A stretch of DNA of 64,000 bases, taken from contig NZ_FNCN01000027.1 of NCBI RefSeq assembly GCF_900100605.1, positions 1-64,000 on the forward strand. The letters run 5' to 3'. The position numbers and the translations under genes are program-made. The DNA is from Sinosporangium album. Its GTDB lineage: Bacteria; Actinomycetota; Actinomycetes; Streptosporangiales; Streptosporangiaceae. Every line of letters begins with the position of its first letter. Position 1 is the stretch's first letter. Shown here piece by piece: positions 1-64,000 of this stretch. The notes below the pieces were generated by a model, which worked only from the letters and a program-made list of their open reading frames with translations, did no database searches and was not told the DNA's origin.

Positions 1-289
1 CGGCGGCGAGCATCCGGATGACGCGTTTGATCAGCGGGAGCGCCGATCGGAGTCTCTTGTTGTAGCCGGGCCGCTGCGGTAGGTAGGGGAACATGCCGGT
101 CAGATGCCTGGTGACGAAGCGCAGCCATCGTGCCTCGGAGCGGTGGCCGAGCAGTGCCTGGGCCACCGCGAGGCATACGAGCTCGGGATCGCTGAGCAGT
201 GGCGGGCGGCCGGTGCATCGCGCTCCTCCGATCTCGTCGTCGATCTTCACGTAGAGTGCGGTCAAGAGGGTGTTCAGGTCTGTCGTCAC
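1..289 (-). CDS. IS982-family transposase, N-terminal part
   Basis: Reading the minus strand from a GTG at 289 gives about 96 residues that run off the left edge. Recognisable segments are KIDDEIGG, a GRPPLLSDPELVCLAVAQ block, SEARWLRF, and FPYLPQRPGYNKRLR. This pattern is familiar from actinobacterial DDE transposases annotated as IS982 family, which cut and paste their own insertion sequence. The catalytic core would lie outside the window, so I cannot tell whether the copy is intact. No terminal inverted repeat could be identified upstream of the start. The family assignment rests on remembered sequence similarity, not on a search. Confidence 0.7.
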   Translation of the reverse strand, partial: MTTDLNTLLTALYVKIDDEIGGARCTGRPPLLSDPELVCLAVAQALLGHRSEARWLRFVTRHLTGMFPYLPQRPGYNKRLRSALPLIKRVIRMLAA

Positions 290-647
290 AAACGGATCAT
301 GGACACCCTCGCTGCGTTCACGGGGCTGAACTTAGGAACTACTCGTCTAGTTGGGGAGCTGTCCGGAAGATTTAGGGCACCTCAGACTCCGCGGCTGCGG
401 CCTGAGTCCGAGTCTGCACTCCGAGGTCCAAACCGACCTGCTCCATCCTGCTGTTGCCCCTCACCGTTGCCGCCCAACTGTCCGCTGTCCGCCCTCATGC
501 GGGGGCGAACAGCGGTTCACAGGCTCGAACCCTCTGGTTCAGCACGCCTGGCGCACGACGAAAGCGTCACGACTCACCCGGCCACACTGCCACGCTAGAG
601 ACGGACTCCGACAATCTCACGGCTGTGTCTGATTGGGCGCTGCGAGG
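290..647. other. Intergenic stretch without a supported gene
   Basis: About 360 bases lie between the transposase start and the reductase gene. Overlapping open frames here have no recognisable protein content and poor start contexts. A right or left end of the neighbouring insertion sequence may lie in the first 50 bases, but no clear terminal repeat is visible. Confidence 0.4.
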
Positions 648-1283
648 TCACCCCTGTTCGACGCCGATCTGGGTGCGGTGGTGCCGAGGGGTGTCGATCT
701 CGTCGAGTACGGCTATCGCGAAGTCGTCATAGGAGACGCGCGAGGCCGCGTCACCGGGGGCCGTGGTGTAGCGGCCGGTACGGATGCCGCCGTGGTCGAA
801 GTCGCCCGAGGGGTTCATGACCAGCCAGTCCAGCTCGCCGCCGCTCTCCGCGAGGACGGCGGAGCCGGAGGCGTGGGCGAGGAGGAAGCCGCGGTGCTCC
901 TGCGGATAGCCAGGCGTGTCCATCAGCCGCACACCCGACGCGGTGGGCAGGGTCGAGGCCACGCCGACCGAGATCAACCGGCTCACCCTCGCCCGCCGCA
1001 GGCCGTCGACGAGGGCGCGGGCGGCGGCGGGATAGAACTCGTCAGGCCGAGCACCGGGGTCGAAGACGGTCACGACGGCGGCATCGTGGCCGGGTGCGAG
1101 CCGCGCCACGTCGGCGGGGTCGGTGACGTCGCCGGCGACCAGCCGTACGCCGGGGGCCTCAAGGCCGGGGTGGTCGGCGGTGCGCCGGACCACGGCGGTG
1201 ACGTCGTGACCCCGGCGGCACGCCTCGCGGCCGACGGCACTGCCGGCTCGGCCGCCTGCACCGAAAACAATGATCTTCCCCAT
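648..1283 (-). CDS. NAD(P)H-binding atypical SDR oxidoreductase
   Basis: A 211-residue Rossmann-fold protein with the dinucleotide-binding motif GAGGRAG at residues 8-14, directly after the first beta strand. Length and layout match the NmrA-like/YesF-like atypical short-chain dehydrogenases, many of which are small NAD(P)H sensors or quinone/flavin reductases. There is no canonical YxxxK catalytic pair that I can point to, so a reductase reaction is inferred from family only. It starts with ATG at 1283 and is divergent from an HxlR-type regulator whose start is 82 bases away, a very common arrangement in which the regulator responds to electrophiles or redox stress and controls the reductase. 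Confidence 0.75.
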   Translation of the reverse strand: MGKIIVFGAGGRAGSAVGREACRRGHDVTAVVRRTADHPGLEAPGVRLVAGDVTDPADVARLAPGHDAAVVTVFDPGARPDEFYPAAARALVDGLRRARVSRLISVGVASTLPTASGVRLMDTPGYPQEHRGFLLAHASGSAVLAESGGELDWLVMNPSGDFDHGGIRTGRYTTAPGDAASRVSYDDFAIAVLDEIDTPRHHRTQIGVEQG

Positions 1284-1364
1284 GGATCTCTCCTCGCAGT
1301 GCGATGGACTGTGTGCTCCGCAAGGTAGTGGGATGCGTGGTTACCTCGGGGATACCGAGTTACC

Positions 1365-1847
1365 GTGAACGATGTGACTATGCCCTTGGATCCGGACATG
1401 TTCGACCCTGTCTGTCCGACCGATCTGATGCCCATCCGCATCGGGGACAAGTGGACCAGCATGATCATCCGCTGCCTGGAGAGCGGGCCGCGCCGCTTCT
1501 CCGAACTGCGTGTTCCGCTGCGCCGCGTCACGGCCAAGGTGCTCACCCAGTCGCTCCGCGCCATGGAACGGGACGGCCTGCTCACACGCACGAACGGCAC
1601 GGGGCCGGGCAGGCAGACCCACTACGAGCTGACACCGCTCGGCCTCAGCCTGCTCGAACCGCTCAACGCGATGTGCATGTGGGCGGAAGAGCACTGGGAC
1701 GCGCTCATCGACGCCCGCGAGGCGAGCGAAGGACGCCTGCGGGCATCCGTACGGCCGCAGCCCTCCCTGCCAGACTGGCGGGACACACACGATGAACGAG
1801 TCTCTAACGACACGGACAGGGCGAGAGCGGGATCTCCGCAACAGTGA
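1365..1847 (+). CDS. HxlR-family winged-helix regulator
   Basis: A 160-residue DNA-binding protein whose residues about 18-110 form the HxlR winged helix: IGDKWTSMIIRCL, then RRFSELR, then the recognition region KVLTQSLRAMERDGLL and the wing ending in THYELTPLG. Cys17 just before the domain is in the position used as redox switch in YodB/QorR-type members. Starts are possible at GTG 1365 or ATG 1380. The shared 81-base intergenic region with the divergent NAD(P)H-binding gene makes that gene the likely target. The C-terminal 40 residues are low complexity and probably disordered. Confidence 0.8.
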   Translation: MNDVTMPLDPDMFDPVCPTDLMPIRIGDKWTSMIIRCLESGPRRFSELRVPLRRVTAKVLTQSLRAMERDGLLTRTNGTGPGRQTHYELTPLGLSLLEPLNAMCMWAEEHWDALIDAREASEGRLRASVRPQPSLPDWRDTHDERVSNDTDRARAGSPQQ

Positions 1848-1929
1848 CCTTGAGCATGACCGACCTGACCACCCCGGCCAGGCATGATCGCCAGGTGGGC
1901 AGCGCACCTTCCAATCCCTCCGGACCCGG

Positions 1930-2180
1930 CGGCGCACCCTCACCGCCGAATGCAAACTCGCGATCCTCGAGGAAGACGAGCACGCCGACGCACAGGGCCG
2001 CATCGCCGTGGCGGTCACCCGGCAGACGGTCAAGGACCTGATCGCAGGGCTGAGCGCGGCCGGTACGCCCCGGCACCGTCCACAACACCTACCTGGTGCT
2101 GAACGCGGTCTTCGCCGAGGTGGTCAAGGACGAGCTGATCGGCCGCTCCCCGGTGTCCGACATCGAGCGCAGTCCTCGAC
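1930..2180 (+). pseudogene. Fused remnants of a transposase HTH protein and a tyrosine integrase
   Basis: In one frame around 1930-1990 the segment RRTLTAECKLAILEE matches the start of IS3-type OrfA helix-turn-helix proteins. It runs directly into TRQTVKDLIAGLSAAGTP, then after a one-base shift near 2068 the next frame reads GTVHNTYLVLNAVFAEVV, KDELIGRSP. That second block resembles the N-terminal core-binding domain of phage-type integrases. Neither protein has a complete domain or a single open frame, so this is debris of two mobile elements joined by recombination. Boundaries are approximate. Confidence 0.5.
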
Positions 2181-2226
2181 GCGAAGCGGGACACGGGTGA
2201 CGCCGAACCTCACCTGGCGCGCTCAC

Positions 2227-3438
2227 TCACCCCCGGCGTCCCGCTGTGGACAGCAGGAAGAGCAGGGCCGCCGCGGCGAGGGCCGCGCCCAGGCCGTAGA
2301 CGGTGGCCGCGCCGGCGGCCAGGGTGGCGCCGCCGATCACGGTGCCGAGGCCGATGCCCAGGTAGATCGAGGAGGCGTTGAGCGAGACCACCAGCGGGGC
2401 CTCCTGCGGTGCGACCTCGATCAGGCGGTGCTGCTGCGGAGGCGTCTGGCACCAGCTAGCGGCCCCCCAGAGCAGCACCAGCGCGCCGACCAGCGGCTGG
2501 ACGTCGGCTTCGGCGGCGGCGAGCCAGGCCAGGGAGCCGAGGGCGAGCGCCATGGCGGTGTAACCGGCGGTGAGCACCTTGGCGGAGCCCCAGCGGTCGG
2601 TCGCGTAGCCGGAGGCGAGGTTGCCGACGACGGAGCCCAGGCCGTACAGGAAGAGCATCCCGAGGATCGCGCCCTCGGGCACCTTGACCCCTTCCAGCAC
2701 GGGCACGCTGTAGGCGTACGCGGTGTAGCCGGCACCCATGCCGATCACGGTGAGCGGCAGGACGGTGAGGACGGCGGGGCGGCGCAGGACCGCGAGGCGG
2801 GTGCGCAGCGGCACCCTCGGGCTGCCCGGCAGCCGCGGCATGATCAGGCGCACGATCACGGCGACGAGTAGGCAGAGCCCGGCGACCAGGCCAAGCGCCG
2901 TCCGCCAGCCGAACCAATGCTCGGCGACGCTGCCGAGGGGGACGCCGAGCGCGGTGGCGATGGTGAGGCCCCCGACCACCACGGCCAGGGCACGGGCGCG
3001 CAGCTCGGGCCGGACGAGGGCGGCGCTGACCGCTCCGGCGTTGGGTGTGTAGGCGGCGGCGCCGGCCGCGGCGAGGACCCGGGTGGCGATCAGAACGGCC
3101 ATGTCAGGGGCCAGCGCCGAGCCCAGGTTGGCGATGCCGAGCGTGACCAGCGCGCCGATCAGCAGGGTCCGCCGCGGCAGCCGCGCGAGGAGCGTGGCCA
3201 GCACGGGGGAGAGTACGGCATAAGCCGCCGCGAAGACGGTGATCGATTGGCCGGCGGTGGCGGAGGACACGCGGAGGTCCGCGGCCATGGACGGCAGGAA
3301 GCCGGCCACGATGAAGGCGTCCGTTCCGACGGCGAACGTCCCTAAGGCGAGGACCAGGGCGGACGACAGCCCTCCCCGGGTAGGTGCGCCCGGTTCGGTG
3401 GCGGCCGAGCGCCCGGTCGGAATCGAGACATTTGACAT
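2227..3438 (-). CDS. MFS transporter, DHA1-type efflux permease
   Basis: A 403-residue integral membrane protein with about twelve hydrophobic segments, for example ALVLALGTFAVGTDAFIVAGFLP near the N-terminus, and the cytoplasmic loop sequence ATDRWGSAKVL in the second half. Length, spacing and the PSMAADL loop fit the drug:H+ antiporter 1 / AraJ-like branch of the major facilitator superfamily, so proton-driven export of a small molecule is expected; the substrate is unknown. An AAGGAGA ribosome site sits 7 bases before the ATG at 3438. The upstream Rrf2-type gene is on the same strand 46 bases away, so the two probably form one operon controlled by the palindrome at 3961-3993. Confidence 0.85.
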   Translation of the reverse strand: MSNVSIPTGRSAATEPGAPTRGGLSSALVLALGTFAVGTDAFIVAGFLPSMAADLRVSSATAGQSITVFAAAYAVLSPVLATLLARLPRRTLLIGALVTLGIANLGSALAPDMAVLIATRVLAAAGAAAYTPNAGAVSAALVRPELRARALAVVVGGLTIATALGVPLGSVAEHWFGWRTALGLVAGLCLLVAVIVRLIMPRLPGSPRVPLRTRLAVLRRPAVLTVLPLTVIGMGAGYTAYAYSVPVLEGVKVPEGAILGMLFLYGLGSVVGNLASGYATDRWGSAKVLTAGYTAMALALGSLAWLAAAEADVQPLVGALVLLWGAASWCQTPPQQHRLIEVAPQEAPLVVSLNASSIYLGIGLGTVIGGATLAAGAATVYGLGAALAAAALLFLLSTAGRRG

Positions 3439-3484
3439 CCAGATTCTCCTTATACGTCTGCGCGTGCCCTGGGGTGCCGGACGA

Positions 3485-3964
3485 TCAGCCGGTCACGCGG
3501 GGAAAGTGGCGTCGGGTGTGGTCCGCGGCCCCGGCGGGCGCGGCGGCCAGCAGGTCGGCCACCGTCTGCCCGGCGAGCTCTCGGCGCCAGGCCATCTCGG
3601 CTTTGCGGACCGCGGCGGCGACCCCGCAGGGTTGAGGGAACTGCCGCGCGGGCGCGCCGCTTCTCTCCGGCCGACGGCGGATCTCGGTGCAGCGGAACAT
3701 CTCGTCGGGGCCCTCGATGGCGGCGACCACGTCCATCAACGTGATCCGCTCAGGCGGCCGTCCAAGCCGGAAGCCGCCCCGGGCCCCGGGGGTGGAGCTC
3801 AGGACTCCTGCCTTGACCAGCGCCTGGAGGCGCTTGGTCAGATAAGCCGGCGGAAGGTCGAACCAGGCCGCCAGCCGCGCCGTCGGCACCGGCTCGTCGT
3901 CGCCGAGCCACGCCAGCGTGACGCAGCAGTGCAGGCCCCACTCGACTCCCTCGCCCATTCGCAT
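3485..3964 (-). CDS. Rrf2-family transcriptional regulator
   Basis: A 159-residue protein when started at ATG 3964 (ATG 3958 is the alternative). It shows the Rrf2 winged helix: GVEWGLHCCVTLAWL, PTARLAAWFDLPPAYLTKRL, ALVKAGVLSSTPGARGGFRL, ITLMDVVAAIEG. IscR-type regulators carry three cluster cysteines; here only two remain in the equivalent region (FRCTEI and PQPCGV), so an Fe-S cluster is uncertain. The start codon lies inside a near-perfect inverted repeat, which suggests autoregulation and possibly a leaderless transcript. The next gene on the strand is an MFS exporter, its probable regulatory target. Confidence 0.8.
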   Translation of the reverse strand: MRMGEGVEWGLHCCVTLAWLGDDEPVPTARLAAWFDLPPAYLTKRLQALVKAGVLSSTPGARGGFRLGRPPERITLMDVVAAIEGPDEMFRCTEIRRRPERSGAPARQFPQPCGVAAAVRKAEMAWRRELAGQTVADLLAAAPAGAADHTRRHFPRVTG

Positions 3965-3993
3965 AACCAGGACAATACACGTCCTGATTATGC
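3961..3993. promoter_or_regulatory. Palindromic operator over the Rrf2 start
   Basis: Two 13-base arms, GCATAACCAGGAC at 3961-3973 and GTCCTGATTATGC at 3981-3993, are reverse complements at 12 of 13 positions with a 7-base spacer. The first possible ATG of the Rrf2 gene lies inside the left arm. Size and symmetry fit a dimeric winged-helix operator, most simply that of the Rrf2 protein itself. Confidence 0.6.
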
Positions 3994-4061
3994 GAGCCGG
4001 GGCCGGGGCCTCGGGAGCAGCCGTCACCCGCCGCCGCGACGTGCGGGGTTCGGGGTGGGCG

Positions 4062-4217
4062 TCAGGGCTTCGGCCAGGCTTCCGCGAGGCCGATACATGC
4101 GGCGATGCGGCGGGTCCCGAAGAGGATGCGTTCCTCGCCGAGCGTCTTCAACTCGCCGCCCCGCAGGAGCGGGCGCCCCGCGACGTAGACGTCGCGCACC
4201 TCGGTGCGGTTCGCCCT
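4062..4217 (-). pseudogene. C-terminal fragment of an amidohydrolase-like protein
   Basis: The minus strand ending at TGA 4062 reads NRTEVRDVYVAGRPLLRGG followed by TLGEERILFGTRRIAA. This looks like the terminal strand pair of cytosine/guanine deaminase-type amidohydrolases, where a VxDVxVxGRxV segment precedes a helical tail. No upstream part with metal-binding histidines is present, so the rest of the gene has been lost. Similarity is by eye and short. Confidence 0.45.
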
Positions 4218-4321
4218 AACGGTTCAGCTCCTACCCGCTGGACATCTTCGAGACCAGCTGAGCATCCTCAAAGAACCCATCACTCCTCCGTGGCCAGCAA
4301 GACCATTCGCCGTTTCGGCGA

Positions 4322-4345
4322 GAGAACCTTGAATCCTGGGTTCTC
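4322..4345. repeat. Small inverted repeat
   Basis: GAGAACC at 4322-4328 and GGTTCTC at 4339-4345 are exact reverse complements around a 10-base loop, in a 280-base stretch (4218-4496) where I see no gene. It may be part of a lost mobile element; function unknown. Confidence 0.35.
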
Positions 4346-4496
4346 TTGATCCGGAAGCTTGGCCGTTGGCGCTCAGAGGAAGTGCCAGGGCCACCACCCG
4401 TCCCGCAAACAACGGAGAACAACGACAAACAATGAGTAGCCCTGGATTCCCTGGGCTCTATTCGGCTGTCGGCCGGCGCGGTCAGCCGACTGTTTT

Positions 4497-4955
4497 CTGA
4501 TCGGCCCGGCCAGTTGGCCTGGTGTCCCACCCTGGCCCGGGCGGTCGGCCGAACGTCGCACCTTGGCCCGGCCGGTTGGCCACCTGTTTCACGTTGGCCG
4601 ACCAGTTGGCCGGCTGTTTCGTGGTCGGCCCGGCCAGTTGGCCCGGTGTCCCACCTTGGCCCGGCCGGTCGGCCGAACGTTGCACCTTGCCCGGGCCATT
4701 CGGCCGGACCTTGGATCTTGTCCGGGCTGGTTGGCCGCCCGTTTCACGTTGGCCGGGCTAGTTGGCCTGGTGTCCCACCCTGGCCCGGGCGGTCGGCCGA
4801 ACGTCGCACCTTGGCCCGGCCGGTTGGCCACCTGTTTCACGTTGGCCGGCCGGTTGGCCGGCTGTTTCGTGGTCGGCCCGGGCGGTTGGCCTGGTGTCCC
4901 ACCTTGGCCCGGGCGGTCGGCCGAACGTCGCACCTTGACCCGGCCCGTTGGCCGT
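4497..4955. repeat. About 15 copies of a 31-bp degenerate tandem repeat with higher-order order
   Basis: The stretch is built from consecutive 30-34 base units, nearly all starting with TGGCCCGG or a variant and carrying an internal near-palindrome GGCCGG-NN-GGCC. Four unit types can be told apart by their 3' halves: A ends GTGTCCCACC, B ends AACGTCGCACC, C ends CTGTTTCACGT, D ends CTGTTTCGTGG. The order reads A B C D A B E C' A B C D A B plus a partial unit, so a four-unit block of about 124 bases is itself repeated. Because 31 is not a multiple of three, the same peptide theme appears in several frames on both strands; these are not genes. It ends about 140 bases from the tRNA cluster. Confidence 0.9.
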
Positions 4956-5094
4956 CGGTCGAGGCTCAGGGCCGAGGGGCGCCAGCCCGGGGGTGCGGGT
5001 GGCGGAGCCCCCGCAAGCGAGCGAAGCGAGCACTACACGACGAGGGCGACGCGGCCAGCGCATGTTGCGCGGCACACGTCGCCCATCGACCGAG

Positions 5095-5166
5095 TGGGCG
5101 ATACTGGGATTGAACCAGTGGCCTCTACCGTGTCAAGGTAGCGCTCTCCCACTGAGCTAATCGCCC
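5095..5166 (-). tRNA. tRNA-Val (GAC)
   Basis: On the minus strand, acceptor GGGCGAT pairs with ATCGCCC, the T-arm is GGTTCAATCCC, and the anticodon stem CTACC/GGTAG encloses the loop TTGACAC with anticodon GAC. The discriminator is A and CCA is not encoded. Third in a Gly-Cys-Val cluster transcribed leftwards. Confidence 0.95.
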
Positions 5167-5176
5167 TTGTGCAACG

Positions 5177-5247
5177 AGGTGGAGACGGGATTTGAACCCG
5201 TGTAGACGGCTTTGCAGGCCGTTGCCTCGCCTCTCGGCCACTCCACC
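5177..5247 (-). tRNA. tRNA-Cys (GCA)
   Basis: Acceptor GGTGGAG/CTCCACC, T-arm GGGTTCAAATCCC, and an anticodon stem CGGC/GCCG carrying anticodon GCA. The discriminator base is U, as expected for cysteine tRNA. It lies 10 bases upstream of tRNA-Val and 29 bases downstream of tRNA-Gly in transcription order. Confidence 0.95.
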
Positions 5248-5276
5248 GAGCGAGGCCAAGAGGGTCGGCCCCTTCG

Positions 5277-5349
5277 AGCGGACGACGGGATTCGAACCCG
5301 CGACCCTCACCTTGGCAAGGTGATGCTCTACCAGCTGAGCCACGTCCGC
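5277..5349 (-). tRNA. tRNA-Gly (GCC)
   Basis: Acceptor GCGGACG/CGTCCGC, T-arm GGGTTCGAATCCC, and anticodon stem CACC/GGTG enclosing TTGCCAA, anticodon GCC. First gene of the Gly-Cys-Val cluster, which has the same order in many actinomycetes. Confidence 0.95.
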
Positions 5350-5471
5350 GTGTCGGCCGGTCGGCGTTTCACCGTCGGCGACGTGTTGAACTCTAGCGGG
5401 TTTTGGGGCTGGGTGCGTAACCGGCGGGTGGTGGGGGTGGGGCGGTGGGTGGGGTCGCGGATAATTCGGGG

Positions 5472-6581
5472 GTGAGGATCGGGGCGATTGAGGTGTGGCC
5501 GCCGGTGGTGTTGGCGCCGATGGCGGGGATCACGAGTGCGCCGTTTCGGGTGCTCTGCCGGGAGCAGGGGCCGGGGTTGTTCGTGTCGGAGATGATCACG
5601 ACGCGGGCGCTGGTGGAGCGGAACGCGAAGACGTTGAGGATGATCCGGTTCGATCGGGGGGAGCGGACGCGGAGCATCCAGTTGTACGGCGTGGATCCTG
5701 AGGTGGTGGGTCGGGCTGCGCGGATGGTGGCGGATGAGGGGTTGGCGGATCATATCGATCTGAATTTCGGCTGTCCGGCGCCGAAGGTGACGCGGCGCGG
5801 CGGGGGGTCGGCTTTGCCGTACAAGCGGCGGTTGTTCCGGGCGATTGTGCGGGCGGCGGTCGCGGGGGCGGGGGAGCTGCCGGTGACGGTGAAGATGCGC
5901 AAAGGCATTGACGACGATCATTTGACCTATCTCGCGGCTGGTCGGGCGGCGGCTGAGGAGGGGGCGAGCGCGGTGGCGCTGCATGGCCGTACGGCGGTGC
6001 AGCACTATGGCGGGGTCGCGGATTGGGAGTCGGTGGCGCGGTTGAAGGAGGCCGTGCCGGACATCCCGGTGTTGGGCAATGGCGACATCTGGAGCGCGGA
6101 CGACGCGGTGCGGATGATGAAGGAGACCGGTTGCGACGGGGTCGTGGTGGGGCGGGGGTGTCTGGGCCGGCCGTGGCTGTTCGGGGATCTGGCGCGTGCG
6201 TTGGACGGTGATCCGGGGCGTGCCCGCCCGAATCTGGGTGAGGTGGCCGGCACGATGGCGCGGCATGCGGCGATGCTGGCCGAGTGGCATGGCTCTGAGA
6301 CGCAGGCGGTGATGGAGTTCCGCAAGCATGTGGGCTGGTATCTGAAGGGTTTCGAGGTCGGCGGGGATGTACGCCGGGGGCTTACGACGTCGGCCTCGCT
6401 CGCGGAGCTGCGTGATCGCCTGGATGGGTTGGACCACGTCCAGCCGTGGCCGGACGGGGCGGAGGGGCCGCGGGGCAAGAGTTCGGAGCGGTCTCATGTG
6501 CATCTGCCGGACGGTTGGCTGGACGACGCGGACGACTGCGCCGTGCCCGGGATGGCGGAGCTCGATATTTCGGGGGGATAA
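5472..6581 (+). CDS. dus: tRNA-dihydrouridine synthase, DusB-like
   Basis: A 369-residue FMN-dependent TIM-barrel enzyme that reduces uridine to dihydrouridine in the tRNA D-loop. The N-terminus has the family signature VVLAPMAGITSAPFR. The catalytic cysteine is Cys101 in DLNFGCPAPKV, followed by KMRKGID, ALHGRT and GNGDIWS, and the phosphate-binding VVGRGCLGRPWLF. I take the GTG at 5472 because RIGAIEVWPPVVLAPMAG is the usual beginning of the fold; GTG 5445 would add nine residues. It lies beside, and divergent from, a tRNA cluster, which fits but need not mean co-regulation. The last 70 residues are a helical domain plus an acidic tail. Confidence 0.92.
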   Translation: MRIGAIEVWPPVVLAPMAGITSAPFRVLCREQGPGLFVSEMITTRALVERNAKTLRMIRFDRGERTRSIQLYGVDPEVVGRAARMVADEGLADHIDLNFGCPAPKVTRRGGGSALPYKRRLFRAIVRAAVAGAGELPVTVKMRKGIDDDHLTYLAAGRAAAEEGASAVALHGRTAVQHYGGVADWESVARLKEAVPDIPVLGNGDIWSADDAVRMMKETGCDGVVVGRGCLGRPWLFGDLARALDGDPGRARPNLGEVAGTMARHAAMLAEWHGSETQAVMEFRKHVGWYLKGFEVGGDVRRGLTTSASLAELRDRLDGLDHVQPWPDGAEGPRGKSSERSHVHLPDGWLDDADDCAVPGMAELDISGG

Positions 6582-6784
6582 GCAGGCTTCGTGTTTGTCC
6601 CGCGCCCGCTTGATATTCATGTGGCGAGTGCGCCCTGTGTCCGATTCCGCTGGGGGGCTAAACCGCGTGTGTTGCCGAGCCGTATCCCCGCTCCGCCGCC
6701 GTGGCGGAAAGTCCCTCGAACTTCTGGCAAAGTTGCCGCATCCAATGAGATGACACGTTGCTGGGTGAGCGAGGGGCAAGTTCG

Positions 6785-7417
6785 GTGAAGAAGGTTGTGT
6801 GTGGGGCCGCGGTCGCGGCAGCGCTGCTGTTCGGCTCGGCGGCGGTGTCGCCCGCGGCGGCGTCCACGGCGAGTGTCATCCCCAAGGGCTTCCTGCTCTA
6901 TGAGAACAAGGCCGTGACTCAGGGCAAGAAGGACCCTGAGCACCAGTGGACGATCAGCAATCGCTTGACGGCCGTCCTCGGCGTGAACCCCTGCAACCGC
7001 AGGCCGGGCAAGCACGACCGCGCGGTGGCGCGAACGATCAGCTATGTCGGGGTGCCCGACTTCCAGCGCGTCGAGCAGGTCATCGTCTACGCCGACAGCG
7101 CCGCCGCCGCGACCGCGTTGAAGGAGGTGCGCACCGCGTTGAGCAAGTGCCGTTCAGTGGACAAGGGCGCCTACCGCTTCAGCTCGGCTCCCGTGAAGGT
7201 CGGCGACGAGGCGGTGCGGGTGACCGGGCAGGCGTATCAGGGCGGCAAGGTGCAGATCCACGGTGAGCGTGCGGTGGTCGCGCGGCGCGGCAACGCCGTC
7301 GCGGTCTACTCCGAGTCGGGTGAGTGGGGCCCGCCCAGGCGGAGCGACTTCAAGAGCGTGCTCAAGGACGCTAAGACGATGATGGGCAAGATCTGCACTG
7401 TCGCCGTCTGCAGGTGA
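6785..7417 (+). CDS. Secreted protein of unknown function
   Basis: A 210-residue protein with a clear Sec signal peptide: positive VKK start, hydrophobic core VVCGAAVAAALLFGSAAV, and a probable AxA cleavage site near AAAS. GTG 6785 is preferred because GAGGGG lies 8 bases upstream. The mature part has Cys residues (NPCNRR, SKCRSV, GKICTVAVCR) able to form disulfides, and a layout with KVGDEAVRV near the middle that recalls the PknH-type extracellular sensor fold seen in many actinobacterial exported proteins. I do not recognise a specific family and no enzyme motif is visible. A strong hairpin follows the stop. Confidence 0.7.
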   Translation: MKKVVCGAAVAAALLFGSAAVSPAAASTASVIPKGFLLYENKAVTQGKKDPEHQWTISNRLTAVLGVNPCNRRPGKHDRAVARTISYVGVPDFQRVEQVIVYADSAAAATALKEVRTALSKCRSVDKGAYRFSSAPVKVGDEAVRVTGQAYQGGKVQIHGERAVVARRGNAVAVYSESGEWGPPRRSDFKSVLKDAKTMMGKICTVAVCR

Positions 7418-7423
7418 ACCTTC

Positions 7424-7463
7424 GCGTCGAGCCGCCGGGACGCCCATTCCCGCGGCTCGACGC
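7424..7463 (+). terminator. Hairpin terminator after the secreted protein
   Basis: A 12-base stem GCGTCGAGCCGC (7424-7435) pairs with GCGGCTCGACGC (7452-7463); GGG and CCC inside the loop can extend it. There is no T-run, as is common in actinomycetes. It begins 6 bases after the stop codon. Confidence 0.65.
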
Positions 7464-7687
7464 ACTTCGCGGTCGATGTCGGCGAAAGCCGTGAGCGGCA
7501 GCGGTGTGGAAAGGTCGCCGTGTTTCGCATGGCGGGATTCCTCGGTGAGCGATGTGGATTATTTTTCCACTGTCTTCCCGGTGCCAGTACACTAACGAAC
7601 CGGCCGGGCCGTCCCCTTTATAAGGTGGCCCGCGCGCGATGCCCCGCCGGGGGAACGGGAAAAGGGCTCTTGGGGAGTTGCTCTCGC

Positions 7688-8407
7688 ATGACCAACGCGG
7701 ATGGCCGGTCTGGTCACACGATCGTGAGGCAGCAATGGTGGAGCCACCTGCTGCTGTGGCTTGTCTTCCCTCTTGTCGGAGCGGGGTTGGGCTGGCTGCT
7801 CCCGACGCTGAGCGACTGGCTGGTGGGATCGCCTTTCGAGGGGCCGCTCAAGCTGATCCAGTCCATTCCGGACCCCTGGCTCGCCGTCGGAGCACCGATC
7901 GTGGGCGCACTGCTGGGGCTGACGGTGTCCGCGATCGCGCTGCATGAAGCCTTGGTCGTCACCGTCGCGGATGAGCGGGTCAACCTGAAAAGGGAGGGCA
8001 GGTCGCTCGACTTCGACCGCTCTGCCGTCAGCGCGGCCTTTGTCGACGCCAAACATCTCGTTCTTCTCGGTCATGACGGTGTGGAGCTGGCTCGGGAGCG
8101 CTGCGACGATCTGTCGGTCGCCGAGCTCGCCGCCGCTTTCACCGGACACGGCTACCGGTTCTTGGACGAAGACCCGCACAAGTCTGAGTTCCGCAGGTGG
8201 GTGCCGGGGATGTCGGGTCTGCCGGACGGCGCTGACGCAGTGCTGACAGCCCGCCAGAAGGCGCTGGACAAGGGGAACTCCCGGGACATTCACGAGCTCC
8301 GCGAAGAACTTTCGAAGATCGGGGTCGTCGTACGTCAGGAGAAGAAACGCCAGTATTTGCGCCTGGCCCAGGGCACGCCCCTTCCTCCCGGCACCCCGCG
8401 GTCCTGA
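7688..8407 (+). CDS. Two-pass membrane protein, YqeB-like
   Basis: A 239-residue protein with two membrane segments near residues 16-44 (LLLWLVFPLVGAGLGWLL) and 59-85 (GAPIVGALLGLTVSAIAL), followed by a soluble alpha/beta domain of about 150 residues with the sequence RSLDFDRSAVSAAFVDAKHL. Similar actinobacterial proteins are annotated as YqeB or conserved hypothetical membrane proteins; their role is unknown. The ATG at 7688 is preceded by GGGGAG. It is convergent with the helicase gene and both end at a shared hairpin. Confidence 0.65.
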   Translation: MTNADGRSGHTIVRQQWWSHLLLWLVFPLVGAGLGWLLPTLSDWLVGSPFEGPLKLIQSIPDPWLAVGAPIVGALLGLTVSAIALHEALVVTVADERVNLKREGRSLDFDRSAVSAAFVDAKHLVLLGHDGVELARERCDDLSVAELAAAFTGHGYRFLDEDPHKSEFRRWVPGMSGLPDGADAVLTARQKALDKGNSRDIHELREELSKIGVVVRQEKKRQYLRLAQGTPLPPGTPRS

Positions 8408-8483
8408 CCTTTGCCCCCGTGGCCTTCTGCGTGGCCTTCCGCCCCCTGCCTGCCGAACCTCGGCTCTGACTCCCGGAACGCGG

Positions 8484-8512
8484 GGCGCGGCACGGCGGCG
8501 CCGTGCCGCGCC
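8484..8512. terminator. Bidirectional terminator hairpin
   Basis: A perfect 13-base stem, GGCGCGGCACGGC at 8484-8496 against GCCGTGCCGCGCC at 8500-8512, with a 3-base loop. It sits between two convergent genes and can serve both. Confidence 0.7.
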
Positions 8513-8528
8513 GTAGGGGCGGCGGGGC

Positions 8529-11027
8529 TTAGAGCCGGTTCACCCCCGTGACGTGGACCACGGCACGACCCTCCTCGTCGGAGGCCGCCAGGTCCACTTG
8601 GGCGGAGATGCCCCAGTCGCGGTCGCCCGCCGGGTCGTGGAAGGTCTGCCGCACCCGCCACAGCTCCTTCTCCTCGGTGATCTGCAGCAGGGCGGGCCCC
8701 CTGGCGTCGGGCCCGGTGCCGAGCTCGTCGTATTCCTCGAAGTAGGCGTCGAGCGCCTCCTCCCAGTCCACGTTGGGCGCGAGCTCCTCGAGCTCGTCGT
8801 ACTTCTCCAGCGCCGCCAGCTCGATCAGCCGGAACATCGCGTTGCGCACCAGGACCCGGAAGGCACGGGCGTTGGCCGTGACCGGTCGCGGTTTGCTTTC
8901 CAGCTCCTTGGCCTGCTCCTCCAGGGCGGCGGCGGGGTTGGCGAGGGCCTCCCACTCGTCGAGCAGGCTGGAGTCGACCTGGCGCACCAGCTCGCCGAGC
9001 CATTCGATGAGGTCGACGAGGTCGTCGGTCTTGAGGTGTTCGGGGATGGTGCGCGACAGGGTGCGGTAGGCGTCGGCGAGGTAGCGCAGGACCGAGCCCT
9101 CGGACCGGGTCAGCTCGTAGTACTGGATGAAGTCCGTGAAGGTCATCGCCTTCTCGTACATGTCCCGCACCACGGTCTTGGGGCTGACGACGTGGTCGCC
9201 GACCCACGGGTGGCCGCGGCGGTAGGTCTCGTAGGCGCCGAGCAGCAGGTCTTCCAACGGCATCGGGTAGGTGACCTCGGTGAGGAGCTCCATGCGCTCC
9301 TCGTATTCGACGCCGTCGGCCTTCATCTGGGCGACCGCCTCCGCCTTGGCCTTGTTGAGCTGGGCGGAGAGGATCTGCCGGGGGTCGTCCAGGGTGGACT
9401 CGACGATCGAGACCATGTCGAGGGCGTAGCCGGGCGATTCGAGGTCGAGGAGTTCGAAGGCGGCGAGGGCGAAGGTCGACAGCGCCTGGTTGAGCGCGAA
9501 GTCCTCTTGGAGGTCGACGGTGAGCCGGGCCATCCGTCCCTGGTCGTCGGGCTCCTTGAGCTTCTCCACGATGCCGCCGGCGAGCAGCGAGCGGTAGATC
9601 GCGATGGTGTGGCTGATGTGCTTGCGCTGCCGCTTGCGGTCTTCGTGGTTGTCGGTGAGAAGTTTGCGCATGGCCCCGAAGCAGTCGCCGGGACGGTTGA
9701 TCACCGCCAGAAGCATGGCGTTGCTGACCTTGAACCGCGAGGTGAGGGGCTCCGGTTCGGCCTTGCGCAGCTTCTCGAAGGTCTCCTCGCTCCAGTTGAC
9801 GAATCCCTCGGGAGCCTTCTTGCGCACGACCTTGCGCCGTTTCTTGGGGTCGTCGCCCGCTTTGGCCAGGGCCTTCTCGTTCTCGACGACGTGGTCGGGG
9901 GCCTGGCACACGACGTATCCCGCCGTGTCGAACCCGGCTCGGCCCGCCCGCCCGGCGATCTGGTGGAACTCGCGAGCCCGCAGCAGCCGCACCCGGTTGC
10001 CGTCGTACTTGGACAGCGCGGTGAACAGCACGGTGCGGATCGGCACGTTGACGCCGACGCCGAGGGTGTCGGTGCCGCAGATGACCTTGAGCAGTCCGGC
10101 CTGTGCCAGCCGTTCGACCAGCCGGCGGTATTTCGGCAGCATGCCGGCGTGGTGGACGCCGATGCCGTGCCGTACGAGCCGGGAGAGCGCGCGGCCGAAG
10201 CGGGTGCTGAAGCGGAAGTTGCCGATGAGGGCGGCGATGGCTTCCTTCTCCGCCTTGGTGCACATGTTGATGCTCATGAGGGCCTGCGCCCGCTCCAGGG
10301 CGGCAGCCTGGGTGAAGTGCACGACGTAGACGGGGGCCTGCTGGGTGGCGAGCAGCTCTTCGAGCGTCTCGTGGAGCGGCGTGAGCCGGTAGGAGTAGTA
10401 GAGGGGGACCGGGCGTTCGGCGTCTTTGACCACCGAGGTGGGGCGTCCGGTGCGGCGGGTGAGATCGGTCTCGAACCTCGTCACGTCGCCCAGCGTCGCC
10501 GACATCAGGATGAACTGCGCCTGCGGCAGCTCAAGCAGGGGCACCTGCCAGGCCCATCCTCGGTCGGGTTCGGCGTAGAAGTGGAACTCGTCCATCACGA
10601 CCTGGTCGACGTCGGCGCGCTCGCCGTCGCGGAGGGCGATGTAGGCGAGGATCTCGGCCGTGCAGCAGATGATGGGCGCCCCGGCGTTGACGCTGGCGTC
10701 GCCGGTCATCATGCCGACGTTCTCGGTGCCGAACGTCGCGCACAGGTCGAAGAACTTCTCGCTCACCAGGGCCTTGATCGGCGCGGTGTAGAAGGTGCGC
10801 ACGTCGCGGGTGAGCGCCGTGAAGTGGGCGCCCGCCGCCACCAGGCTCTTCCCCGACCCGGTCGGGGTGGACAGGATGAGGTTGTTGCCGGAGACGACCT
10901 CGATGAGCGCCTCCTCCTGGTGGGGATAGAGCGTGAACCCACGATCGGCGTTCCACCGGACAAACGCGTCAAAGACGGTGTCCGGGTCGGCGTCGATGTC
11001 TTCGGGAAGGTAGTCGATGAGGTTCAC
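8529..11027 (-). CDS. DEAD/DEAH-box helicase with DUF3516 domain
   Basis: An 832-residue Ski2-like superfamily 2 helicase. Motifs in order are Walker A TPTGSGKS at 54-61, DEFH Walker B at 146-149, SAT at 176-178, a long helicase C domain with GVGVNVPIRTVLF near 323-335, and motif VI QIAGRAGRAGF at 356-366. The rest, about residues 400-832, is the helical DUF3516 region found fused to this helicase in actinobacteria. ATP-dependent unwinding of RNA or DNA is expected; the cellular substrate is not known. Start is GTG 11027 with a weak upstream ribosome site. The gene stands alone and ends at the shared hairpin at 8484. Confidence 0.9.
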   Translation of the reverse strand: MNLIDYLPEDIDADPDTVFDAFVRWNADRGFTLYPHQEEALIEVVSGNNLILSTPTGSGKSLVAAGAHFTALTRDVRTFYTAPIKALVSEKFFDLCATFGTENVGMMTGDASVNAGAPIICCTAEILAYIALRDGERADVDQVVMDEFHFYAEPDRGWAWQVPLLELPQAQFILMSATLGDVTRFETDLTRRTGRPTSVVKDAERPVPLYYSYRLTPLHETLEELLATQQAPVYVVHFTQAAALERAQALMSINMCTKAEKEAIAALIGNFRFSTRFGRALSRLVRHGIGVHHAGMLPKYRRLVERLAQAGLLKVICGTDTLGVGVNVPIRTVLFTALSKYDGNRVRLLRAREFHQIAGRAGRAGFDTAGYVVCQAPDHVVENEKALAKAGDDPKKRRKVVRKKAPEGFVNWSEETFEKLRKAEPEPLTSRFKVSNAMLLAVINRPGDCFGAMRKLLTDNHEDRKRQRKHISHTIAIYRSLLAGGIVEKLKEPDDQGRMARLTVDLQEDFALNQALSTFALAAFELLDLESPGYALDMVSIVESTLDDPRQILSAQLNKAKAEAVAQMKADGVEYEERMELLTEVTYPMPLEDLLLGAYETYRRGHPWVGDHVVSPKTVVRDMYEKAMTFTDFIQYYELTRSEGSVLRYLADAYRTLSRTIPEHLKTDDLVDLIEWLGELVRQVDSSLLDEWEALANPAAALEEQAKELESKPRPVTANARAFRVLVRNAMFRLIELAALEKYDELEELAPNVDWEEALDAYFEEYDELGTGPDARGPALLQITEEKELWRVRQTFHDPAGDRDWGISAQVDLAASDEEGRAVVHVTGVNRL

Positions 11028-11601
11028 GGACCCAATTCTGCCGAACCGGCGGCAAGATCACTTCGCGACCGGCGACAAATGCGGCAGAGGGCACATTCAT
11101 CTCAAGGTCCATAAGGTGGGCCGAGGCCCTTGGGGGCCGGGCTCGCTGGTGAGGATACCCTGACGCGCGCGTGTCGCCCGATTGGGGCGATCTGGTAGAT
11201 CGATCACGTGGTCTAAAGGTGCGATTCCGGCGATATCCGTCATTTTTCTTCATCTGTACGACGAGAACCGTTGACGAACATGGTCCAACCGTTACAGACT
11301 TCCGGCCATGCCAGTCGGCAGACCGAAGGGGTCACCATGCCCCGGGGAGGTCGCCGTACTCAGATCCACCTCCGGGGAAGCCGTGGGCTAATCCCCGCAG
11401 CCGGACCCATCTCCGGAGGTGGTGCCGCCCCTGGGGGAGCCGGGACGATCGTCCTGGTCGGGTTCATCCCCGGGGGCGGTGCTATTTCTGCTGATATTTG
11501 CCGTTTCTGATCTTTTAGGTCCCCGCTTCCCCGCCACCATCCGACGCGGAGCACGCAACCGCCGGGACATAATGTGCGGACCTTTAGCGCATTTTTGGGA
11601 G
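11028..11601. other. Long intergenic region without a convincing gene
   Basis: About 570 bases separate the helicase from the phosphotransferase. A 79-residue glycine-rich frame at 11271-11510 is open but has no domain and a biased composition, so I do not call it. The segment around 11330-11520 holds several CCGGGG/CCCCGG-type inverted repeats and an AT-richer tract near 11490-11515, compatible with a promoter and a structured leader for the downstream gene. Confidence 0.4.
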
Positions 11602-12630
11602 ATGTCATTGAAGGTCCACGACCTCTCCGGCGGGGACGCCGTCCTCGCCAGGGTCGACGGCGTTGCCCGGCGCGCACTGCACGCGTACGGCCTGCCGCCT
11701 ACGGCGACGGCCACACTGATCAACGTTTCGGAGAACGCCACGTTCCGCGTTGACGACCCCGCCACCGGCGACCGGGCCGTCCTGCGCGTCCACCGCCTGG
11801 ACTACCACTCCGAGCGCGCGATCCACTCCGAGCTCGACTGGCTGACGGCCCTGCGGACCGACGCCGGCGTGCGCACCCCGCGCGTACGGACCACCCTGCG
11901 GGGCGAGCGCGTGGTGACCATCGCCGACCCGGACGGCCCCGAACCGCGCAGGTGCGTGATGTTCGAGTTCCTGCCCGGCTCCGAGCCCGCCGAGGACGGG
12001 CTCGTCGACCACTTCGAGGTCCTGGGAGCGCTCACGGCCCGCATGCACCGCCACGCGCGCTCTTGGAACGCGCCAGAGGGCTTCACGCGGTTCCGCTGGG
12101 ACTACGGGGCGGCCCTGGGCGCGGAGTCGCGCTGGGGGCGCTGGGAGGGCGGCGCGGGAGTGGACGGCGAGGCCCGTGCCGTCCTCGCCCGGCTCGACGG
12201 CGAACTGCGCCGGAGGCTGCGGCGGTACGGCGCCGGCCCCGACCGCTACGGCCTGATCCATGCAGATCTGCGTCTGGCCAACCTCCTCGCCGACGGCTCC
12301 GCCGAGCCAGCCGTCATCGACTTCGACGACTGCGGGTACGGCTGGCGCCTGTACGATCTGGCCGCCGCCCTGAGTTTCATCGAGCACCACCCGCGGGTGC
12401 CCGACATGATCGACTCGTGGCTGCGCGGCTACCGCGCCGTTCTCGACCTGCCCGCCGCCGACGAGGAGGAGATCTGGACGTTCATCCTGTTCCGCAGGCT
12501 CCTGCTGGTCGCCTGGATCGGCACTCACCCCGGCGCGGCCATCGCCGGCGCGCTGGGCGCGGGCTACACGCTCGGCACCTGCGAGCTCGCCGAACGCTAC
12601 CTTCGCGGCAGGCTGCCCGTCCCACGGTGA
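11602..12630 (+). CDS. Phosphotransferase-family kinase (APH/SrkA-like fold)
   Basis: A 342-residue small-molecule kinase-like protein. The N-lobe contains ENATFRVD and AVLRVHRLDYHS; the C-lobe has the catalytic segment GLIHADLRLANLL, with the Asp of HAD at about residue 222, and the metal-binding VIDFDDCGYGWRLYDLA about 20 residues later. This layout matches the APH phosphotransferase superfamily, nearest to homoserine-kinase/SrkA types rather than true drug-resistance enzymes. The start is uncertain: ATG 11602 is given, TTG 11608 has a better-spaced GGGAG, and ATG 11572 is also open. The substrate is unknown. The GntR regulator gene begins 29 bases after the stop. Confidence 0.8.
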   Translation: MSLKVHDLSGGDAVLARVDGVARRALHAYGLPPTATATLINVSENATFRVDDPATGDRAVLRVHRLDYHSERAIHSELDWLTALRTDAGVRTPRVRTTLRGERVVTIADPDGPEPRRCVMFEFLPGSEPAEDGLVDHFEVLGALTARMHRHARSWNAPEGFTRFRWDYGAALGAESRWGRWEGGAGVDGEARAVLARLDGELRRRLRRYGAGPDRYGLIHADLRLANLLADGSAEPAVIDFDDCGYGWRLYDLAAALSFIEHHPRVPDMIDSWLRGYRAVLDLPAADEEEIWTFILFRRLLLVAWIGTHPGAAIAGALGAGYTLGTCELAERYLRGRLPVPR

Positions 12631-12659
12631 CGATCTCGTGATCCGGTCCGACCGTATCC

Positions 12660-13592
12660 TTGAACCCCACAGACCAAACACAAGCGGGTGACGGCTTGCC
12701 GGGCGACAGCACACACGACACCACGGGCGGCACGAGCACGGTGAGCACCACCGAGGGCAAGGGCCGCGCCGAGTCCCCGGCCGGTGCCGACGTCGCGGGC
12801 GGCGCGCTGGTCCGGGCGCCGGCCTCGGAGGAGACCGCCGTCGCGGTCACGCGCCGGCGCCTCCTGGAGATGATCTCCTCGGGGGCGCTCCACCCCGGCG
12901 AACGCCTCGGCGCCGAGCGGGAGCTGGCCCATGACCTCGGCGTCAGCCGTACGACCCTCCGCCAGGCCCTCGGCCTGCTTGAGGAGAGCGGGGCCGTGCG
13001 CAGGGTCCCCGGGCGGGGCGGCGGCACCTTCGTGGCCCGGCCCAAGCTTGAGCGCGACCTGTCCAGGGTCGTCGGCATCCCCGCCATGCTCCGCGACCAG
13101 GGCTTCACCGCCGGGTCGCGCGTCGTCGGTGCCTCCATCGGCGGCGCCGACGAGACCACCGCCCACGCCCTCGGCCTCAACCCCGGCGACCTCGTGACCG
13201 AGATCATCCGCATCCGCCTCGCCGACGGCCACCCCATCTCGCTCGAACACGCCCGCTTCCCCGCTCTCCGCTTCCCGGGGCTGCTCGATATGCACCTCGG
13301 CGGCTCGATCTACGAACTTCTCGAAGCGACGTACGGCGTGAGCCCCGGAGACGCCACCGAACGCATCGAGGCCGTCCCCGCCGGGCCCGCCGAGGCGGCC
13401 CTGCTCGACATCGCGGAGAACGCCCCGCTCCTCGCCATCACGCGCACCACGCGCGACCCCGAAGAGCGGCCGTTCGAGTTCTCCCACGACCTTTTCCGCG
13501 CCGACCGCACGCGCATTCTCGTGCACACCACGGGAAGCAACCGCGTCACCGACTCGGCCCACACCCGGGGCCGCCCCGTCGACCTTCCCTGA
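12660..13592 (+). CDS. GntR-family regulator, HutC/UTRA type
   Basis: A 310-residue regulator. The GntR winged helix occupies about residues 60-125 (HPGERLGAERELAHDLGVS, RTTLRQALGLLEESGAV, GRGGGTFVA), and the UTRA effector-binding domain follows at about 145-295, ending in FEFSHDLFRADRTRI. Such proteins usually repress a neighbouring catabolic or uptake gene until a small metabolite binds UTRA. The first 55 residues are polar and low complexity, so the true start may be TTG 12660, TTG 12696 or a later codon. No catabolic operon is adjacent; the upstream phosphotransferase gene is the nearest partner on the same strand. Confidence 0.82.
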   Translation: MNPTDQTQAGDGLPGDSTHDTTGGTSTVSTTEGKGRAESPAGADVAGGALVRAPASEETAVAVTRRRLLEMISSGALHPGERLGAERELAHDLGVSRTTLRQALGLLEESGAVRRVPGRGGGTFVARPKLERDLSRVVGIPAMLRDQGFTAGSRVVGASIGGADETTAHALGLNPGDLVTEIIRIRLADGHPISLEHARFPALRFPGLLDMHLGGSIYELLEATYGVSPGDATERIEAVPAGPAEAALLDIAENAPLLAITRTTRDPEERPFEFSHDLFRADRTRILVHTTGSNRVTDSAHTRGRPVDLP

Positions 13593-13604
13593 CACCCGCC
13601 GCCG

Positions 13605-13952
13605 TCACTCCCGCGACCGGTTCGCGAGCAGACAACGCTCGAACACGTCGCGCTGCCGGTCCACGTATTCTGCGTCGGCCAGATAGTGAATGTGGTGGCC
13701 GGCCTCGAGATGGCCGGCGAAGGCGGCGTTCCCCGCCGCCGCCCGGGCCTCCACGGATTCGACCAGGAAGAACCTCGAACCCGTCGCCGGTCGTCCCGTG
13801 GACCGACGGCGTCGCCGTGAAACCGCAGTGACGCAGGTGCCGCGGTAGGTCATGCACCGACGGCGACCAGGGGCCGGTCGGACCCGCACGGTCGCGCCTA
13901 TCCGCACGACGTCGTTGACTCCGCCGCCGGTCGGAATCTCGTGGTCGGACAC
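13605..13952 (-). pseudogene. Decayed aminoglycoside-phosphotransferase-like gene
   Basis: The minus strand begins with EIPTGGGVNDVVRIGATV, the usual N-terminal strand pair of a phosphotransferase family. After a frame change the adjacent frame reads HDLPRHLRHCGFTATPSVHG, the next expected segment. The first frame ends with AGHHIHYLADAEYVDRQR, like the C-terminal helix of the same family, while the catalytic middle (HGD, DxD) is absent. It therefore looks frameshifted and internally deleted. The call is by eye. Confidence 0.5.
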
Positions 13953-14059
13953 CAGCGATGCGTGCCCATTCTGTGATGTCTGGTCGCTGATTTGTCTATC
14001 TGAGTGGGCTGTCCCGTGTATAGGCGGTCCGGCGGGTCCTCGCGTCCTCGCGAAAAAGT

Positions 14060-14079
14060 GATATCATTTTGATGGCATC
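14060..14079. promoter_or_regulatory. AT-rich imperfect palindrome before the SPFH gene
   Basis: GATATCAT and ATGGCATC flank a short T-rich centre about 27 bases before the SPFH start. It is an imperfect inverted repeat in otherwise GC-rich DNA and is a plausible operator for the ribbon-helix-helix protein encoded in the same operon. Confidence 0.4.
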
Positions 14080-14105
14080 GTGAAGTCACGTAGAAGGGAT
14101 GGGCC

Positions 14106-15056
14106 ATGGCCAACACATCGGGCGCGGCCGTACTCGAGGCCGCCGTCGTGGACATGCCCGCACCGCAGACCAGAGAGCGGCCGGTGCGGGCGGCCAACGG
14201 GTTCGTGATGCTGGGGGTGGCGACGGCGCTGAACCTGGCCGGGATCGTGCTGCTCGTCACGGGAATCGTCATGCTCGCCTCGGGGGCCGGGCAGGGTGGC
14301 ATGTGGCTGGTCATCGTGAGCGTCCTGATGATCACGCTCGGGTCCTTCACGGCCTTCGGCCTCACCGCGGTGGCGCCGGGCGAGGCCAGGGTGGTGCAGC
14401 TGCTCGGCCGGTACGTCGGCACCCTGCGCACCCCCGGTTTCCAGTGGGTCAACCCGGTTACGGCGCGTCGGCGGGTGTCCACGAGGATCCGCAACCACGA
14501 GACGGACGTGACGAAGGTCAACGACGCGGACGGCAACCCGATCCAGATCGCGACCGTGGTGGTCTGGCAGGTGCAGGACACCGCGCAGGCGGTCTTCGAG
14601 GTGGATGACTTCGTGGAGTTCGTGGCCATCCAGGCGGAGACGGCCGTGCGGCACATCGCGGGCAGCTATCCGTACGACGCGCACGGCGAGCCCAGGCTTT
14701 CGCTGCGGGACAACGCCGATGAGATCAACGAGCGGCTGTCCACGGAGATCGCGGCCAGGGTGTCGTCCGCCGGGGTGAAGGTCATCGAGTCCCGCATCAT
14801 CCATCTGGCGTACGCGCCCGAGATCGCCCACGCCATGCTGCGCCGCCAGCAGGCGGGCGCGGTGGTGGCGGCCCGGCAGCGGATCGTCGAGGGAGCGGTC
14901 GGCATGGTGGAGATGGCCCTGGCCAAGCTCGCCGAGCACGACGTGGTCGAGCTGGATGAGGAGCGCAAGGCGGCGATGGTGAGCAACCTACTCGTGGTGC
15001 TGGTCGGTGACCGCGACAGCCAGCCCGTGGTCAACACGGGCACGCTCTACCACTAG
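14106..15056 (+). CDS. SPFH/Band 7 membrane protein
   Basis: A 316-residue protein with two membrane helices (about 33-61, [20 protein letters not shown], and 66-84, [16 protein letters not shown]), followed by an SPFH domain from about 88 to 250 containing [19 protein letters not shown] and the coil-forming [22 protein letters not shown] proteins build membrane microdomains and scaffold other membrane proteins. AGAAGGGATGGGCC before the ATG supplies the ribosome site. It is followed within 6 bases by an RHH gene and then a GPP34-domain gene; the three form one transcription unit. Confidence 0.88.
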
Positions 15057-15061
15057 TCATC

Positions 15062-15340
15062 GTGGAGCGGAAGAAGATCCTGCTGCGGCTTGACCCGGTG
15101 GTTCACGACGCGCTGGCCAGGTGGGCGTCCGACGAGCTGCGCAGCACGAACTCCCAGATCGAGTTCCTGCTGCGCAGGGCTCTCTCCGAGGCCGGGCGCC
15201 TGCCTGACGGGGTTGGGCGGATGCGCCCACGCGGACGGCCGAGGAAAGCGCCAGAGGCGCCAGAGGAGGGCGCAGGGGACGACACAGATCAGGAAGAAGA
15301 AGAGGCGCGGGCGGATGGAGACGCGAGTGAAGCAGGGTGA
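15062..15340 (+). CDS. Ribbon-helix-helix (Arc/HicB-like) DNA-binding protein
   Basis: A 92-residue protein whose first 45 residues, KKILLRLDPVVHDALARWA followed by STNSQIEFLLRRAL, form the beta strand plus two helices of an Arc-type ribbon-helix-helix domain. The remainder is a charged Pro/Glu/Asp tail with an AT-hook-like PRGRPRK. It probably autoregulates the SPFH operon. The GTG start lies 5 bases after the SPFH stop, and the 3' end overlaps the next gene by 26 bases, so translation is coupled. Similar proteins are often labelled antitoxins, but no toxin gene is present. Confidence 0.75.
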   Translation: MERKKILLRLDPVVHDALARWASDELRSTNSQIEFLLRRALSEAGRLPDGVGRMRPRGRPRKAPEAPEEGAGDDTDQEEEEARADGDASEAG

Positions 15341-15971
15341 GTCACTGACCCGATCGGCCTTCCTGCTGGCCTTCGACCTGCGGAAGGAGAAGCTGACCCA
15401 GCGGGGCGAGCTGGGCTACCTGCTGCGCGCGGCCACCCTCGCCGAGCTGCTGCTGGCGGGCAACCTGGCGGACGAGTCGGGCAAGGCGCGAGCTCGCACC
15501 GCCCCGTCCGCCGAGCCTGGTTCCCTGCGGGCCGTGGTCTGGGAGCGGATCTCGAACTCGCCGCCCCGCCCGTGGCAGCGGTGGGTGCAGGAGGACAACG
15601 GCAAGGCGGTCCGCGTCGTACGCGACGAGCTGGAGGCCGCCCGGATGATCAGCGTGGAGCGCCACCGGATCCTGCTATTCCCGGTCGAGCGGATCACGCT
15701 GCGCAAGGCGTACCTGTCGCGCAGGCTGGCCGAGCGCGTCGGCCGGGCAGTCCGCGGCGGCCGGCCGGTCGGGCGCCTGGACGAGGACGTCCGCGTTCTG
15801 GCGGCGCTGGCCGCGGCGGCCGGGCTCAAGACGGTGGTTCCCTCCTGGCGGGAGACGCGTCTGCGCCGGGACCGGATCCAGCAGCTGTCCGCACCCGTCG
15901 AGCCGATCGCGACCGCATTGCGCAAGAGCGTCGAGGCAGCCAGGTCGGCGGCGGCGATCGGAGAGGGCTGA
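15315..15971 (+). CDS. GPP34 (GOLPH3-like) family protein
   Basis: A 218-residue, mainly helical protein. The segment SLTRSAFLLAFDLRKEKLT then GELGYLLRAATLAELLLAG is the N-terminal signature of the GPP34 domain, related to eukaryotic GOLPH3/Vps74, which bind phosphoinositides. RHRILLFPVERITLRK includes the beta-hairpin used in oligomerisation. In bacteria the role is unknown; with an SPFH protein upstream, a membrane-associated adaptor is a fair inference. ATG 15315 is used; GTG 15327 is an alternative. Confidence 0.8.
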   Translation: METRVKQGESLTRSAFLLAFDLRKEKLTQRGELGYLLRAATLAELLLAGNLADESGKARARTAPSAEPGSLRAVVWERISNSPPRPWQRWVQEDNGKAVRVVRDELEAARMISVERHRILLFPVERITLRKAYLSRRLAERVGRAVRGGRPVGRLDEDVRVLAALAAAAGLKTVVPSWRETRLRRDRIQQLSAPVEPIATALRKSVEAARSAAAIGEG

Positions 15972-16131
15972 CACGACGAATCATGGCGGCTCGCACCGCC
16001 GGCTCTCGCCCTGCAGATCACCGTGGCGGTGCCGGCGCTCCAGCAGGACCTGCCGCTGTGCGGGATGGCCGCCGATCTGAGTGATGGTCGTCTATGCGAG
16101 CAATGCAACGTATGCGAGCATGGACGGCGTA

Positions 16132-16283
16132 GGCGACGGCGGAACGAGGAAACCGGTGCGAATCCGGTGCGGTCCCGCCACTGTGATCGGCGAGCGGACC
16201 TCGCGTATGGCCACTGCCCGCATGGCGGGTGGGAAGGCCGAGGTGAGCTTGGACCCGAGAGCCAGGAGACTCACGCGGTCGCC
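16132..16283 (+). ncRNA. Cobalamin (B12) riboswitch
   Basis: The leader shows the B12-box: GGTGCGAATCCGGTGCGG, then CCCGCCACTGTGA, and downstream the conserved AGCCAGGAGAC. The closing stem P1 can be GGCGAC 16132-16137 with GTCGCC 16278-16283. Just after, TTGGGG and CCCCAA (about 16297-16314) form a short hairpin that could act as expression platform. It precedes a leader ORF and a FhuF-like gene, so cobalamin should repress this unit. Confidence 0.9.
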
Positions 16284-16320
16284 TCCTCACTGGAATTGGG
16301 GCGGATCTCCCCAAGAGAGG

Positions 16321-16425
16321 ATGGTGGCCGTCGTGCCAGGAATGCCGGGAATGCCGGAGCTGCGGCATGTCAGGAGTCGGGTTTCGTACGGCTTTCGCGC
16401 CGCCCCTGCACGTCGGCGAGGGTGA
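16321..16425 (+). CDS. Short leader ORF coupled to the FhuF-like gene
   Basis: A 34-residue frame from ATG 16321, directly after an AAGAGAGG ribosome site, to TGA at 16423-16425. Its stop overlaps a GTG at 16422 in the frame of the next gene (GTGA). The peptide is basic at its end (PARRRG) and has no known homologue that I recall. It may couple translation between the riboswitch and the downstream gene, or it may simply be an open frame; the ribosome site spacing to this ATG is very short. Confidence 0.35.
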   Translation: MVAVVPGMPGMPELRHVRSRVSYGFRAAPARRRG

Positions 16426-16427
16426 CT

Positions 16428-17222
16428 GTGCCGGAGCCGGTCGACCCCGCCATCCTGGCCGACGAAGCCGTGGTCGCGCGGGCCGTCGCCGAGGTGTCGG
16501 CGGCGGGAGGCTTCTTCGCCTTCGACATCGGGCCGGTCGACCGGGAATGGCTGCCCCTGGCGGACCTTTACCCCGATCCCGGTGTTCTCGCCGCGCGGAT
16601 CGCGACCGTGGCGCGGCGCCTGGGCACGGATGACACCCGGGTGGCCGCGTCGATCATGTTCCAGGGGCTCGCCGCCCGCCTGTGGTCGCCGCCGATCGCG
16701 GCGGCGCTGGTCCACGACCTGCTGATCGACCTGTCTCCCGCGCGCGTGTACTGGCGGGCTGTGGAAAGCGGCCCCCTGCCCATGCGTGCCGAGAGCCTCG
16801 CCGCGTGGGAGGTCGGGGACCCGGCCGGTGCGGCCGAGCCGCTCTACCGCATGGTCGCGACCGACCTACTGGAGCCGATCGCCGAGACGATGCGGGGCAT
16901 GGTGAAACTGGCGCCGGGCCTGCTGTGGGGCAATGCCGCCTCCACCGTCGCCGAGGCGGTCCGCGCCGTCGGCCGGCGGCATCCCGAACTTCTCGCGAAA
17001 GCCGCAGCCCTCGGCGGCGCTCTGTTGGAAACCGGTTTTTTGAAGGGCTCCGGAGAGCTGATCGAGGGCGCCCCCGGCCATCTGTTCTTCGTACGGCGGA
17101 GCTGCTGCCTCTATTACCGTCTGCCGACCGGGTCGAAATGCGGGGATTGCGCGCTGGTCCGTCCTCAGGAGCGCCACGATATATGGGCGCGGGCCGTACG
17201 AGAATTCGAGGGAGTGTCGTGA
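16428..17222 (+). CDS. FhuF-like (2Fe-2S) reductase under B12 control
   Basis: A 264-residue protein. The body (for example VAASIMFQGLAARLWSPP) is helical and matches the FhuF/ferric iron reductase fold. The C-terminus carries the cysteine pattern CC-x10-C-x2-C in RSCCLYYRLPTGSKCGDC, which binds a [2Fe-2S] cluster in FhuF. Known members reduce ferric siderophores in the cytoplasm. Here the cobalamin riboswitch and the downstream [2Fe-2S] ferredoxin suggest instead reduction of a corrinoid or of cobalt, or a B12-sparing function. GTG 16428 has GAGG six bases upstream; GTG 16422 is the alternative. Confidence 0.8.
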   Translation: MPEPVDPAILADEAVVARAVAEVSAAGGFFAFDIGPVDREWLPLADLYPDPGVLAARIATVARRLGTDDTRVAASIMFQGLAARLWSPPIAAALVHDLLIDLSPARVYWRAVESGPLPMRAESLAAWEVGDPAGAAEPLYRMVATDLLEPIAETMRGMVKLAPGLLWGNAASTVAEAVRAVGRRHPELLAKAAALGGALLETGFLKGSGELIEGAPGHLFFVRRSCCLYYRLPTGSKCGDCALVRPQERHDIWARAVREFEGVS

Positions 17223-17271
17223 GTCCCGTCGGTGTTGGGAAGAGGCGCTTCGGCATGGGATTTGTGTGCCG

Positions 17272-17640
17272 ATGAGTGGCATTGTTGTGTGCCGTGGATG
17301 TTGCTGTGGAACTGCGCGCAAAGTGCCGGGGCTCGATCACAATGAGCAGGTGCGCCGACTGGCGGAGGTGGCCGACGTGCGGGTCACCGACTGCCTGGGC
17401 GTGTGCGAGCAGGCCAACGTCGTCGTGGTGCGGCCGTCGCCCGCCGGCCGGGCCGCCGGAGGGCGTCCGGTGTGGCTGGGGCTGGTGAACCAGGCGGACG
17501 CCGCCGACGATATCGCGGAGTGGGTTTGCGCGGGGGGACCAGGGCTGGCGGAAATTCCGGTTATTCTCACTCTTTATGTTATGTCTCCGCCGAGGCGGAA
17601 GATGGCCGGCGTTGAGAAAGATGTCATTCGACTTTTCTGA
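17272..17640 (+). CDS. Thioredoxin-like [2Fe-2S] ferredoxin
   Basis: A 122-residue protein with the thioredoxin-like ferredoxin pattern: VCRGCCCGT near residues 7-14 and DCLGVCEQANVVVV near 41-54, which together supply the cluster cysteines. It probably passes electrons to a partner such as the FhuF-like protein 49 bases upstream on the same strand, and both are placed under the cobalamin riboswitch. ATG 17272 or GTG 17266 may start translation; neither has a strong ribosome site, and a seven-codon frame overlapping the ATG may give coupling. The C-terminal 30 residues are not part of the fold. Confidence 0.75.
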   Translation: MSGIVVCRGCCCGTARKVPGLDHNEQVRRLAEVADVRVTDCLGVCEQANVVVVRPSPAGRAAGGRPVWLGLVNQADAADDIAEWVCAGGPGLAEIPVILTLYVMSPPRRKMAGVEKDVIRLF

Positions 17641-17785
17641 CTTATAGCTTTTGTTTGCCGTACCGTACTCGCCGCCATGAGTCGTCGACCAATGGCCGGG
17701 GTATCTCTCGCTCCGCGCCAATGATCATGGTGTCGCAGAAAGTTGCACGACTTTCTTTGCGTTCAAGTGATACGGGGGACAAAGG

Positions 17786-18796
17786 TTGATTCCTCAGCGA
17801 AAAATCCGGATGCCGGAGCTGCTCCGGAGCCGGGCCACACGTGTCGGCCTTCTCGCGGTGGCCGTGACCGCAGGGCTTTCCGGGCTGACAGGGGCGGCGT
17901 CTGGCGACACGCCCATGCGGCAGATGGACATGTCCCACATGCGGTACGGGACGATGGGCCTGGCCGCACCTGGGTCGCCGGAAGACGACGGCCACGACGG
18001 CCACCACGGCCACGTGGTGTTCGACCACCACTGCTGCCCGCACCACGTCGGCCACCACCACGGCGAGTGCGACTGCCCGCCTGGTGAGCGCGGTGAGCGT
18101 GGCAAACGTGGTCCCCGAGGTCCGCGCGGTCCCTCTGGTCCTCCCGGGGCTACCGGTTCGCCTGGGCCGTCTGGTCCTCCTGGGCCTTCCGGTCCGCCTG
18201 GAGCTACCGGTTCGCCTGGGCCGTCTGGTCCTCCTGGGCCGTCTGGTCCTCCCGGACCATCTGGTCCGCCTGGAGCGAGCGGTTCGCCTGGGCCGTCTGG
18301 TCCTCCCGGGCCGTCTGGTCCTCCTGGACCTTCCGGTCCGCCTGGAGCGAGCGGTTCGCCTGGGCCGTCTGGTCCTCCCGGGCCGTCTGGTCCTCCCGGA
18401 CCTTCCGGTCCTCCCGGACCTTCCGGTTCGCCTGGGCCGTCCGGTCCTCCCGGGCCGTCTGGTCCTCCCGGACCTTCGGCGGGGAGCATCTCCACCGCCT
18501 TCCAGGGCAACAACAAGTTCATCGGCCTGGCTCCGGGCGACGGCGGGGTCCTGATTCGTGACCCTCGGACGTCACCGACCTGGCACAGCCTGGCGACCGT
18601 TCCGGGGATCCCCGGCGGGATCGTCGGCGTGGCCCTGTCGAACATGGGCAACGACATCCACGTCACCGTGCTGACCAACACGGGTGTCGTGGAGCAGAGC
18701 AAGTGCACCGTCACGCCCACTCCGGGCACGGGTGGCAACCCGGCCTGGCCCGGTAACTGCACCACGTTCGTCAACCTTTCGCCGCCGAACAACTAG
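17786..18796 (+). CDS. Secreted collagen-like Gly-X-Y protein with His-rich head
   Basis: A 336-residue exported protein. After a Sec signal (about residues 15-40, [20 protein letters not shown]) comes a His/Asp-rich segment (about 68-97) containing [16 protein letters not shown] and GHHHGECDC, a likely metal-binding region. Then follow about 45 Gly-X-Y triplets (roughly 99-232), mostly [18 protein letters not shown] blocks, which should form a collagen-type triple helix. The last 100 residues form a small domain with two cysteines (SKCTV, GNCTTF) that may nucleate trimerisation. TTG 17786 has a well-spaced GGGGG site; ATG 17810 is the alternative. A 14-bp-stem terminator follows. Confidence 0.85.
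18116..18480 (+). repeat. Coding tandem repeat of the collagen region
   Basis: Nested 9-, 27- and about 63-base units built on GGTCCTCCCGGGCCGTCT encode the Gly-X-Y triplets. Near-identical synonymous codons between units show recent expansion, so copy number may vary between strains. Confidence 0.85.
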
Positions 18797-18819
18797 TCAG
18801 GTCGATCGGAGACCGACGC

Positions 18820-18853
18820 ATGAGGTGTGGGGACAGCGGTCCCCACACCTCAT
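18820..18853. terminator. Strong hairpin terminator
   Basis: A perfect 14-base stem, ATGAGGTGTGGGGA at 18820-18833 against TCCCCACACCTCAT at 18840-18853, loop CAGCGG. It begins 24 bases after the collagen-like gene. Confidence 0.85.
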
Positions 18854-18941
18854 CGTGTTCCGCCCATCGTGCTCCTCGCCCCCCGTGTCGGCTCCGCCGA
18901 GCACCGTCCTACGCTGGGCGTTTCAGCGAGGAGGAGCTTCG

Positions 18942-19874
18942 GTGCTAGCGGTGTACGGCAGTGCGAACATGGACGTGGTGGCCTACGTCGCCAAAGCTCC
19001 CAAACGCGGGGAGACGGTGACCGGGCGGGCTTTCCACACGATCCCCGGCGGTAAGGGCGCGAACCAGGCCATCGCCGCCGCCCGGGCGGGTGCCGAGGTG
19101 GCCTTCCTCGGGGCTGTCGGGGACGACGCCTTCGGTGTCGAGCTCCGCCGTACGCTCGCCGGTGCCGGGATCTCCGTCGAGCGGGTGCGCACCGTGCCGG
19201 GCCCGTCGGGCGTGGCGCACATCGTCGTGGACGACGAGGCGGGCAACTCGATCATCGTGGTGCCGGGCGCGAACGGCATGCTGACCGGTCCGGACGCCGC
19301 CGACCGCGCGCTGCTGGCGCGTGCGGACGCGCTGCTTCTCCAGCTCGAACTGCCCCTGGAGGCCGTGGTCGCCGCCGCCCGCGCGGCCCGGGAGGCGGGG
19401 GTGCGGGTCGTGCTGACGCCGGCCCCCGTGGTCGAGCTCCCCGCCGAGCTGCTGGAGTGCGTCGACCTGATCGTGCCGAACGAGCACGAGGCCGCCGGCA
19501 TCACCGGTTCGGCCGACCCGCAGGACGCGCTGTCGGCGCTGCTCGACCTGGTGCCGGAGGCGGTGGTCACGCTGGGGGGCCGGGGCGCGGTGTACGGCTC
19601 GCGCGCGGGAACGCGCCTTCACGAGCCCGCTGTGCCGGTGCGGGCGGTGGACACGACGGCGGCGGGGGACACGTTCGTCGGTGCGCTGGCGGTGGCCCGC
19701 GCCGAGGGGCGCGAGCCCGCCGAGGCGCTGCGTTTCGCCTCGGCGGCGGCGTCGTTGGCGGTGCGGCGTCACGGGGCGAGCACGTCGATGCCCCACCGCC
19801 ATGAGATCGACGATGTGTTGTCGGCTCGCCTGGCGGGTCTGAATAATCGGACAGAAGTAAAGAAAGAGGCTTGA
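18942..19874 (+). CDS. rbsK: Ribokinase (PfkB family)
   Basis: A 310-residue sugar kinase that phosphorylates ribose (or a related sugar) at O5 with ATP. Visible signatures are the N-terminal GSANMDVV, PfkB signature 1 region GGKGANQAIAAARAG, VLTPAP, VPNEHEA, the LGGRGAVYG strand, and the C-terminal DTTAAGDTFVGAL with the catalytic Asp. Start GTG 18942 has GAGGAG 7 bases upstream. It stands alone between two strong terminators, so it is a single-gene unit; no ribose transporter or RbsR is adjacent. Other PfkB sugars cannot be excluded. Confidence 0.85.
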   Translation: MLAVYGSANMDVVAYVAKAPKRGETVTGRAFHTIPGGKGANQAIAAARAGAEVAFLGAVGDDAFGVELRRTLAGAGISVERVRTVPGPSGVAHIVVDDEAGNSIIVVPGANGMLTGPDAADRALLARADALLLQLELPLEAVVAAARAAREAGVRVVLTPAPVVELPAELLECVDLIVPNEHEAAGITGSADPQDALSALLDLVPEAVVTLGGRGAVYGSRAGTRLHEPAVPVRAVDTTAAGDTFVGALAVARAEGREPAEALRFASAAASLAVRRHGASTSMPHRHEIDDVLSARLAGLNNRTEVKKEA

Positions 19875-19941
19875 AAGTCCGAGAGTGAACCGCTGGGGCT
19901 GCGAAAAAGCCCATCCATCGTAATCGCCGATCAAGAAAATT

Positions 19942-19975
19942 GGCCGCGTGGAGGTGCGCCTCCCGCGGCCTTTTT
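19942..19975 (+). terminator. Rho-independent terminator
   Basis: Stem GGCCGCG-T-GGAGG (19942-19954) pairs with CCTCC-CGCGGCC (19959-19970), loop TGCG, followed by TTTTT. An unusually canonical terminator for this GC content. It isolates the ribokinase from the GTPase operon. The rest of 19875-20205 holds a weaker hairpin near 19897 and the promoter region of the GTPase operon; no gene is seen there. Confidence 0.9.
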
Positions 19976-20205
19976 CATGCCGAACGCAATTCGGTGGCGG
20001 GCGGGCGGAGGCCGACCCCGAGATCCGCCCAGGCCGGCGGCGGGAGCCGTCCCTCGCGGCGGTCCCTCGCGGCTCTCCCTCTCAAGAGAAAACTCACACC
20101 CCTGCCAGATGCCATCCCCATTATTTAGGATTAAAGGTTGAACCGAGTCCTTCGTACTATTCGACGCAAAAATCCAGCCACCTGTGGGCGGGGAGGAAAG
20201 TACGC

Positions 20206-22563
20206 ATGGCACAACCAGCGGGTGGGAACCTCGCATCTTCCGCACTTGACCATCGCGCGGCGATGGCCGCGGCCGGAGCGAACGTGGGGAACCTACTCGG
20301 CGCTATCCGGAGCGCCGGACCGCTTCCGGACCTGGGCGGCGCACTCCGGCGCCTGGAGAACGCCGCCGACGAGATCCAGAAGCTCGTGTCGGAGCCCGTA
20401 CGGCTGGCGCTCATCGGCCGGTACAGCTCCGGCAAGTCCCGACTGATAGGCACACTTCTCGGCAACCCCGCGCTGCTGCCCAGCGAGTGGGACCCCACCA
20501 CCGGGAACGTGACAGTGCTCAGGCTTCACGCCTGCGACGCGGTCACGGCCACGAGGAGAGGCACCCAGGTCCACTTCCTCTCGCAGGAGGACCTCACCCG
20601 GTGCATCACGTCCATGGCCAGGTCCATCGCGGCCATGCTCCACGACCTCGGCGCCCCCGCCGGGCTCGACCCGGCCGGGCTGCAAGCCCTCGACCCCACC
20701 GACGTCGACGCGCTGCGCGGGTGGCTGGAACGTGCCTGGCGGCTCAACATCAGCCCCCTGCGCACCCGCGCCGCAGAGTTCTCCCGCCTGCTCGGCGCCT
20801 ACGAGAGCGGACGGGACCTACTCGGCGCGGCCGTCGCCGTGGACGACGCGGTGCTGCGCGAGGTGTCGGCCATCAAGAACCGCGAGCACGTGGAGGAGGC
20901 GGACGACCTGCCCGCGCCGCCGGTGCGTCCGGTGCGGCGGGGGGAGAGGCTGACCGCCCGCACCGCCGAGGCGGTGTTCGACCTGGTCGACCACATCGAG
21001 ATCACGGTCGACGTGCCGCATGGAAGCTGGGGCGCCGAACTGCTGGGCGACGGCGGCCTCATCTACGACTTCCCCGGCGCGGGCAACCACGAGACGGGGA
21101 TGCGGGACCGCTATCTCGCCCGGCGCGACCTGCGCGAGGTGACGGTGTCGCTGGTCGCGATCGACGCGGGCCTTCCCCATGACCACGCCCCCTTCCAGAT
21201 GATCGAGGACTTCTACTCCGGCGGCCAGTCGGGGCAGAACCGGCGCGACCACGGCCGCCTGGCCTGCGGCACCAAGGCCGACCTCATCACCCAGGACGCG
21301 CTGCGGCTCGGCCAGACGGCCCGGCCGCTCACCGCCGCCGCGCTGGAGTCGCAGGCGCCGCAGCTGGCGGCCCTGGTCAACCAGTGCCGCAAGGCCCAGC
21401 CCGGAGGCAGGTCCGGCGAGACGCTCCTGGTCTCGGCGTACTATCACGCCGACCCCGGCGAGGGGTACCGGCTCGACCACATCGCCGACCTGCTCCGCGA
21501 GGACCTGCCGTCCTACGAGGGGCTGGCCGCCGCGCTGGCGGCGCTCGGCGCCGACGGCGGCGTGGCGCGGCTGCGGGAGGCGATCGGCGCGCACGTCACC
21601 GCGCACGGCCTGGCGCTCGCCGCCGAGGCGGTGGGCAAGCAGGTGGCCGCCGCCGCGGTGGCGGCCAAGGATGTGGCGAATCTCCTGGAGAAGGCGGCCG
21701 GCAGCAAGAAGACCTCGCTGAAGGACAAGACGGGTGCCCTGGAGCTGCAGCGGCTCGCGGTGAAGCTGCGCAGTGACTACGGCGCGGTCAAGCAGCTCGT
21801 GGAGGAGGAGCTGTGCGATCTGAACCGCCGCCCGTACGGCGACGGCCGCACCCTCGTCGAGATCACCGAGGCCGCGGTGGCTCGGACCGTGACCGACTGG
21901 ACTGAGTGGGAGCCGCTGTTCTCCGCTGTGCGGGGAGGGGTGATCGTGCCCGAGGAGGCCGGCGACGAGTTGGCCGCGACGACCGAGCCGTTCCGCAAGC
22001 GGTTCCTGGAGACCTACGACGACTTCGACACGGTGATCGATGGGATCGCCCGCGATGTGCTGGAGGCGTGGCGGCGCGAGCAGACCGACCGGATGGCCGA
22101 GGCCCGCACGTGGATCGCGCGGGCCGGGGTGGAGCACCCCGAGCTCGCGAAACCGCTTGCGATGCTGGCGCCGTACGCGGAACTGCCGTGGGTCGCGGAG
22201 ATCGAGCCGGTGACCGTCCATGGCGACGATTCCGAGCCGCAGGAGCGGTTCCCGCTGCGCGAGGACTACATGCTGCCGTGGCACATCGACGCGCAGTTCT
22301 CGCAAGCCAAGACGAAGGCCGCCATGCGCCACCAGATCCATATCCGGCGCATCCACCGTGAGCTGACGTCGGCGCTGGTGGACCTGGCGGCCGACAGGCT
22401 GGCGGACACGCTGCACGCCACCGCCGGCCATGTGAAGGCCGAGTTCGGCCGGCACGGCTTCCCCACACTGGCCGAGCTCCGGGCGGCCTCCAAGGAGGAG
22501 CCCGCCAGCGAACGCCGTTCACCCTATGCCGACCTCATCGACCTGCTGCGGAGCTACGAGTAA
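20206..22563 (+). CDS. Dynamin-like GTPase of a six-gene signalling island
   Basis: A 785-residue large GTPase. The P-loop GRYSSGKS is at about 71-78 inside LALIGRYSSGKSRLIGTLL, a switch-I-like TTGNVT follows, the G3 motif is DFPGAG near 288-293, and G4 is TKAD near 356-359. The 210 residues between G1 and G3 are much longer than in dynamin and contain a helical insertion. The remainder is helical and likely forms the stalk; no membrane segment is obvious. ATG 20206 has GGGAGGAAAG upstream. The Hsp70-like gene begins 2 bases after the stop. The pairing of a GTPase with an Hsp70-fold partner recalls SrfC/SrfB-type loci, but I cannot prove orthology. Confidence 0.8.
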   Translation: MAQPAGGNLASSALDHRAAMAAAGANVGNLLGAIRSAGPLPDLGGALRRLENAADEIQKLVSEPVRLALIGRYSSGKSRLIGTLLGNPALLPSEWDPTTGNVTVLRLHACDAVTATRRGTQVHFLSQEDLTRCITSMARSIAAMLHDLGAPAGLDPAGLQALDPTDVDALRGWLERAWRLNISPLRTRAAEFSRLLGAYESGRDLLGAAVAVDDAVLREVSAIKNREHVEEADDLPAPPVRPVRRGERLTARTAEAVFDLVDHIEITVDVPHGSWGAELLGDGGLIYDFPGAGNHETGMRDRYLARRDLREVTVSLVAIDAGLPHDHAPFQMIEDFYSGGQSGQNRRDHGRLACGTKADLITQDALRLGQTARPLTAAALESQAPQLAALVNQCRKAQPGGRSGETLLVSAYYHADPGEGYRLDHIADLLREDLPSYEGLAAALAALGADGGVARLREAIGAHVTAHGLALAAEAVGKQVAAAAVAAKDVANLLEKAAGSKKTSLKDKTGALELQRLAVKLRSDYGAVKQLVEEELCDLNRRPYGDGRTLVEITEAAVARTVTDWTEWEPLFSAVRGGVIVPEEAGDELAATTEPFRKRFLETYDDFDTVIDGIARDVLEAWRREQTDRMAEARTWIARAGVEHPELAKPLAMLAPYAELPWVAEIEPVTVHGDDSEPQERFPLREDYMLPWHIDAQFSQAKTKAAMRHQIHIRRIHRELTSALVDLAADRLADTLHATAGHVKAEFGRHGFPTLAELRAASKEEPASERRSPYADLIDLLRSYE

Positions 22564-22565
22564 CC

Positions 22566-25500
22566 ATGCCGTTGAGGATCTACCAGGCGGCGCCGAAGGA
22601 CCCCGAGGCCGTCACGAGGGACGCGCACGGCCACGTCACCCTGCGCCCCCGCGACGGACTGTTCGAACTTCCCGCCCTTCTCGCCGTGCCGACGAACGGC
22701 TCCGGCGCGCTGCTGACATGGCTGACGGTCACGGTCGAGGGGGCGTCGACGATGGAGTCCGCCTCGGCCATCCGGTCGGCCGTGGAGCGCGTGGCGCTGC
22801 CCGGCGGCGCCGTTCGCAGTGAAATGCGGCTGCCGGGGGCCGTGCTTCCGGCCGACGACGTCACCGGACCGCACGACCTGCGGCTGCGCTTCACGTTGAC
22901 CTATCAGGACGCGAGCCCGTCGGGCCGCCCGGCCAATCCCGCACAACACTCTGCGAGGACTGACATGTCCGTGCGTTTCTCCCCGGACCCTCTGACGCCG
23001 ACGCCCGCCCCGAACACGACACCGCATCCGGCCCAGCCCGCCCCGACCCCCACCGCTCCCGCCCACAGCCCCGCTCCCACGCACAGCCCGGGCGCGGAAG
23101 CGGTGGAGAACCGCAAACGGCCCGACCCCGCCCACCAGGGATACGTCGCGCTGGACTTCGGGACCAGCCAGTCCACGGTCACCCTGCTCGACCGGTGGCG
23201 CCCCACCCGGTCGGCGTTCCCGCCGTCGCAGACCGAGGTGCTGCGCCGCAAGACGCTGGAGCTGCTGACCCTCCACCCCAAGGGGCTCCCGAAGGGCGGC
23301 GAGGAGGAATGGCAGATCATTCTCGGCGCCCTGGCCGACCGCCTGGAGATCGACAAGACCCCCGACGGGCTGGGGGAGCGGCTCGGCGCCCTGCTGAGAG
23401 GGGAGGAGGGCATCCGAGGCGACAACCTCCACCGCGTGCTGCTCGCCCTGGAAGACCTCTACATCTACTGCGAGGAGGAAGTCCGCGACTGGCTGGCGCT
23501 TCGCCTCTACCGCGCCTATGACGCCGCCTTCGCCGCGCCCGCCCTCGACCGCTGGGACCTGCACCGCGTCGCGCTCGACTCGGCCCGGGGCGGAAAGGAG
23601 CTGTCCAGCAGGGTCGAGGTCAAGCGGAGGCGCCCCCTGGAGGTGCGCGTCGGCGACTCGGTCGTCACCCTCTCGGCCGGAGGGCCCGAGGACGCCGCCG
23701 ACGTGTTCCTCGGGTTGAAGCAGAAGCTCAACGAGTTCGGCGACCAGAGGCTCTCCGACGGCACCGTGGTGTCGGCGCTCGACCTCATCGCCGCCGCGTT
23801 CAAGGACCTCGTCCAGCGCACCGACGACTACATCGGCCGCTCCTCCGACAGGCTCGGCCAAGGCGGCACCGACCAGGTGATCCTGACCTATCCCACGGTG
23901 GCCGGGCCGGGCGTGCGGGCCGGCCTTGAGCGCATCGCCCGAGAGAAACTCGGGGTGTCCGACGTGGAGATGCGTTTCGACGAGGCCGTGGCGGCCTCGT
24001 TCTTCTTCCTGATGCGCGACCTCGGCGGCGACCCGGCCACCGGCATCGAGGCCCTGCGCGCGAGGTCCCGCCATATCGGTGACAACCTCTGGCGGCACAA
24101 CATGCTCGTCGTGGACATCGGCGGCGGCACCACCGACATCGCCCTGCTCGCCCTCAACCTGCGGGAGGAGACGCCCCAACTCCCCGGCGCGAAGCAGGGA
24201 AGCCGGAGGACCGGCCGCTACTGGCGGATCACCCCGACGCTCCTCGGAGCGGGCGGAAACGCCCAGCACGGCGGCGACCACCTGACCCTGGAGGTCTTCC
24301 ACTGGCTGAAGACCGTGCTGGCCGACCGCCTGATGTCGGCCTGGAGCGATCGGCCGACCGTCGCGGCGACCCTGGAAGTGCTGGACGAGCCGTTCGTGGA
24401 CGGCCAGCAGCACTACAGGCCGGGCGCCCTGCTCGACCACGCCGTCAAGCAGGTCGAGGCGACGATGACGCTGGCGTGGCAGTCCGGGCAGGCCGCCGAC
24501 GCCCGCGCCAGGCATCTCCAGGTGGAACGCGTCGTCCCCACCCAGTGGAAGGAGGACCCGCGCAGGCGCGCCCTGTTCGACAGCCTCTGGAAGCTCGCGG
24601 TGAAGACCAAGCACGAGCTCGGACGGCTCATCGCCGAACGCCCCGACCAGGCGTACACCGTCGACGAATCCGACGTCGACGACCTGGTCGTCCTGCTGGA
24701 ACGCATCCACGCCGCCGAGGACGGCGAGGCGCCCCTCGGACCGATCACCCTCGACACCTCGCTGTTCCGGATGCTCGCCGTCAAACACGTCAAGGACGTC
24801 TGCACCCTGGCGACCACCCTGGCGCACGACAGACTCGGCGGGCAGCCGCTCGACCGCCTGATCCTCACCGGCAACGCCACCCGGCTGCCGCTGGTGACCA
24901 GCGTGTTCTCCGACAAGTTCGGACGCGACGCGCAGGACATGCTCGTCATCGCCAGGCTGCCGAAAGAGGTGACGGTCGAGAAGGAGTACGCCAAGCACGC
25001 CACCTCCGTCGGCGCCTGCTTCGCCAAACACCTGCGCGCCTTCGGCCACGACAACCCCGAACACGCCGTCGACGCGCTCATGCGCGGCGACACCATCATC
25101 TACGTGGACGTGGAGAACCTGTTCCTCGATCTGCCGTGCGATTTCAAACTCGTCGGGCAGGGCAAGTCCGAGCAACCGATCATGAGCGCGGGCGACGCCA
25201 TGCACCTGCTCGGCGACGGCCACCACACCCGCATCCGCAGGGACACCGGGGCGCTGACCGAGAGCTACCAGATCCGGCGCGACGAGTCCATTACCTGGGT
25301 CCAGTTCAACTACATCGCGCGCCTGGAGCAGGAACGCGCGGAAGGGCTCGTTCCCGAGGACTGGCGGCACGACCGCTCGGTCTGGGTGGGCAAACTCGGC
25401 GAGGTGCACACCGCGCTGGAGTTCGACGAGCGCCTGATGCCCACACTGCACCTGTGGCGGGGGCCGCGGCCCCACTATGTGATCACCGAGCCTCCCGCGG

Positions 25501-26114
25501 GCCGGCTCGGCGTCCGGCGCCCCCCTTCCCCTCAGGAGCCAGGCCGCAGAACCCTGCTCGACGGACTGCGCGGCCGATCCGGCGGCACCGAGCCCTTCCC
25601 CACGTACGGCACCGCCACGCAGTCGGAACCCGCGGGCGAAGGCAACGTCTTCGACCGGCTCAGGGGCCGCATCGTCGTCAACCGCACGCACGACGCGCAG
25701 AGCGACGGAAGCGCCGTGTTCGAGGAATCCGCCGATGGCCCGTCGCTGTTCGTGGAGACCTTCCACATCCGCGATGGAAAGACCACGACCATCCGCAGAG
25801 GCGCCATCTTCGGTCCGCTCCCCGAACCGGTCAACGGCGCGTGGACCTTCGAATACTGGCCGGACGGATCCTCCGACAACTTCGAGTCGCTCGGCACCGT
25901 CAAACGGCTCACCGCCCAGCGCGGCGTCGCCCACTTCGTCACCCTCGACGACGCCGGGGAGCTCCGCCTGCATCTCGGCGAACCGCCGTACCGCACGGCC
26001 GCGAGCCTGAAAGAGGTCGAGGACGTCCCCGGCACGGTCCGCTCCTACCTGGTGGCCGACCATTCCGACAAGGACTGGCAGGTCAACCGGCACCCGTTCA
26101 GCGGGCTCCAGTGA
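22566..26114 (+). CDS. Large Hsp70/actin-fold ATPase
   Basis: A 1182-residue protein. Residues 1-130 are a beta-rich domain, then a Pro/Thr/Ala linker (about 140-190). The actin-like ATPase follows with phosphate-1 motif VALDFGTSQSTVTLLD near 194, phosphate-2 motif VVDIGGGTTDIALLAL near 515, and the adenosine motif LILTGNATRLPLV near 765. Two inserts relative to DnaK make the ATPase part about 640 residues long. After another Pro-rich linker (about 980-1010), a C-terminal beta domain with FVETFHIRDGKTTTIRRGA ends the protein. There is no DnaK substrate domain, so it is not a normal chaperone. It is coupled to the GTPase upstream (2 bases) and the next gene downstream (GTGA overlap). Confidence 0.82.
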   Translation: MPLRIYQAAPKDPEAVTRDAHGHVTLRPRDGLFELPALLAVPTNGSGALLTWLTVTVEGASTMESASAIRSAVERVALPGGAVRSEMRLPGAVLPADDVTGPHDLRLRFTLTYQDASPSGRPANPAQHSARTDMSVRFSPDPLTPTPAPNTTPHPAQPAPTPTAPAHSPAPTHSPGAEAVENRKRPDPAHQGYVALDFGTSQSTVTLLDRWRPTRSAFPPSQTEVLRRKTLELLTLHPKGLPKGGEEEWQIILGALADRLEIDKTPDGLGERLGALLRGEEGIRGDNLHRVLLALEDLYIYCEEEVRDWLALRLYRAYDAAFAAPALDRWDLHRVALDSARGGKELSSRVEVKRRRPLEVRVGDSVVTLSAGGPEDAADVFLGLKQKLNEFGDQRLSDGTVVSALDLIAAAFKDLVQRTDDYIGRSSDRLGQGGTDQVILTYPTVAGPGVRAGLERIAREKLGVSDVEMRFDEAVAASFFFLMRDLGGDPATGIEALRARSRHIGDNLWRHNMLVVDIGGGTTDIALLALNLREETPQLPGAKQGSRRTGRYWRITPTLLGAGGNAQHGGDHLTLEVFHWLKTVLADRLMSAWSDRPTVAATLEVLDEPFVDGQQHYRPGALLDHAVKQVEATMTLAWQSGQAADARARHLQVERVVPTQWKEDPRRRALFDSLWKLAVKTKHELGRLIAERPDQAYTVDESDVDDLVVLLERIHAAEDGEAPLGPITLDTSLFRMLAVKHVKDVCTLATTLAHDRLGGQPLDRLILTGNATRLPLVTSVFSDKFGRDAQDMLVIARLPKEVTVEKEYAKHATSVGACFAKHLRAFGHDNPEHAVDALMRGDTIIYVDVENLFLDLPCDFKLVGQGKSEQPIMSAGDAMHLLGDGHHTRIRRDTGALTESYQIRRDESITWVQFNYIARLEQERAEGLVPEDWRHDRSVWVGKLGEVHTALEFDERLMPTLHLWRGPRPHYVITEPPAGRLGVRRPPSPQEPGRRTLLDGLRGRSGGTEPFPTYGTATQSEPAGEGNVFDRLRGRIVVNRTHDAQSDGSAVFEESADGPSLFVETFHIRDGKTTTIRRGAIFGPLPEPVNGAWTFEYWPDGSSDNFESLGTVKRLTAQRGVAHFVTLDDAGELRLHLGEPPYRTAASLKEVEDVPGTVRSYLVADHSDKDWQVNRHPFSGLQ

Positions 26115-27265
26115 ACGACCCCCTCGCCGAACTCCTCGGCGTGCCCGGCTCGGAGCTGGCCAGGCGGCTGCGCGCCGGGCTCGAACTGGTCGACGCCGCC
26201 CTGCGCGACGCGAGCACCCGGGACGGCGACCCGGGCGCCGACCTCTACCCCGAGGTCGGCGCCCGCCTGGCCCGCCTGCTGTCCCCCTCCGGCCAATCGC
26301 CGGAGGGGGACACCCCCGCGGGGACCGCGCCAACGCCGGCGGAGGTACGGCACGAGCCCGCGCGGCGGCCCACCCCGCAGCCCGCGCGGGTGGACACCGG
26401 ACCGCGGGCGCAGCCCGCCCCCGCCGCCGACCCCCGCCTCGACCTCATGGAGCGGTTCGCCAAGGCGACCGCCGAGGCGTTCGGCCGCAGGCCCGCCGCC
26501 GCCGGGCCCGGCCCGGCGTGGCAGCGGTTCTGCCTGGACCTGCTCCGCCTCCCCGCCCACGAGGCCAGGCGGTGGCGCGATGAAGCCGTCGGCCTCGACC
26601 CGGGCGACGGCGCTCAATGGGACACCGCGCCGGCACTCGCGGAGCCCGAACCGCTCATCCACCCCTGGCCGGAACAGGGCGTCGTGGGTCTCAAGACGAC
26701 ACGCGGCGCCCACCCGCCGGCCGAGCTGACGACCGCCCTCGGCGAGGCGCCCGGCGCGCCCCGCCTCGCTGTACTCGGCTCGCTGCTGCTCGCGCTCGCC
26801 GCGCGCGACCATGAGCTGTACGACTGGGCGTCGGGGGCGGGCGAGCGGCCGCTGCTGCTGAGCGACCCGCAGACCCGGGACATGCTCCGAAGCCGCCTGC
26901 TGAAACGGCTTGAGGCGTACGGCAGGCCCGGCGTCGCCCCCGAGGCCCGGCTGCTGCGGCTCGTCGAGGTCGACGAACACCTCTGCTCCGTCGTCCACCT
27001 GCCGCTCGCCGCCCAGGAAAGCTGGTGGTCGCGGCTGTGGCAGGCGTCGCGGGCCGAACTCACCGCCATGCGCCGCACGGTGCCGGGCGCCGTCGTGCGC
27101 AGGTTCGACGCGGTCGGCACCCGTATGGATGAGATCGCCGGGTGGACCTCCGGCGACGTGCGCGTCGAAGGCGAGGACGGGCGCGTGCTGCACTGCCTGC
27201 GCGCCTACGCCGAGGCGGGAGGCAAGAAGAAACCCGGCCGTGTCATCTTCGGGGCGCGCTCGTGA
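26111..27265 (+). CDS. Unknown protein linking the ATPase and kinase genes
   Basis: A 384-residue protein I do not recognise. A helical N-terminus (ELLGVPGSELARRLRAGLEL) is followed by a Pro/Ala-rich stretch (about 60-105), then a mixed alpha/beta region with WQRFCLDLLRLPAHEARRW, GVVGLKTTRG, RLAVLGSLLLALAARDHEL and a C-terminal part containing LRLVEVDEHLCSVVHLPL and SWWSRLWQASRAELTAM. There is no signal peptide, membrane segment or catalytic motif. GTG 26111 overlaps the previous stop and its own stop overlaps the next GTG (both GTGA), so it must be made in step with the GTPase, ATPase and kinase. An adaptor is the most I would infer. Confidence 0.75.
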   Translation: MNDPLAELLGVPGSELARRLRAGLELVDAALRDASTRDGDPGADLYPEVGARLARLLSPSGQSPEGDTPAGTAPTPAEVRHEPARRPTPQPARVDTGPRAQPAPAADPRLDLMERFAKATAEAFGRRPAAAGPGPAWQRFCLDLLRLPAHEARRWRDEAVGLDPGDGAQWDTAPALAEPEPLIHPWPEQGVVGLKTTRGAHPPAELTTALGEAPGAPRLAVLGSLLLALAARDHELYDWASGAGERPLLLSDPQTRDMLRSRLLKRLEAYGRPGVAPEARLLRLVEVDEHLCSVVHLPLAAQESWWSRLWQASRAELTAMRRTVPGAVVRRFDAVGTRMDEIAGWTSGDVRVEGEDGRVLHCLRAYAEAGGKKKPGRVIFGARS

Positions 27266-29541
27266 CCGCCCAGACCACCCCTCGGCGCTGGCCGAGGCCC
27301 AAGGACTACCTCGCCGCCGTGTCGCGCTTCGCCGACACCGCCCGCGACCCGGCGCTGCGGGAGGCGGCGCCGGTCCTCCGGGACGGGAGGGCGTGGCCGG
27401 TGACGGGGAGATACGCCTCGGTGTTCGAACTGCGGACGCCGGGCGGCCGGTCGTACGCGATGCGGTGCTTCCACCGCGAACCGCACGGCGTCGCGCCGCG
27501 GCTCGCCGCACTGCGCCAGTGGCAGGCGGTCGAACGGGTGCCCGAACTGGTCTGCCCCCGCTGGTGCGAGCAGGGCATCGAGGTCGAAGGCACGGTATGG
27601 CCGGTGACCGTCATGCCGTGGATCGACGCCCGGCCGCTGGACACCTACATCGAGGACAACCTGGCCGAGCCGCTCCGCCTGAAGGCGGTGGCGGCCCGCT
27701 GGTTCGACCTCGTCGCCCGGATGCGGAGCGCCGACATCGCCCACGGCGACCTCCAGCACGGCAACGTCCTGGTCACGGCCGGGAACGAGCTGCGGCTGGT
27801 GGACCTCGACGGGATCTGGGTGCCAGGCATCGCCGCCGTGCCGCCCGCCGAGATCGGCCTGGCGGGCTACCAGCATCCGAAGCGCACCCGCGACGACTGG
27901 GGGCCGGATATCGACCGGTTCTCGGCGCTCGTCATCCACCTGTCCCTGCTCGCCGTCGCCCACGACCCCGCGCTGTGGAGCGGGGACAACCGGCTGATCC
28001 TCGGCCGCCGCGACTACGCCGACCCGGCGGCCAGCCAGGCCGTCGCCAAGCTCCTCGCCTGCGGCGACCGGGAAGTGGAGCACTACGCGAACGTCCTGGT
28101 GCGGGCGTGCGCCGGGTCCGTCGCCGAGGTGCCGCCCCTGACGGGCCTGCCCCGCGTCGACCTCGCGGGTCTGCGGCGTACGGCGCAGGAAGGCGTCAAG
28201 CAGCTCAAAGCCCTCCACGAGGGCGGCGGGCTCGACGCGGTGCGGGAGGCGGTCACCCGGCTGAGGGAGACAGGGGAGCACCTCGCGAGGAGGACCCTGG
28301 ACACGTCGGCCAGGCTGAGGAGGAGGTGGAGGAGGGGCCCCGGACCGGGCGCGGCGGACGGTTCCGCGCGGGACGGGAAGACCCGACTGTACGACGCGAG
28401 CCGGCTGTACGACGCGAGCTGGCTGACCGAACGCCGGGAAGGCGGGCCGGACGGCTCCGCGCCGGGCACCTCGCAAACCCCGGGACCGCCCCGCCCGCCC
28501 CCGGCGGGCAGGCCGGCCCCGCCCGGGGCCGCAGGGCCGGGCCCGTCCACGGCGGCTGCCGGGCTCAGGGCCGCGTCGTCGGCTCCGGGCACGTCCGCCT
28601 TGAGGCACGGCCCCTCTCCGACGGGCGGCGGTGGGCCGAGCGCGGCGCCGGTCAACACGATGCCGTTGGCCACCGCGACCGCTCCGCCCACCCGCGCCAC
28701 CCCGGGTGGGCGGAGCGGGCGGGGGCGCGGGGCCGGGGTGCGCCCTGCCGTACAGCCTGTGCCGGCGGCGTTCCTGTGGTGGTTGGCGGCCGTCGGGCTG
28801 GTCGAGCCCGTGCTGTGGCAGTGGTCGGCGTTCACGCCGACGCCCGACGCCGGGATGCTGATCACGCACGCCGGGCTGCTCGTCGCCGCGCTGCTCGGCT
28901 GCCTGCTGCCGGGGGCGGCGCGGACGCAGGCCACCGCGTTCGGCGTGGGACTCGCCGCCTCGGGGGCCGCCTTCGCGCTGCCCCCGGCGGGGCGGGCCGC
29001 CTGGGCGTGGTACGAGGGCGGGCAGGTGTCGCCCGCGGTCCTGTCAGCCGCCTTCGTGCCGCTCGTCCTGTGGTCCGGCGCCTACGTCGCCGCCCATGTC
29101 GCGCTGCGGCGGCAGGAGTCGGTCCTCGCCGCCCCGTCCCGCGCCGCCCCCCTCGCCGTCATGAGCACCGCCGTCGCCGGAGGGCTGCTGGTCGCGGTGG
29201 CCGGTTCCACCGTCGACCTGACCGCCGCCGCCGACCTCGGCGGGGTCGCCGCCGGGCTCCTCGGGTTGCCGCTGATCGCCCTCTGCGCCGCGTTCGGGAC
29301 CCGCAGGGTCGCCACCCGCGTCCTGTGGCCTCTCGGGCTCGCCGCCGGAGCCGCCCTGCACGCCATCCAGGTCGACACCCGTGCTCTCGCCGGATTCCTG
29401 CCTTACGCGTGGGGAGAGCTGGTCACCTTGGTCGGCCTGCCGGTCGACCCGTGGCACGGCCTCGTGCCTCTCGTCGCCGGGCTCGCCCTGCTCGTGGTGT
29501 CCACTGTCGCCCTGGCCGTCGCCGCGATGCGTCGGCGCTGA
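27262..29541 (+). CDS. Divergent protein kinase with multi-pass membrane tail
   Basis: A 759-residue protein. The kinase-like domain (about 1-300) has a glycine-loop region VTGRYASVFEL, then SYAMRCFHRE, where the usual ATP-binding Lys is replaced by Arg, a catalytic loop AHGDLQHGNVLV with HGD near 161-163, and a metal-binding LVDLDGIWVP in place of DFG. A basic segment (RLRRRWRRG) and a long Pro/Gly-rich linker (about 355-500) follow. The last 250 residues contain seven or eight hydrophobic helices, for example MLITHAGLLVAALLGCLL. So a cytoplasmic kinase-like head seems tethered to the membrane. Its 3' end converges on the PP2C gene. It may signal to or be reversed by PP2C. Confidence 0.8.
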   Translation: MTAQTTPRRWPRPKDYLAAVSRFADTARDPALREAAPVLRDGRAWPVTGRYASVFELRTPGGRSYAMRCFHREPHGVAPRLAALRQWQAVERVPELVCPRWCEQGIEVEGTVWPVTVMPWIDARPLDTYIEDNLAEPLRLKAVAARWFDLVARMRSADIAHGDLQHGNVLVTAGNELRLVDLDGIWVPGIAAVPPAEIGLAGYQHPKRTRDDWGPDIDRFSALVIHLSLLAVAHDPALWSGDNRLILGRRDYADPAASQAVAKLLACGDREVEHYANVLVRACAGSVAEVPPLTGLPRVDLAGLRRTAQEGVKQLKALHEGGGLDAVREAVTRLRETGEHLARRTLDTSARLRRRWRRGPGPGAADGSARDGKTRLYDASRLYDASWLTERREGGPDGSAPGTSQTPGPPRPPPAGRPAPPGAAGPGPSTAAAGLRAASSAPGTSALRHGPSPTGGGGPSAAPVNTMPLATATAPPTRATPGGRSGRGRGAGVRPAVQPVPAAFLWWLAAVGLVEPVLWQWSAFTPTPDAGMLITHAGLLVAALLGCLLPGAARTQATAFGVGLAASGAAFALPPAGRAAWAWYEGGQVSPAVLSAAFVPLVLWSGAYVAAHVALRRQESVLAAPSRAAPLAVMSTAVAGGLLVAVAGSTVDLTAAADLGGVAAGLLGLPLIALCAAFGTRRVATRVLWPLGLAAGAALHAIQVDTRALAGFLPYAWGELVTLVGLPVDPWHGLVPLVAGLALLVVSTVALAVAAMRRR

Positions 29542-30393
29542 GTCCCTGCCCGATGAGACCCCGCCCGCAGGGCGCCCGGCGGCAGGGCGTCCACCCGGGG
29601 GAACCCTGCGGATCAACGTCAGGTCGTCCGCCGCGATCGCCCCGTCCGCCCGCAGTACGGCGAGGGCCTCCGCCAGCTCGGCGACCGGCAGGGCGCCCCA
29701 CTCCTCCCACACGGGCTCGCCGTGCTCGGCGCGGCGCACGGCGTAGTGGGCCACGGCGTCGGTGGCGAGGAACACCGGGGTGTCGGCCCGGCACACCCCC
29801 TCCGTCACCGCGAATCCCGCGCAGGCCGCCTCCTGGAGCCGGTCGAGGGTCGGCACCAGCGACGTCCGCGGCCCGAACTGCTCGGCACGCGTCAGCGGGA
29901 ACGACACCGGCCGCCCGTCGAGCACGACGAACACGCACGTGTCCCCGAGGGCCGCGGCACGGTAGGCGATCAGGCCGTCCCCGGCGGGGGCCGTCTCCAG
30001 GAGCAGGAGCGTCGCGAAGCTGCCCTCGCCGTCCAGTTTGAGCCGGGCGAACGGCGACGCCGCGCCGGGAAGCGCCGCCGCCCCCGCCAGCCACTCCGCC
30101 GCCGCGTCGGCGATCCAGCGGGCCGGGTCGGCGAGGGGGCTGTGCCGTACGGCATGAGCCGCCAGGACCGCCGCCCACCGCCCCGCGTCGATCGCGCTGC
30201 CGGCGCCGTCGCTCAACGCCACCCGGCTCCCGCCGGAGCCGTCGTCCGACGCGTGGAAGGCGTAGGCGTCGTCGCCGCGCTCCCCGGACTTGGGGACCGA
30301 GAGGGCCTCCCAGCGGAGGCGGGGATCAGACCCACTGCCGGACAGGGCGGGTTCCGAGGTCGAGGAATGCCACAAGCTGGGACTCTTCTGCAT
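29044..30393 (-). CDS. PP2C-type protein phosphatase, 3' end antisense to the kinase
   Basis: The recognisable phosphatase domain covers about residues 25-265: PKSGERGDDAYAF with paired acidic residues, VALSDGAGSAIDAGRWA, GSFATLLLLETA, AALGDTCVFVV, VFLATDAVAHYAV and finally IAADDLTLIRRV near 29605. These are the metal-binding motifs of short PP2C enzymes found in triads with VWA and kinase genes. The frame then stays open for a further 185 residues of low-complexity sequence to 29044, of which 498 bases are antisense to the end of the kinase gene. This tail could be real or due to a lost stop codon. ATG 30393 overlaps the upstream VWA gene by 68 bases; later starts near 30330 are possible. 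Confidence 0.7.
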   Translation of the reverse strand: MQKSPSLWHSSTSEPALSGSGSDPRLRWEALSVPKSGERGDDAYAFHASDDGSGGSRVALSDGAGSAIDAGRWAAVLAAHAVRHSPLADPARWIADAAAEWLAGAAALPGAASPFARLKLDGEGSFATLLLLETAPAGDGLIAYRAAALGDTCVFVVLDGRPVSFPLTRAEQFGPRTSLVPTLDRLQEAACAGFAVTEGVCRADTPVFLATDAVAHYAVRRAEHGEPVWEEWGALPVAELAEALAVLRADGAIAADDLTLIRRVPPGGRPAAGRPAGGVSSGRDSAPTHRGDGQGDSGHHEQGEPGDERHEAVPRVDRQADQGDQLSPRVRQESGESTGVDLDGVQGGSGGEPERPQDAGGDPAGPERGAEGDQRQPEEPGGDPAEVGGGGQVDGGTGHRDQQPSGDGGAHDGEGGGAGRGGEDRLLPPQRDMGGDVGAGPQDERHEGG

Positions 30394-31129
30394 TGAAGGC
30401 GAAACCCCTCGCCTCTGGTTCGATGGGGAAGTCGGCGAGGTCGGCCATCTGCCGGGGGATCGTGCTGGACGCCTCGAACAGCACGCGGGCATTGGGGTCG
30501 ACCACGATCGGGGGTTTCGCCGGGAAGAAGATGGCGTGTCCCTTGATCTCGGACAGGTGGATGTTGAAGAGCAGCACGTTGCCGTCGGTGGTCGACAGGT
30601 TGGTGAGGTGGGCCGCTTGAACGCGGGGGTCGCCGTCGGTGGCGGCGCCGTCGGTGATGTTCAGCACGATGGGCGGCAGGGCGTCCGGGTGGCGGGCGAT
30701 CCACTCGCCCGCCAGTCTGGCCGCCTCGGTGAGCGCGGCGCACATCGCCGTCTTCCCTCCCGCCGCCGGAGTGATCCACCCGAAGGAGGCCGACAGGTCG
30801 CCGCCGTCGCCGGAGCCGCTCGATGGTATGGCTTGCGCCGTACGTTCGAGCTCGGGCACCGAGACGATGGGGTTCGGCGTCAGGAGGCGCACCTCGTCGG
30901 AGTAGCCGATCAGGCTGACGTCGCAGTATTCCCGGGCGGGCCGGTCGATGTCGCGTTTGCAGGCGAGGACCAGCTCCAGGAGGCTGTCGTTGACCACCTT
31001 CGCCAGCGCCTGCGCCTTGCTCCGCTGGGAGAGCCCGGCGAGGGGGCCGGTCATGGAGTAGGAGTGGTCCAGAAGGAAGATGAGATATGCCGGATTTTCC
31101 CGGTTTATCTCTGCGGAATAGGTGCTCAC
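30326..31129 (-). CDS. VWA-domain protein (TerY-like)
   Basis: A 267-residue, essentially single-domain von Willebrand factor A protein. FLLDHSYSMTG contains the MIDAS DxSxS with Asp21, Ser23 and Ser25; further metal-site elements are GGKTAMCAAL and VLNITDGAATDGD. Such TerY-like proteins act as metal-dependent protein-binding hubs, often together with PP2C phosphatases and kinases. The gene overlaps the PP2C gene downstream and follows the HTH gene by 85 bases, all on the minus strand. There is no signal peptide, so it acts in the cytoplasm. The start is GTG 31129. Confidence 0.85.
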   Translation of the reverse strand: MSTYSAEINRENPAYLIFLLDHSYSMTGPLAGLSQRSKAQALAKVVNDSLLELVLACKRDIDRPAREYCDVSLIGYSDEVRLLTPNPIVSVPELERTAQAIPSSGSGDGGDLSASFGWITPAAGGKTAMCAALTEAARLAGEWIARHPDALPPIVLNITDGAATDGDPRVQAAHLTNLSTTDGNVLLFNIHLSEIKGHAIFFPAKPPIVVDPNARVLFEASSTIPRQMADLADFPIEPEARGFAFNAEESQLVAFLDLGTRPVRQWV

Positions 31130-31214
31130 GCCACGTCACACAACCAGCTTCCCCTCCTTCTGACAACCAGGGATTTTAGGGATTTTTCCCTGATGCGCTG
31201 TCCGGGTGATGCGT

Positions 31215-32165
31215 TCAGTTCCACTCCCAGCGGATGCCGTGCACTCCGGCGCGGGATTCGAAATCGAAGATGTGGACCGAGTTCCAGTTGCTGACCCGCA
31301 GCTCCCGGCGGTCGGTGGGCTCGGTCTCGATGTTGGGCTGCCAGATCTGGTAGCAGCGCGCCGGGAGTGCCTGTTCGTCGAAGCGGACCTGCAGCAGGTA
31401 TTCGCGGGTCGGGAAGCGGAACCCCCGGACCCACTGCATGCTGGGAGGTCCGCCGCCCGGGTTGGTGAACGCGTAGTCGATGACGTAGGTCTCGCCCTGC
31501 GCCAGCGGGTGGTCGAAGATCAGCTCCGCCGCTGTCAGGCCCCGCTCCGGGTCCGACCGCACCCGGCCCACCCTGCACAGGTCGCTGGTGACGTCGATGG
31601 GGGCCACGCGCTCCTCGTTGTGGTGGATCGCCACGTAGCGGTCTACGCCGGCCCGCCGCGCCCGGAACACCACGCGCGACCGGGCGGCGAGCTCCTCCCG
31701 GCGCGGCCCCACGAGGTAGGTCTCGTGGTGGCTGAGCGTCTCCAACTGGCCGTCGACCGGGTTGTCGATGTCGTCCAGCAGATCGGACAGGCCGCCGTGG
31801 ACGACGCACACATCCTCATAGGTGAGCGATCCGGGGACGTGCTCCAGCCAGCGGCCCCTCGGGCGGCGGGGGCCGATGAGTGTGACCAGGGAGTCGGGTT
31901 CGAGATCGAGGATCTCCTCCAGCACCCTGACCGCCCGGAGCGAACGCGCCCGCTCCGGACGGCACAGGCCGCGCTGCCAGTAGCTGAGACTCGCCACACT
32001 GACGGGGATGCCGCGCTCGGTGAGCCGGGCGTGGATGCGTTCCAGGCTCAGCCCGCGCGACTGGATCGCCAGTTGAAGTGCCCGATCGAAGGGCCCGCTG
32101 CGCAAGGCGGTGTTCAGCTCGGGGCTGGCCTCCATGGAACCCGACGGGGTGATACGCCGTGACAT
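31215..32165 (-). CDS. HTH protein with C-terminal sensory-like domain
   Basis: A 316-residue protein. Residues about 25-90 form a XRE-like helix-turn-helix: RALQLAIQSRGLSLERIHAR, GIPVSVASLSYWQRGLCRP, VRVLEEILDLEPDSLV. The remaining 220 residues are an alpha/beta domain with DRYVAIHHNEERVAPIDV and FDHPLAQGETYVIDYAF that I know only from actinobacterial hypothetical regulators. ATG 32165 has CAGGAG 8 bases upstream. It reads toward the VWA and PP2C genes, so it may regulate them, but an independent role is equally possible. Upstream (32209-32300) is AT-rich for this genome and probably holds its promoter. Confidence 0.7.
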   Translation of the reverse strand: MSRRITPSGSMEASPELNTALRSGPFDRALQLAIQSRGLSLERIHARLTERGIPVSVASLSYWQRGLCRPERARSLRAVRVLEEILDLEPDSLVTLIGPRRPRGRWLEHVPGSLTYEDVCVVHGGLSDLLDDIDNPVDGQLETLSHHETYLVGPRREELAARSRVVFRARRAGVDRYVAIHHNEERVAPIDVTSDLCRVGRVRSDPERGLTAAELIFDHPLAQGETYVIDYAFTNPGGGPPSMQWVRGFRFPTREYLLQVRFDEQALPARCYQIWQPNIETEPTDRRELRVSNWNSVHIFDFESRAGVHGIRWEWN

Positions 32166-32350
32166 CGCAGGACTCCTGATGACGCCGTAAGCCTTCGGAG
32201 CCCACATCTTGTCGGGGGAGCCCCGCGATGTCTATTGGGGTAGTTAAGTAGTTATAGGACAACTCTATGTAAGCAGGTCGTTATCGCCCTGTTATCGGAA
32301 GCCCGTGCGCATGCGGGAATGTGATGCAGATCACTCTTTCGGGGAGGGGG

Positions 32351-33424
32351 TCATTTCTCCTGCGAGCAGGGCGGCGTGCTCGGGGACACCGTCGGCGACG
32401 GCTCGGGGTTCGGCTGCGTGGTCGTCTCGGTGCCGTAGTTCTGGATGAAGCCGCCCACGCCCACCGTCGTCCCGCCCCGGCGGGCGCTGCCGCTGTAGGC
32501 GCGGGAGCCCTCGACGAAGGTCCAGCCGCCGATCGTCTTGCCGGCCAGCGGCACGAACGAGCCGCCCTGCTTCAGGCCGAAGTGGACATGGTTGCTGCCG
32601 GCCGAGCCTCCGCAGGGGATGCGGGTGCTGGTCATGCCGAGGTAGTCGCCCATCTTGACCGGGGTGCCGTTGGGGCGGATCTCATTGGCCAGGTGGTAGT
32701 ACTCCGTGGTCCAGCCGTTGTCATGCACGATCCGGACGTGCCCGCCGTTGCGGCACATGTCATAGGCGCGCCCGGACTGCGCGGCCAGGACGCGGTAGCT
32801 TCCCCTGCCGAAGGTCTTGTTGAGGTCGATCGAACTCCACGGACGGGGCTGCCCGCTCCACCCGTGAGGCCCCCCGATGATCGCCCAACTCTCTCCCTGC
32901 GGGTACGGCAGAGCCAACCCCGTCCTGGCCTGCAACGCGGTCGCGGCCTTCGGGGCGTTGCGGGCGTTGTTGGCGAACGTCTGCTTCTCCGCCCGGTCCA
33001 CCAGAGCGTCGGGGGACCGGGCGATCATCTCGGCGAAGGCCGGAGTGCCCTCCAGCCCCACCTTCCACTGGCCGTTCACCGATTCCGCGACGAACAACCA
33101 CCCCTCCGGGGCGGTGTGGTCGCCCTGCGCGGCCGTGATGACGCTCGTGCCGAACGACCACATGCCGCTCTGCCGCTGCGCGTTGACCTGCGGCTGCTGC
33201 TTCTTGGAGGCCAGTGCCGCCGAGCTGAGGCCGCTGCGGCTGAGCATCGCAGCGGCCACCGCCTTCTCCAGACCCGCCTGCGCTGCGGGGGCCGTGGCGG
33301 GAGCCCCCGACGCGCTGGAAGTGCTTGGCGGGGTCGGCGAACTCGCCGCGACGGCCGGAGCGATCGTCGCGAGGACAAGTGCTCCTGCCGTGGCGCCGAT
33401 CCAGAGTCTTCCGCGGAACCTCAT
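32351..33424 (-). CDS. Secreted M23-type (LasA-like) metallopeptidase
   Basis: A 357-residue exported peptidase. MRFRGRLWIGATAGALVLA plus TIAPAVAAS is a signal peptide. After a Ser/Pro/Ala linker the M23 domain contains GGPHGWSG followed by an Asp in SSIDL, YYHLA, and the metal-binding HVHFGL. M23 enzymes cut glycine-containing or peptidoglycan cross-bridges outside the membrane. The tail is Pro/Thr rich. ATG 33424 has GGAGGA 8 bases upstream, and the 400-base divergent region to the sortase gene should hold its promoter. Confidence 0.85.
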   Translation of the reverse strand: MRFRGRLWIGATAGALVLATIAPAVAASSPTPPSTSSASGAPATAPAAQAGLEKAVAAAMLSRSGLSSAALASKKQQPQVNAQRQSGMWSFGTSVITAAQGDHTAPEGWLFVAESVNGQWKVGLEGTPAFAEMIARSPDALVDRAEKQTFANNARNAPKAATALQARTGLALPYPQGESWAIIGGPHGWSGQPRPWSSIDLNKTFGRGSYRVLAAQSGRAYDMCRNGGHVRIVHDNGWTTEYYHLANEIRPNGTPVKMGDYLGMTSTRIPCGGSAGSNHVHFGLKQGGSFVPLAGKTIGGWTFVEGSRAYSGSARRGGTTVGVGGFIQNYGTETTTQPNPEPSPTVSPSTPPCSQEK

Positions 33425-33825
33425 GGGTTGCTTCCTCCATGTTTGGGACGGGTTCCGAGAGAATCTGGTAACCGGACAAGTCCGGGCAAGGGTGTCGAGG
33501 CTGGGGGCGTCAATACTCTTAAGGGGGATAAGGGGTGTTATGCGGGGGTACGGGCTGGCCACCTGGGGATTTGTGACCGATCTGAGATGGACTGTGGGCT
33601 TGAATTGAAATTCAGAGAGTGTACTCGCTTTCACTGAACTGCGGTCTTTGTGAGTATTTACGTGCTTATGTCGTGATTGGTGAGATGTGCCGCTGGAGGG
33701 CGCTGCCGTACGGCGCGAGTGGGCGAGTGAACGGCCTCTCATAGGCACTTCATGGTGGCGTAACTGTGACAAAACAGCCTTTAGTCATCCGCAGAAGGAC
33801 TGCGGTAAGGACTCGGGAGCCCCTC
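33425..33825. other. Divergent intergenic region between peptidase and sortase
   Basis: About 400 bases, AT-richer than the average in 33520-33680. I looked for a c-di-AMP (ydaO-type) riboswitch, common before wall hydrolases in actinomycetes, and did not find its conserved core. TTCAG and CTGAA at about 33611 and 33634 form a small inverted repeat. No gene is supported. Confidence 0.4.
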
Positions 33826-34707
33826 ATGACGCTGACGATGCGGCGAACGATGCTCGTTCTCGCGGTCGTCCTCGGTTTCACCGCGCAGGGCGCGGCTCAG
33901 GCCGCCGGACAGACCGCACCTCCTCAGGCGGCGGGCGCCGCTCCGCAGGCCGATCTTCGCGACGACGATGACGGCGACGGCGGCGACAACGACGATGACG
34001 GCGATGATGACGGCGACAGACGCGGAGGTCGGGATGACGACGATGAGCACGACGACCACCGCGTACCGCGCGGCGGTGTGGACACGGGTGCGGGCGGGGC
34101 GTCGGACGACGACGATGACGATGACGATGACGACCGGCGGGTGCCGCGGGGTGGCGTGGACACGGGCGCAGGGGGCATGTCGGACGACGACGATGACGAC
34201 GATGACGATGACGACCGGCGGGTGCCGCGCGGCGGCGTGGACACGGGCGCGGGCGGCATGTGGAACGTTCAGGTGGCCGACCCGGTACGGCTCCGCATCC
34301 CCGCGATCGGTGTGTCCACCAAGATCATCCCGCTGAAGATCGGCTCCTCGGGCCGCCTGGCCGCGCCGAAGAGCTTCACCAAGGCCGGCTGGAACCGGCA
34401 GGGCCCCGAGCCGGGAGAGCGGGGCGCGGCGGTGATCGCCGGGCACGTCGACTCCAAGTCCGGCCCCGCCGTGTTCTACCGGCTGCGCCAGATGCGCGCT
34501 GGTGACAAGGTGCACGTGGACCGTGCCGACGGCACGACCGTCACGTTCCGGGTCACCAAACTGGCACGCTACAACAAGACCCGCGTTCCCTCCCGGGCCG
34601 TCTACGGCTCGACGAAGGACGCCCAGCTCCGCCTCATCACCTGCGGCGGCACCTTCGACCGCAAGCGCGGCAGCTACCGCGACAACCTGGTGGTCTTCGC
34701 CCGCTGA
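33826..34707 (+). CDS. Class F-like sortase with Asp-rich repeats
   Basis: A 293-residue exported protein. The signal peptide (TMRRTMLVLAVVLGFTAQGA) is followed by about 100 residues rich in Asp, including three near-identical units of about 26 residues: an acidic run of 8-11 Asp and then RRVPRGGVDTGAGG. The sortase domain follows, with catalytic His207 (AGHVDS), Cys273 (LITCGGTF) and Arg285 (SYRDNLV). The enzyme lacks a C-terminal anchor and resembles class F sortases of actinobacteria, transpeptidases acting at the wall. The polyacidic arm is unusual and may bind calcium. ATG 33826 has CGGGAG upstream; a terminator hairpin follows. Confidence 0.85.
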   Translation: MTLTMRRTMLVLAVVLGFTAQGAAQAAGQTAPPQAAGAAPQADLRDDDDGDGGDNDDDGDDDGDRRGGRDDDDEHDDHRVPRGGVDTGAGGASDDDDDDDDDDRRVPRGGVDTGAGGMSDDDDDDDDDDDRRVPRGGVDTGAGGMWNVQVADPVRLRIPAIGVSTKIIPLKIGSSGRLAAPKSFTKAGWNRQGPEPGERGAAVIAGHVDSKSGPAVFYRLRQMRAGDKVHVDRADGTTVTFRVTKLARYNKTRVPSRAVYGSTKDAQLRLITCGGTFDRKRGSYRDNLVVFAR

Positions 34708-34760
34708 CGCCCGCGACCGATCAGGCCCGTTCCTCCCCGGCCCTGAACAGGCAGATCGTC

Positions 34761-34796
34761 CCCCCGTCCGGTCCGGTAGGCCGGTCCGGACGGGGG
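34761..34796. terminator. Hairpin between convergent genes
   Basis: CCCCCGTCCGG at 34761-34771 pairs with CCGGACGGGGG at 34786-34796; the loop itself can fold. It lies between the sortase gene and the convergent sigma-operon gene and can terminate both. Confidence 0.75.
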
Positions 34797-34856
34797 AATG
34801 GCAGGACCTGTGCGGCACGGGAGGCGACGGGCCGCGGGCGCGTCCCGGTTCCCGGC

Positions 34857-35915
34857 CTATCCGCGGTCTTTGTAGACGACGAGGGAAAGGGCGCCGGGCC
34901 GCTGCCGGTAGTGGGAGATGTGCGTTCTGAGGCGAACGCTGATAGTGATCGTCTTCCGGCCCCGGGAATCGGCGTCACCGAGCATGGTGAAGATTCGGTG
35001 ACCCCGAGCCTGGAGCGACGGGTCGAAGCACGTGACGGTGACGGGAGCGTTGATCAGGCGGCCGTTGATCCGAAGATCACCCGCGATGCGGCGGGCCAAG
35101 TGCTTTCCGCAGTACGTGATGAACGTGAAGTTCCTGCCCTTGGCGGGGACGGTGATCTTCAACTCCTGGGTCGCCGGCCACGTGCCGCGGGTCGTTCCCA
35201 CCACGGTCCGCCCCTCGATCGGCGCGGGCGTCAAAGGGGAGGGAGGCACCGCTTCGCCAGGGCCGGGCGGTGTCCATTCGTAGACGCCGAACCGCCACAC
35301 CGGCAGTTTCCTGGGCCTTGTGGCGGGGTCTGCGGCGCCCGCGGCGAAGGTGAGCGTGGCCCGGCGCGCACCGGCGGGGAGGGGCTGCATGTCGATGGGC
35401 CTGCCGTCCTGGCATGTGCCCGTCAGCGTGCCGTTCGGTGACAGGCCGATCGGCACGGAGGCCCCCGGAACCTCGGCGGTGACGAGCGGAAAGTTGTATT
35501 GAGCCGCCAGCCCGCCGGGGCAGTCCCACAGGACGGCGAGGGGTTTTCCGCTGAGCTCCACGTCCACGCTCGTCGGCTTCTTCGACAGCGGGTCGAGCAT
35601 GGCCGTGGCCAGTCTGCGGTAGACCGTGCCGTCCGATTCCACAATCTGCGGCTGGAACGGGCCGCTGGGGGCGGCGAGGACTCGGGTGTCGTTGCTGCGG
35701 TCCGGCGCGGTGACGACGTTTCCCGCTGGGAGGACGGTGACGGCGACAGCCACTGCCGCTGCGCCGGCGGTGGCGGTCAGCGCCGCGGCTGTGAGGCGCC
35801 GGCGCCGGGAGCCGCGGAGCCGCGCCCGCAGCTCCGGCCAGGGGACGGGCCGTTCGGAGGCGGGTCTACTGCGTTCGTCCAGAAGTTCACGGAGATCACG
35901 TTGGTTGATGGGCAT
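34857..35915 (-). CDS. Membrane-anchored partner of the SigE-type sigma factor
   Basis: A 352-residue protein. The N-terminal 40 residues (QRDLRELLDERSRP) are cytoplasmic, followed by one membrane helix (about 41-65, TAAALTATAGAAAVAVAVTV) and an extracellular domain of about 285 residues with Cys residues that may pair. The gene starts 6 bases after the sigma-factor stop, so the two are co-translated. The layout suggests an anti-sigma factor or a sensor controlled with the sigma factor, but the N-terminus lacks the zinc-finger HxxxCxxC anti-sigma motif, so the role is inferred from position. Confidence 0.65.
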   Translation of the reverse strand: MPINQRDLRELLDERSRPASERPVPWPELRARLRGSRRRRLTAAALTATAGAAAVAVAVTVLPAGNVVTAPDRSNDTRVLAAPSGPFQPQIVESDGTVYRRLATAMLDPLSKKPTSVDVELSGKPLAVLWDCPGGLAAQYNFPLVTAEVPGASVPIGLSPNGTLTGTCQDGRPIDMQPLPAGARRATLTFAAGAADPATRPRKLPVWRFGVYEWTPPGPGEAVPPSPLTPAPIEGRTVVGTTRGTWPATQELKITVPAKGRNFTFITYCGKHLARRIAGDLRINGRLINAPVTVTCFDPSLQARGHRIFTMLGDADSRGRKTITISVRLRTHISHYRQRPGALSLVVYKDRG

Positions 35916-35921
35916 CGAGGC

Positions 35922-36425
35922 TTACCTCCTTCTCGTCGCGAACGTCGAGGTGACCGCGTCGTCGACCCGCAGTTTGGCCAGCGCCTTGCTGGTCTGGCTC
36001 TTGACCGTCCCCACGCTGCATCCGAGCGTGTCGGCCGTCTGGGCCTCGGTCAGGTCCTCGAAGAACCGCAGGACCACCACTGCCCGCTGCCTGGGCGGCA
36101 GGCGGCCGAGGGCCTTCCAGACGAGCTCGCGTTCGTCGATCTCGCCGCTGTGGTCGGCGGCCTGTCCCCGGTCGGGCGGCACGTCGGTCGTGATCTCCGC
36201 CGTGCGCCGCTTCCGCCGCCACCACGACAGGTGGGCGTTGAACATGATCTTTCGAACGTAGGCTTCGCGCTCATCCCCGATGCGGCCCCAGGCGCTCCAG
36301 GCTTTGAACAGCGCCGTCTGCACCAGGTCCTCGGCGGTCGCCCAATCCCGGGTGAGCAGGTAGGCGGTTCGGAGCAACCGGGGCCATGCCCCCGCGACAA
36401 AAGCCTCGTACTCCGATCGGTCCAC
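35922..36425 (-). CDS. SigE-family ECF sigma factor
   Basis: A 167-residue RNA polymerase sigma factor of the extracytoplasmic-function group. Region 2 covers about 5-75 (LLRTAYLLTRDWATAEDLVQTAL, REAYVRKIMFNAHLSWWRR) and region 4 covers about 100-155 (WKALGRLPPRQRAVVVLRFFEDL, EAQTADTLGCSVGTVKSQTSKAL). This is the short actinobacterial SigE-like subfamily. The start is GTG 36425. It is followed by a single-pass membrane protein gene that probably modulates it. Confidence 0.88.
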   Translation of the reverse strand: MDRSEYEAFVAGAWPRLLRTAYLLTRDWATAEDLVQTALFKAWSAWGRIGDEREAYVRKIMFNAHLSWWRRKRRTAEITTDVPPDRGQAADHSGEIDERELVWKALGRLPPRQRAVVVLRFFEDLTEAQTADTLGCSVGTVKSQTSKALAKLRVDDAVTSTFATRRR

Positions 36426-36509
36426 GATTCACGGGTCTCCCTCAGTAGTGAAGTTCACCCGTATTACGCGGCCAGCGCGGAGGAAGGTTGCCCGGGACGG
36501 CGGAAGCGA

Positions 36510-36540
36510 ACGCCCGGCGCGTCGGTGACGCGCCGGGCGT
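36510..36540. terminator. Hairpin downstream of lysA
   Basis: A perfect 14-base stem, ACGCCCGGCGCGTC at 36510-36523 with GACGCGCCGGGCGT at 36527-36540 and a 3-base loop. It ends the minus-strand lysA transcript, 130 bases past the stop, before the sigma-factor promoter. Confidence 0.7.
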
Positions 36541-36562
36541 GGGCCGGTCCTGCGTGACGGCC

Positions 36563-36640
36563 GTCGGGCTGTGCCGTCGGGCTGTGCCGCCGGGCTGTGC
36601 CGCCGGGCTGTGCCGCCGGGCCGTGCCGCCGGGCCATGCC
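36563..36640. repeat. Six copies of a 13-bp tandem repeat
   Basis: Six successive 13-base units, GTCGGGCTGTGCC then GCCGGGCTGTGCC and variants. They lie in the untranslated region between the lysA stop codon and its terminator hairpin. Confidence 0.85.
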
Positions 36641-36670
36641 GTACGGCAGGCCGTGCCGTACGGCGGAGGC

Positions 36671-37963
36671 TCAGGAGGTGTAGAGCCGCAGCAGGTCGTC
36701 CTCGGTCTCGCGGCGGACGGCGACGGTGACCCGCCCGCCGCGTACGGCGAGCACGGGCGGACGCAGGACGTGGTTGTAGTTGTTCGCCATGGACCGCTGG
36801 TAGGCGCCCGAGGCGGGGATGGCGAGCAGGTCGCCCGGGCGGGTGTCGGCGGGGAGCGGCATGTCCCAGCCGAGGATGTCGCCGCTCTCGCAATGCTTGC
36901 CGACGAGGTTGACCGGCCGGGCCGGGGCGTCGGACACGCGGTTCGCGAGGGCGGCGGTGTAGGCGGCGCCGTACATCGCGGGCCGCGGGTTGTCGCTCAT
37001 GCCGCCGTCCACGCTCACGTAGACGCCGACGCCGGGGATCTCCTTCACGGTGCCGATCTCGTAGAGCGCGACCGTGGTGGGGCCCGCGATCGAACGCCCC
37101 GGTTCGACGGCGAGGACCGGGGGAGCGGCCAGGCCTGCGAGGGCGTCCCGCAGCACCGCGACCAGCTCGGCGGGGGTGGGCGGCGCCGGGTCCTCGGCGC
37201 GGTAGGCGATGCCGAGCCCCCCGCCGAGGTCCAGCTTGGGGATGCGGATGCCGTGCCTGGCCTCGCACTCGGCCAGGAAGGCGGCCATCCTGGCCGCGGC
37301 CTGCGCGAACCCGGCGAGGTCGACGAGCTGGGAGCCGATGTGGGAGTGCAGCCCGACGAGGTCGAGGTACGGCTCCGCCGCCACCGCCGCGACGGCCTCG
37401 GCGGCCAGGCCGAGGCCCAGGGAGAACCCGAACTTGGACCGTTCGCCGCCGGTGGCGATGAACTCGTGGGTGTGGGCGTCGACGCCGGGGGTGACGCGGA
37501 TCATCACGCGCTGCCGTACGCCGGCCTCGCGGGCGACCTCGGCGAGGCGTTCGATCTCGATGAACGAGTCGAGGACGACGGCGTTGACCCCGGTGGCGAC
37601 GGCGCGGCGCAGCTCGGCGACCGACTTGTTGTTGCCGTGGAACGTGATGCGCTCGGCGGGCATGCCTCCGGCGAGGGCGACGGCCAGTTCGCCTCCCGTG
37701 CAGACGTCGAGGGACAGGCCGTCCTCGGCGAGCCAGGTGGCGATCAGCGGGCACAGGAACGCTTTGCCCCCGTAGTGGACCTCCCCGTCGGGAAGCGCGT
37801 CGCGCCAGGCGCGGGCACGCCCTCGGAAATCCTCTTCGTCGAGCACGTAGGCGGGCGTGCCGTACTCGGCGGCCAGGGCGCGCACGCCGACCCCGCCGAG
37901 GACCAGCTCCCCGTCGATCCTGCCGGCCGTACGCGGCCACACCTTGTCGATCACCACGGTCAT
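36671..37963 (-). CDS. lysA: Diaminopimelate decarboxylase
   Basis: A 430-residue PLP-dependent fold III decarboxylase that makes L-lysine from meso-diaminopimelate. Visible signatures are VHYGGKAFLCP with the PLP lysine, SLDVCTGGELAVA, ITFHGNNKS, LVGLHSHIGSQL, KLDLGGGLGIAY, LAVEPGRSIAGPT, VDGGMSDNPRPA, and KHCESGDIL with the active-site Cys from the second subunit. Start ATG 37963 has no clear ribosome site, so the mRNA may be leaderless. It is a single gene with a terminator downstream, without homoserine dehydrogenase or threonine genes beside it. Confidence 0.92.
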   Translation of the reverse strand: MTVVIDKVWPRTAGRIDGELVLGGVGVRALAAEYGTPAYVLDEEDFRGRARAWRDALPDGEVHYGGKAFLCPLIATWLAEDGLSLDVCTGGELAVALAGGMPAERITFHGNNKSVAELRRAVATGVNAVVLDSFIEIERLAEVAREAGVRQRVMIRVTPGVDAHTHEFIATGGERSKFGFSLGLGLAAEAVAAVAAEPYLDLVGLHSHIGSQLVDLAGFAQAAARMAAFLAECEARHGIRIPKLDLGGGLGIAYRAEDPAPPTPAELVAVLRDALAGLAAPPVLAVEPGRSIAGPTTVALYEIGTVKEIPGVGVYVSVDGGMSDNPRPAMYGAAYTAALANRVSDAPARPVNLVGKHCESGDILGWDMPLPADTRPGDLLAIPASGAYQRSMANNYNHVLRPPVLAVRGGRVTVAVRRETEDDLLRLYTS

Positions 37964-38040
37964 GGTGAAAACGGTACCGGCATGCTGACCAAAGCGATAA
38001 AAGAGCATCGAAGCCTTCGATTGCTCACAATCACCGGCAA

Positions 38041-38940
38041 TCACGATTCTTGGCTTCCCCGCAATGTGTCACCACGATGCTTCGGTGCGCAGGACGTGAC
38101 GGCCCGGTCGACCAGCTCCCGGACGCGGGCGTCGTCGTTGAGGAGGCCGCTGCCGTGCAGGGTGCCTGGAACGAGAAGAAGATGTGGCTTCTCCTTGGCG
38201 GGCATTCGGGTGGCCAAGGTCCGGGCGTTGGCCGCGATGGCGGGGCTGCCCTCTTCGGCGGCGATCCAGAGGGACGGGGCGAAGGAGGACATGTTCACCG
38301 GCCTGAGCCGCCCGGCAGGCTCCTCGATCGAGAGCGCCGGCGAGATCACAACCGCAGCGCAGGAAGGCGGCATGCGGAGCGGCATCAAAGCGTCGGTGGG
38401 GCCGAGCCTCTCCTGGAGCGACTCGGGCATGGCGGCCATCAGCGCGATCGGCGCGCCGTAGGACGCGCCGAGCATGACGAAGGCCGGCTTGTCCCGCCCC
38501 GATCGGTACCGGGTGGTGACCGCCCACTTGTGCGACATCAGAAAGGCCGCGTCGACGGTGTCGCTGGGGTAGAGGTGGGCTTCGGCCCTCCCCTCGCTGG
38601 ATCCGAAGCCCCGGCGATCAGGCACGATGACGCGGACGCCATGGGTCTTGGCGAGCCGCGCCGCCTCCTCAAGCCAGTCGCACAGGGTTTGGGTGCCGCC
38701 GTGGACGACGACGACCACGACGTCGGCGGACGGCGAGCCGATGACGGCCGCGCCCAGGCGGACGCCGTCGATGGCCTCGACGACGACGCGTTCCGCGCCG
38801 GAAGGCACGGAGTCGCACTGGGCGTCCAGCGCGGCGTCGGGCGTGACCCGGCGTGGGCCGCCGCCTCCGCAGGAGACGAGGAGGAGGGCGGCGGCGGTCG
38901 CGAGGGCCGCGGCCGTACTCAGGCGAGGACGCCGTTTCAT
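38041..38940 (-). CDS. Alpha/beta-hydrolase lipoprotein
   Basis: A 299-residue exported lipoprotein. MKRRPRLSTAAALATAAALL plus LVSC is a lipoprotein signal with the lipidated Cys at about residue 24. The hydrolase fold shows VVVVVHGGTQ (oxyanion region), VIVPDRRGFGSS, the nucleophile elbow GASYGAP and a late catalytic His in GTLHGSGLL. It should hydrolyse an ester or peptide on the outer face of the membrane; the substrate is unknown. It stands between lysA and decayed genes with no partner. Confidence 0.75.
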   Translation of the reverse strand: MKRRPRLSTAAALATAAALLLVSCGGGGPRRVTPDAALDAQCDSVPSGAERVVVEAIDGVRLGAAVIGSPSADVVVVVVHGGTQTLCDWLEEAARLAKTHGVRVIVPDRRGFGSSEGRAEAHLYPSDTVDAAFLMSHKWAVTTRYRSGRDKPAFVMLGASYGAPIALMAAMPESLQERLGPTDALMPLRMPPSCAAVVISPALSIEEPAGRLRPVNMSSFAPSLWIAAEEGSPAIAANARTLATRMPAKEKPHLLLVPGTLHGSGLLNDDARVRELVDRAVTSCAPKHRGDTLRGSQES

Positions 38941-39189
38941 TCCCGCTGCCTCCTCGATCTCCCGCGGTCTGGTCGGGCACCCATGATCGCGACATTAGCA
39001 CCTATTTGTCCTGGAATCGGCGTTGATCGACGGGGCCCAAAGCTGCGCCGCGGGAGGGTTCGGCGGGGAGCGAGTTCGACGCCGCCGCGAACCAAAGCGC
39101 GGCCCAGGGCGTCAGAGGGTACTGGCGAGGTTGAGACACGCGCCTCTCAAGAACACGATCCCGCGTAGGTCGCACGAGAGGAATGGCAT

Positions 39190-39549
39190 ATGGCCAGGGC
39201 ATCCGCCCTGCTCCCCGGCGACCCGGCCCAGTCTGGGCGACTTCTGGCTGGCCGGGCGTCTCGGCGCGGGCGGGCAGGGCGTCGTCTACGAGGCATACGA
39301 TTCCGACGGTGCGCGCGTCGCGCTCAAGGTCCTCCATGGCGACGCGGCGGACGACCCCGCCCTGCGGGGGCGGTTCGGGAAGGAGGCGACGGCCGCGCGC
39401 CGCGTCGCCTCCTTCTGCACGGCCAAGATCCTCGCTGTGGACCTGGAGGGGCCCAAGCCGTACATTGTCAGCTCCGCCCGGTGGCCGGGCCCGCTCGTGC
39501 GGTCGGGGACCGGGTCGGCAGATCCGGCGGGCTGGCGGAGCTCCCTTTA
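39190..39549 (+). pseudogene. Broken Ser/Thr kinase, N-lobe only
   Basis: ATG 39190 opens a frame (MARASALLPGDPAQ) that shifts by one near 39225 into LGDFWLAGRLGAGGQGVVYE, followed by RVALKVLHGDAADDPALRGR and KPYIVSS, the glycine loop, ATP-binding Lys and hinge of a Hanks-type kinase. After the hinge a second change leads to a stop at 39549. No catalytic loop exists. It is the decayed remnant of a membrane kinase such as those common in this phylum. Confidence 0.65.
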
Positions 39550-39945
39550 GCGGAGGGCGGTGCGGTAGGGCTGCAGGCGGGTGGTCCAGATGTCGAGCGC
39601 TTCGGCCTCGGCCCACAGGTCGTAGAGCTCGTTGTCGTCCGGGCGAAGCGCGCGCTCCAGCGTCTCGGCGGCGAGCTTGCGCAGGTCGTCGGATACGTCG
39701 AAGGGATTGGCGGTGAGCCATGTGCTCGCGTTCCCGGCCTCGGGGGAGCGGGACCGGCGGGCGGCGACCAGGCAGGCCACGGCCACCGCGCCCGACATGT
39801 CGGGCCCCTCGATGTAGTCGTCGGCGTCGAGCATCTCGCGCATGGCCCTCGTCACCGCCGCCGCGACATCGTCGACGCCGTCCAACTCGCCGAGCAGATC
39901 GAGAGCGCCGTCGTTGTCGAACGGTCCGTAGTCCCAGGCGCCCAT
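39547..39945 (-). CDS. DUF4259-family protein
   Basis: A 132-residue protein beginning GAWDYGPFDNDGALDLLGEL, the typical start of DUF4259 proteins (GxWGxGxFDNDxAxD). Middle segments are MSGAVAVACLVAARRS and DLRKLAAETLERAL. The family is cytoplasmic and of unknown function. It partly abuts the broken kinase fragment and is followed upstream by insertion-sequence debris, so this neighbourhood has been rearranged. Confidence 0.75.
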   Translation of the reverse strand: MGAWDYGPFDNDGALDLLGELDGVDDVAAAVTRAMREMLDADDYIEGPDMSGAVAVACLVAARRSRSPEAGNASTWLTANPFDVSDDLRKLAAETLERALRPDDNELYDLWAEAEALDIWTTRLQPYRTALR

Positions 39946-39963
39946 CAGAGTCTCCCGAGGGGA

Positions 39964-39983
39964 CCGTCGCCTTTAGGCGACGG
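39964..39983. mobile_element. IS200/IS605-type terminal hairpin
   Basis: CCGTCGCC (39964-39971) and GGCGACGG (39976-39983) form a perfect 8-base stem with the loop TTTA, followed by GTGAATCGGG. Hairpins like this are found at the ends of IS200/IS605 elements. It lies about 90 bases from a TnpA fragment, so it is probably one end of that lost element. Confidence 0.55.
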
Positions 39984-40073
39984 GTGAATCGGGAGCGGGA
40001 GGGCCGCCACGGCCCGAGCGTGCAGTGACCTGTCTGGTCTGCGCATCAGAGGTCTCCGTTCATCGCGTGTCAG

Positions 40074-40272
40074 ATGTGCAGCGCTGCTATAACGGACGAG
40101 CACGGCCGGGAGATCGCGGCGCTTGGGGTGATGCCCGACCACGTGCACCTGTTGGTCAAGCCGCACCCGAAGAACCCGCCGTCGCATACGGCCGACCGGT
40201 TCAAGGGGTTCACCTCCCACCACCTGCGCGCCGAGTTTCCGCACCTGCGCTCCCGTGCGATTGGAAGGCCGC
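40074..40272 (+). pseudogene. IS200-like TnpA transposase fragment
   Basis: The frame reads DEHGREIAALGVMPDHVHLL then KPHPKNPPSHTADRFKGFTS and LRAEFPHLRSR. The HVH pair is the HuH metal-binding motif of Y1 transposases. The first 30 residues and the part with the catalytic Tyr are missing, so the element cannot move by itself. The stretch from 40272 to 40432 shows no recognisable protein. Confidence 0.65.
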
Positions 40273-40432
40273 GCGCCGGAGATCCCTGCGCCGAACACTC
40301 GCCAGGCAGCATAGAGGCCGCCACCGACAGCGAGCGTGGATCGCGAGGGGTTCCGGCCTTCTCCATACACAGGGAAGAGGGATGTTCTCCCAGATCAGGG
40401 GCATGACATCGCTCGCGGGGAGGTGAGCGGAC

Positions 40433-41347
40433 ATGATCGTGGCGGGGGTGGACGGGTCGGCCGCCGGGCTGGAGGCGGCGACGTGGGCCGCGCGGGAGGC
40501 GGCGCTGAGGAAGGTGCCGTTGCGGCTGGTCCACGTGATTCCGCGGTGGGTCCGCACGATGGTGGAGGACGCGCCGTACGGGGAAGTGGGCCGCTGGATG
40601 CGGGAGGGCGCGGAGTCGGTCCTGCGGGACGCGGTCGAGCACGTCCGGGAGGACAGGCCGGCCGTCGAGGTGAACGCGGAGGCGGTGCCCGGCGACTCGC
40701 GGCGGGTGCTGATCGACATGTCGCGATCGACGGACCTGCTGGTGGTGGGAAACCACGGCATCGGCGGCTTCCGGGGGCTGCTGCTCGGCTCGGTGGCGCT
40801 CGGGGTGGCGGGCCGTACGGCGTGCCCGCTGGCCGTGGTCCGCGCCGGGGGCTCCACCGCGCGGGGCGATGTGGTGGTGGGCGTGGACGGCTCGGAGGGG
40901 AGTACGGCCGCCGCCGCGTTCGCCTTCGCGGAGGCCGCGCTGCGGGGCGCCGGCGTGCGGGCGATCCACGTCGTGGCCAGGCTGCCCCGCGCGATGGAGG
41001 AGGTCGCTGGGGCCCATGAGCGGGTCGAGCCCGAGGCGCGCGGCGGCGTCGACGTGCCTCGGGGGTGGAGGGCCCGGCGCGAATACGCGAAACAGGCCGC
41101 CTGTACGGCGGTGGCCGAGCAGTTGGAGTCGTTGCGGGCACGCTATCCGTCCGTTCCGGTGACCACGCGGGACGCCGAAGGGCACCCGGGTGAGGTGCTG
41201 TCGGAGGCGTCGGTGTCGGCCCAGCTCATCGTGGTCGGTTCCCGGGGGCGTGGTGGTTTCACCGGGCTTGTGCTGGGTTCGGCGGGTCACGCCCTGCTCC
41301 ATCACGGCCGCTGCCCCACGGTGATCGTCCCGCCTCCTCAGGAATGA
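40433..41347 (+). CDS. Tandem universal stress protein
   Basis: A 304-residue protein made of two Usp domains (about 1-140 and 148-303). Each has an ATP-binding pattern: GVDGSAAGLEA and GNHGIGGFRGLLLGS in the first, GVDGSEGS and GSRGRGGFTGLVLGS in the second, ending CPTVIVPPP. Such proteins bind ATP and are often part of hypoxia or dormancy regulons in actinobacteria. ATG 40433 has GGGGAGG 7 bases upstream. It is a single-gene unit; downstream there is a tandem repeat rather than another gene. Confidence 0.9.
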   Translation: MIVAGVDGSAAGLEAATWAAREAALRKVPLRLVHVIPRWVRTMVEDAPYGEVGRWMREGAESVLRDAVEHVREDRPAVEVNAEAVPGDSRRVLIDMSRSTDLLVVGNHGIGGFRGLLLGSVALGVAGRTACPLAVVRAGGSTARGDVVVGVDGSEGSTAAAAFAFAEAALRGAGVRAIHVVARLPRAMEEVAGAHERVEPEARGGVDVPRGWRARREYAKQAACTAVAEQLESLRARYPSVPVTTRDAEGHPGEVLSEASVSAQLIVVGSRGRGGFTGLVLGSAGHALLHHGRCPTVIVPPPQE

Positions 41348-41465
41348 GTCCTCGGTGCGGCCGGTCCCGTTTCCGCGACGGGGTGGTGACGGGGGCACCG
41401 CTGAGGAAGGCGCCGGAAATGCGTCCGGTAATCAAATTCGGAAAAACGTGAGCGGCGATGCGGTG

Positions 41466-41566
41466 TCTTATCCATGTCCTATCCACGTCCTATCCATAGT
41501 CCTATCCATAGTCCTATCCATAGTCCTATCCATAGTCCTATCCGATAGTCCTATCCGTGTCTTATC
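41466..41566. repeat. 12-bp tandem repeat, CTATCCATAGTC unit
   Basis: Eight or nine copies of a 12-base unit, CTATCCATAGTC in the middle four and diverging at both ends (for example CTATCCGTGTC). It is much less GC-rich than its surroundings. It lies between the stress-protein and deacetylase genes. In one frame it would encode LSIV repeats, which I do not regard as a gene. Confidence 0.85.
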
Positions 41567-41591
41567 CGCGCCGGATGGTTTATCGGCCATT

Positions 41592-41607
41592 GGGTGATAT
41601 ATCACCC
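41592..41607. promoter_or_regulatory. Perfect 16-bp palindrome and probable promoter
   Basis: GGGTGATATATCACCC is a perfect palindrome, followed 11 bases later by TAGACT, a plausible -10 element, about 150 bases before the deacetylase gene. It looks like a repressor site for that gene. The repressor is not identified. Confidence 0.5.
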
Positions 41608-41769
41608 CGATCGTCTCTTTAGACTGATCCCGCCCGGTGGTGCGGCTCGAACGCCGCAGGGTTTCCGGCGCTAGGGCTGCTCTTGCCCTGATGGTGTCCC
41701 GCCATGGAGATGAAACCGCAGGTCAGCGGGGAAGAAGACCATTGTCTTCACGCATTGGCTGGGGGAGCC

Positions 41770-42831
41770 ATGGTGTACTTGCGAATCGGCCGTATTGGAA
41801 TTCTGTCGTTGAGCGTTGTGGCCCTATCGGGGTGCCTGCCGTGGCTGGGCAAGGAGCAGCCCAAAGCCGTCTCGCCGCAGGTGCAGGCGAGCGCCGCGCA
41901 GGCCAAGGCGGCGGCGGCCCGTGTGGCGAGCCTCGCGGCGGCGGCCAAGGCGCGCGCGAACGAACTGGGGCAGATTCCGGTGCTGATGTACCACCGCATC
42001 GTCGAAAAGCCCGCGACGGTCGACGATTTGACGCCCAAGCAGTTCCGGACCGAGATGGTACGGCTGGCGGCCGAGGGATATGTGCCGATCACCGCGGCCG
42101 AGTACGCGACGGGACGGATAAACATCCCGGCCGGCAAACACCCCGTCGTGCTGACTTTTGACGACTCGTCGCCGTCGCAGTTGACGCTGGACGGCATGGG
42201 CGTGCCCAAGGCGGACACCGCGGTGGGCATTTTGCTCGACGTGGGCCGCCGCCACCCCGGCTTCCGGCCCGTCGGCACCTTCTACGTGACACGTGACATG
42301 TTCGGTGTGTCCACCCCCGAGGAGCAGGCCCAGATGATCACCTGGCTCCGCAACAACGGCTTCGACGTGGGCAACCACACGCGTGACCACCACAACCTTC
42401 GCGGCCGAGACAAGAAGGACGTGCTCGCGCAGGTCGCGGCCGGCCACAAGCTGATCACGGACCTGGTCAAGGAGGCCACGCCGGTGACGCTGGCTCTGCC
42501 GTACGGCAACCAGCCCGACAAGGCCGACTGGGCGCGCAAAGGCAGCTCCGGAAGCGTCAACTACGACTACGGCGGAGTGTTCCTGGCGGGCTACAACCCG
42601 GCGCCCTCGCCGTACAGCAAGGACTACAACGCGGTCGGCATCCCCCGCATCCGCTCCGGCGCCAAGGCCGGCGACTGCGTGCGGTTCTGCTCCGGCGCGT
42701 GGCTGGACTGGTTGAAGGCGAACCCCGACAAGAGATACACCTCCGACGGCGACGTGAAGACGGTGGCCTATCCGAAGTTCAAGGCGCCGTTCATGGCGAA
42801 ACGCTACGACAAGCAGGCCCTGGCGTACTGA
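41770..42831 (+). CDS. Lipoprotein polysaccharide deacetylase
   Basis: A 353-residue exported protein with a lipobox (SLSVVALSGC, Cys about residue 21) and then an Ala-rich helical spacer. The NodB deacetylase domain contains IPVLMYHRI, motif 1 VVLTFDDSSPSQ with the catalytic and metal-binding Asp pair, and motif 2 GNHTRDHHNL with the metal-binding His residues. It should remove acetyl groups from a wall or capsule polysaccharide. The fold is completed by TLALPYGNQ. ATG 41770 has GGGGGAG directly upstream. It lies downstream of a palindrome and a tandem repeat. Confidence 0.85.
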   Translation: MVYLRIGRIGILSLSVVALSGCLPWLGKEQPKAVSPQVQASAAQAKAAAARVASLAAAAKARANELGQIPVLMYHRIVEKPATVDDLTPKQFRTEMVRLAAEGYVPITAAEYATGRINIPAGKHPVVLTFDDSSPSQLTLDGMGVPKADTAVGILLDVGRRHPGFRPVGTFYVTRDMFGVSTPEEQAQMITWLRNNGFDVGNHTRDHHNLRGRDKKDVLAQVAAGHKLITDLVKEATPVTLALPYGNQPDKADWARKGSSGSVNYDYGGVFLAGYNPAPSPYSKDYNAVGIPRIRSGAKAGDCVRFCSGAWLDWLKANPDKRYTSDGDVKTVAYPKFKAPFMAKRYDKQALAY

Positions 42832-42838
42832 CGACGCA

Positions 42839-43138
42839 CTAATCCTGCGACCGCCAGACGGCCTCGAACGCCTCGGCGGAGATCTGCGTCAGGCTCCAGA
42901 TCTCCACCGCCTGGTCGGTGAGGAACCCGCGCCGGTCCTCCAGATGCCGCCACCAATACCGGTGGGGGACCCGCGCGGGGTCGATCTCGATCTGCCGCAC
43001 CGCCCAGTGCTCTCCCTCGCCCTCGACCGTCTCGAACAGCCAGATCCCGCCGTCCTCGTCGTCGCCGCGCCAGTGGTGGAACGGTCCGCCGGACTCGGCG
43101 AGCTGCCTGATGACGGGTCCTCGGAGGTCGTGAGCCAT
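42839..43138 (-). CDS. Small conserved hypothetical protein
   Basis: A 99-residue acidic protein with HHWRGDDEDGGIWLFETVEG, VRQIEIDPARVPHRYWWRHL and a helical end (SAEAFEAVWRSQD). I do not recognise the family, and there is no signal peptide or catalytic pattern. It is convergent with the deacetylase gene (7 bases apart) and 9 bases downstream of the FMN reductase gene on the same strand, so it is probably co-transcribed with the reductase. Confidence 0.6.
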   Translation of the reverse strand: MAHDLRGPVIRQLAESGGPFHHWRGDDEDGGIWLFETVEGEGEHWAVRQIEIDPARVPHRYWWRHLEDRRGFLTDQAVEIWSLTQISAEAFEAVWRSQD

Positions 43139-43147
43139 GCGCTCACT

Positions 43148-43750
43148 CTAGAGACCTCCGCTCGGCGGCACCGCCGTACCGGCCGCCCGACAGGACCGGT
43201 CGCCGTTGACACGGCTCACGCCGCCCGGCAAGGCGGCCGCGAGTTCCCGCGCGGCCCTGTCGATCCGGGCCTCCAGCCGGTCCGACCCCCAGTCGCCGGG
43301 CGCCGCATACACCGTCGTGCGTACGGCGTGAGCCCCCAAATGCGTGAACATCGGCCGCATGGCGTGCTCCAGGGCGAGTGTGTGCCTCGCCGTGCCGCCG
43401 GAGGCGGCGATCAGCACGGGGACGCCGTCGAGCGCCGCCTCGCCGAGCAGATCGAAGAACGATTTGAACACCCCGCTGTAGGAGGCGGTGAAGACCGGCG
43501 TGACGGCGATCAGGCCGTCGGCTTTGACGACGGCCTCGACCGCGGCGCGCAGTTCGTCGGTGAGGGAGCCGGAGACCAGCCGCGCGGCGACGGCCACGGC
43601 CAGGTCGCGCAGTTCGACGGACACCACGTCCAGCGGAGATGCCCCCGCCAGGTGCTTCTCAGTCGCCGTGGCGAGGAGCTTCGCGAGCCGGCCGGTCGAG
43701 GAGGGCAGGCCGAGACCGGCGGATACCACGGTGAGCGTCAAGGGCTTCAT
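43148..43750 (-). CDS. NAD(P)H-dependent FMN reductase
   Basis: A 200-residue flavodoxin-fold reductase. LTVVSAGLGLPSSTGRLAKL is the phosphate-binding start, followed by AVTPVFTASYSGVFKSFFDLL and VLIAASGGTARHTLALEHAMRP, all characteristic of the CE1759/MsuE-type FMN reductase family. It reduces free FMN with NAD(P)H. It is divergent from the first sugar gene of the biosynthetic cluster and could supply reduced flavin to the nitrososynthase-like enzyme at 49-50 kb, which would need an external reductase; that link is inference. The region between the two genes holds a repeat motif seen at two other cluster promoters. Confidence 0.85.
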   Translation of the reverse strand: MKPLTLTVVSAGLGLPSSTGRLAKLLATATEKHLAGASPLDVVSVELRDLAVAVAARLVSGSLTDELRAAVEAVVKADGLIAVTPVFTASYSGVFKSFFDLLGEAALDGVPVLIAASGGTARHTLALEHAMRPMFTHLGAHAVRTTVYAAPGDWGSDRLEARIDRAARELAAALPGGVSRVNGDRSCRAAGTAVPPSGGL

Positions 43751-43813
43751 CGCTACTCCAGAACAGGCGGCTGAATTGAAATGTGCCTGAGGAAATGCGG
43801 CGGCGCCAGAGGA

Positions 43814-43833
43814 TAGGGGCCGGGCTAGGGGTT
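43814..43833 (+). promoter_or_regulatory. TAGGGG direct-repeat motif, copy 1
   Basis: TAGGGG at 43814 and TAGGGGTT at 43826 are direct repeats spaced 12 bases apart, 93 bases before the UDP-glucose dehydrogenase start and 64 bases before the divergent FMN reductase. The same pattern occurs in two other promoters of this cluster. Confidence 0.4.
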
Positions 43834-43925
43834 GTTCATCGCCACCGAATGGCGATTATGGGGATCGGTGATTATCGAATTACGGGGATGTTTCTACTTA
43901 TAGAGAAATGCCGAATGGAGCTCGC

Positions 43926-45281
43926 ATGCGATTCCTTCCCGACCGGGAGAGCGTCACGGCAGCGGTCATCGGACTCGGCTATGTGGGATCGTGCCTGGCC
44001 GCGGCTCTGGCGGACCGCGGCATGCCGGTGGTCGGCGTGGACACCGACCGCACACTGGTCGAGGAGATGAACCGCGGGCATTGCCGGTTCAAGGAGCCCG
44101 AACTGCCGGAGCTCATCGCGCGGCTGGCGGGCACTCCCGCCCTGCGCGTCACGACGTCCTATGAGGAGGCGGTCGAGGCCGCGGACGTGGTCGTCATCGC
44201 GGTGGGCACGCCCGTACAGGAGGACGGGGCGCTGCTCGACACCCAGCTGCGCGGCGTCTGCGAGGCGCTGAGCGCGTGCCTGCGGCCGGGCCGGCTCGTG
44301 ATCTTCAAAAGCACCGTGCCGCCGGGCACGACCCGGGAGCTGCTCGTCCCGCTGCTCGAACGGGGCGGACTGCGCGCCGGCGTCGACTTCGGTGTGGCGT
44401 TCTGCCCAGAGAGGCTGTCCGAGGGGGTGGCGCTGAGCGAGCTGCGGCGCTTCCCGGTGGTCATCGGCGGCTGGGACGCCAACAGCACTGCGGCGGCGGC
44501 CGTGTTCTGGGAGGACGGGCTGGGCGTGGAGGTCGTGCCCTGCACCTCGCCGGAGGTCGCCGAGATGGTCAAACTGGCCAACAACTGGTGGGTCGACCAC
44601 AACATCGCGATGGCCAACGAGCTGGCGCTGGTGTGCGGGGCGGTCGACGTGGACGTGCTCGAAGTGATCGCCGCGGCGAACTCCATCGACAAGGGCAACG
44701 GCAACATCAACATCCTGACGCCCAGTGTGGGTGTGGGAGGGTCGTGCCTGACCAAGGACCCGTGGATGATCGTCCACTCCGCCCGGGAGCGGGGTGTGGA
44801 GCTGCGTACGGTGCCCGCGGCCAGGAAGGTCAACGACTCGATGCCGCGGCACACCGCGTCGCTGATCGTCGAGGAGCTGGCCAAGCACGGCAAGTCGCCC
44901 GCCGGGGCGAAGGTGGCGGTCCTCGGGCTGGCCTTCAAGAACGACACGGGCGACCTGCGCGCCACGCCGGTGGAGCCGGTGGTGGCGGCGCTGCGCGAGG
45001 CGGGGGCGCGGGTCAGCCTGCACGACCCCCTGGCCGACGCCGACGACGCGCAGAAGACGTTCGGCGCGACCCCCGCCGCCTCGGTGGCCGAGGCGGTGCG
45101 CGACGCCGACTGCCTGGCGCTGCTGGCCTGGCACCGGCCGTTCAAGGAGCTCGACCTGACCGCCTTGAAACCGCTGGTCGCCGACCGGTGCGCGGTGGTG
45201 GACGGGCGGGCCTACCTGTCGAGGGAGCAGATCGACGGGCTGGAACGGGCCGGCTTCTCCTACCGCGGAATCGGCAGGTGA
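43926..45281 (+). CDS. UDP-glucose 6-dehydrogenase-type enzyme
   Basis: A 451-residue NAD-dependent nucleotide-sugar dehydrogenase. The NAD site is GLGYVG at 16-21, followed by STVPPGTT, the substrate helix MVKLANNWWVDHN, and the catalytic Cys274 in GVGGSCLTKDPW. The LTKD after the Cys differs from the FPKD of housekeeping enzymes and recalls those of secondary-metabolite clusters such as CalS8. It should make UDP-glucuronate from UDP-glucose with two NAD. ATG 43926 has GGAG 7 bases upstream; an in-frame ATG 43908 lacks this. The next gene overlaps its stop (GTGA), a probable UDP-glucuronate-processing SDR. Confidence 0.85.
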   Translation: MRFLPDRESVTAAVIGLGYVGSCLAAALADRGMPVVGVDTDRTLVEEMNRGHCRFKEPELPELIARLAGTPALRVTTSYEEAVEAADVVVIAVGTPVQEDGALLDTQLRGVCEALSACLRPGRLVIFKSTVPPGTTRELLVPLLERGGLRAGVDFGVAFCPERLSEGVALSELRRFPVVIGGWDANSTAAAAVFWEDGLGVEVVPCTSPEVAEMVKLANNWWVDHNIAMANELALVCGAVDVDVLEVIAAANSIDKGNGNINILTPSVGVGGSCLTKDPWMIVHSARERGVELRTVPAARKVNDSMPRHTASLIVEELAKHGKSPAGAKVAVLGLAFKNDTGDLRATPVEPVVAALREAGARVSLHDPLADADDAQKTFGATPAASVAEAVRDADCLALLAWHRPFKELDLTALKPLVADRCAVVDGRAYLSREQIDGLERAGFSYRGIGR

Positions 45282-46363
45282 CCGGCATGGGAGCGGACAG
45301 GGCAGCGGACAGGGCAGCGGGCACGGCAGCGGACAGGGCAGCGGGCACGGCAGCGGACAGGGCAGCGGGCAGGGGGACCGGCGCCGCCCGCGTCGTCGTC
45401 ACCGGCGGATCCGGATTCGTCGGCCGCCATCTCGCCCGCGCCCTCGCGGAGCGGGGCGACGAGGTCACCGTCTTCGACATCAGCCCGCCGCATCCCTCGG
45501 GCATCGCCGACGGCGTCAGGTATGTGACCGGCGACGTCCGCGACATCGACGCCCTGAGCACGGTGATCGACGGCGGCATCGACGTCGTCTACCACCTCGC
45601 GGCCGTCGTGGGCGTGGACCTCTACCTGGCACGGCCGCTCGACGTGGTCGACATCAACCTCATCGGGACCAGGCACGTACTCGAACTGGCCGAACGCGCC
45701 AGCGCCAAGGTGATCTTCACCAGCACCAGCGAGGTGTTCGGCAAGAACCCCGGCGTGCCCTGGAGCGAGGACGCCGACCGGCTGCTCGGCAGCACCGCCA
45801 CCGACCGCTGGAGCTACGCCACCAGCAAGGCGCTGGCCGAACACCTCATCTTCGCCTTCGCCCGGCAGCGCGGTCTGCGGGCGTCCATCATCCGCTACTT
45901 CAACCTGTACGGCCCCGGCCAGCGTCCCGCCTTCCTCGTCAGCAGGAGCATCCACCGCGCTCTGCGGGGCGTGCCGCCGGTGGTCTACGACGACGGCGGC
46001 CAGACGCGCAGCTTCACCTACATCGACGACGCCGTCTCGGCCACCCTGGCGATCGCGGATGCCGCCGCGGCCGAAGGGGAGTCCTTCAACGTGGGCTGCT
46101 CGGACGAGATGTCGATCGGCCACGCGGTCAAGCTCATCGTCGAGCTGACGGGCTGCGCCCTTGAGGTGGTGCCGGTCGACACCCGGCGCCGGTTCGGCGA
46201 CACCTACCAGGACCTCAGCCGCCGCATCCCGGACACCACCAAGGTCCGCACGCTGCTCGGCTGGCAGAGCACGGTCCCGCTGCACGACGGGCTCGCGGCG
46301 ACCATCGAGTGGGCGCGGGCCAACCCGTGGTGGCTGGAGCAGCCCGACACGGCCTTCGCGTGA
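45278..46363 (+). CDS. NAD-dependent epimerase/dehydratase, probable UDP-glucuronate decarboxylase
   Basis: A 361-residue extended SDR. After an unusual 33-residue N-terminal repeat (ADRAAGTA units), the NAD site VVTGGSGFVGRH begins at about 37. The catalytic pair is Tyr180 and Lys184 in WSYATSKAL, and the sugar-binding RYFNLYGPGQRP follows. TSEVFGKNP with the RWSYATSK region resembles pentose-pathway enzymes of CalS9 type, so UDP-glucuronate to UDP-xylose (via the 4-keto pentose) is the best guess; a 4-epimerase is possible. GTG 45278 overlaps the upstream stop; ATG 45287 is the alternative. Confidence 0.75.
   Translation: MTGMGADRAADRAAGTAADRAAGTAADRAAGRGTGAARVVVTGGSGFVGRHLARALAERGDEVTVFDISPPHPSGIADGVRYVTGDVRDIDALSTVIDGGIDVVYHLAAVVGVDLYLARPLDVVDINLIGTRHVLELAERASAKVIFTSTSEVFGKNPGVPWSEDADRLLGSTATDRWSYATSKALAEHLIFAFARQRGLRASIIRYFNLYGPGQRPAFLVSRSIHRALRGVPPVVYDDGGQTRSFTYIDDAVSATLAIADAAAAEGESFNVGCSDEMSIGHAVKLIVELTGCALEVVPVDTRRRFGDTYQDLSRRIPDTTKVRTLLGWQSTVPLHDGLAATIEWARANPWWLEQPDTAFA
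45290..45380 (+). repeat. Tandem repeat at the 5' end of the SDR gene
   Basis: Imperfect 12- and 24-base units, GCGGACAGGGCA alternating with GCGGGCACGGCA, encode ADRAAGTA repeats. They precede the Rossmann fold and are absent in normal family members. Confidence 0.85.
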
Positions 46364-46470
46364 CGGGGACTTCTCGTGACCGGGCCTTCTCGCGACGCCG
46401 CGCGGCGACGAGTCCCGCCGGCGAGACGCCAACCCTCTTCCCAATGATCAACAGGTGCTGAGGAGACCAC

Positions 46471-47697
46471 ATGCCCAACACGTCCCAATGCCGCGTCTGC
46501 CCGGGTCAGGTCGGCGAGTTCTTCGACTTCGGACGCCAGCCCGTGGCCGACGCGTTCGTCAGCCCGGGCGGGGCGCAGGAGGAGTTCTTCTACCGCCTGC
46601 GCGTCGGCGCCTGCTCCTCCTGCACCATGGTGCAGCTCATGGAGGAGGTGGACCGGCAGCGTATGTTCCATGAGGGCTACCCGTACGTGTCCTCGGGCTC
46701 GTCGGTCATGCGCAGCCACTTCGAGGGGATGGCCAAGCACTTCCTGACGTCCGAGCTCACGGGGAAGGACCCCTTCATCGTCGAACTCGGCAGCAATGAC
46801 GGGATCATGCTGAAGACGATCGCCGACGCGGGCGTCAGGCACCTCGGCGTGGAGCCTTCGGGCGGCGTGGCCGAGATGGCCAAGGCCAAGGGGATCCGGG
46901 TGCGCAACGACTTCTTCGAGGAGTCCGTCGCGCTCGACATCCTCGAAAACGACGGGCAGGCCGACGTCATCTACGCGGCCAACACCCTGTCTCACATCGC
47001 CTACGTCGACTCCATCTTCAGCGGGGTGGCCCGCCTGCTCGCCCCCGGCGGAGTGTTCGTCTTCGAGGACCCGTACTGGGCCGACATCGTGGAGCGCACC
47101 TCCTTCGACCAGATCTACGACGAGCATTTCTTCCTCTTCACCGCCACATCCGTCCAGACCGTGGTGACCCGCTTCGGCCTGGAGCTGGTGGACGTCGAGC
47201 GGCTCCCCACGCACGGCGGCGAGGTGCGCTACACGCTGGCCCACCGGGGCACCCGCACGCCGAGCCCCGCCGTGGCGGAGCTGGTGGAGTGGGAGCGGGG
47301 GCTGTGGCTCACCGACCCGGAGACGCTGCGGGCCTTCGGGGAGAACGCCGACCGCAACAAGGCGGAGCTGGTGGCGCTGCTGCGCCGGCTGCGCGACGAG
47401 GGCAAGCGGGTCGTCGGGTACGGCGCCACCGCCAAGAGCGCCACCGTGACGAACTTCTGCGGGCTGGACTCCGACCTGGTCGAGTTCATCAGCGACAGCA
47501 CGCCGTTCAAGCAGGGGACGCTCTCGCCCGGCGCGCACATCCCGGTGCGCGCCCCCGAGGCGTTCGCCGACCCCTACCCGGACTACGCGCTGCTGTTCGC
47601 CTGGAACCACGCCGAGGAGATCATGGCCAAGGAGAAGGCGTTCCGCGACGCGGGCGGGCGGTGGATCCTCTACATCCCCGACGTGCGCGTGGTGTGA
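46471..47697 (+). CDS. NDP-sugar 3-C-methyltransferase (EvaC/TylC3/KijD1 type)
   Basis: A 408-residue SAM-dependent methyltransferase. The N-terminal zinc site uses Cys7, Cys10, Cys48 and Cys51 (CRVC, CSSC), then QPVADAF. The SAM-binding strand is VELGSNDG at 104-111, and the C-terminal domain has VVGYGATAKSATVTNFCGL near residue 310, all diagnostic for 3-C-methyltransferases acting on 3-keto deoxysugar nucleotides (TylC3, EvaC, TcaB9). It adds a methyl branch at C3. It follows the SDR gene by 107 bases on the same strand and is convergent with a glycosyltransferase gene. The methyl branch fits the nitrosugar pathway suggested by its neighbours. Confidence 0.9.
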   Translation: MPNTSQCRVCPGQVGEFFDFGRQPVADAFVSPGGAQEEFFYRLRVGACSSCTMVQLMEEVDRQRMFHEGYPYVSSGSSVMRSHFEGMAKHFLTSELTGKDPFIVELGSNDGIMLKTIADAGVRHLGVEPSGGVAEMAKAKGIRVRNDFFEESVALDILENDGQADVIYAANTLSHIAYVDSIFSGVARLLAPGGVFVFEDPYWADIVERTSFDQIYDEHFFLFTATSVQTVVTRFGLELVDVERLPTHGGEVRYTLAHRGTRTPSPAVAELVEWERGLWLTDPETLRAFGENADRNKAELVALLRRLRDEGKRVVGYGATAKSATVTNFCGLDSDLVEFISDSTPFKQGTLSPGAHIPVRAPEAFADPYPDYALLFAWNHAEEIMAKEKAFRDAGGRWILYIPDVRVV

Positions 47698-47721
47698 GGG
47701 CGGGTGCCCGGGCCGGAGCGG

Positions 47722-48990
47722 TCAGGCGGCGCGGGCCGCGAGCCTCTCCAGCTCGGGCACCAGCTCGTTCGGTCCGGGCATGGCCCGCATCTCGCCGCTC
47801 AGCCGCGCCGCCTCGCGCGAGAAGGACGGCTCGGCCAGCATCCGCTGGAGCGCGGCGCGGGTCCGCTCGGGCGTGTCCCGCTCTCCGGCGGGCACCGCGA
47901 GCCCCGCGCCCTGCTTGACCAGCAGGTCGGCCAGCAGCGGCTCGTCGAACATGTGGTGGGGGAGGACAAGCTGCGGCACGCCGTACAGCAGGGTCGAACA
48001 GATCGTGCCGGACCCGCCGTGGTTGATGACCGCGGCGCAGGTCGGTGCGAGGACGTGCAGAGGGGTGTAGCCGACGACCTTCACGTTGTCCGGCGCCGTG
48101 CCGACGCCGGTGTGCCGGCCGGGAGGGAGGGTGGCCACGATCTCCACGGGGAGGTCCGCCAGCGCCTCCATGACCTCGCTCACCGGGGCCACGTAGCCGC
48201 CGAGCCTGTCGGTGGCGGTGCTGCCGAGGGACAGGCACACCCTCGGCCGGTCCGGCGGCACGCGCAGCCAGTCCGGGACGACGGCCCTGCCGTTGTACGG
48301 CACGAAGCGCATCGGCAGCCTCCGCACACCCGGCGCGGTGTCCAGCCGGAGCGAGTCCGGCATGTAGTCGAGCGTGAAGTCGCCCCGGGTGAGGCTCTCG
48401 GAGAACAAGCCGCCGTGCCGTGCCGCCCGGCTGCCCAGCCACGACGCCATCGCGTCCGTGCGGTCACCGCCGGTACGCCCGGCCATCAGCCGCAGGTAGT
48501 GGCCGCGCAGCCGCGCGGCGAGGTCGAGCCCGAACAGCAGGCGTCCGTGCGCGGCGCCGCACGCCCGTGCGGCGACGGGCGCGGCGTAGGTGAGCGGCTC
48601 CCAGATCACCAGATGGGGCCGCCACCACCGGCAGAACTCGGTCAGCTCGGTCATCATCGACTCGTTGATGACCTTCCACCACAGCGGCAGCAGCGCCTCG
48701 CGGTAGCCGCGCTGGAGGTGCTCCCACGTGAGTCGCTCCGGCTCCCGGGCCAGCAGGTCGAAGGCCGGTTCGCCGCCCTGACCGAGCCGGCGGGCCCACG
48801 CGGCCACCTGCGGGAGCAGGTGGTCGCGGCCGACGGGGGCCGCGGTGAGCCCGGTCGCGGCGATCACGGGGGTCAGCTCGGGTTGGCTGGCCACCAGGAC
48901 CTCGTGGCCTTCGTTGCGCAGGGCCCACCCGAGCGGCGCCATACCCAGGAAGTGGGTCTTCTCGGCGAATGTGGCGATCAGCACGCGCAT
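47722..48990 (-). CDS. Glycosyltransferase 1, EryCIII/DesVII-like GT-B
   Basis: A 422-residue GT-B enzyme that moves an activated deoxysugar to a natural-product acceptor. It starts MRVLIATFAEKTHFLGMAPL, with the acceptor-side loop typical of this group, and has RVCLSLGSTATD and the nucleotide-binding NHGGSGTICSTLLYGVPQL near the end. ATG 48990 has AAGGA 9 bases upstream. It is the last gene of a three-gene minus-strand operon (glycosyltransferase 2, flavoenzyme, this gene), 11 bases after the flavoenzyme stop. Members of the EryCIII/DesVII group usually need a P450-like helper protein, none of which is visible here. Confidence 0.88.
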   Translation of the reverse strand: MRVLIATFAEKTHFLGMAPLGWALRNEGHEVLVASQPELTPVIAATGLTAAPVGRDHLLPQVAAWARRLGQGGEPAFDLLAREPERLTWEHLQRGYREALLPLWWKVINESMMTELTEFCRWWRPHLVIWEPLTYAAPVAARACGAAHGRLLFGLDLAARLRGHYLRLMAGRTGGDRTDAMASWLGSRAARHGGLFSESLTRGDFTLDYMPDSLRLDTAPGVRRLPMRFVPYNGRAVVPDWLRVPPDRPRVCLSLGSTATDRLGGYVAPVSEVMEALADLPVEIVATLPPGRHTGVGTAPDNVKVVGYTPLHVLAPTCAAVINHGGSGTICSTLLYGVPQLVLPHHMFDEPLLADLLVKQGAGLAVPAGERDTPERTRAALQRMLAEPSFSREAARLSGEMRAMPGPNELVPELERLAARAA

Positions 48991-49001
48991 TGCGGCGGTC
49001 C

Positions 49002-50234
49002 TTAGAAGAGGTCGCGGCCGAACGCCTGGCCGCTCAGGTAATCGACGGCGTTGGCGTAGGTGAAGGGGTGCATGAACGCGAACGCGCGCACGTCGCGGTA
49101 GAGGCGAGCCAAAGGGTGGCGCGCGGAGTAGGAGGCCCCGCCGACGAGCACCAGGCAGTCGTTGACGATCTCCGGTCCCAGCCTGTTGACGACCAGCTTG
49201 GCGTGCTGGAACGGCGTCATCATGCGGCGGCCCCGCTCGGCCATGTCGCCGCCCACGTCGAACAGCAGCCGGTCGACCGCCGCCAGCGCCGCGGCGGCGG
49301 TGGAGCGTACGGCGAACAGCCGGGCGTCGATCTCGGCCACCAGTGTGCTCACCCCCGCCGGCGGGGATCCGCGCCGCGCCACCGTCTCCACCGCGATGTC
49401 CCGCGCCGCCTGGACGAGACCCGTGTAGATGCCCAGCATGTTGATCGAGCTGACGGTCATGCCGGCGAGCGCGGCCACGTCCTGCTGCCCGATCGGCCCA
49501 CGGTGGAACACGCTGTCGCCCGGCACGCGGCAGTTGTCGAAGACGATGTCGACGCTGCCGGAGGCGCGCATCCCCAGGCCGTCCCAGTTGTCGAGCACGG
49601 TGAAGCCGGGCGTCTCGCGCGGCAGCACCGCGGCGGCCTGCCGGGCCGGCTTCTCGTCGCCCTCCATCACCGCGAACACCACGAAGTCCGTGCCCATCGG
49701 TGCCAGGCTGACGAGTGTCTTGCCGCCGGACAGCAGCCAGCCGCCCGCGCCGTCGGGGGTGAGCACGGTGCGCACGCCGTTCCTCGGGATGTCCTTCACC
49801 CCGGTGGGCACCACGGCCTCGCCCGACCCCATGGACTTGAGCAGTCTGCCGGCGAGGGCGCGGGTCGCGGGCGGGCCGTACGCCCAGTCGTAGGTGAGGG
49901 TCAGCGCGCGGCTGAGCTGCATGTGCAGGGCCAGCGCGGTGGAGCCGTCGGCCTGCGCCACGTGCAGCAGGGCGAGGGCCACGTCGTGGACGCACTGCAC
50001 GCCCAGGCCGCCGAGCTCGGTGGGGACGGTGGCGCCGAGCACGCCATCCTCGCGCAGCGCCTCGAAGGACTCGACGGGGAACGTGCCGTTCCGGTCGTTG
50101 TCGGCCGCCCCGGCGCGGATCTGCGGCAGGTGCGGGGAGATGAGGTCGAGGAGGGCGCGTCCCTGCGGGGTGACCGGCTCGGTCAACCGGCTGTCGGAGA
50201 TGTGGTTCCTCTGGATCGTCGACATCGCGTTCAC
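49002..50234 (-). CDS. Amino-sugar N-oxygenase (nitrososynthase) with acyl-CoA dehydrogenase fold
   Basis: A 410-residue flavoprotein. Fold segments are LGATVPTELGGLGVQ, ALHMQLSRALTLTYDWAYG, GEAVVPTGVKD, LDNWDGLGMRASGSVDIVF and LVGGASYSARHPLARLYRDV. It lacks the IYEGT-type end and the glutamate arrangement of true acyl-CoA dehydrogenases; instead the tail has FMHPFTYANAVDYLS. This pattern is that of ORF36, RubN8, KijD10 and DnmZ, which oxidise the 3-amino group of a 3-methyl amino sugar nucleotide to nitroso (then nitro). It needs reduced flavin. The GTG start overlaps the stop of glycosyltransferase 2 (GTGA). Nearby 3-aminotransferase and 3-C-methyltransferase genes support this role. Confidence 0.85.
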   Translation of the reverse strand: MNAMSTIQRNHISDSRLTEPVTPQGRALLDLISPHLPQIRAGAADNDRNGTFPVESFEALREDGVLGATVPTELGGLGVQCVHDVALALLHVAQADGSTALALHMQLSRALTLTYDWAYGPPATRALAGRLLKSMGSGEAVVPTGVKDIPRNGVRTVLTPDGAGGWLLSGGKTLVSLAPMGTDFVVFAVMEGDEKPARQAAAVLPRETPGFTVLDNWDGLGMRASGSVDIVFDNCRVPGDSVFHRGPIGQQDVAALAGMTVSSINMLGIYTGLVQAARDIAVETVARRGSPPAGVSTLVAEIDARLFAVRSTAAAALAAVDRLLFDVGGDMAERGRRMMTPFQHAKLVVNRLGPEIVNDCLVLVGGASYSARHPLARLYRDVRAFAFMHPFTYANAVDYLSGQAFGRDLF

Positions 50235-51613
50235 CGTGTTTCGTCATGGGCCGTGGAGCCGTGGAGCGGTGGAGCCGTGGAGCGGTGGAGCGGTGGAGCG
50301 GTGGAGCGGTGGGCCGTGGAGCTGGGCCGTGGAGCTGTGATGGGGGGCCGTGGTGGGGAGCCGTGGTAGGTGGCGGTGAGCTCTTCGAGGAGAGGGACGA
50401 CCGCGTTCGGGCCGGGCATGGCGAGCATCTCCTCGCGCAGCCGGGCGGCCCCCTCCGCGAAGGAGGGCTCGTCGAGCAGCCGCAGCAGGTGCTCTCGGAC
50501 GGCCGTCCCGGTCGCCTCGGCGCTCGGCAGGGCCAGCCCCGCCCCCTGCTCGGCGATGTTCCGCGCGACCAGCGGATCGTCCAGCAGGGTGCGGGGGAGC
50601 AGCAGTTGGGGCACCCCGTGGAACAGCGTGGTGCAGACCGTTCCGGGGCCGCCGTGGTTGATCATCGCGGCGCAGGTCGGCAGCAGGGCGTGCAAGGGCA
50701 CGAAGCCGGTCACGCGGGCGTTCGGCGGGGCCGTGAACCCGGGAGGGGCGTGCGGCAGTGGGGCCACGATCTCCACGTCGAGGTCGGCCAGCGCGTCGAG
50801 CACGTCGCTGACGGAGACGGCGTGCCTGCCGAGCCGTTCGTCGGCCGACACCCCCATCGTCAGGCACACCCTCGGCCGGTCGGCGGGCTCCCGCAGCCAG
50901 TCGGGCACCACGGCCCGCCCGTTGTAGGGGACGTAGCGCATGGGCACCCGCCGTACGCCGCTGTCGAGGCCGATCGAGCGCGGCATGGGGTCGACGGTGA
51001 AGTGGCCGCGGGTCATGTGCTCGGAGAAGGCGCCGCCGTACGCCGAGATCCGCGCGGCCAGCCATTCGCCCAGGGCGTCCTCGCGCTCGGACGCCGGCTG
51101 CTCGGCGGCGAGCCTGAGGAAGTCCGCGCGCATGCGGCCGTACAGGTCGGCGCTCCACAGCACCCGGCCGTGGGCGGCGCCCGAGGCCGCGGCGGCCACG
51201 GGGGCGGCGTGGGTGCCGGGCTCCCAGAGGACGAGGTCGGGCCTCCAGGCGCGGCACAGGTCCGCCAGGTCGTCGAGCATCGGCTCGTTGACGACCTTCC
51301 ACCACCAGGTGACCACTTCGCGATAACCCCAGCGGACGCGCGACCAGGTAAGGTCGTCGGGCCAGCGGTCGCCCACGTCGAAGAAGCCGGGGTCGTCGTC
51401 CAGCCCTTGGAGCCTGGCCCAGGCGAAACGCCGGTAGAGCGAGTGGTCGCGGCCGACGGGCACGGCGGTGAGGCCGGTGCCCGCGATGGCGTCGATCAAC
51501 TCCGGCTGGCTGGCCACGAGCACCTCGTGGCCCGCGGTCCGCAGCGCCCACGCGAGCGGAACCATCCCCAGGAAATGTGTCTTTTCGGAGTATGTCGCGA
51601 TCAGAACGCGCAC
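50231..51613 (-). CDS. Glycosyltransferase 2 with repeat-encoded C-terminal tail
   Basis: A 460-residue GT-B enzyme of the EryCIII/DesVII group, start MRVLIATYSEKTHFLGMVPL, acceptor region WWWKVVNEPMLDD, and NHGGPGTVCTTLFHGVPQL in the nucleotide-binding half. Its sequence is strongly related to the other three glycosyltransferases here. After the normal end at ELTATYHG, about 40 extra residues rich in Ser, Thr, Pro and His (STAPPLHR units) are encoded by a tandem repeat. GTG 51613 has GGAGGAGAG upstream. It opens the minus-strand operon that continues with the flavoenzyme and glycosyltransferase 1, downstream of a TAGGGG motif. Confidence 0.88.
   Translation of the reverse strand: MRVLIATYSEKTHFLGMVPLAWALRTAGHEVLVASQPELIDAIAGTGLTAVPVGRDHSLYRRFAWARLQGLDDDPGFFDVGDRWPDDLTWSRVRWGYREVVTWWWKVVNEPMLDDLADLCRAWRPDLVLWEPGTHAAPVAAAASGAAHGRVLWSADLYGRMRADFLRLAAEQPASEREDALGEWLAARISAYGGAFSEHMTRGHFTVDPMPRSIGLDSGVRRVPMRYVPYNGRAVVPDWLREPADRPRVCLTMGVSADERLGRHAVSVSDVLDALADLDVEIVAPLPHAPPGFTAPPNARVTGFVPLHALLPTCAAMINHGGPGTVCTTLFHGVPQLLLPRTLLDDPLVARNIAEQGAGLALPSAEATGTAVREHLLRLLDEPSFAEGAARLREEMLAMPGPNAVVPLLEELTATYHGSPPRPPITAPRPSSTAHRSTAPPLHRSTAPPLHGSTAHDETR
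50244..50320. repeat. Tandem repeat in the 3' end of glycosyltransferase 2
   Basis: Eight or more copies of the 8- to 9-base unit CGGTGGAGC / CCGTGGAGC. On the minus strand they encode the STAPPLH tail of the glycosyltransferase, and they end directly before the start of the flavoenzyme gene. Confidence 0.85.
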
Positions 51614-51677
51614 GACTCTCCTCCACGCGCCTTAGGCACCATCCTCCCGGAGGTTAACGAGCGCGCATTGCCCCACC

Positions 51678-51697
51678 AACCCCTAATCGGCCCCCTG
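51678..51697 (-). promoter_or_regulatory. TAGGGG direct-repeat motif, copy 2
   Basis: On the minus strand CAGGGG is followed 12 bases later by TAGGGGTT, the same spacing as copy 1. It lies 65 bases before the glycosyltransferase 2 start and in the divergent region shared with the LmbU-type regulator. Confidence 0.4.
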
Positions 51698-51822
51698 GGA
51701 AAGCCTGTGCGGCGCGTCTAGACGCCGTCTAGAACGTGTCGGGACCCGCCATCGCTCTCCGGGACAGAATCGCTGCGTATCCAGGTCAAGCCGCGGACGG
51801 GGAACGGGGTCGAGTGCTGCAT

Positions 51823-52491
51823 ATGCCGATGAATTCCGGAATACGGCTCGGTAGTCGTCAGACCAATGGAAACAGAGCGCCGGCGTCGGCCGCGCAGGAC
51901 GGCCGGGTGTCCACCAAGGTGCGCGCGATGACCAAGCGCACCAGCCTGTCACTCCCTCCCGGCCTGTCGATCACGGAATGGCGCCACCTGGGGCGGCAGA
52001 TGTTCGTCATCTCCGACTCGTCGGCCTGGTGGCTCGGAGACTGGCTCATCTACGGGGAGACCTACTATCCGGACCGCTACAAGCGGGCCGTTCTGGAGAC
52101 CTCACTCGACTACCAGACGCTGCGCAACTACGCCTGGGTCGCCCGCAAGTTCACGCTGTCCCGACGGCGGGACAAGCTCAGTTTCCAGCACCACGCCGAG
52201 GTCGCCGGACTGCCCGAGGGGGAGCAGGACATCTGGCTGACCCGCGCGGAGCAGGGCGGCTGGTCGCGCAACGAACTGAGGAGGCGGATCAAGTCGGGCC
52301 GGCACGAGGCAGGGAGCGTCGAAAAAGGCTCCCTCATCAAGATGAACATCCTCTCCGAACGCAAGGAGCGGTGGCAGCGGGCGGCCGAGTCGGTGGAGCG
52401 CGACCTGCTCGACTGGATCGTGGAGACCCTGGACGCGGCCGCCCTCGCCGCCGTCGAGGACCAGGTTGACGCGGACGCGGCCGGCCTCTGA
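51823..52491 (+). CDS. LmbU-family transcriptional regulator
   Basis: A 222-residue protein (ATG 51823; ATG 51829 and 51928 are also in frame and the family core begins soon after the last). The core contains [67 protein letters not shown] and [11 protein letters not shown]. These are the landmarks of LmbU, NovE and HrmB, cluster-situated activators of antibiotic pathways with a C-terminal DNA-binding helix-turn-helix. It shares a 209-base region with the divergent glycosyltransferase operon, a likely target. No strong ribosome site marks the start. Confidence 0.85.
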
Positions 52492-52505
52492 CGAGAGCCG
52501 CCTTC

Positions 52506-52630
52506 GAGCGGGCCGGCTTCGGAGCGCGGCCGGGTTTCGAACACGGTCGGCTTTGGAGTGCGGTCGGTTTTGGAGCACGGCCGGTTTTGGAGAGGGCCGG
52601 TTTTGGAGCACGGCCGGTTTTCGAGCGCCG
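52506..52630. repeat. Tandem repeat between regulator and aminotransferase genes
   Basis: About seven units of 16-18 bases on the theme GGCCGGTTTTGGAGCAC. It lies in the 218-base gap between the regulator stop and the aminotransferase start, leaving only about 80 bases for a promoter. Confidence 0.85.
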
Positions 52631-52709
52631 CCGCGCGGCGCCCACCCTGCCCCGTGCGGGTGACTCGCCGACCCCGGTTGGGATGAGATCTAGCGAAGGT
52701 GACGAATAC

Positions 52710-53822
52710 ATGACCATTTACGTCTGGGGTTACCTGCGGGAGTACGAGAAGGAGCGGGCCGACATCCTCGACGCCGTCGACAAGGTGTTCGGCTCCGGCC
52801 TGCTGGTGTGGGGGCCGAGCGTCGGCGAGTTCGAACGGGACTTCGCCGCCTACCACGGCGTGCCGCACTGCGCCGCGGTGGACAACGGCACCAACGCGCT
52901 GGTGCTCGCCCTGCGGGCGCTCGGCGTCGGCCCCGGCGACGAGGTCGTCACCGTGTCCAACACGGCGGCGCCGACCGTGATCGCCATCGACACGGTGGGG
53001 GCGACGCCGGTCTTCGTGGACGTCCACCCCGGCACCTACCTGATGGACGTGGCGCAGGTCGAGTCCGTCATCACCGAGCGCACCCGGTGCCTGCTGCCCG
53101 TCCACCTGTACGGCCAGTGCGTCGACATGGCGCCGCTTGAGGCGCTGGCCGCCAAGCACGACCTCGTCATCCTGGAGGACTGCGCCCAATCGCACGGCGC
53201 CCGCCACAAGGGCAGGATCGCCGGCTCGATGGGCCAGGCGGGAGCGTTCTCCTTCTACCCCACCAAGGTGCTCGGGGCGTACGGCCATGGCGGCGCCACC
53301 ATCACCGCCGACCCCGAGATCGACCGCGAACTACGCCGGCTGCGCTACTACGGGATGGAGGAGAGCCGCTACTACGTCGTCCAGACACCGGGGCAGAACA
53401 GCCGCCTGGACGAGGTCCACGCGGAGATCCTCAGGCGCAAGCTCGGCCGGCTCGACGACTACATCGCCGCGCGCCGACTGGCCGCCGACCGCTACGCCGG
53501 GGCCCTCGCCGGCACCGACGTCGTCACGCCGGTGCTCGCGCCCGGAAACGACCACGTGTACTACGTCTACGTGGTGCGCCACCCGCGGCGGGACAAGATC
53601 ATCGAAAGGATGAAGGCGTACGACATCTCGCTGAACATCAGCTACCCGTGGCCGGTGCACACCATGACCGGCTTCGCCCACCTGGGCTACGCCAAGGGGT
53701 CGCTGCCCGTCACCGAAGAGGTGGCCGACGAGATCTTCTCCCTGCCGATGTACCCCTCCGTCCTCGGCGAGGACCAGGAGAAGGTGATCGACGCGCTCCG
53801 CGAGATCCTGGCCACGCTGTGA
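52710..53822 (+). CDS. NDP-sugar 3-aminotransferase (EvaB type, DegT family)
   Basis: A 370-residue PLP enzyme. It starts [20 protein letters not shown], the typical EvaB/MegDII-like N-terminus, with [16 protein letters not shown], the cofactor Asp157 in [14 protein letters not shown] Lys186 in [13 protein letters not shown], and the C-terminal [20 protein letters not shown]. Enzymes with this sequence transfer an amino group to C3 of 3-keto-2-deoxy sugar nucleotides in vancosamine, rubranitrose and kijanose pathways. ATG 52710 has AAGGTG 8 bases upstream. The 2,3-dehydratase gene overlaps its stop (GTGA), so the two act in sequence. Product: a 3-amino deoxysugar nucleotide. Confidence 0.9.
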
Positions 53823-55204
53823 GGCGCGCCGACTCCGCGGCGCTCCTCACGGCGTCGGCCGCCCGGCGCGGCGGCGCGCTGCCGCCGCAGGGCTTCCAGG
53901 CCTGGTGGGAGGGCCGGAACCGCGCGAACGACGTCGAGGTGGTGCCCATCCCTTTCAAGGAGATGGAGCACTGGCGCTTCGAAGAGCCGAGCGGGAACCT
54001 CGTCCACGACAGCGGCCGCTTCTTCTCCATCGAGGGGCTGCGGGTCGAGCGCGGCGGGGGTGCCGCCACGGCGCACCCCATCATCAACCAGGCCGAGATC
54101 GGCATCCTCGGCATCCTCGTCAAGGAGTTCGACGGCGTCCTGCACTGCCTGATGCAGGCCAAGTTCGAACCCGGCAACGTCAACCTCCGGCAGCTCTCGC
54201 CGACCGTGCAGGCCACCTGGAGCAACTACACGCGCGTGCACGGCGGCGGGAACACCCCCTACGTCGAGTACTTCCGGCAGGCCGGCCGCGACCGGATCCT
54301 CGTCGACGTCCTGCAGTCCGAGCAGGGCGGCTGGTTCTGGCGCAAACGCAACCGGAACATGGTCGTCCTGGTCACCGAGGACATCCCCGTCTACGAGGAC
54401 TACTGCTGGCTCACCCTCGGCCAGGTCATGGACCTCATGCACGTGGAGAACCTGGTGAACATGGACACCAGGACGATCATGGCATGCATGCCCGTCGACC
54501 ATCCCGGGGATCCCGACGACGCGGCGCTCGCCCGGTCCTACGCGAGCGGCGCGGACGAGCACGGCGCCGCCCTGCACCCCCTCGGCGAGATCGTGAGCTG
54601 GTTCACCGACGCCAAGACCCGGTGCGACTGGAAGCCGCGCCTCGTCCCCCTGAACGGTGTCGAAGGCTGGTCGCGCACCGGGGACGAGATCGCCGACGAC
54701 GGCCGCCGGGACTTCCGGATCATCGCGGTCCGGGTCGGGGCGGCGACCCGCGAGGTGGCCACATGGACGCAGCCGCTGCTGGCCACCCGGGAGATCGGCC
54801 AGTCGGCGTTCCTGGCGCGGCCGATCGGCGGCGTGCTGCACTTCCTCGTCCAGGCGAGGCCGGAACCCGGACTGCTGGACGTGCTGGAGATCGCGCCGAC
54901 GGTGCAGCTCCCGCCGACGACCGGCGCGCTGCTCGCCTCCGCCGGCATGCCGTACGTCGAGCAGGCCCTCGGCGACCGCGGAGGGCGGGTGCGGTTCGAC
55001 GCGGTCCTGTCGGAGGAGGGCGGCAGGTTCCACCACGCGCAGACGCGCTACCGCATCGTCGAGGTGGGTGAGGAGTTCCCCGTGCGGGTGCCCGAGGACT
55101 ACTGCTGGATGACGGCCGGCCAACTGATGGAGCTGCTGCGGCACGGCCACTACCTCAATATCGAGGCGCGCAGCCTGGTCACCTGCATCCACAGCATGCG
55201 GTGA
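53819..55204 (+). CDS. NDP-sugar 2,3-dehydratase (EvaA/TylX3 type)
   Basis: A 461-residue enzyme of two related halves: [43 protein letters not shown] and [13 protein letters not shown] in the first, echoed by [26 protein letters not shown] and [13 protein letters not shown] in the second. This duplicated arrangement and length identify the NDP-hexose 2,3-dehydratase family, which removes the 2-hydroxyl to give a 2-deoxy 3-keto sugar nucleotide. GTG 53819 overlaps the aminotransferase stop. It supplies the substrate for the aminotransferase or for a 3-ketoreductase. CalS14-type members accept pentose nucleotides. Confidence 0.92.
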
Positions 55205-55243
55205 CGGGAGGTCGGCGGTGACGGAAGGTCGGCAGGTGACGGC

Positions 55244-56533
55244 ATGCGCGTCCTGATCGCCACACAGGCCGAGAAGACGCACTTCCTCGGCATGGTCCCG
55301 CTCGCCTGGGCGCTGCGTACGGCGGGCCACGAGGTGCGCGTCGCCAGCCAGCCCGCGCTGGCCGAGGTGATCGCGTCCACGGGCCTGACCGCCGTCCCGG
55401 TGGGCCGGGACCACATGTTCCACCACCTGCTGCGGTCGGCCAAGAGCCTCGGCCTCGACGAGGACCCGGGGTTCGACATGGCCGAGGAGCGCGGCGAGGT
55501 GCTCACCTACGAGCACCTCACGCGGGGCGTCGGCCAGTTCGTCACCTGGTGGTGGAAGGTGGTCAACGAGCCGATGCTCGACGACCTGGTGGGCTTCTGC
55601 CGCACGTGGCGGCCCGACCTGGTGGTGTGGGAGCCGACGACCTTCGCCGGGGCGGTTGCCGCGCAGGCGTGCGGGGCGGCGCACGCGCGCCAGATGTGGG
55701 GCGCGGACCTGTTCGGCCGGATGCGCGGGCTCCACCTGCGGCTGATGGCCGGGCGGGAGCCGGCCGAGCGCCGGGACCCGCTGCGGGAGTGGCTGGCCGC
55801 CGCGGCGGGGAGGTTCGGCGGGGAGTTCGCTGAGGAGCTCACCTGCGGCCAGGCCACGGTCGACCACCTGCCGGGCTCGATCAGGCTGGACACCGGGCTG
55901 CCGCTGCTCCCCATGCGCTATGTGCCCTACAACGGCCGCGCCGTCGTGCCCGCGTGGCTGCGTGAACCGCCGTCGCGGCCGAGGGTCTGCGTGACGCTCG
56001 GAGGCTCGGCGCCGGAGCGGCTGGACGGCCGCGGCCTCGGCGCCCAGGACATGCTCGACTCGATGGCCGGCCTCGACGTCGAGGTCGTGGCGACACTGCC
56101 CGCGCGCGAACGCGCCAAGCTCGCCCGGGTGCCGGACAACGCCAGGATCGTGGAGTTCGCCCCCCTGCACGCGCTGCTCCCGACCTGTACGGCGGTGGCG
56201 CACCACGGCGGCGCCGGGACCTACGCCACGGCCATGCTGTACGGCGTGCCGCAGCTCATCGTGCCGCAGCTGGTCACGGCCCAGTACCTCTTCGACGAGC
56301 GGACGCTGGGGGAGCGGCTGGCGGAGCAGGGGGCCGGCGCCGTGCTGACCGGCGACGTCACCGCCGAGCGCGTCTCGGCGGCGCTCGCGCGCCTGCTGAC
56401 CGGTGGCGAGGCGGGGCAGCAGGCGCGGCGGCTGCGCGCGGAGATGCTGGCGATGCCGGACGTGCACGCGGTGGTCGCGGAGCTGGAGAAGGCCGTCAGC
56501 TCTCGACGCGGGAGGTCTGTATACGGTCCATGA
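55244..56533 (+). CDS. Glycosyltransferase 3, EryCIII/DesVII-like GT-B
   Basis: A 429-residue GT-B enzyme, start MRVLIATQAEKTHFLGMVPL, acceptor region VTWWWKVVNEPMLDDLVGF, RVCVTLGGSAPE, and the nucleotide-binding HHGGAGTYATAMLYGVPQL. The central ERLAEQGAGAVL is followed by a normal C-terminus. ATG 55244 lies 39 bases after the 2,3-dehydratase stop, so it ends the aminotransferase-dehydratase-glycosyltransferase operon. Its last 38 bases overlap the 3' end of the convergent acyl-carrier-protein gene. Confidence 0.88.
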   Translation: MRVLIATQAEKTHFLGMVPLAWALRTAGHEVRVASQPALAEVIASTGLTAVPVGRDHMFHHLLRSAKSLGLDEDPGFDMAEERGEVLTYEHLTRGVGQFVTWWWKVVNEPMLDDLVGFCRTWRPDLVVWEPTTFAGAVAAQACGAAHARQMWGADLFGRMRGLHLRLMAGREPAERRDPLREWLAAAAGRFGGEFAEELTCGQATVDHLPGSIRLDTGLPLLPMRYVPYNGRAVVPAWLREPPSRPRVCVTLGGSAPERLDGRGLGAQDMLDSMAGLDVEVVATLPARERAKLARVPDNARIVEFAPLHALLPTCTAVAHHGGAGTYATAMLYGVPQLIVPQLVTAQYLFDERTLGERLAEQGAGAVLTGDVTAERVSAALARLLTGGEAGQQARRLRAEMLAMPDVHAVVAELEKAVSSRRGRSVYGP

Positions 56534-56771
56534 CGAAGTCCGCCAGATCGTCGAACGACTTGTTCTTGAACGACGGCATGTCCTCCAGCAGCAGCACGCC
56601 GTAGATGTCCTCCAGCGCCAAGACGAGCTGCACCACGGAGAACGAGTCCAGATCGTCCATGTCGGTCGGTTCCGGCAGATCCAGCTCCGGCTCGCTGGCG
56701 GTGAACATCAGGATGGTCATCGCCTGCACCTTGATCTGGGTCAGCAGTTCGGTGCGATCCGTCTCCAGCAT
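56496..56771 (-). CDS. Free-standing acyl carrier protein
   Basis: A 91-residue carrier protein. The phosphopantetheine attachment site is Ser43 in DDLDSFSVVQLVLALED, an LDSF variant of the usual DSL, followed by acidic helix 3 and SFDDLADFVMDRI. It tethers an acyl or aminoacyl group as a thioester. The gene starts 5 bases after the stop of the acetyltransferase gene, so the acetyltransferase may act on or from this carrier. Its 3' end overlaps glycosyltransferase 3 on the other strand. No ketosynthase is near; a role in an acyl side chain or starter unit is inferred. Confidence 0.85.
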   Translation of the reverse strand: MLETDRTELLTQIKVQAMTILMFTASEPELDLPEPTDMDDLDSFSVVQLVLALEDIYGVLLLEDMPSFKNKSFDDLADFVMDRIQTSRVES

Positions 56772-56776
56772 CGCGA

Positions 56777-57304
56777 TCAGTGTCCCTTCCTGTCATCGGT
56801 GGGCCGTGTGATGAGGCGTTCGAGGAACTTGGTGCCGTATTTCAGCCATTGCTCCCGGTGGACGGCCAGGACCGCCGTGTCCGCGGTCGCCCGCTTCTGC
56901 AGGTGCTCGGGGACGTGGGGCTCGGGAGTGATCATCGTTGGCATGGAGCCGAGGCTCTCCGCCAGTTCGCCGCGGGCGCTGAAGTAGGCGCGGTCGACGT
57001 CCCACATGGCGAACGCGGCGTTGATGACCAGGACGGTGGCCTCCAGGCCCAGGCCGTTCTCGGTCCTTTCGGGGTCGGTGAGGACGTCGACCTGCACCCG
57101 GCCGCGCGCGGTGTCCAGGTGGCCGAGCGAGCCGAAGCCGACCACCTCGCCGGTGTCGCGGCGTTCGATCGTGAACTGGGCGTTGACGTCGGTGGGCGGC
57201 TCGCCGCCGGAGAGGCGTTTGTAGGCGGATGCGCGGTCCTCGTCGTCCGCGGGGAGGAGCCGGATCCGCCGGGCCTGCAGATGAGCTGTGAGCATGAGCG
57301 GCAC
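56777..57304 (-). CDS. GNAT-family N-acyltransferase
   Basis: A 175-residue protein. RIRLLPADDEDRASAY is the beta1-alpha1 segment, RDTGEVVGFGSLGHLD the central hairpin, and VDVLTDPERTENGLGLEATV the V-strand and pyrophosphate-binding region of RimJ/RimL-like GNAT enzymes. The usual Q/RxxGxG/A loop is present in altered form (RTENGLGLEA). It would transfer an acyl group from CoA or possibly from the ACP encoded next. GTG 57304 directly abuts the upstream stop codon, ATG 57295 being the alternative. It is the middle gene of the BBE oxidase-GNAT-ACP operon. Confidence 0.75.
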   Translation of the reverse strand: MPLMLTAHLQARRIRLLPADDEDRASAYKRLSGGEPPTDVNAQFTIERRDTGEVVGFGSLGHLDTARGRVQVDVLTDPERTENGLGLEATVLVINAAFAMWDVDRAYFSARGELAESLGSMPTMITPEPHVPEHLQKRATADTAVLAVHREQWLKYGTKFLERLITRPTDDRKGH

Positions 57305-59074
57305 CTAACGTGTCGGGGCTTCGAAGAAACGGCGGGGCGGCACCGGCCTGCCGGTGGTCGCGGGCAGGTCCGGCCGTGAGGCGGATCTGCCGCGGTCGTG
57401 CTCGGCGGTCGAGGGCGCGGCCTTCTGCCGCCCGGGCAGGCGCACGGACAGGGCGTGCCTGAAGACATCGCCGGGGTCGTAGCGGGCCTTGACGTCCTGC
57501 AGACGCGGATAGGCGTCCTTGTAGTAGAGGGTGTGCCAGGGCACGCCCGAGGTGTTCCACTGCGGGTCGGCGAGGTCGAGATCGGGGTAGTTGATGTAGG
57601 ACCCGTCGTTGTGGTCGTTCGGGACGGGCACGCCGCCGGTGTCCCGGTAGACCTCGTGGTACACCCCGCGCACCGAGGCCATCCTCGCGGCGTCCTCAAC
57701 CGGGGACCACCATCCGACGTCGAAGAGCCCGAGCATGATCGAGTCGCGGTGGGGGGCGGCCGTGGCCCGCGGGGCGACGGAGTTGACCCGCCCGCCGTAC
57801 CCGTTCAGGTAGATCGCGGCGCCCGGGTTGTCCGGCCCCTGGGACAGGAACCGGTGGACGGCCGACACCTGCCGGGCCGACCACGGCGCGCGCAGGTAGG
57901 CCGCCTTGGACTTGAACCTGAGGAACGCGCCTCCGGTGGTGGAGTCGAACGCCAGCGTCAGGCGCAGCCACGGCGCCGCGGCGACGTAGTCGAGCGAGGG
58001 CTCCGCGCCGACGCCGTTCTTGATCTCGCCGATGAACCTCGTCAGTCGGCCCTCCGGGTCGGGCTGAGTGCTGTCCACCGTGGCCGACAGGGTGATCGGC
58101 CCGCCCGTGTGGTGGCGCATCATCAGCGAGCTGTCCAGAGGGGAGTCGGCGTCGCGGTTGCGGGCGTACCAGTCGCCGTAGTTGCCGACGAGGTTGAGGA
58201 ACGCCTGCTCGTTCAGGCGGTCCCACGGCCAGCTCACCGACATGACCGCGACCCGGGCCGGCGGCTTCGGCAGCAGGGCCGCCGGATCGGCGCCGGAGGC
58301 GCCGGGGGAGCGCAGCAGATAGCGGGTGACGACGCCGAAGCAGCCGCCTCCGCCGCCGGTGTGCGCCCACCACAGGTCGTGGTGCGGGTCGCCGGGTTCG
58401 CGCGTGGCCGTCACCACCCTGGCGTGGCCGGACCGGTCGACCACCACGACCTCGACGCCGTACAGGTGGTCCACGGAGAGCCCGTGCCTGCGCGACAGCA
58501 TGCCGTATCCGCCGCCGGCGATATGCCCTCCCGCCCCTACGCTCGGGCAGGCGCCTCCGGGAATGGTCACACCCCAGCCCAGATAAAGCGTGCGGTAGGC
58601 CTGGCCCAGAGTCGCGCCGGCCTCCACGGCGAACGCCTTGTATTCAGGGTCGTAATAGACGGCGTTCATTTCGGAGATATCGAGCACGATATTCACGTCG
58701 GCGTTGTCGACGAAATTCTCGAAGCAGTGGCCGCCGCTGCGCACGGCGATCCGCTTGCCCGCCCGGACGGCCTCCGTGACGGCCCGCTCGATCTGCCGGG
58801 CGTTGTGCACCAGGTGCACCGACGCGGGAGAGCCCAGGTAGAGGGCGTTGTAGCCCCTGGTGACGAGCTCCCAGTAGCGAGGGTCGGACGGGGTCACCGC
58901 GGACGCCGCCGGCGTGGGCGGGCACGCCGCCGCGGCGGCCTCGGCCGGTCCGGCGCCCGAAATCATCGCGCCGGCGCCCATTGTCATCCCGCCGGCACCC
59001 GCCGCGGCCATTCCCAGGAAACCGCGTCGCGTTGCGCTGTTCAATGCAGACCTCACACCCTTTCGGGAAATCAA
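57305..59074 (-). CDS. Tat-exported BBE-like FAD oxidase (AknOx/TamL type)
   Basis: A 589-residue berberine-bridge-like oxidase. SATRRGFLGMAAAGAGG is a twin-arginine signal. Bicovalent FAD attachment should use His116 (RSGGHCFENF) and Cys176 (GACPSVGAGGHIAGGGYG), 60 residues apart as in AknOx. LSRRHGLSVDHLYGVEVVVV and SYINYPDLDL complete the signature. AknOx and TamL-type enzymes oxidise sugar or polyketide alcohols late in biosynthesis, outside the membrane or during export. The start is TTG 59074 or GTG 59056. It heads the oxidase-GNAT-ACP operon, divergent from glycosyltransferase 4. The last 60 residues are Arg/Pro rich and probably disordered. Confidence 0.88.
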   Translation of the reverse strand: MISRKGVRSALNSATRRGFLGMAAAGAGGMTMGAGAMISGAGPAEAAAAACPPTPAASAVTPSDPRYWELVTRGYNALYLGSPASVHLVHNARQIERAVTEAVRAGKRIAVRSGGHCFENFVDNADVNIVLDISEMNAVYYDPEYKAFAVEAGATLGQAYRTLYLGWGVTIPGGACPSVGAGGHIAGGGYGMLSRRHGLSVDHLYGVEVVVVDRSGHARVVTATREPGDPHHDLWWAHTGGGGGCFGVVTRYLLRSPGASGADPAALLPKPPARVAVMSVSWPWDRLNEQAFLNLVGNYGDWYARNRDADSPLDSSLMMRHHTGGPITLSATVDSTQPDPEGRLTRFIGEIKNGVGAEPSLDYVAAAPWLRLTLAFDSTTGGAFLRFKSKAAYLRAPWSARQVSAVHRFLSQGPDNPGAAIYLNGYGGRVNSVAPRATAAPHRDSIMLGLFDVGWWSPVEDAARMASVRGVYHEVYRDTGGVPVPNDHNDGSYINYPDLDLADPQWNTSGVPWHTLYYKDAYPRLQDVKARYDPGDVFRHALSVRLPGRQKAAPSTAEHDRGRSASRPDLPATTGRPVPPRRFFEAPTR

Positions 59075-59105
59075 CCGGATCCTACGGAGCAGATCATTCC
59101 GTGTC

Positions 59106-59147
59106 TATAATGGGCGCCCGATGGAAAAACAGGGGTGGATAGGGGTT
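59106..59147. promoter_or_regulatory. TAGGGG motif copy 3 and TATAAT element
   Basis: Between the divergent oxidase and glycosyltransferase 4 genes, CAGGGG (59130) and TAGGGGTT (59140) are direct repeats 10 bases apart, a near match to copies 1 and 2. TATAAT at 59106-59111 is a consensus -10 on the plus strand, and its complement gives TATAGA as a -10 option for the oxidase operon. The motif is 36 bases before the glycosyltransferase start. Confidence 0.4.
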
Positions 59148-59182
59148 TCTTAGCGTTTTCATTTCTGGTGAGAGTGGGAACC

Positions 59183-60433
59183 GTGCGGGTGCTGATGGTG
59201 ACGCAGGCGGAGAAGACCCACTTTCTGAGCATGGTGCCGCTGGCGTGGGCCCTGCGTACGGCGGGCCACGAGGTCCGGGTCGCCAGCCAGCCCGAGCTGG
59301 AGGCCGTCGCGGTGTCCGCCGGACTGACCTTCGCCCCCGTCGGCAGGGACCACCTGCTCCGGCAGCTCATGCACCTGACCCGGCGGACGGTGCGCCGGGA
59401 CGGGCCCGACTTCGACCTGACCGGCACCGACACCGACACCATCACGTGGGAATACGTGCGCGACGGCTATCGCGAGATCGTGCCGTGGTGGTGGAAGGTC
59501 GTGAACGAGCCGATGCTCGACGACCTGGTGGGCCTGTGCCGTACCTGGCGGCCCGACCTGGTGATCTGGGAACCCACCACCTTCGCCGCGCCCATCGCGG
59601 CGCGGGTCGTCGGCGCCGCGCACGTGCGGTGGCTGTTCGGGCTGGACACCTTCGCCCGCATGCGCGGCCACCACCTGCGCCTGATGGGGGAGCAGCCGCC
59701 CGAGGAGCGCGAGGACGCACTGGCCGCGTGGCTCTCGGGCAGGGTGTCGGACCACGGCGGGGCCTTCTCCGAGGACATGACCCTCGGCCAGGCCACGATC
59801 GACTTCGTGCCGCGCTCGCTGCGCCTCCCTGTGAACCTGCCCCTGCGCAGCCTGCCGGTGCGCTACGTGCCGTACAACGGGCCGAGCGTTGTGCCCCGCT
59901 GGCTGCGCGTGCCCCCGCTCCGGCCGAGGATCTGCCTGAGCCTCGGCACCTCGGCCACCGAGGCGCTCGGCGGCTACGTCGTGTCCGTCGAGGAGGTGCT
60001 GGACGCGCTGGCCGACCTCGACGTGGAAGTGGTGGCCACCCTGCCGGAGGCGGAGCAGGCCAAACTGCGGCGCACACCGGGAAACGCCAGACTGGTGTCC
60101 TTCGTCCCGCTGCACGCGCTCGCGCCCACCTGTTCCGCGCTGATCACCCACGGCGGGCCCGGCACCGTGTTCACCATGCTGGCCTGCGGCGTGCCGCCGC
60201 TCATCGTGCCTCAGAGCTTCGACGACCCCCTGGTGGCCGACCAGGTCGCCGCCCGAGGGGCGGGCCTCACGCTGCCGCGGGCCGAGGCGGACGGCCCGCG
60301 CATCCGCGACGGCGTCGTGCGCCTCCTCAACGAGCCGGCGTTCGCCGGGAACGCCGCCGAGGTGCGGGCAGAGATGCGCGCCATGCCCGCACCGAACCGG
60401 CTCGTCGCCGCACTGGAGCGGTTCACCGGCTGA
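59183..60433 (+). CDS. Glycosyltransferase 4, EryCIII/DesVII-like GT-B
   Basis: A 416-residue GT-B enzyme, start VRVLMVTQAEKTHFLSMVPL, acceptor region VPWWWKVVNEPMLDDLVGL, RICLSLGTSATEALGG, and nucleotide-binding THGGPGTVFTMLACGVPPL. GTG 59183 fits the start of its paralogues; GTG 59168 would add five residues. It is a single-gene unit divergent from the oxidase operon and convergent with an SDR gene that it overlaps by 11 bases. It closely resembles the other three glycosyltransferases, so the set probably arose by duplication. Confidence 0.88.
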   Translation: MRVLMVTQAEKTHFLSMVPLAWALRTAGHEVRVASQPELEAVAVSAGLTFAPVGRDHLLRQLMHLTRRTVRRDGPDFDLTGTDTDTITWEYVRDGYREIVPWWWKVVNEPMLDDLVGLCRTWRPDLVIWEPTTFAAPIAARVVGAAHVRWLFGLDTFARMRGHHLRLMGEQPPEEREDALAAWLSGRVSDHGGAFSEDMTLGQATIDFVPRSLRLPVNLPLRSLPVRYVPYNGPSVVPRWLRVPPLRPRICLSLGTSATEALGGYVVSVEEVLDALADLDVEVVATLPEAEQAKLRRTPGNARLVSFVPLHALAPTCSALITHGGPGTVFTMLACGVPPLIVPQSFDDPLVADQVAARGAGLTLPRAEADGPRIRDGVVRLLNEPAFAGNAAEVRAEMRAMPAPNRLVAALERFTG

Positions 60434-61166
60434 GCTGGCCGGTCAACTCCAGATACCGGTCGATGGCGCGCCCGTGGTAGCCCGGGCCGAACCCCAGGTC
60501 GTCAAGATCGGGCAGCAGCCTCCGCAGCTTCGCCACCGACACGCAGTGGGCGATCCCCCCGGGGGCGTAATCGCGTACGGCGCGCACACCGAGCCGCCTC
60601 TCCAAATGGTCCAGGATCGCCTCGATCGGCAGGCAGTGCCCCGACGCCACGTTCACCACGTGCCGCCGGGCGCCCGCCCGGAGCAGCCTGCGGATGACCT
60701 CGACCAGGTCGGCCGCATCGACCAGGTCGCGGCAGGCCCCCTTCTGCACCCGCACCCGCCCCGCGCGCAACTGGCTGATCAACGCGGGGACCAGACGGAA
60801 AGGGGGACCGCCGGTGCCGAGCACATAGCCGAGACGCAGAATCAGATGGTCGGCGCCCGAGCCCCGGATCAGCGTCTCCAACCCCAGCTTGTGCTCGCCG
60901 TACCTCGTCGAGGGGACGACCGGCTCGTCCTCCCGGCCCCGGCAGCCCGGCGAGCCGTACATGCTGGCCGTCGAGAAGAACACCAGCGTCCTGCCCTCCG
61001 CGCGGCACCGGGCCACCACATCCTCGACGAGTGCCCGTTCACGCGCCTGCGCCGCGTCGGGAAGCCCCTGCCGGGGCACGCCCGCGGCCAGCGCGGTCAC
61101 CTCGGGAAAGACCCCGCCCAGTGGAGCGAGATGCCGGGCGAGAAAACCACTTCCAATGATCTCCAT
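60423..61166 (-). CDS. NAD(P)-dependent sugar-nucleotide reductase, 4-ketoreductase-like SDR
   Basis: A 247-residue extended SDR, short at the N-terminus: EIIGSGFLARHL is the dinucleotide-binding start. TLVFFSTASMYGSPG holds the catalytic Ser/Thr region and STRYGEHKLG the Tyr89-Lys93 pair. LRLGYVLGTGGPPFRLVPAL and GACRDLVDAADLVEVIRRLL resemble deoxysugar 4-ketoreductases. It probably reduces the 4-keto group late in sugar synthesis; an epimerase cannot be excluded. ATG 61166 has AAGGGG 6 bases upstream, better than GTG 61181. It is divergent from the LAL regulator. Confidence 0.75.
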   Translation of the reverse strand: MEIIGSGFLARHLAPLGGVFPEVTALAAGVPRQGLPDAAQARERALVEDVVARCRAEGRTLVFFSTASMYGSPGCRGREDEPVVPSTRYGEHKLGLETLIRGSGADHLILRLGYVLGTGGPPFRLVPALISQLRAGRVRVQKGACRDLVDAADLVEVIRRLLRAGARRHVVNVASGHCLPIEAILDHLERRLGVRAVRDYAPGGIAHCVSVAKLRRLLPDLDDLGFGPGYHGRAIDRYLELTGQLSR

Positions 61167-61356
61167 GCCATTCCCCTTCACAAAAGAACTGGAGAAGTGC
61201 CAGGGGGACGGATATGATCCGGCGCCGCACGCCGATGGATTCTCCCTGTTATGCGGACGGCGGTCGCCCGTCCCGCCAGCGGGACATTCGCGGTGTTATG
61301 GTGGGCGTTCCCCAAACAGATCCTGCTATTAAAACCCAGGGGGGCAGGTCTTGGTT

Positions 61357-63996
61357 ATGGCGGAACGGGACGCGCAGTTGTCGCGTCTACTCGACCTTCT
61401 TGAGGAAAGCACGGGCGGCTGCGGCAGAGTCGCATTGGTCAGGGGAGTCGCGGGCAGCGGCAAGACCATGCTGCTTGAGGAGTTCTCGACGCGGGCGAAG
61501 GGGGCGGTGACGCTCAGCGCGAGCGGATCCCTGGCCGAGCGCGAACTGCCGCTCGGCCTGCTGAACCAGCTTCTCTACCACGCGCCGCTGCCCGAAGGCG
61601 GCCATGCGAGCGTCGTGCAGCTCCTGCTGGAGGGCGCCCTCACAGCCGTGTGGTCCGACCCGTTCTTCCGCTCCGTCGAACAGGCGCGGCTCATGCACGG
61701 CCTGTGGACCAGGCTGCTCCGCATGGCGGCCGGCACGCCGCTACTCCTCGTCATCGACGACGTGCACCATGCCGATCCCGCGTCACTGGAATACCTGCTG
61801 TACTTCGCCAGGCGGCTGCGCTCGGCACCGATCATGCTGGTGCTGGCCGAGCTCGACCGGCCGCAGCGCGTCCACCCGCTGCTCGACGCCGACCTGCCGG
61901 CGCAGCCGCACTGCCACCGCATCCGGCTCGGGCCGCTGTCGGCCGAAGGCGTGGCCGGCGTCCTCGCCGCGCACGCGGGGGAGGGCGCCGCCGGACCGGC
62001 CGACGCCTGCCACCGGCTGACCGGCGGCAATCCGCTGCTCGTGCGCGCCTACGCCGAGGACTGCGCGCGGGGCGGGCCCGCCCCCGGAGAGGCGTACGGC
62101 AGAGCCGTCACGACCTGCCTGCTGCGCGGCGACCCCGTCGATGTGGCCGTCGCCCGCGGCCTGGCCGTCCTCGACGGGTCCGGCCAGGAGGGGCTGGCGC
62201 ACCGGCTGGCCGGTGTCGACGCGGTGACCGCGGCCCGCTCGGCGGAGGCGCTGGCCGGCTGGGGGCTGCTCGACGGCGGAGTGTTCCGTACGGAGGCGGG
62301 GCGGCACGCCGTACTGTCCGAGCTGGAGCCGGGGGAGCGGTCCACGCTGCACCGGCGCGCCGCCGCGCTGCTCCACGAGCAGGGCACGTCCAAGCTCGCC
62401 GTGGCCGAACACCTCGTCGCCGCCGGCGACGCCGGCGACGACTGGGCGCTGCCCGTACTGGTCCAGGCGGCCGAGCAGGCGCTGCAGGGCGACGAGGTGG
62501 AACGCGCGCTCGGCTGCCTCGACCTGGCGGCGCGGTGCGAGGCCGCCGAGGTGCAGCGGGCGGCCATTGCGCTCACGCGGGCCAAGGCCGGGTGGAGGAG
62601 GGACCCGTCGGCGGTGCACCGGCACCTGCCCGTGCTGGTCGAGGCGCTGCGCGCCGGCACGCTCCCGGCGGGCGCCGCCCACCTGGTGGTCAGGTTCCTG
62701 CTCTGGCACGGGCGCTTCGAGGAGGCGTCCCGCTCGCTTGAGCACCTGCGCGCCGCCACCGGGGAGGGAGCCGAGTGGCGCACCGCCGTCGACTGGGTCG
62801 CCGCATTCTGCCCGGCGCTGCTTCCCGCCGACGTCGCGGCGCGGGCCGGGGGGGACGGCCGGGGGGACGGCCCCCGGTCGGCGGAGGGGGCCGAGCGGGT
62901 CCTGCACACCGCGCGGCTCGACGACGCGACCTTCCCCGCCATCGAGTCGGCCCTGCTCTCCATGGCCTACGCGGGCGACGCCGGCAGGGCCGCGCGCCTG
63001 TGCGAGGCCGCCGCCGCCGACGCGGCCCAGAGGGGCGCCACCACCTGGCAGGCCGTCCTCACCGGCCTGCACGCGCAGATCGCGCTGCGCCAGGGCGGCA
63101 TGGCCGCCGCCGAGGAGCGGGCGCGGGCCGCCCTCGCGCTCCTGCCCGCGGCGGGGTGGGGCGTGGGCATCGCGGGGGTGCTCGCGGTGTCGGTGCGCGC
63201 GTCCGTGGCGATGGGCCGTCTCGACCACGCCGCCGACCGGCTCAGGCGACCCGTCCCCGACGACGCCTTCCAGACCGTCTTCGGCCTGCGCTACCTTGCG
63301 GCGCGCGGCCACTTCCACCTGGCCCTCGGCAGCCCCCACACCGCGCTTGACGACTTCCTCGCCTGCGGCGACGCCATCGGCTCCTGGCGCGCCGACCGGG
63401 CCGACCGCCCGCGCTGGCGCCTCGGCGCGGCCGAGGCGTATCTCGCGATGGGCGAGCACAAGAGCGCCAAGCCGCTGCTGGAGGAGGAGATCGCCGGCGG
63501 CGAGCCGCGCGCCACGGGGGTGGCGCTGCGCCTGCTCGCCTCCACCGCCAGGCTCCAGCAGCGCACGGCACTGCTGCGCGAGTCCCTGGTGCTGCTGCAG
63601 GGCGGCGGCGACAGGTACGAGCTGGCGCGCGCCCTGACCGACCTCGGCCGCGCCCACGAGAAACTCGGCGAACTGTCGCGGGCGCGCGTGATCGGCCGCC
63701 AGGCGATGGGCCTGACGGCGGAGTGCCTGGCCGGAGGGGAGGAGGCCGCGTTCGAGCCGCGGGATGCGGTGGAGAGCCCCGCGCCGTCGCTGAGCGACGC
63801 CGAGCACCGGGTGGCCTCACTCGCCGCGGTCGGCTATATGAACCGCGAAATCGCAAGGAAGCTCTGTATCACGGTCAGCACCGTGGAACAGCACCTCACA
63901 CGCACTTATAGAAAACTTCAGGTAAATGGCCGTTCCGGACTTTCGGAAAGGCTGGGCCCGCTCGCCGAGCGGGCTCTGAGAAGAACACCCATCTAA
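61357..63996 (+). CDS. LAL-type LuxR-family activator
   Basis: An 879-residue large ATP-binding regulator. Walker A GVAGSGKT is at 30-37, Walker B LLLVIDDVHHADP at about 129-141, a long helical tetratricopeptide-like middle region, and a C-terminal LuxR helix-turn-helix at about 812-870 (LSDAEHRVASLAAVGYMN, REIARKLCITVSTVEQHL, TRTYRKLQVNGRSGL). LAL proteins bind promoters of secondary-metabolite operons when ATP and an unknown signal are present. ATG 61357 follows a G-rich ribosome site; TTG 61351 is also in frame. The gene ends 4 bases before the right edge of the window and is probably the pathway activator, together with the LmbU-type protein. Confidence 0.9.
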   Translation: MAERDAQLSRLLDLLEESTGGCGRVALVRGVAGSGKTMLLEEFSTRAKGAVTLSASGSLAERELPLGLLNQLLYHAPLPEGGHASVVQLLLEGALTAVWSDPFFRSVEQARLMHGLWTRLLRMAAGTPLLLVIDDVHHADPASLEYLLYFARRLRSAPIMLVLAELDRPQRVHPLLDADLPAQPHCHRIRLGPLSAEGVAGVLAAHAGEGAAGPADACHRLTGGNPLLVRAYAEDCARGGPAPGEAYGRAVTTCLLRGDPVDVAVARGLAVLDGSGQEGLAHRLAGVDAVTAARSAEALAGWGLLDGGVFRTEAGRHAVLSELEPGERSTLHRRAAALLHEQGTSKLAVAEHLVAAGDAGDDWALPVLVQAAEQALQGDEVERALGCLDLAARCEAAEVQRAAIALTRAKAGWRRDPSAVHRHLPVLVEALRAGTLPAGAAHLVVRFLLWHGRFEEASRSLEHLRAATGEGAEWRTAVDWVAAFCPALLPADVAARAGGDGRGDGPRSAEGAERVLHTARLDDATFPAIESALLSMAYAGDAGRAARLCEAAAADAAQRGATTWQAVLTGLHAQIALRQGGMAAAEERARAALALLPAAGWGVGIAGVLAVSVRASVAMGRLDHAADRLRRPVPDDAFQTVFGLRYLAARGHFHLALGSPHTALDDFLACGDAIGSWRADRADRPRWRLGAAEAYLAMGEHKSAKPLLEEEIAGGEPRATGVALRLLASTARLQQRTALLRESLVLLQGGGDRYELARALTDLGRAHEKLGELSRARVIGRQAMGLTAECLAGGEEAAFEPRDAVESPAPSLSDAEHRVASLAAVGYMNREIARKLCITVSTVEQHLTRTYRKLQVNGRSGLSERLGPLAERALRRTPI

Positions 63997-64000
63997 ACCG

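What the first reader, a model, noticed from the sequence alone, without database searches (positions are those of the whole stretch)
20206..32165. Dynamin-like GTPase + giant Hsp70-fold ATPase + membrane kinase + PP2C + VWA island
Seen: four plus-strand genes (20206-29541) are separated by 2 bases or overlap as GTGA and encode a large GTPase (GRYSSGKS, DFPG, TKAD), a 1182-aa actin/Hsp70-fold ATPase with extra N- and C-terminal domains, an unknown protein and a divergent kinase with 7-8 membrane helices. They converge on a PP2C phosphatase and a VWA MIDAS protein on the other strand, with an HTH gene upstream of those. Known: kinase-PP2C-VWA trios are described as TerY-P phosphorylation triads in stress and biological-conflict systems, and GTPase/Hsp70-like pairs occur in SrfB/SrfC-type loci. 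Inference: a single machine in which kinase and phosphatase set the state of the Hsp70-like ATPase or GTPase at the membrane, perhaps surveillance against phage or envelope damage. The combination of all six is not one I know as a named system.
Basis: partly seen in the sequence, partly recalled or inferred. Interest (0 to 1): 0.85.

Follow-up and report, generated by a model that had tools for sequence, protein, structure and literature searches.

The report
GTPase–ATPase trio plus TerY-P-like triad
Six neighbouring genes in a soil actinomycete turn out to be two separately inherited sets, a rare three-gene GTPase/Hsp70-like machine and a kinase–phosphatase switch of a type known from phage defence, with the kinase fitted seamlessly behind the first set in this one species.

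Summary
The genes are real and placed as described. They are not one conserved six-gene system. (1) A dynamin-like GTPase, an SrfB/Hsp70-like ATPase of 1182 aa and an unknown protein form a tight trio, found in the same order in 6 genomes of Actinomycetes (23-32% identity to four of them). (2) Kinase, PP2C and VWA are a TerY-P-like triad, found without the trio at 10 actinobacterial loci and on 2 cyanobacterial plasmids. The congener Sinosporangium siamense has the syntenic locus without the triad: 3,947 nt (27268-31214) stand against 4 nt there, between the stop codons of the third gene and the HTH gene. One further genome carries trio and triads on different contigs. So the stated refuting result (separate conservation) is largely obtained, but 'chance adjacency' does not follow: uniquely among 13 triads compared, the kinase is on the other strand from PP2C/VWA, has about six membrane helices (0-2 in the others), and most likely starts inside the trio's last stop codon as a fourth cistron. 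Best reading: a TerY-P-like phospho-switch recruited to a poorly known, SrfB-related GTPase/ATPase machine; function (stress or phage response) is inferred, untested.

The parts
20206..22563 (+). Dynamin-like large GTPase, 785 aa; first gene of the trio
   Evidence: Dynamin_N 1.9e-05, 25.2 bits, below the gathering score of 27; Dynamin_N in 6 of 6 family members at E<=0.01; profile hits bacterial dynamin-like proteins and LeoA by the G domain only; G1-G4 motifs
22566..26114 (+). Actin/Hsp70-fold ATPase, 1182 aa, SrfB-like; ATPase core about residues 190-830, N-terminal beta-rich domain and C-terminal extension
   Evidence: profile hits DnaK/BiP; phosphate and adenosine motifs in the 6 family members; beta-rich N-terminus in an otherwise very weak model
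26111..27265 (+). Unknown third protein of the trio, 384 aa; SWW motif invariant in 6 of 6
   Evidence: no family at E<=1; 6 family members; nothing in the PDB better than E 0.89; poor model
27262..29541 (+). TerY-P-like protein kinase with Pro/Gly-rich linker and about 6 hydrophobic helices (residues about 500-755); fourth cistron, GTG start overlaps the stop of the third gene (27142 and 27319 are other in-frame GTG codons)
   Evidence: (STK_OB 2e-47)
29044..30393 (-). PP2C phosphatase; homology covers about 29565-30393, the open frame continues antisense into the kinase gene
   Evidence: (PP2C 1.1e-16)
30326..31129 (-). TerY-like VWA protein with intact MIDAS, 267 aa
   Evidence: (TerY 2e-55)
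27268..31214 (.). 3,947-nt segment present here, 4 nt in the syntenic locus of Sinosporangium siamense; holds the triad except the first two codons of the kinase, which lie in the shared sequence
   Evidence: (blastn blocks 26733-27267 against L004:15463-15994 and 31215-32236 against L004:15999-17022)
31215..32207 (-). HTH protein next to the trio in both Sinosporangium species (78% identical); regulator or merely a flanking gene (HTH nature judged by eye)
   Evidence: no Pfam, PADLOC or NCBIfam hit at E<=1

Best explanation
Shown: two separately conserved modules have been joined. Module A is a three-gene operon-like set (dynamin-like GTPase, SrfB/Hsp70-like ATPase, unknown protein); in two other genomes a DUF4407 gene (3-4 hydrophobic helices) sits directly upstream of it. 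Module B is a TerY-P-like triad (kinase, PP2C, VWA). In this Sinosporangium the triad lies precisely after the last gene of A, with the kinase turned round relative to PP2C/VWA and placed as the fourth cistron of A. Inferred: A is a membrane-associated NTPase complex whose GTPase acts on or near the membrane, with the ATPase and adaptor gating it. The kinase, anchored by its own helices, phosphorylates a component of A, PP2C reverses this, and the VWA protein (metal-dependent ligand binding) senses or scaffolds, so that the machine stays off until stress or infection. The kinase may supply the membrane anchor that DUF4407 supplies elsewhere.
For: Trio order kept in 6 of 6 genomes where found; both NTPase motif sets largely kept. 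DUF4407 gene next to the trio in 2 of 5 other loci. Triad motifs intact and matching the PADLOC models. Clean presence/absence at a syntenic site. Kinase strand opposite to PP2C/VWA only here: same strand in 10 of 10 actinobacterial loci and 2 of 2 plasmids. 4-nt stop/start overlap. Literature: TerY-P protects PAO1 against Autographiviridae (PMC10889362, passages); TerY-P is an accessory module of CoCoNuT systems (PMC11090510, passages); kinases with ZnR or TM helices + PP2C + vWA are linked to GTPase-centred systems in actinobacteria (PMC7159879, section 29); SrfA, B and C bind each other (PMC6950479, passages).
Against: The combination is seen in one genome only, so selection on it cannot be shown; the congener does without the triad. 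No expression, interaction or phenotype data. The kinase has Arg where the usual strand-3 Lys stands (so do the 8 relatives aligned; the comparable kinases of PMC7159879 are called active there). In L017 two GTPase motifs are altered (GKS reads LKS, G4 is not recognisable). The link of trio to SrfABC rests on a short ATPase stretch. Structure models were too poor to use.
Confidence: 0.55

Rival explanations
1. Passenger model: the triad is an autonomous TerY-P-like defence cassette that landed (or was lost in S. siamense) at this spot and works alone; adjacency to the trio has no functional meaning.
For: Trio and triad each occur without the other at every other locus examined; in G120 both exist on different contigs; TerY-P alone is active in PAO1 (PMC10889362, passages); triads occur on 2 plasmids.
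Against: The likely kinase start lies inside the trio's stop codon, the kinase is reversed relative to PP2C/VWA unlike 12 of 12 other triads, and it has about 6 hydrophobic helices against 0-2 in the 12 others.
Confidence: 0.35
2. Ancestral six-gene system: trio and triad belonged together in the ancestor of Sinosporangium and S. siamense deleted the triad.
For: Presence/absence at one site cannot be polarised with two species.
Against: 4 other trio loci in three other genera lack the triad in their flanks; TGACC from the stop codon on, shared by the two species, is also found in L010 and L016, so it is no deletion scar.
Confidence: 0.1
3. Member of the DO-GTPase/GAP1-N2 'third theme' of Kaur et al. 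2020 (kinase with ZnR or TM helices, PP2C, vWA beside a GTPase and GAP1).
For: Similar triad, same phylum (PMC7159879 section 29).
Against: The GTPase hits Dynamin_N and no DO-GTPase family, and no protein hits a GAP1 family in Pfam at E<=1 (that Pfam holds such models is recalled).
Confidence: 0.05

Closest known systems
TerY-P (TerY, PP2C, STK-OB)
   Same: All three protein types, adjacent, catalytic and MIDAS motifs kept
   Different: Kinase ends in about 6 hydrophobic helices instead of the OB-fold or Zn ribbon described in PMC11090510; kinase on the opposite strand, behind another operon
SrfABC operon (SrfB, SrfC/Virul_Fac)
   Same: A large GTPase and a large actin/Hsp70-fold ATPase plus a third protein; 5 of 6 ATPases hit SrfB, 1 of 6 GTPases hits Virul_Fac at 0.006 (that Virul_Fac is SrfC is recalled)
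   Different: Window ATPase scores 15.4 bits against a cut-off of 27.1; gene order GTPase-ATPase-third; third protein not compared with SrfA
GAP1-N2 GTPase-centred systems, third theme (Kaur 2020, PMC7159879)
   Same: Kinase (often fused to ZnR or TM helices) + PP2C + stand-alone vWA near a GTPase in actinobacteria
   Different: Dynamin-like GTPase and SrfB-like ATPase; no DO-GTPase or GAP1 hit
CoCoNuT types II and III-A (PMC11090510)
   Same: TerY-P triad attached to a GTPase system; Hsp70-like domain in some
   Different: No McrB, McrC or HEPN family hit here
LeoABC / bacterial dynamin-like proteins
   Same: G domain (LeoA 2.3e-06; bacterial dynamin-like protein 2j68)
   Different: Partner genes differ; similarity mostly limited to the G domain

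Membership tests
TerY-P triad | TerY-type VWA with MIDAS | tested here: met
TerY-P triad | PP2C phosphatase with acidic metal motifs | tested here: met
TerY-P triad | Kinase domain of the STK-OB family, catalytic loop kept | tested here: met
   (model positions 9-291 of 562)
TerY-P triad | Kinase C-terminus an OB-fold or Zn ribbon | tested here: not met
   match stops at model position 291 of 562; C-terminus is linker plus hydrophobic helices. Tested by sequence only. Hence filed as TerY-P-like
TerY-P triad | Anti-phage activity | not testable with these tools
   shown for another TerY-P in PMC10889362 (passages)
SrfABC | ATPase in Pfam SrfB above the gathering score | tested here: not met
   window protein 15.4 against 27.1 bits; homologue L010 28.2
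SrfABC | GTPase in Pfam Virul_Fac (SrfC) | tested here: not met
   no hit for the window protein at E<=1; 1 of 6 members at 0.006
SrfABC | SrfA homologue | not tested
   no SrfA sequence was fetched
DO-GTPase/GAP1-N2 system | DO-GTPase and GAP1 proteins | tested here: not met
   no such Pfam hit at E<=1 for any of 7 proteins; that Pfam holds these models is recalled
CoCoNuT | McrB-type AAA+ GTPase and McrC | tested here: not met
   GTPase hits Dynamin_N; no McrBC family hit
Bacterial dynamin-like GTPase | Dynamin-type G domain | tested here: met
   Dynamin_N in 6 of 6 family members at E<=0.01, window member at 25.2 bits just below the gathering score of 27, L010 above it; G1-G4 motifs
Bacterial dynamin-like GTPase | Membrane-remodelling activity | not testable with these tools
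   needs biochemistry

The most novel reading that the evidence does not exclude
The GTPase, SrfB-like ATPase and unknown protein are an undescribed actinobacterial membrane machine with an exchangeable membrane/control partner: DUF4407 in some species, a membrane-anchored TerY-P-like kinase-phosphatase-VWA switch in this one. This would show one NTPase engine acquiring a new phospho-switch in a single, precise genomic step.
Probability: 0.3. Interest if true: 0.7.

Novelty: new variant of a known kind. Interest (0 to 1): 0.5.

Why it matters
It gives a natural with/without pair of syntenic loci (window species and S. siamense) in which the effect of a TerY-P-like switch on an NTPase machine can be tested directly, and it points to a rare, conserved three-gene GTPase/ATPase system for which I found no description in the searches made. 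It also shows how parts of conflict systems can be joined as modules.

Tried and rejected
Rejected: a conserved six-gene system; membership in GAP1-N2 or CoCoNuT systems. No sign of trio mobility: no match of the window GTPase or of three ATPases on plasmids, of the window ATPase in phages, or of the ATPase core in viral contigs (pattern-based); the third protein was not searched there. Led nowhere: AlphaFold models of the third protein (mean pLDDT 44.7) and the ATPase (33.8), each from 2 sequences; the latter's fold comparison bears only on residues 1-143 and gave common beta-sandwich matches, best Z 7.8. The Pfam SrfB genome search rang in 0 of 148 genomes and in 0 of 14 controls, so it shows no absence. 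The genome-contig scan used two patterns of the ATPase and gave one locus. Repeats at the 3.95-kb segment: none of those listed (20 of 33 direct families, 25 of 91 inverted pairs) pairs the two edges. None of the papers listed in searches is about this trio by title or abstract start; beyond listings I saw passages of four papers (PMC11090510, PMC7159879 with its section 29, PMC10889362, PMC6950479).

Limits of counts: one search scored only the best 8 candidates per genome, so 2 of 236 is a lower bound; searches scored at most 15-17. Absence of the other module was tested in the fetched flanks (roughly 4-10 kb to a side), not genome-wide; of the other trio genomes only G120 is known to be covered genome-wide for the VWA. 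The profiles were built from the loci they then found, so those hits are no independent proof; the independent evidence is tblastn. Rows dropped or mended: the L029 kinase was read in a wrong frame (mended: 0 helices), and upstream out-of-frame stretches of several rows carry no meaning; the PP2C pieces of L033 and L034 were left out of the model because of a stop from a gapped alignment. Weak matches against my reading: third protein of L010 in L031 (E 0.007) and GTPase of L010 in L032 (6.6e-04), both short and not upheld by profiles.
Full report
What is there. Seven open frames fit the finding: GTPase 20206-22563, ATPase 22566-26114, unknown 26111-27265, kinase 27262-29541 on the plus strand; PP2C (start about 30393, homology to about 29565, frame open to 29044), VWA 30326-31129 and HTH 31215-32207 on the minus strand. 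The four plus genes are spaced +2, -4 and -4 nt, an operon-like layout.

Families. Kinase, PP2C and VWA match the PADLOC models STK_OB, PP2C and TerY (2e-47, 1.1e-16, 2e-55), which I recall as its TerY-P system. The GTPase matches Dynamin_N and LeoA weakly; its six-member family hits Dynamin_N in 6 of 6 and, as a profile, bacterial dynamin-like proteins in the PDB by the G domain. The ATPase has the actin/Hsp70 motifs; 5 of 6 members hit Pfam SrfB and 4 of 6 HSP70 at E<=0.01, and one homologue, L010, passes both gathering scores; the window's own protein passes neither. The third protein and the HTH protein hit nothing (at E<=1, at E<=0.01).

The congener. Search of 21 genomes found the GTPase in the window's genome and one congener (2 of 21); that contig is Sinosporangium siamense NBRC 109515 by length and place, so the window is a Sinosporangium (Streptosporangiaceae). 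The loci are syntenic on both sides. The congener has GTPase, ATPase and third gene (69, 66 and 67% identical), then the HTH gene (78%), and no kinase, PP2C or VWA in between. The difference is 27268-31214 in the window (3,947 nt) against 4 nt in S. siamense: the triad but for the first two kinase codons, with clean edges.

The trio elsewhere. A GTPase search of 61 genomes of the order gave 3 with a match (own, G044, G060). An ATPase profile search of 118 genomes of the class gave 3 (own, G120, G157), and of 236 genomes of the phylum 2 (own, G157). At all four new loci GTPase, ATPase and third gene stand in the same order. None of the 5 other trio loci holds the triad in the fetched flanks; the one kinase-like hit, in L005 (1.4e-07), lies 7.8 kb from the congener's trio and has no VWA or PP2C hit with it. 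In 2 of 5 a DUF4407 gene is directly upstream of the GTPase, with 3-4 hydrophobic helices. No match was found for the GTPase or three ATPases on plasmids, for the ATPase in phages or its core in viral contigs.

The triad elsewhere. The VWA protein matched in 7 of 148 genomes of the class: own and six of one other family, 10 loci besides the window's. All 10 have VWA, PP2C and kinase on one strand. None holds a trio protein by profile (repeated); two short single-query matches (L031, 0.007; L032, 6.6e-04) were not upheld. Two cyanobacterial plasmids carry the same triad, also on one strand and without trio hits. Genome G120 holds the trio on contig 8 and triads on contigs 7 and 2. In the window alone, out of 13 triads, the kinase is opposite to PP2C/VWA. 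Its membrane part is also unusual: about 6 predicted helices against 0-2 in the 12 others.

Reading. It does not make the junction meaningless: the kinase most likely begins inside the stop codon of the third gene (other in-frame GTG codons lie at 27142, inside the third gene, and 27319, inside the conserved N-terminal motif), so it is probably read with the trio. TerY-P triads are described as attached to various systems (PMC11090510), and kinase, PP2C and vWA genes are linked to GTPase-centred systems in actinobacteria (PMC7159879). I therefore favour recruitment of a TerY-P-like switch by the trio (0.55) over a passenger cassette (0.35). Gain versus loss is not settled; absence from the 4 more distant loci favours gain.

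How it may work (inference). SrfA, B and C of Xenorhabdus form a complex (PMC6950479); by analogy the trio would be a complex of GTPase, ATPase and adaptor. Dynamin-like GTPases usually act on membranes (general knowledge). DUF4407 neighbours, and here the membrane kinase, would place the complex at the membrane. Phosphorylation by the kinase and reversal by PP2C would set its state, with the VWA as metal-dependent sensor or scaffold. A phage-defence role is plausible because a TerY-P system protects PAO1 against Autographiviridae (PMC10889362), but nothing here tests it.

Verdict. An interesting composite, mostly of known kinds. The trio is the less known half: rare, divergent, conserved in order, and without a description in the searches listed under Tried and rejected.

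Noticed in passing
29044-29541: PP2C open frame runs 498 nt antisense to the 3' end of the kinase gene; codon-position GC (GC1 0.91, GC3 0.81) suggests the tail is open by chance.
   Followed up: partly
43926-61100: Probable natural-product cluster: sugar-nucleotide-type genes and several glycosyltransferase-like genes whose products begin alike (functions judged by eye).
   Followed up: no
62628-62715: ARAGORN tRNA-Ala (cgc) lies inside a long called gene 61468-63996, so it may be a false positive.
   Followed up: no
34177-34707: Gene beginning with a run of 11 aspartates, otherwise 81% identical in S. siamense over 165 residues.
   Followed up: no
L016:16085-17842: A second dynamin-like GTPase gene (Dynamin_N 7.6e-12) lies about 2.7 kb downstream of the trio in genome G157.
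   Followed up: partly
L043:2890-5187 and L009: Genome G060 has on another contig a weak ATPase-like (6.6e-06) and a weak GTPase-like match (4.4e-4), perhaps a distant paralogue of the trio.
   Followed up: no
L031, L033, L034: In three triads an extra called gene separates kinase from VWA-PP2C; the one scanned (L033:8910-9854) has no Pfam hit at E<=0.001.
   Followed up: no
L029:1716-7796: A 2026-aa polyketide-synthase-like gene stands next to one TerY-P-like triad; a similar-looking 2288-aa gene stands next to another (L032, by eye).
   Followed up: no
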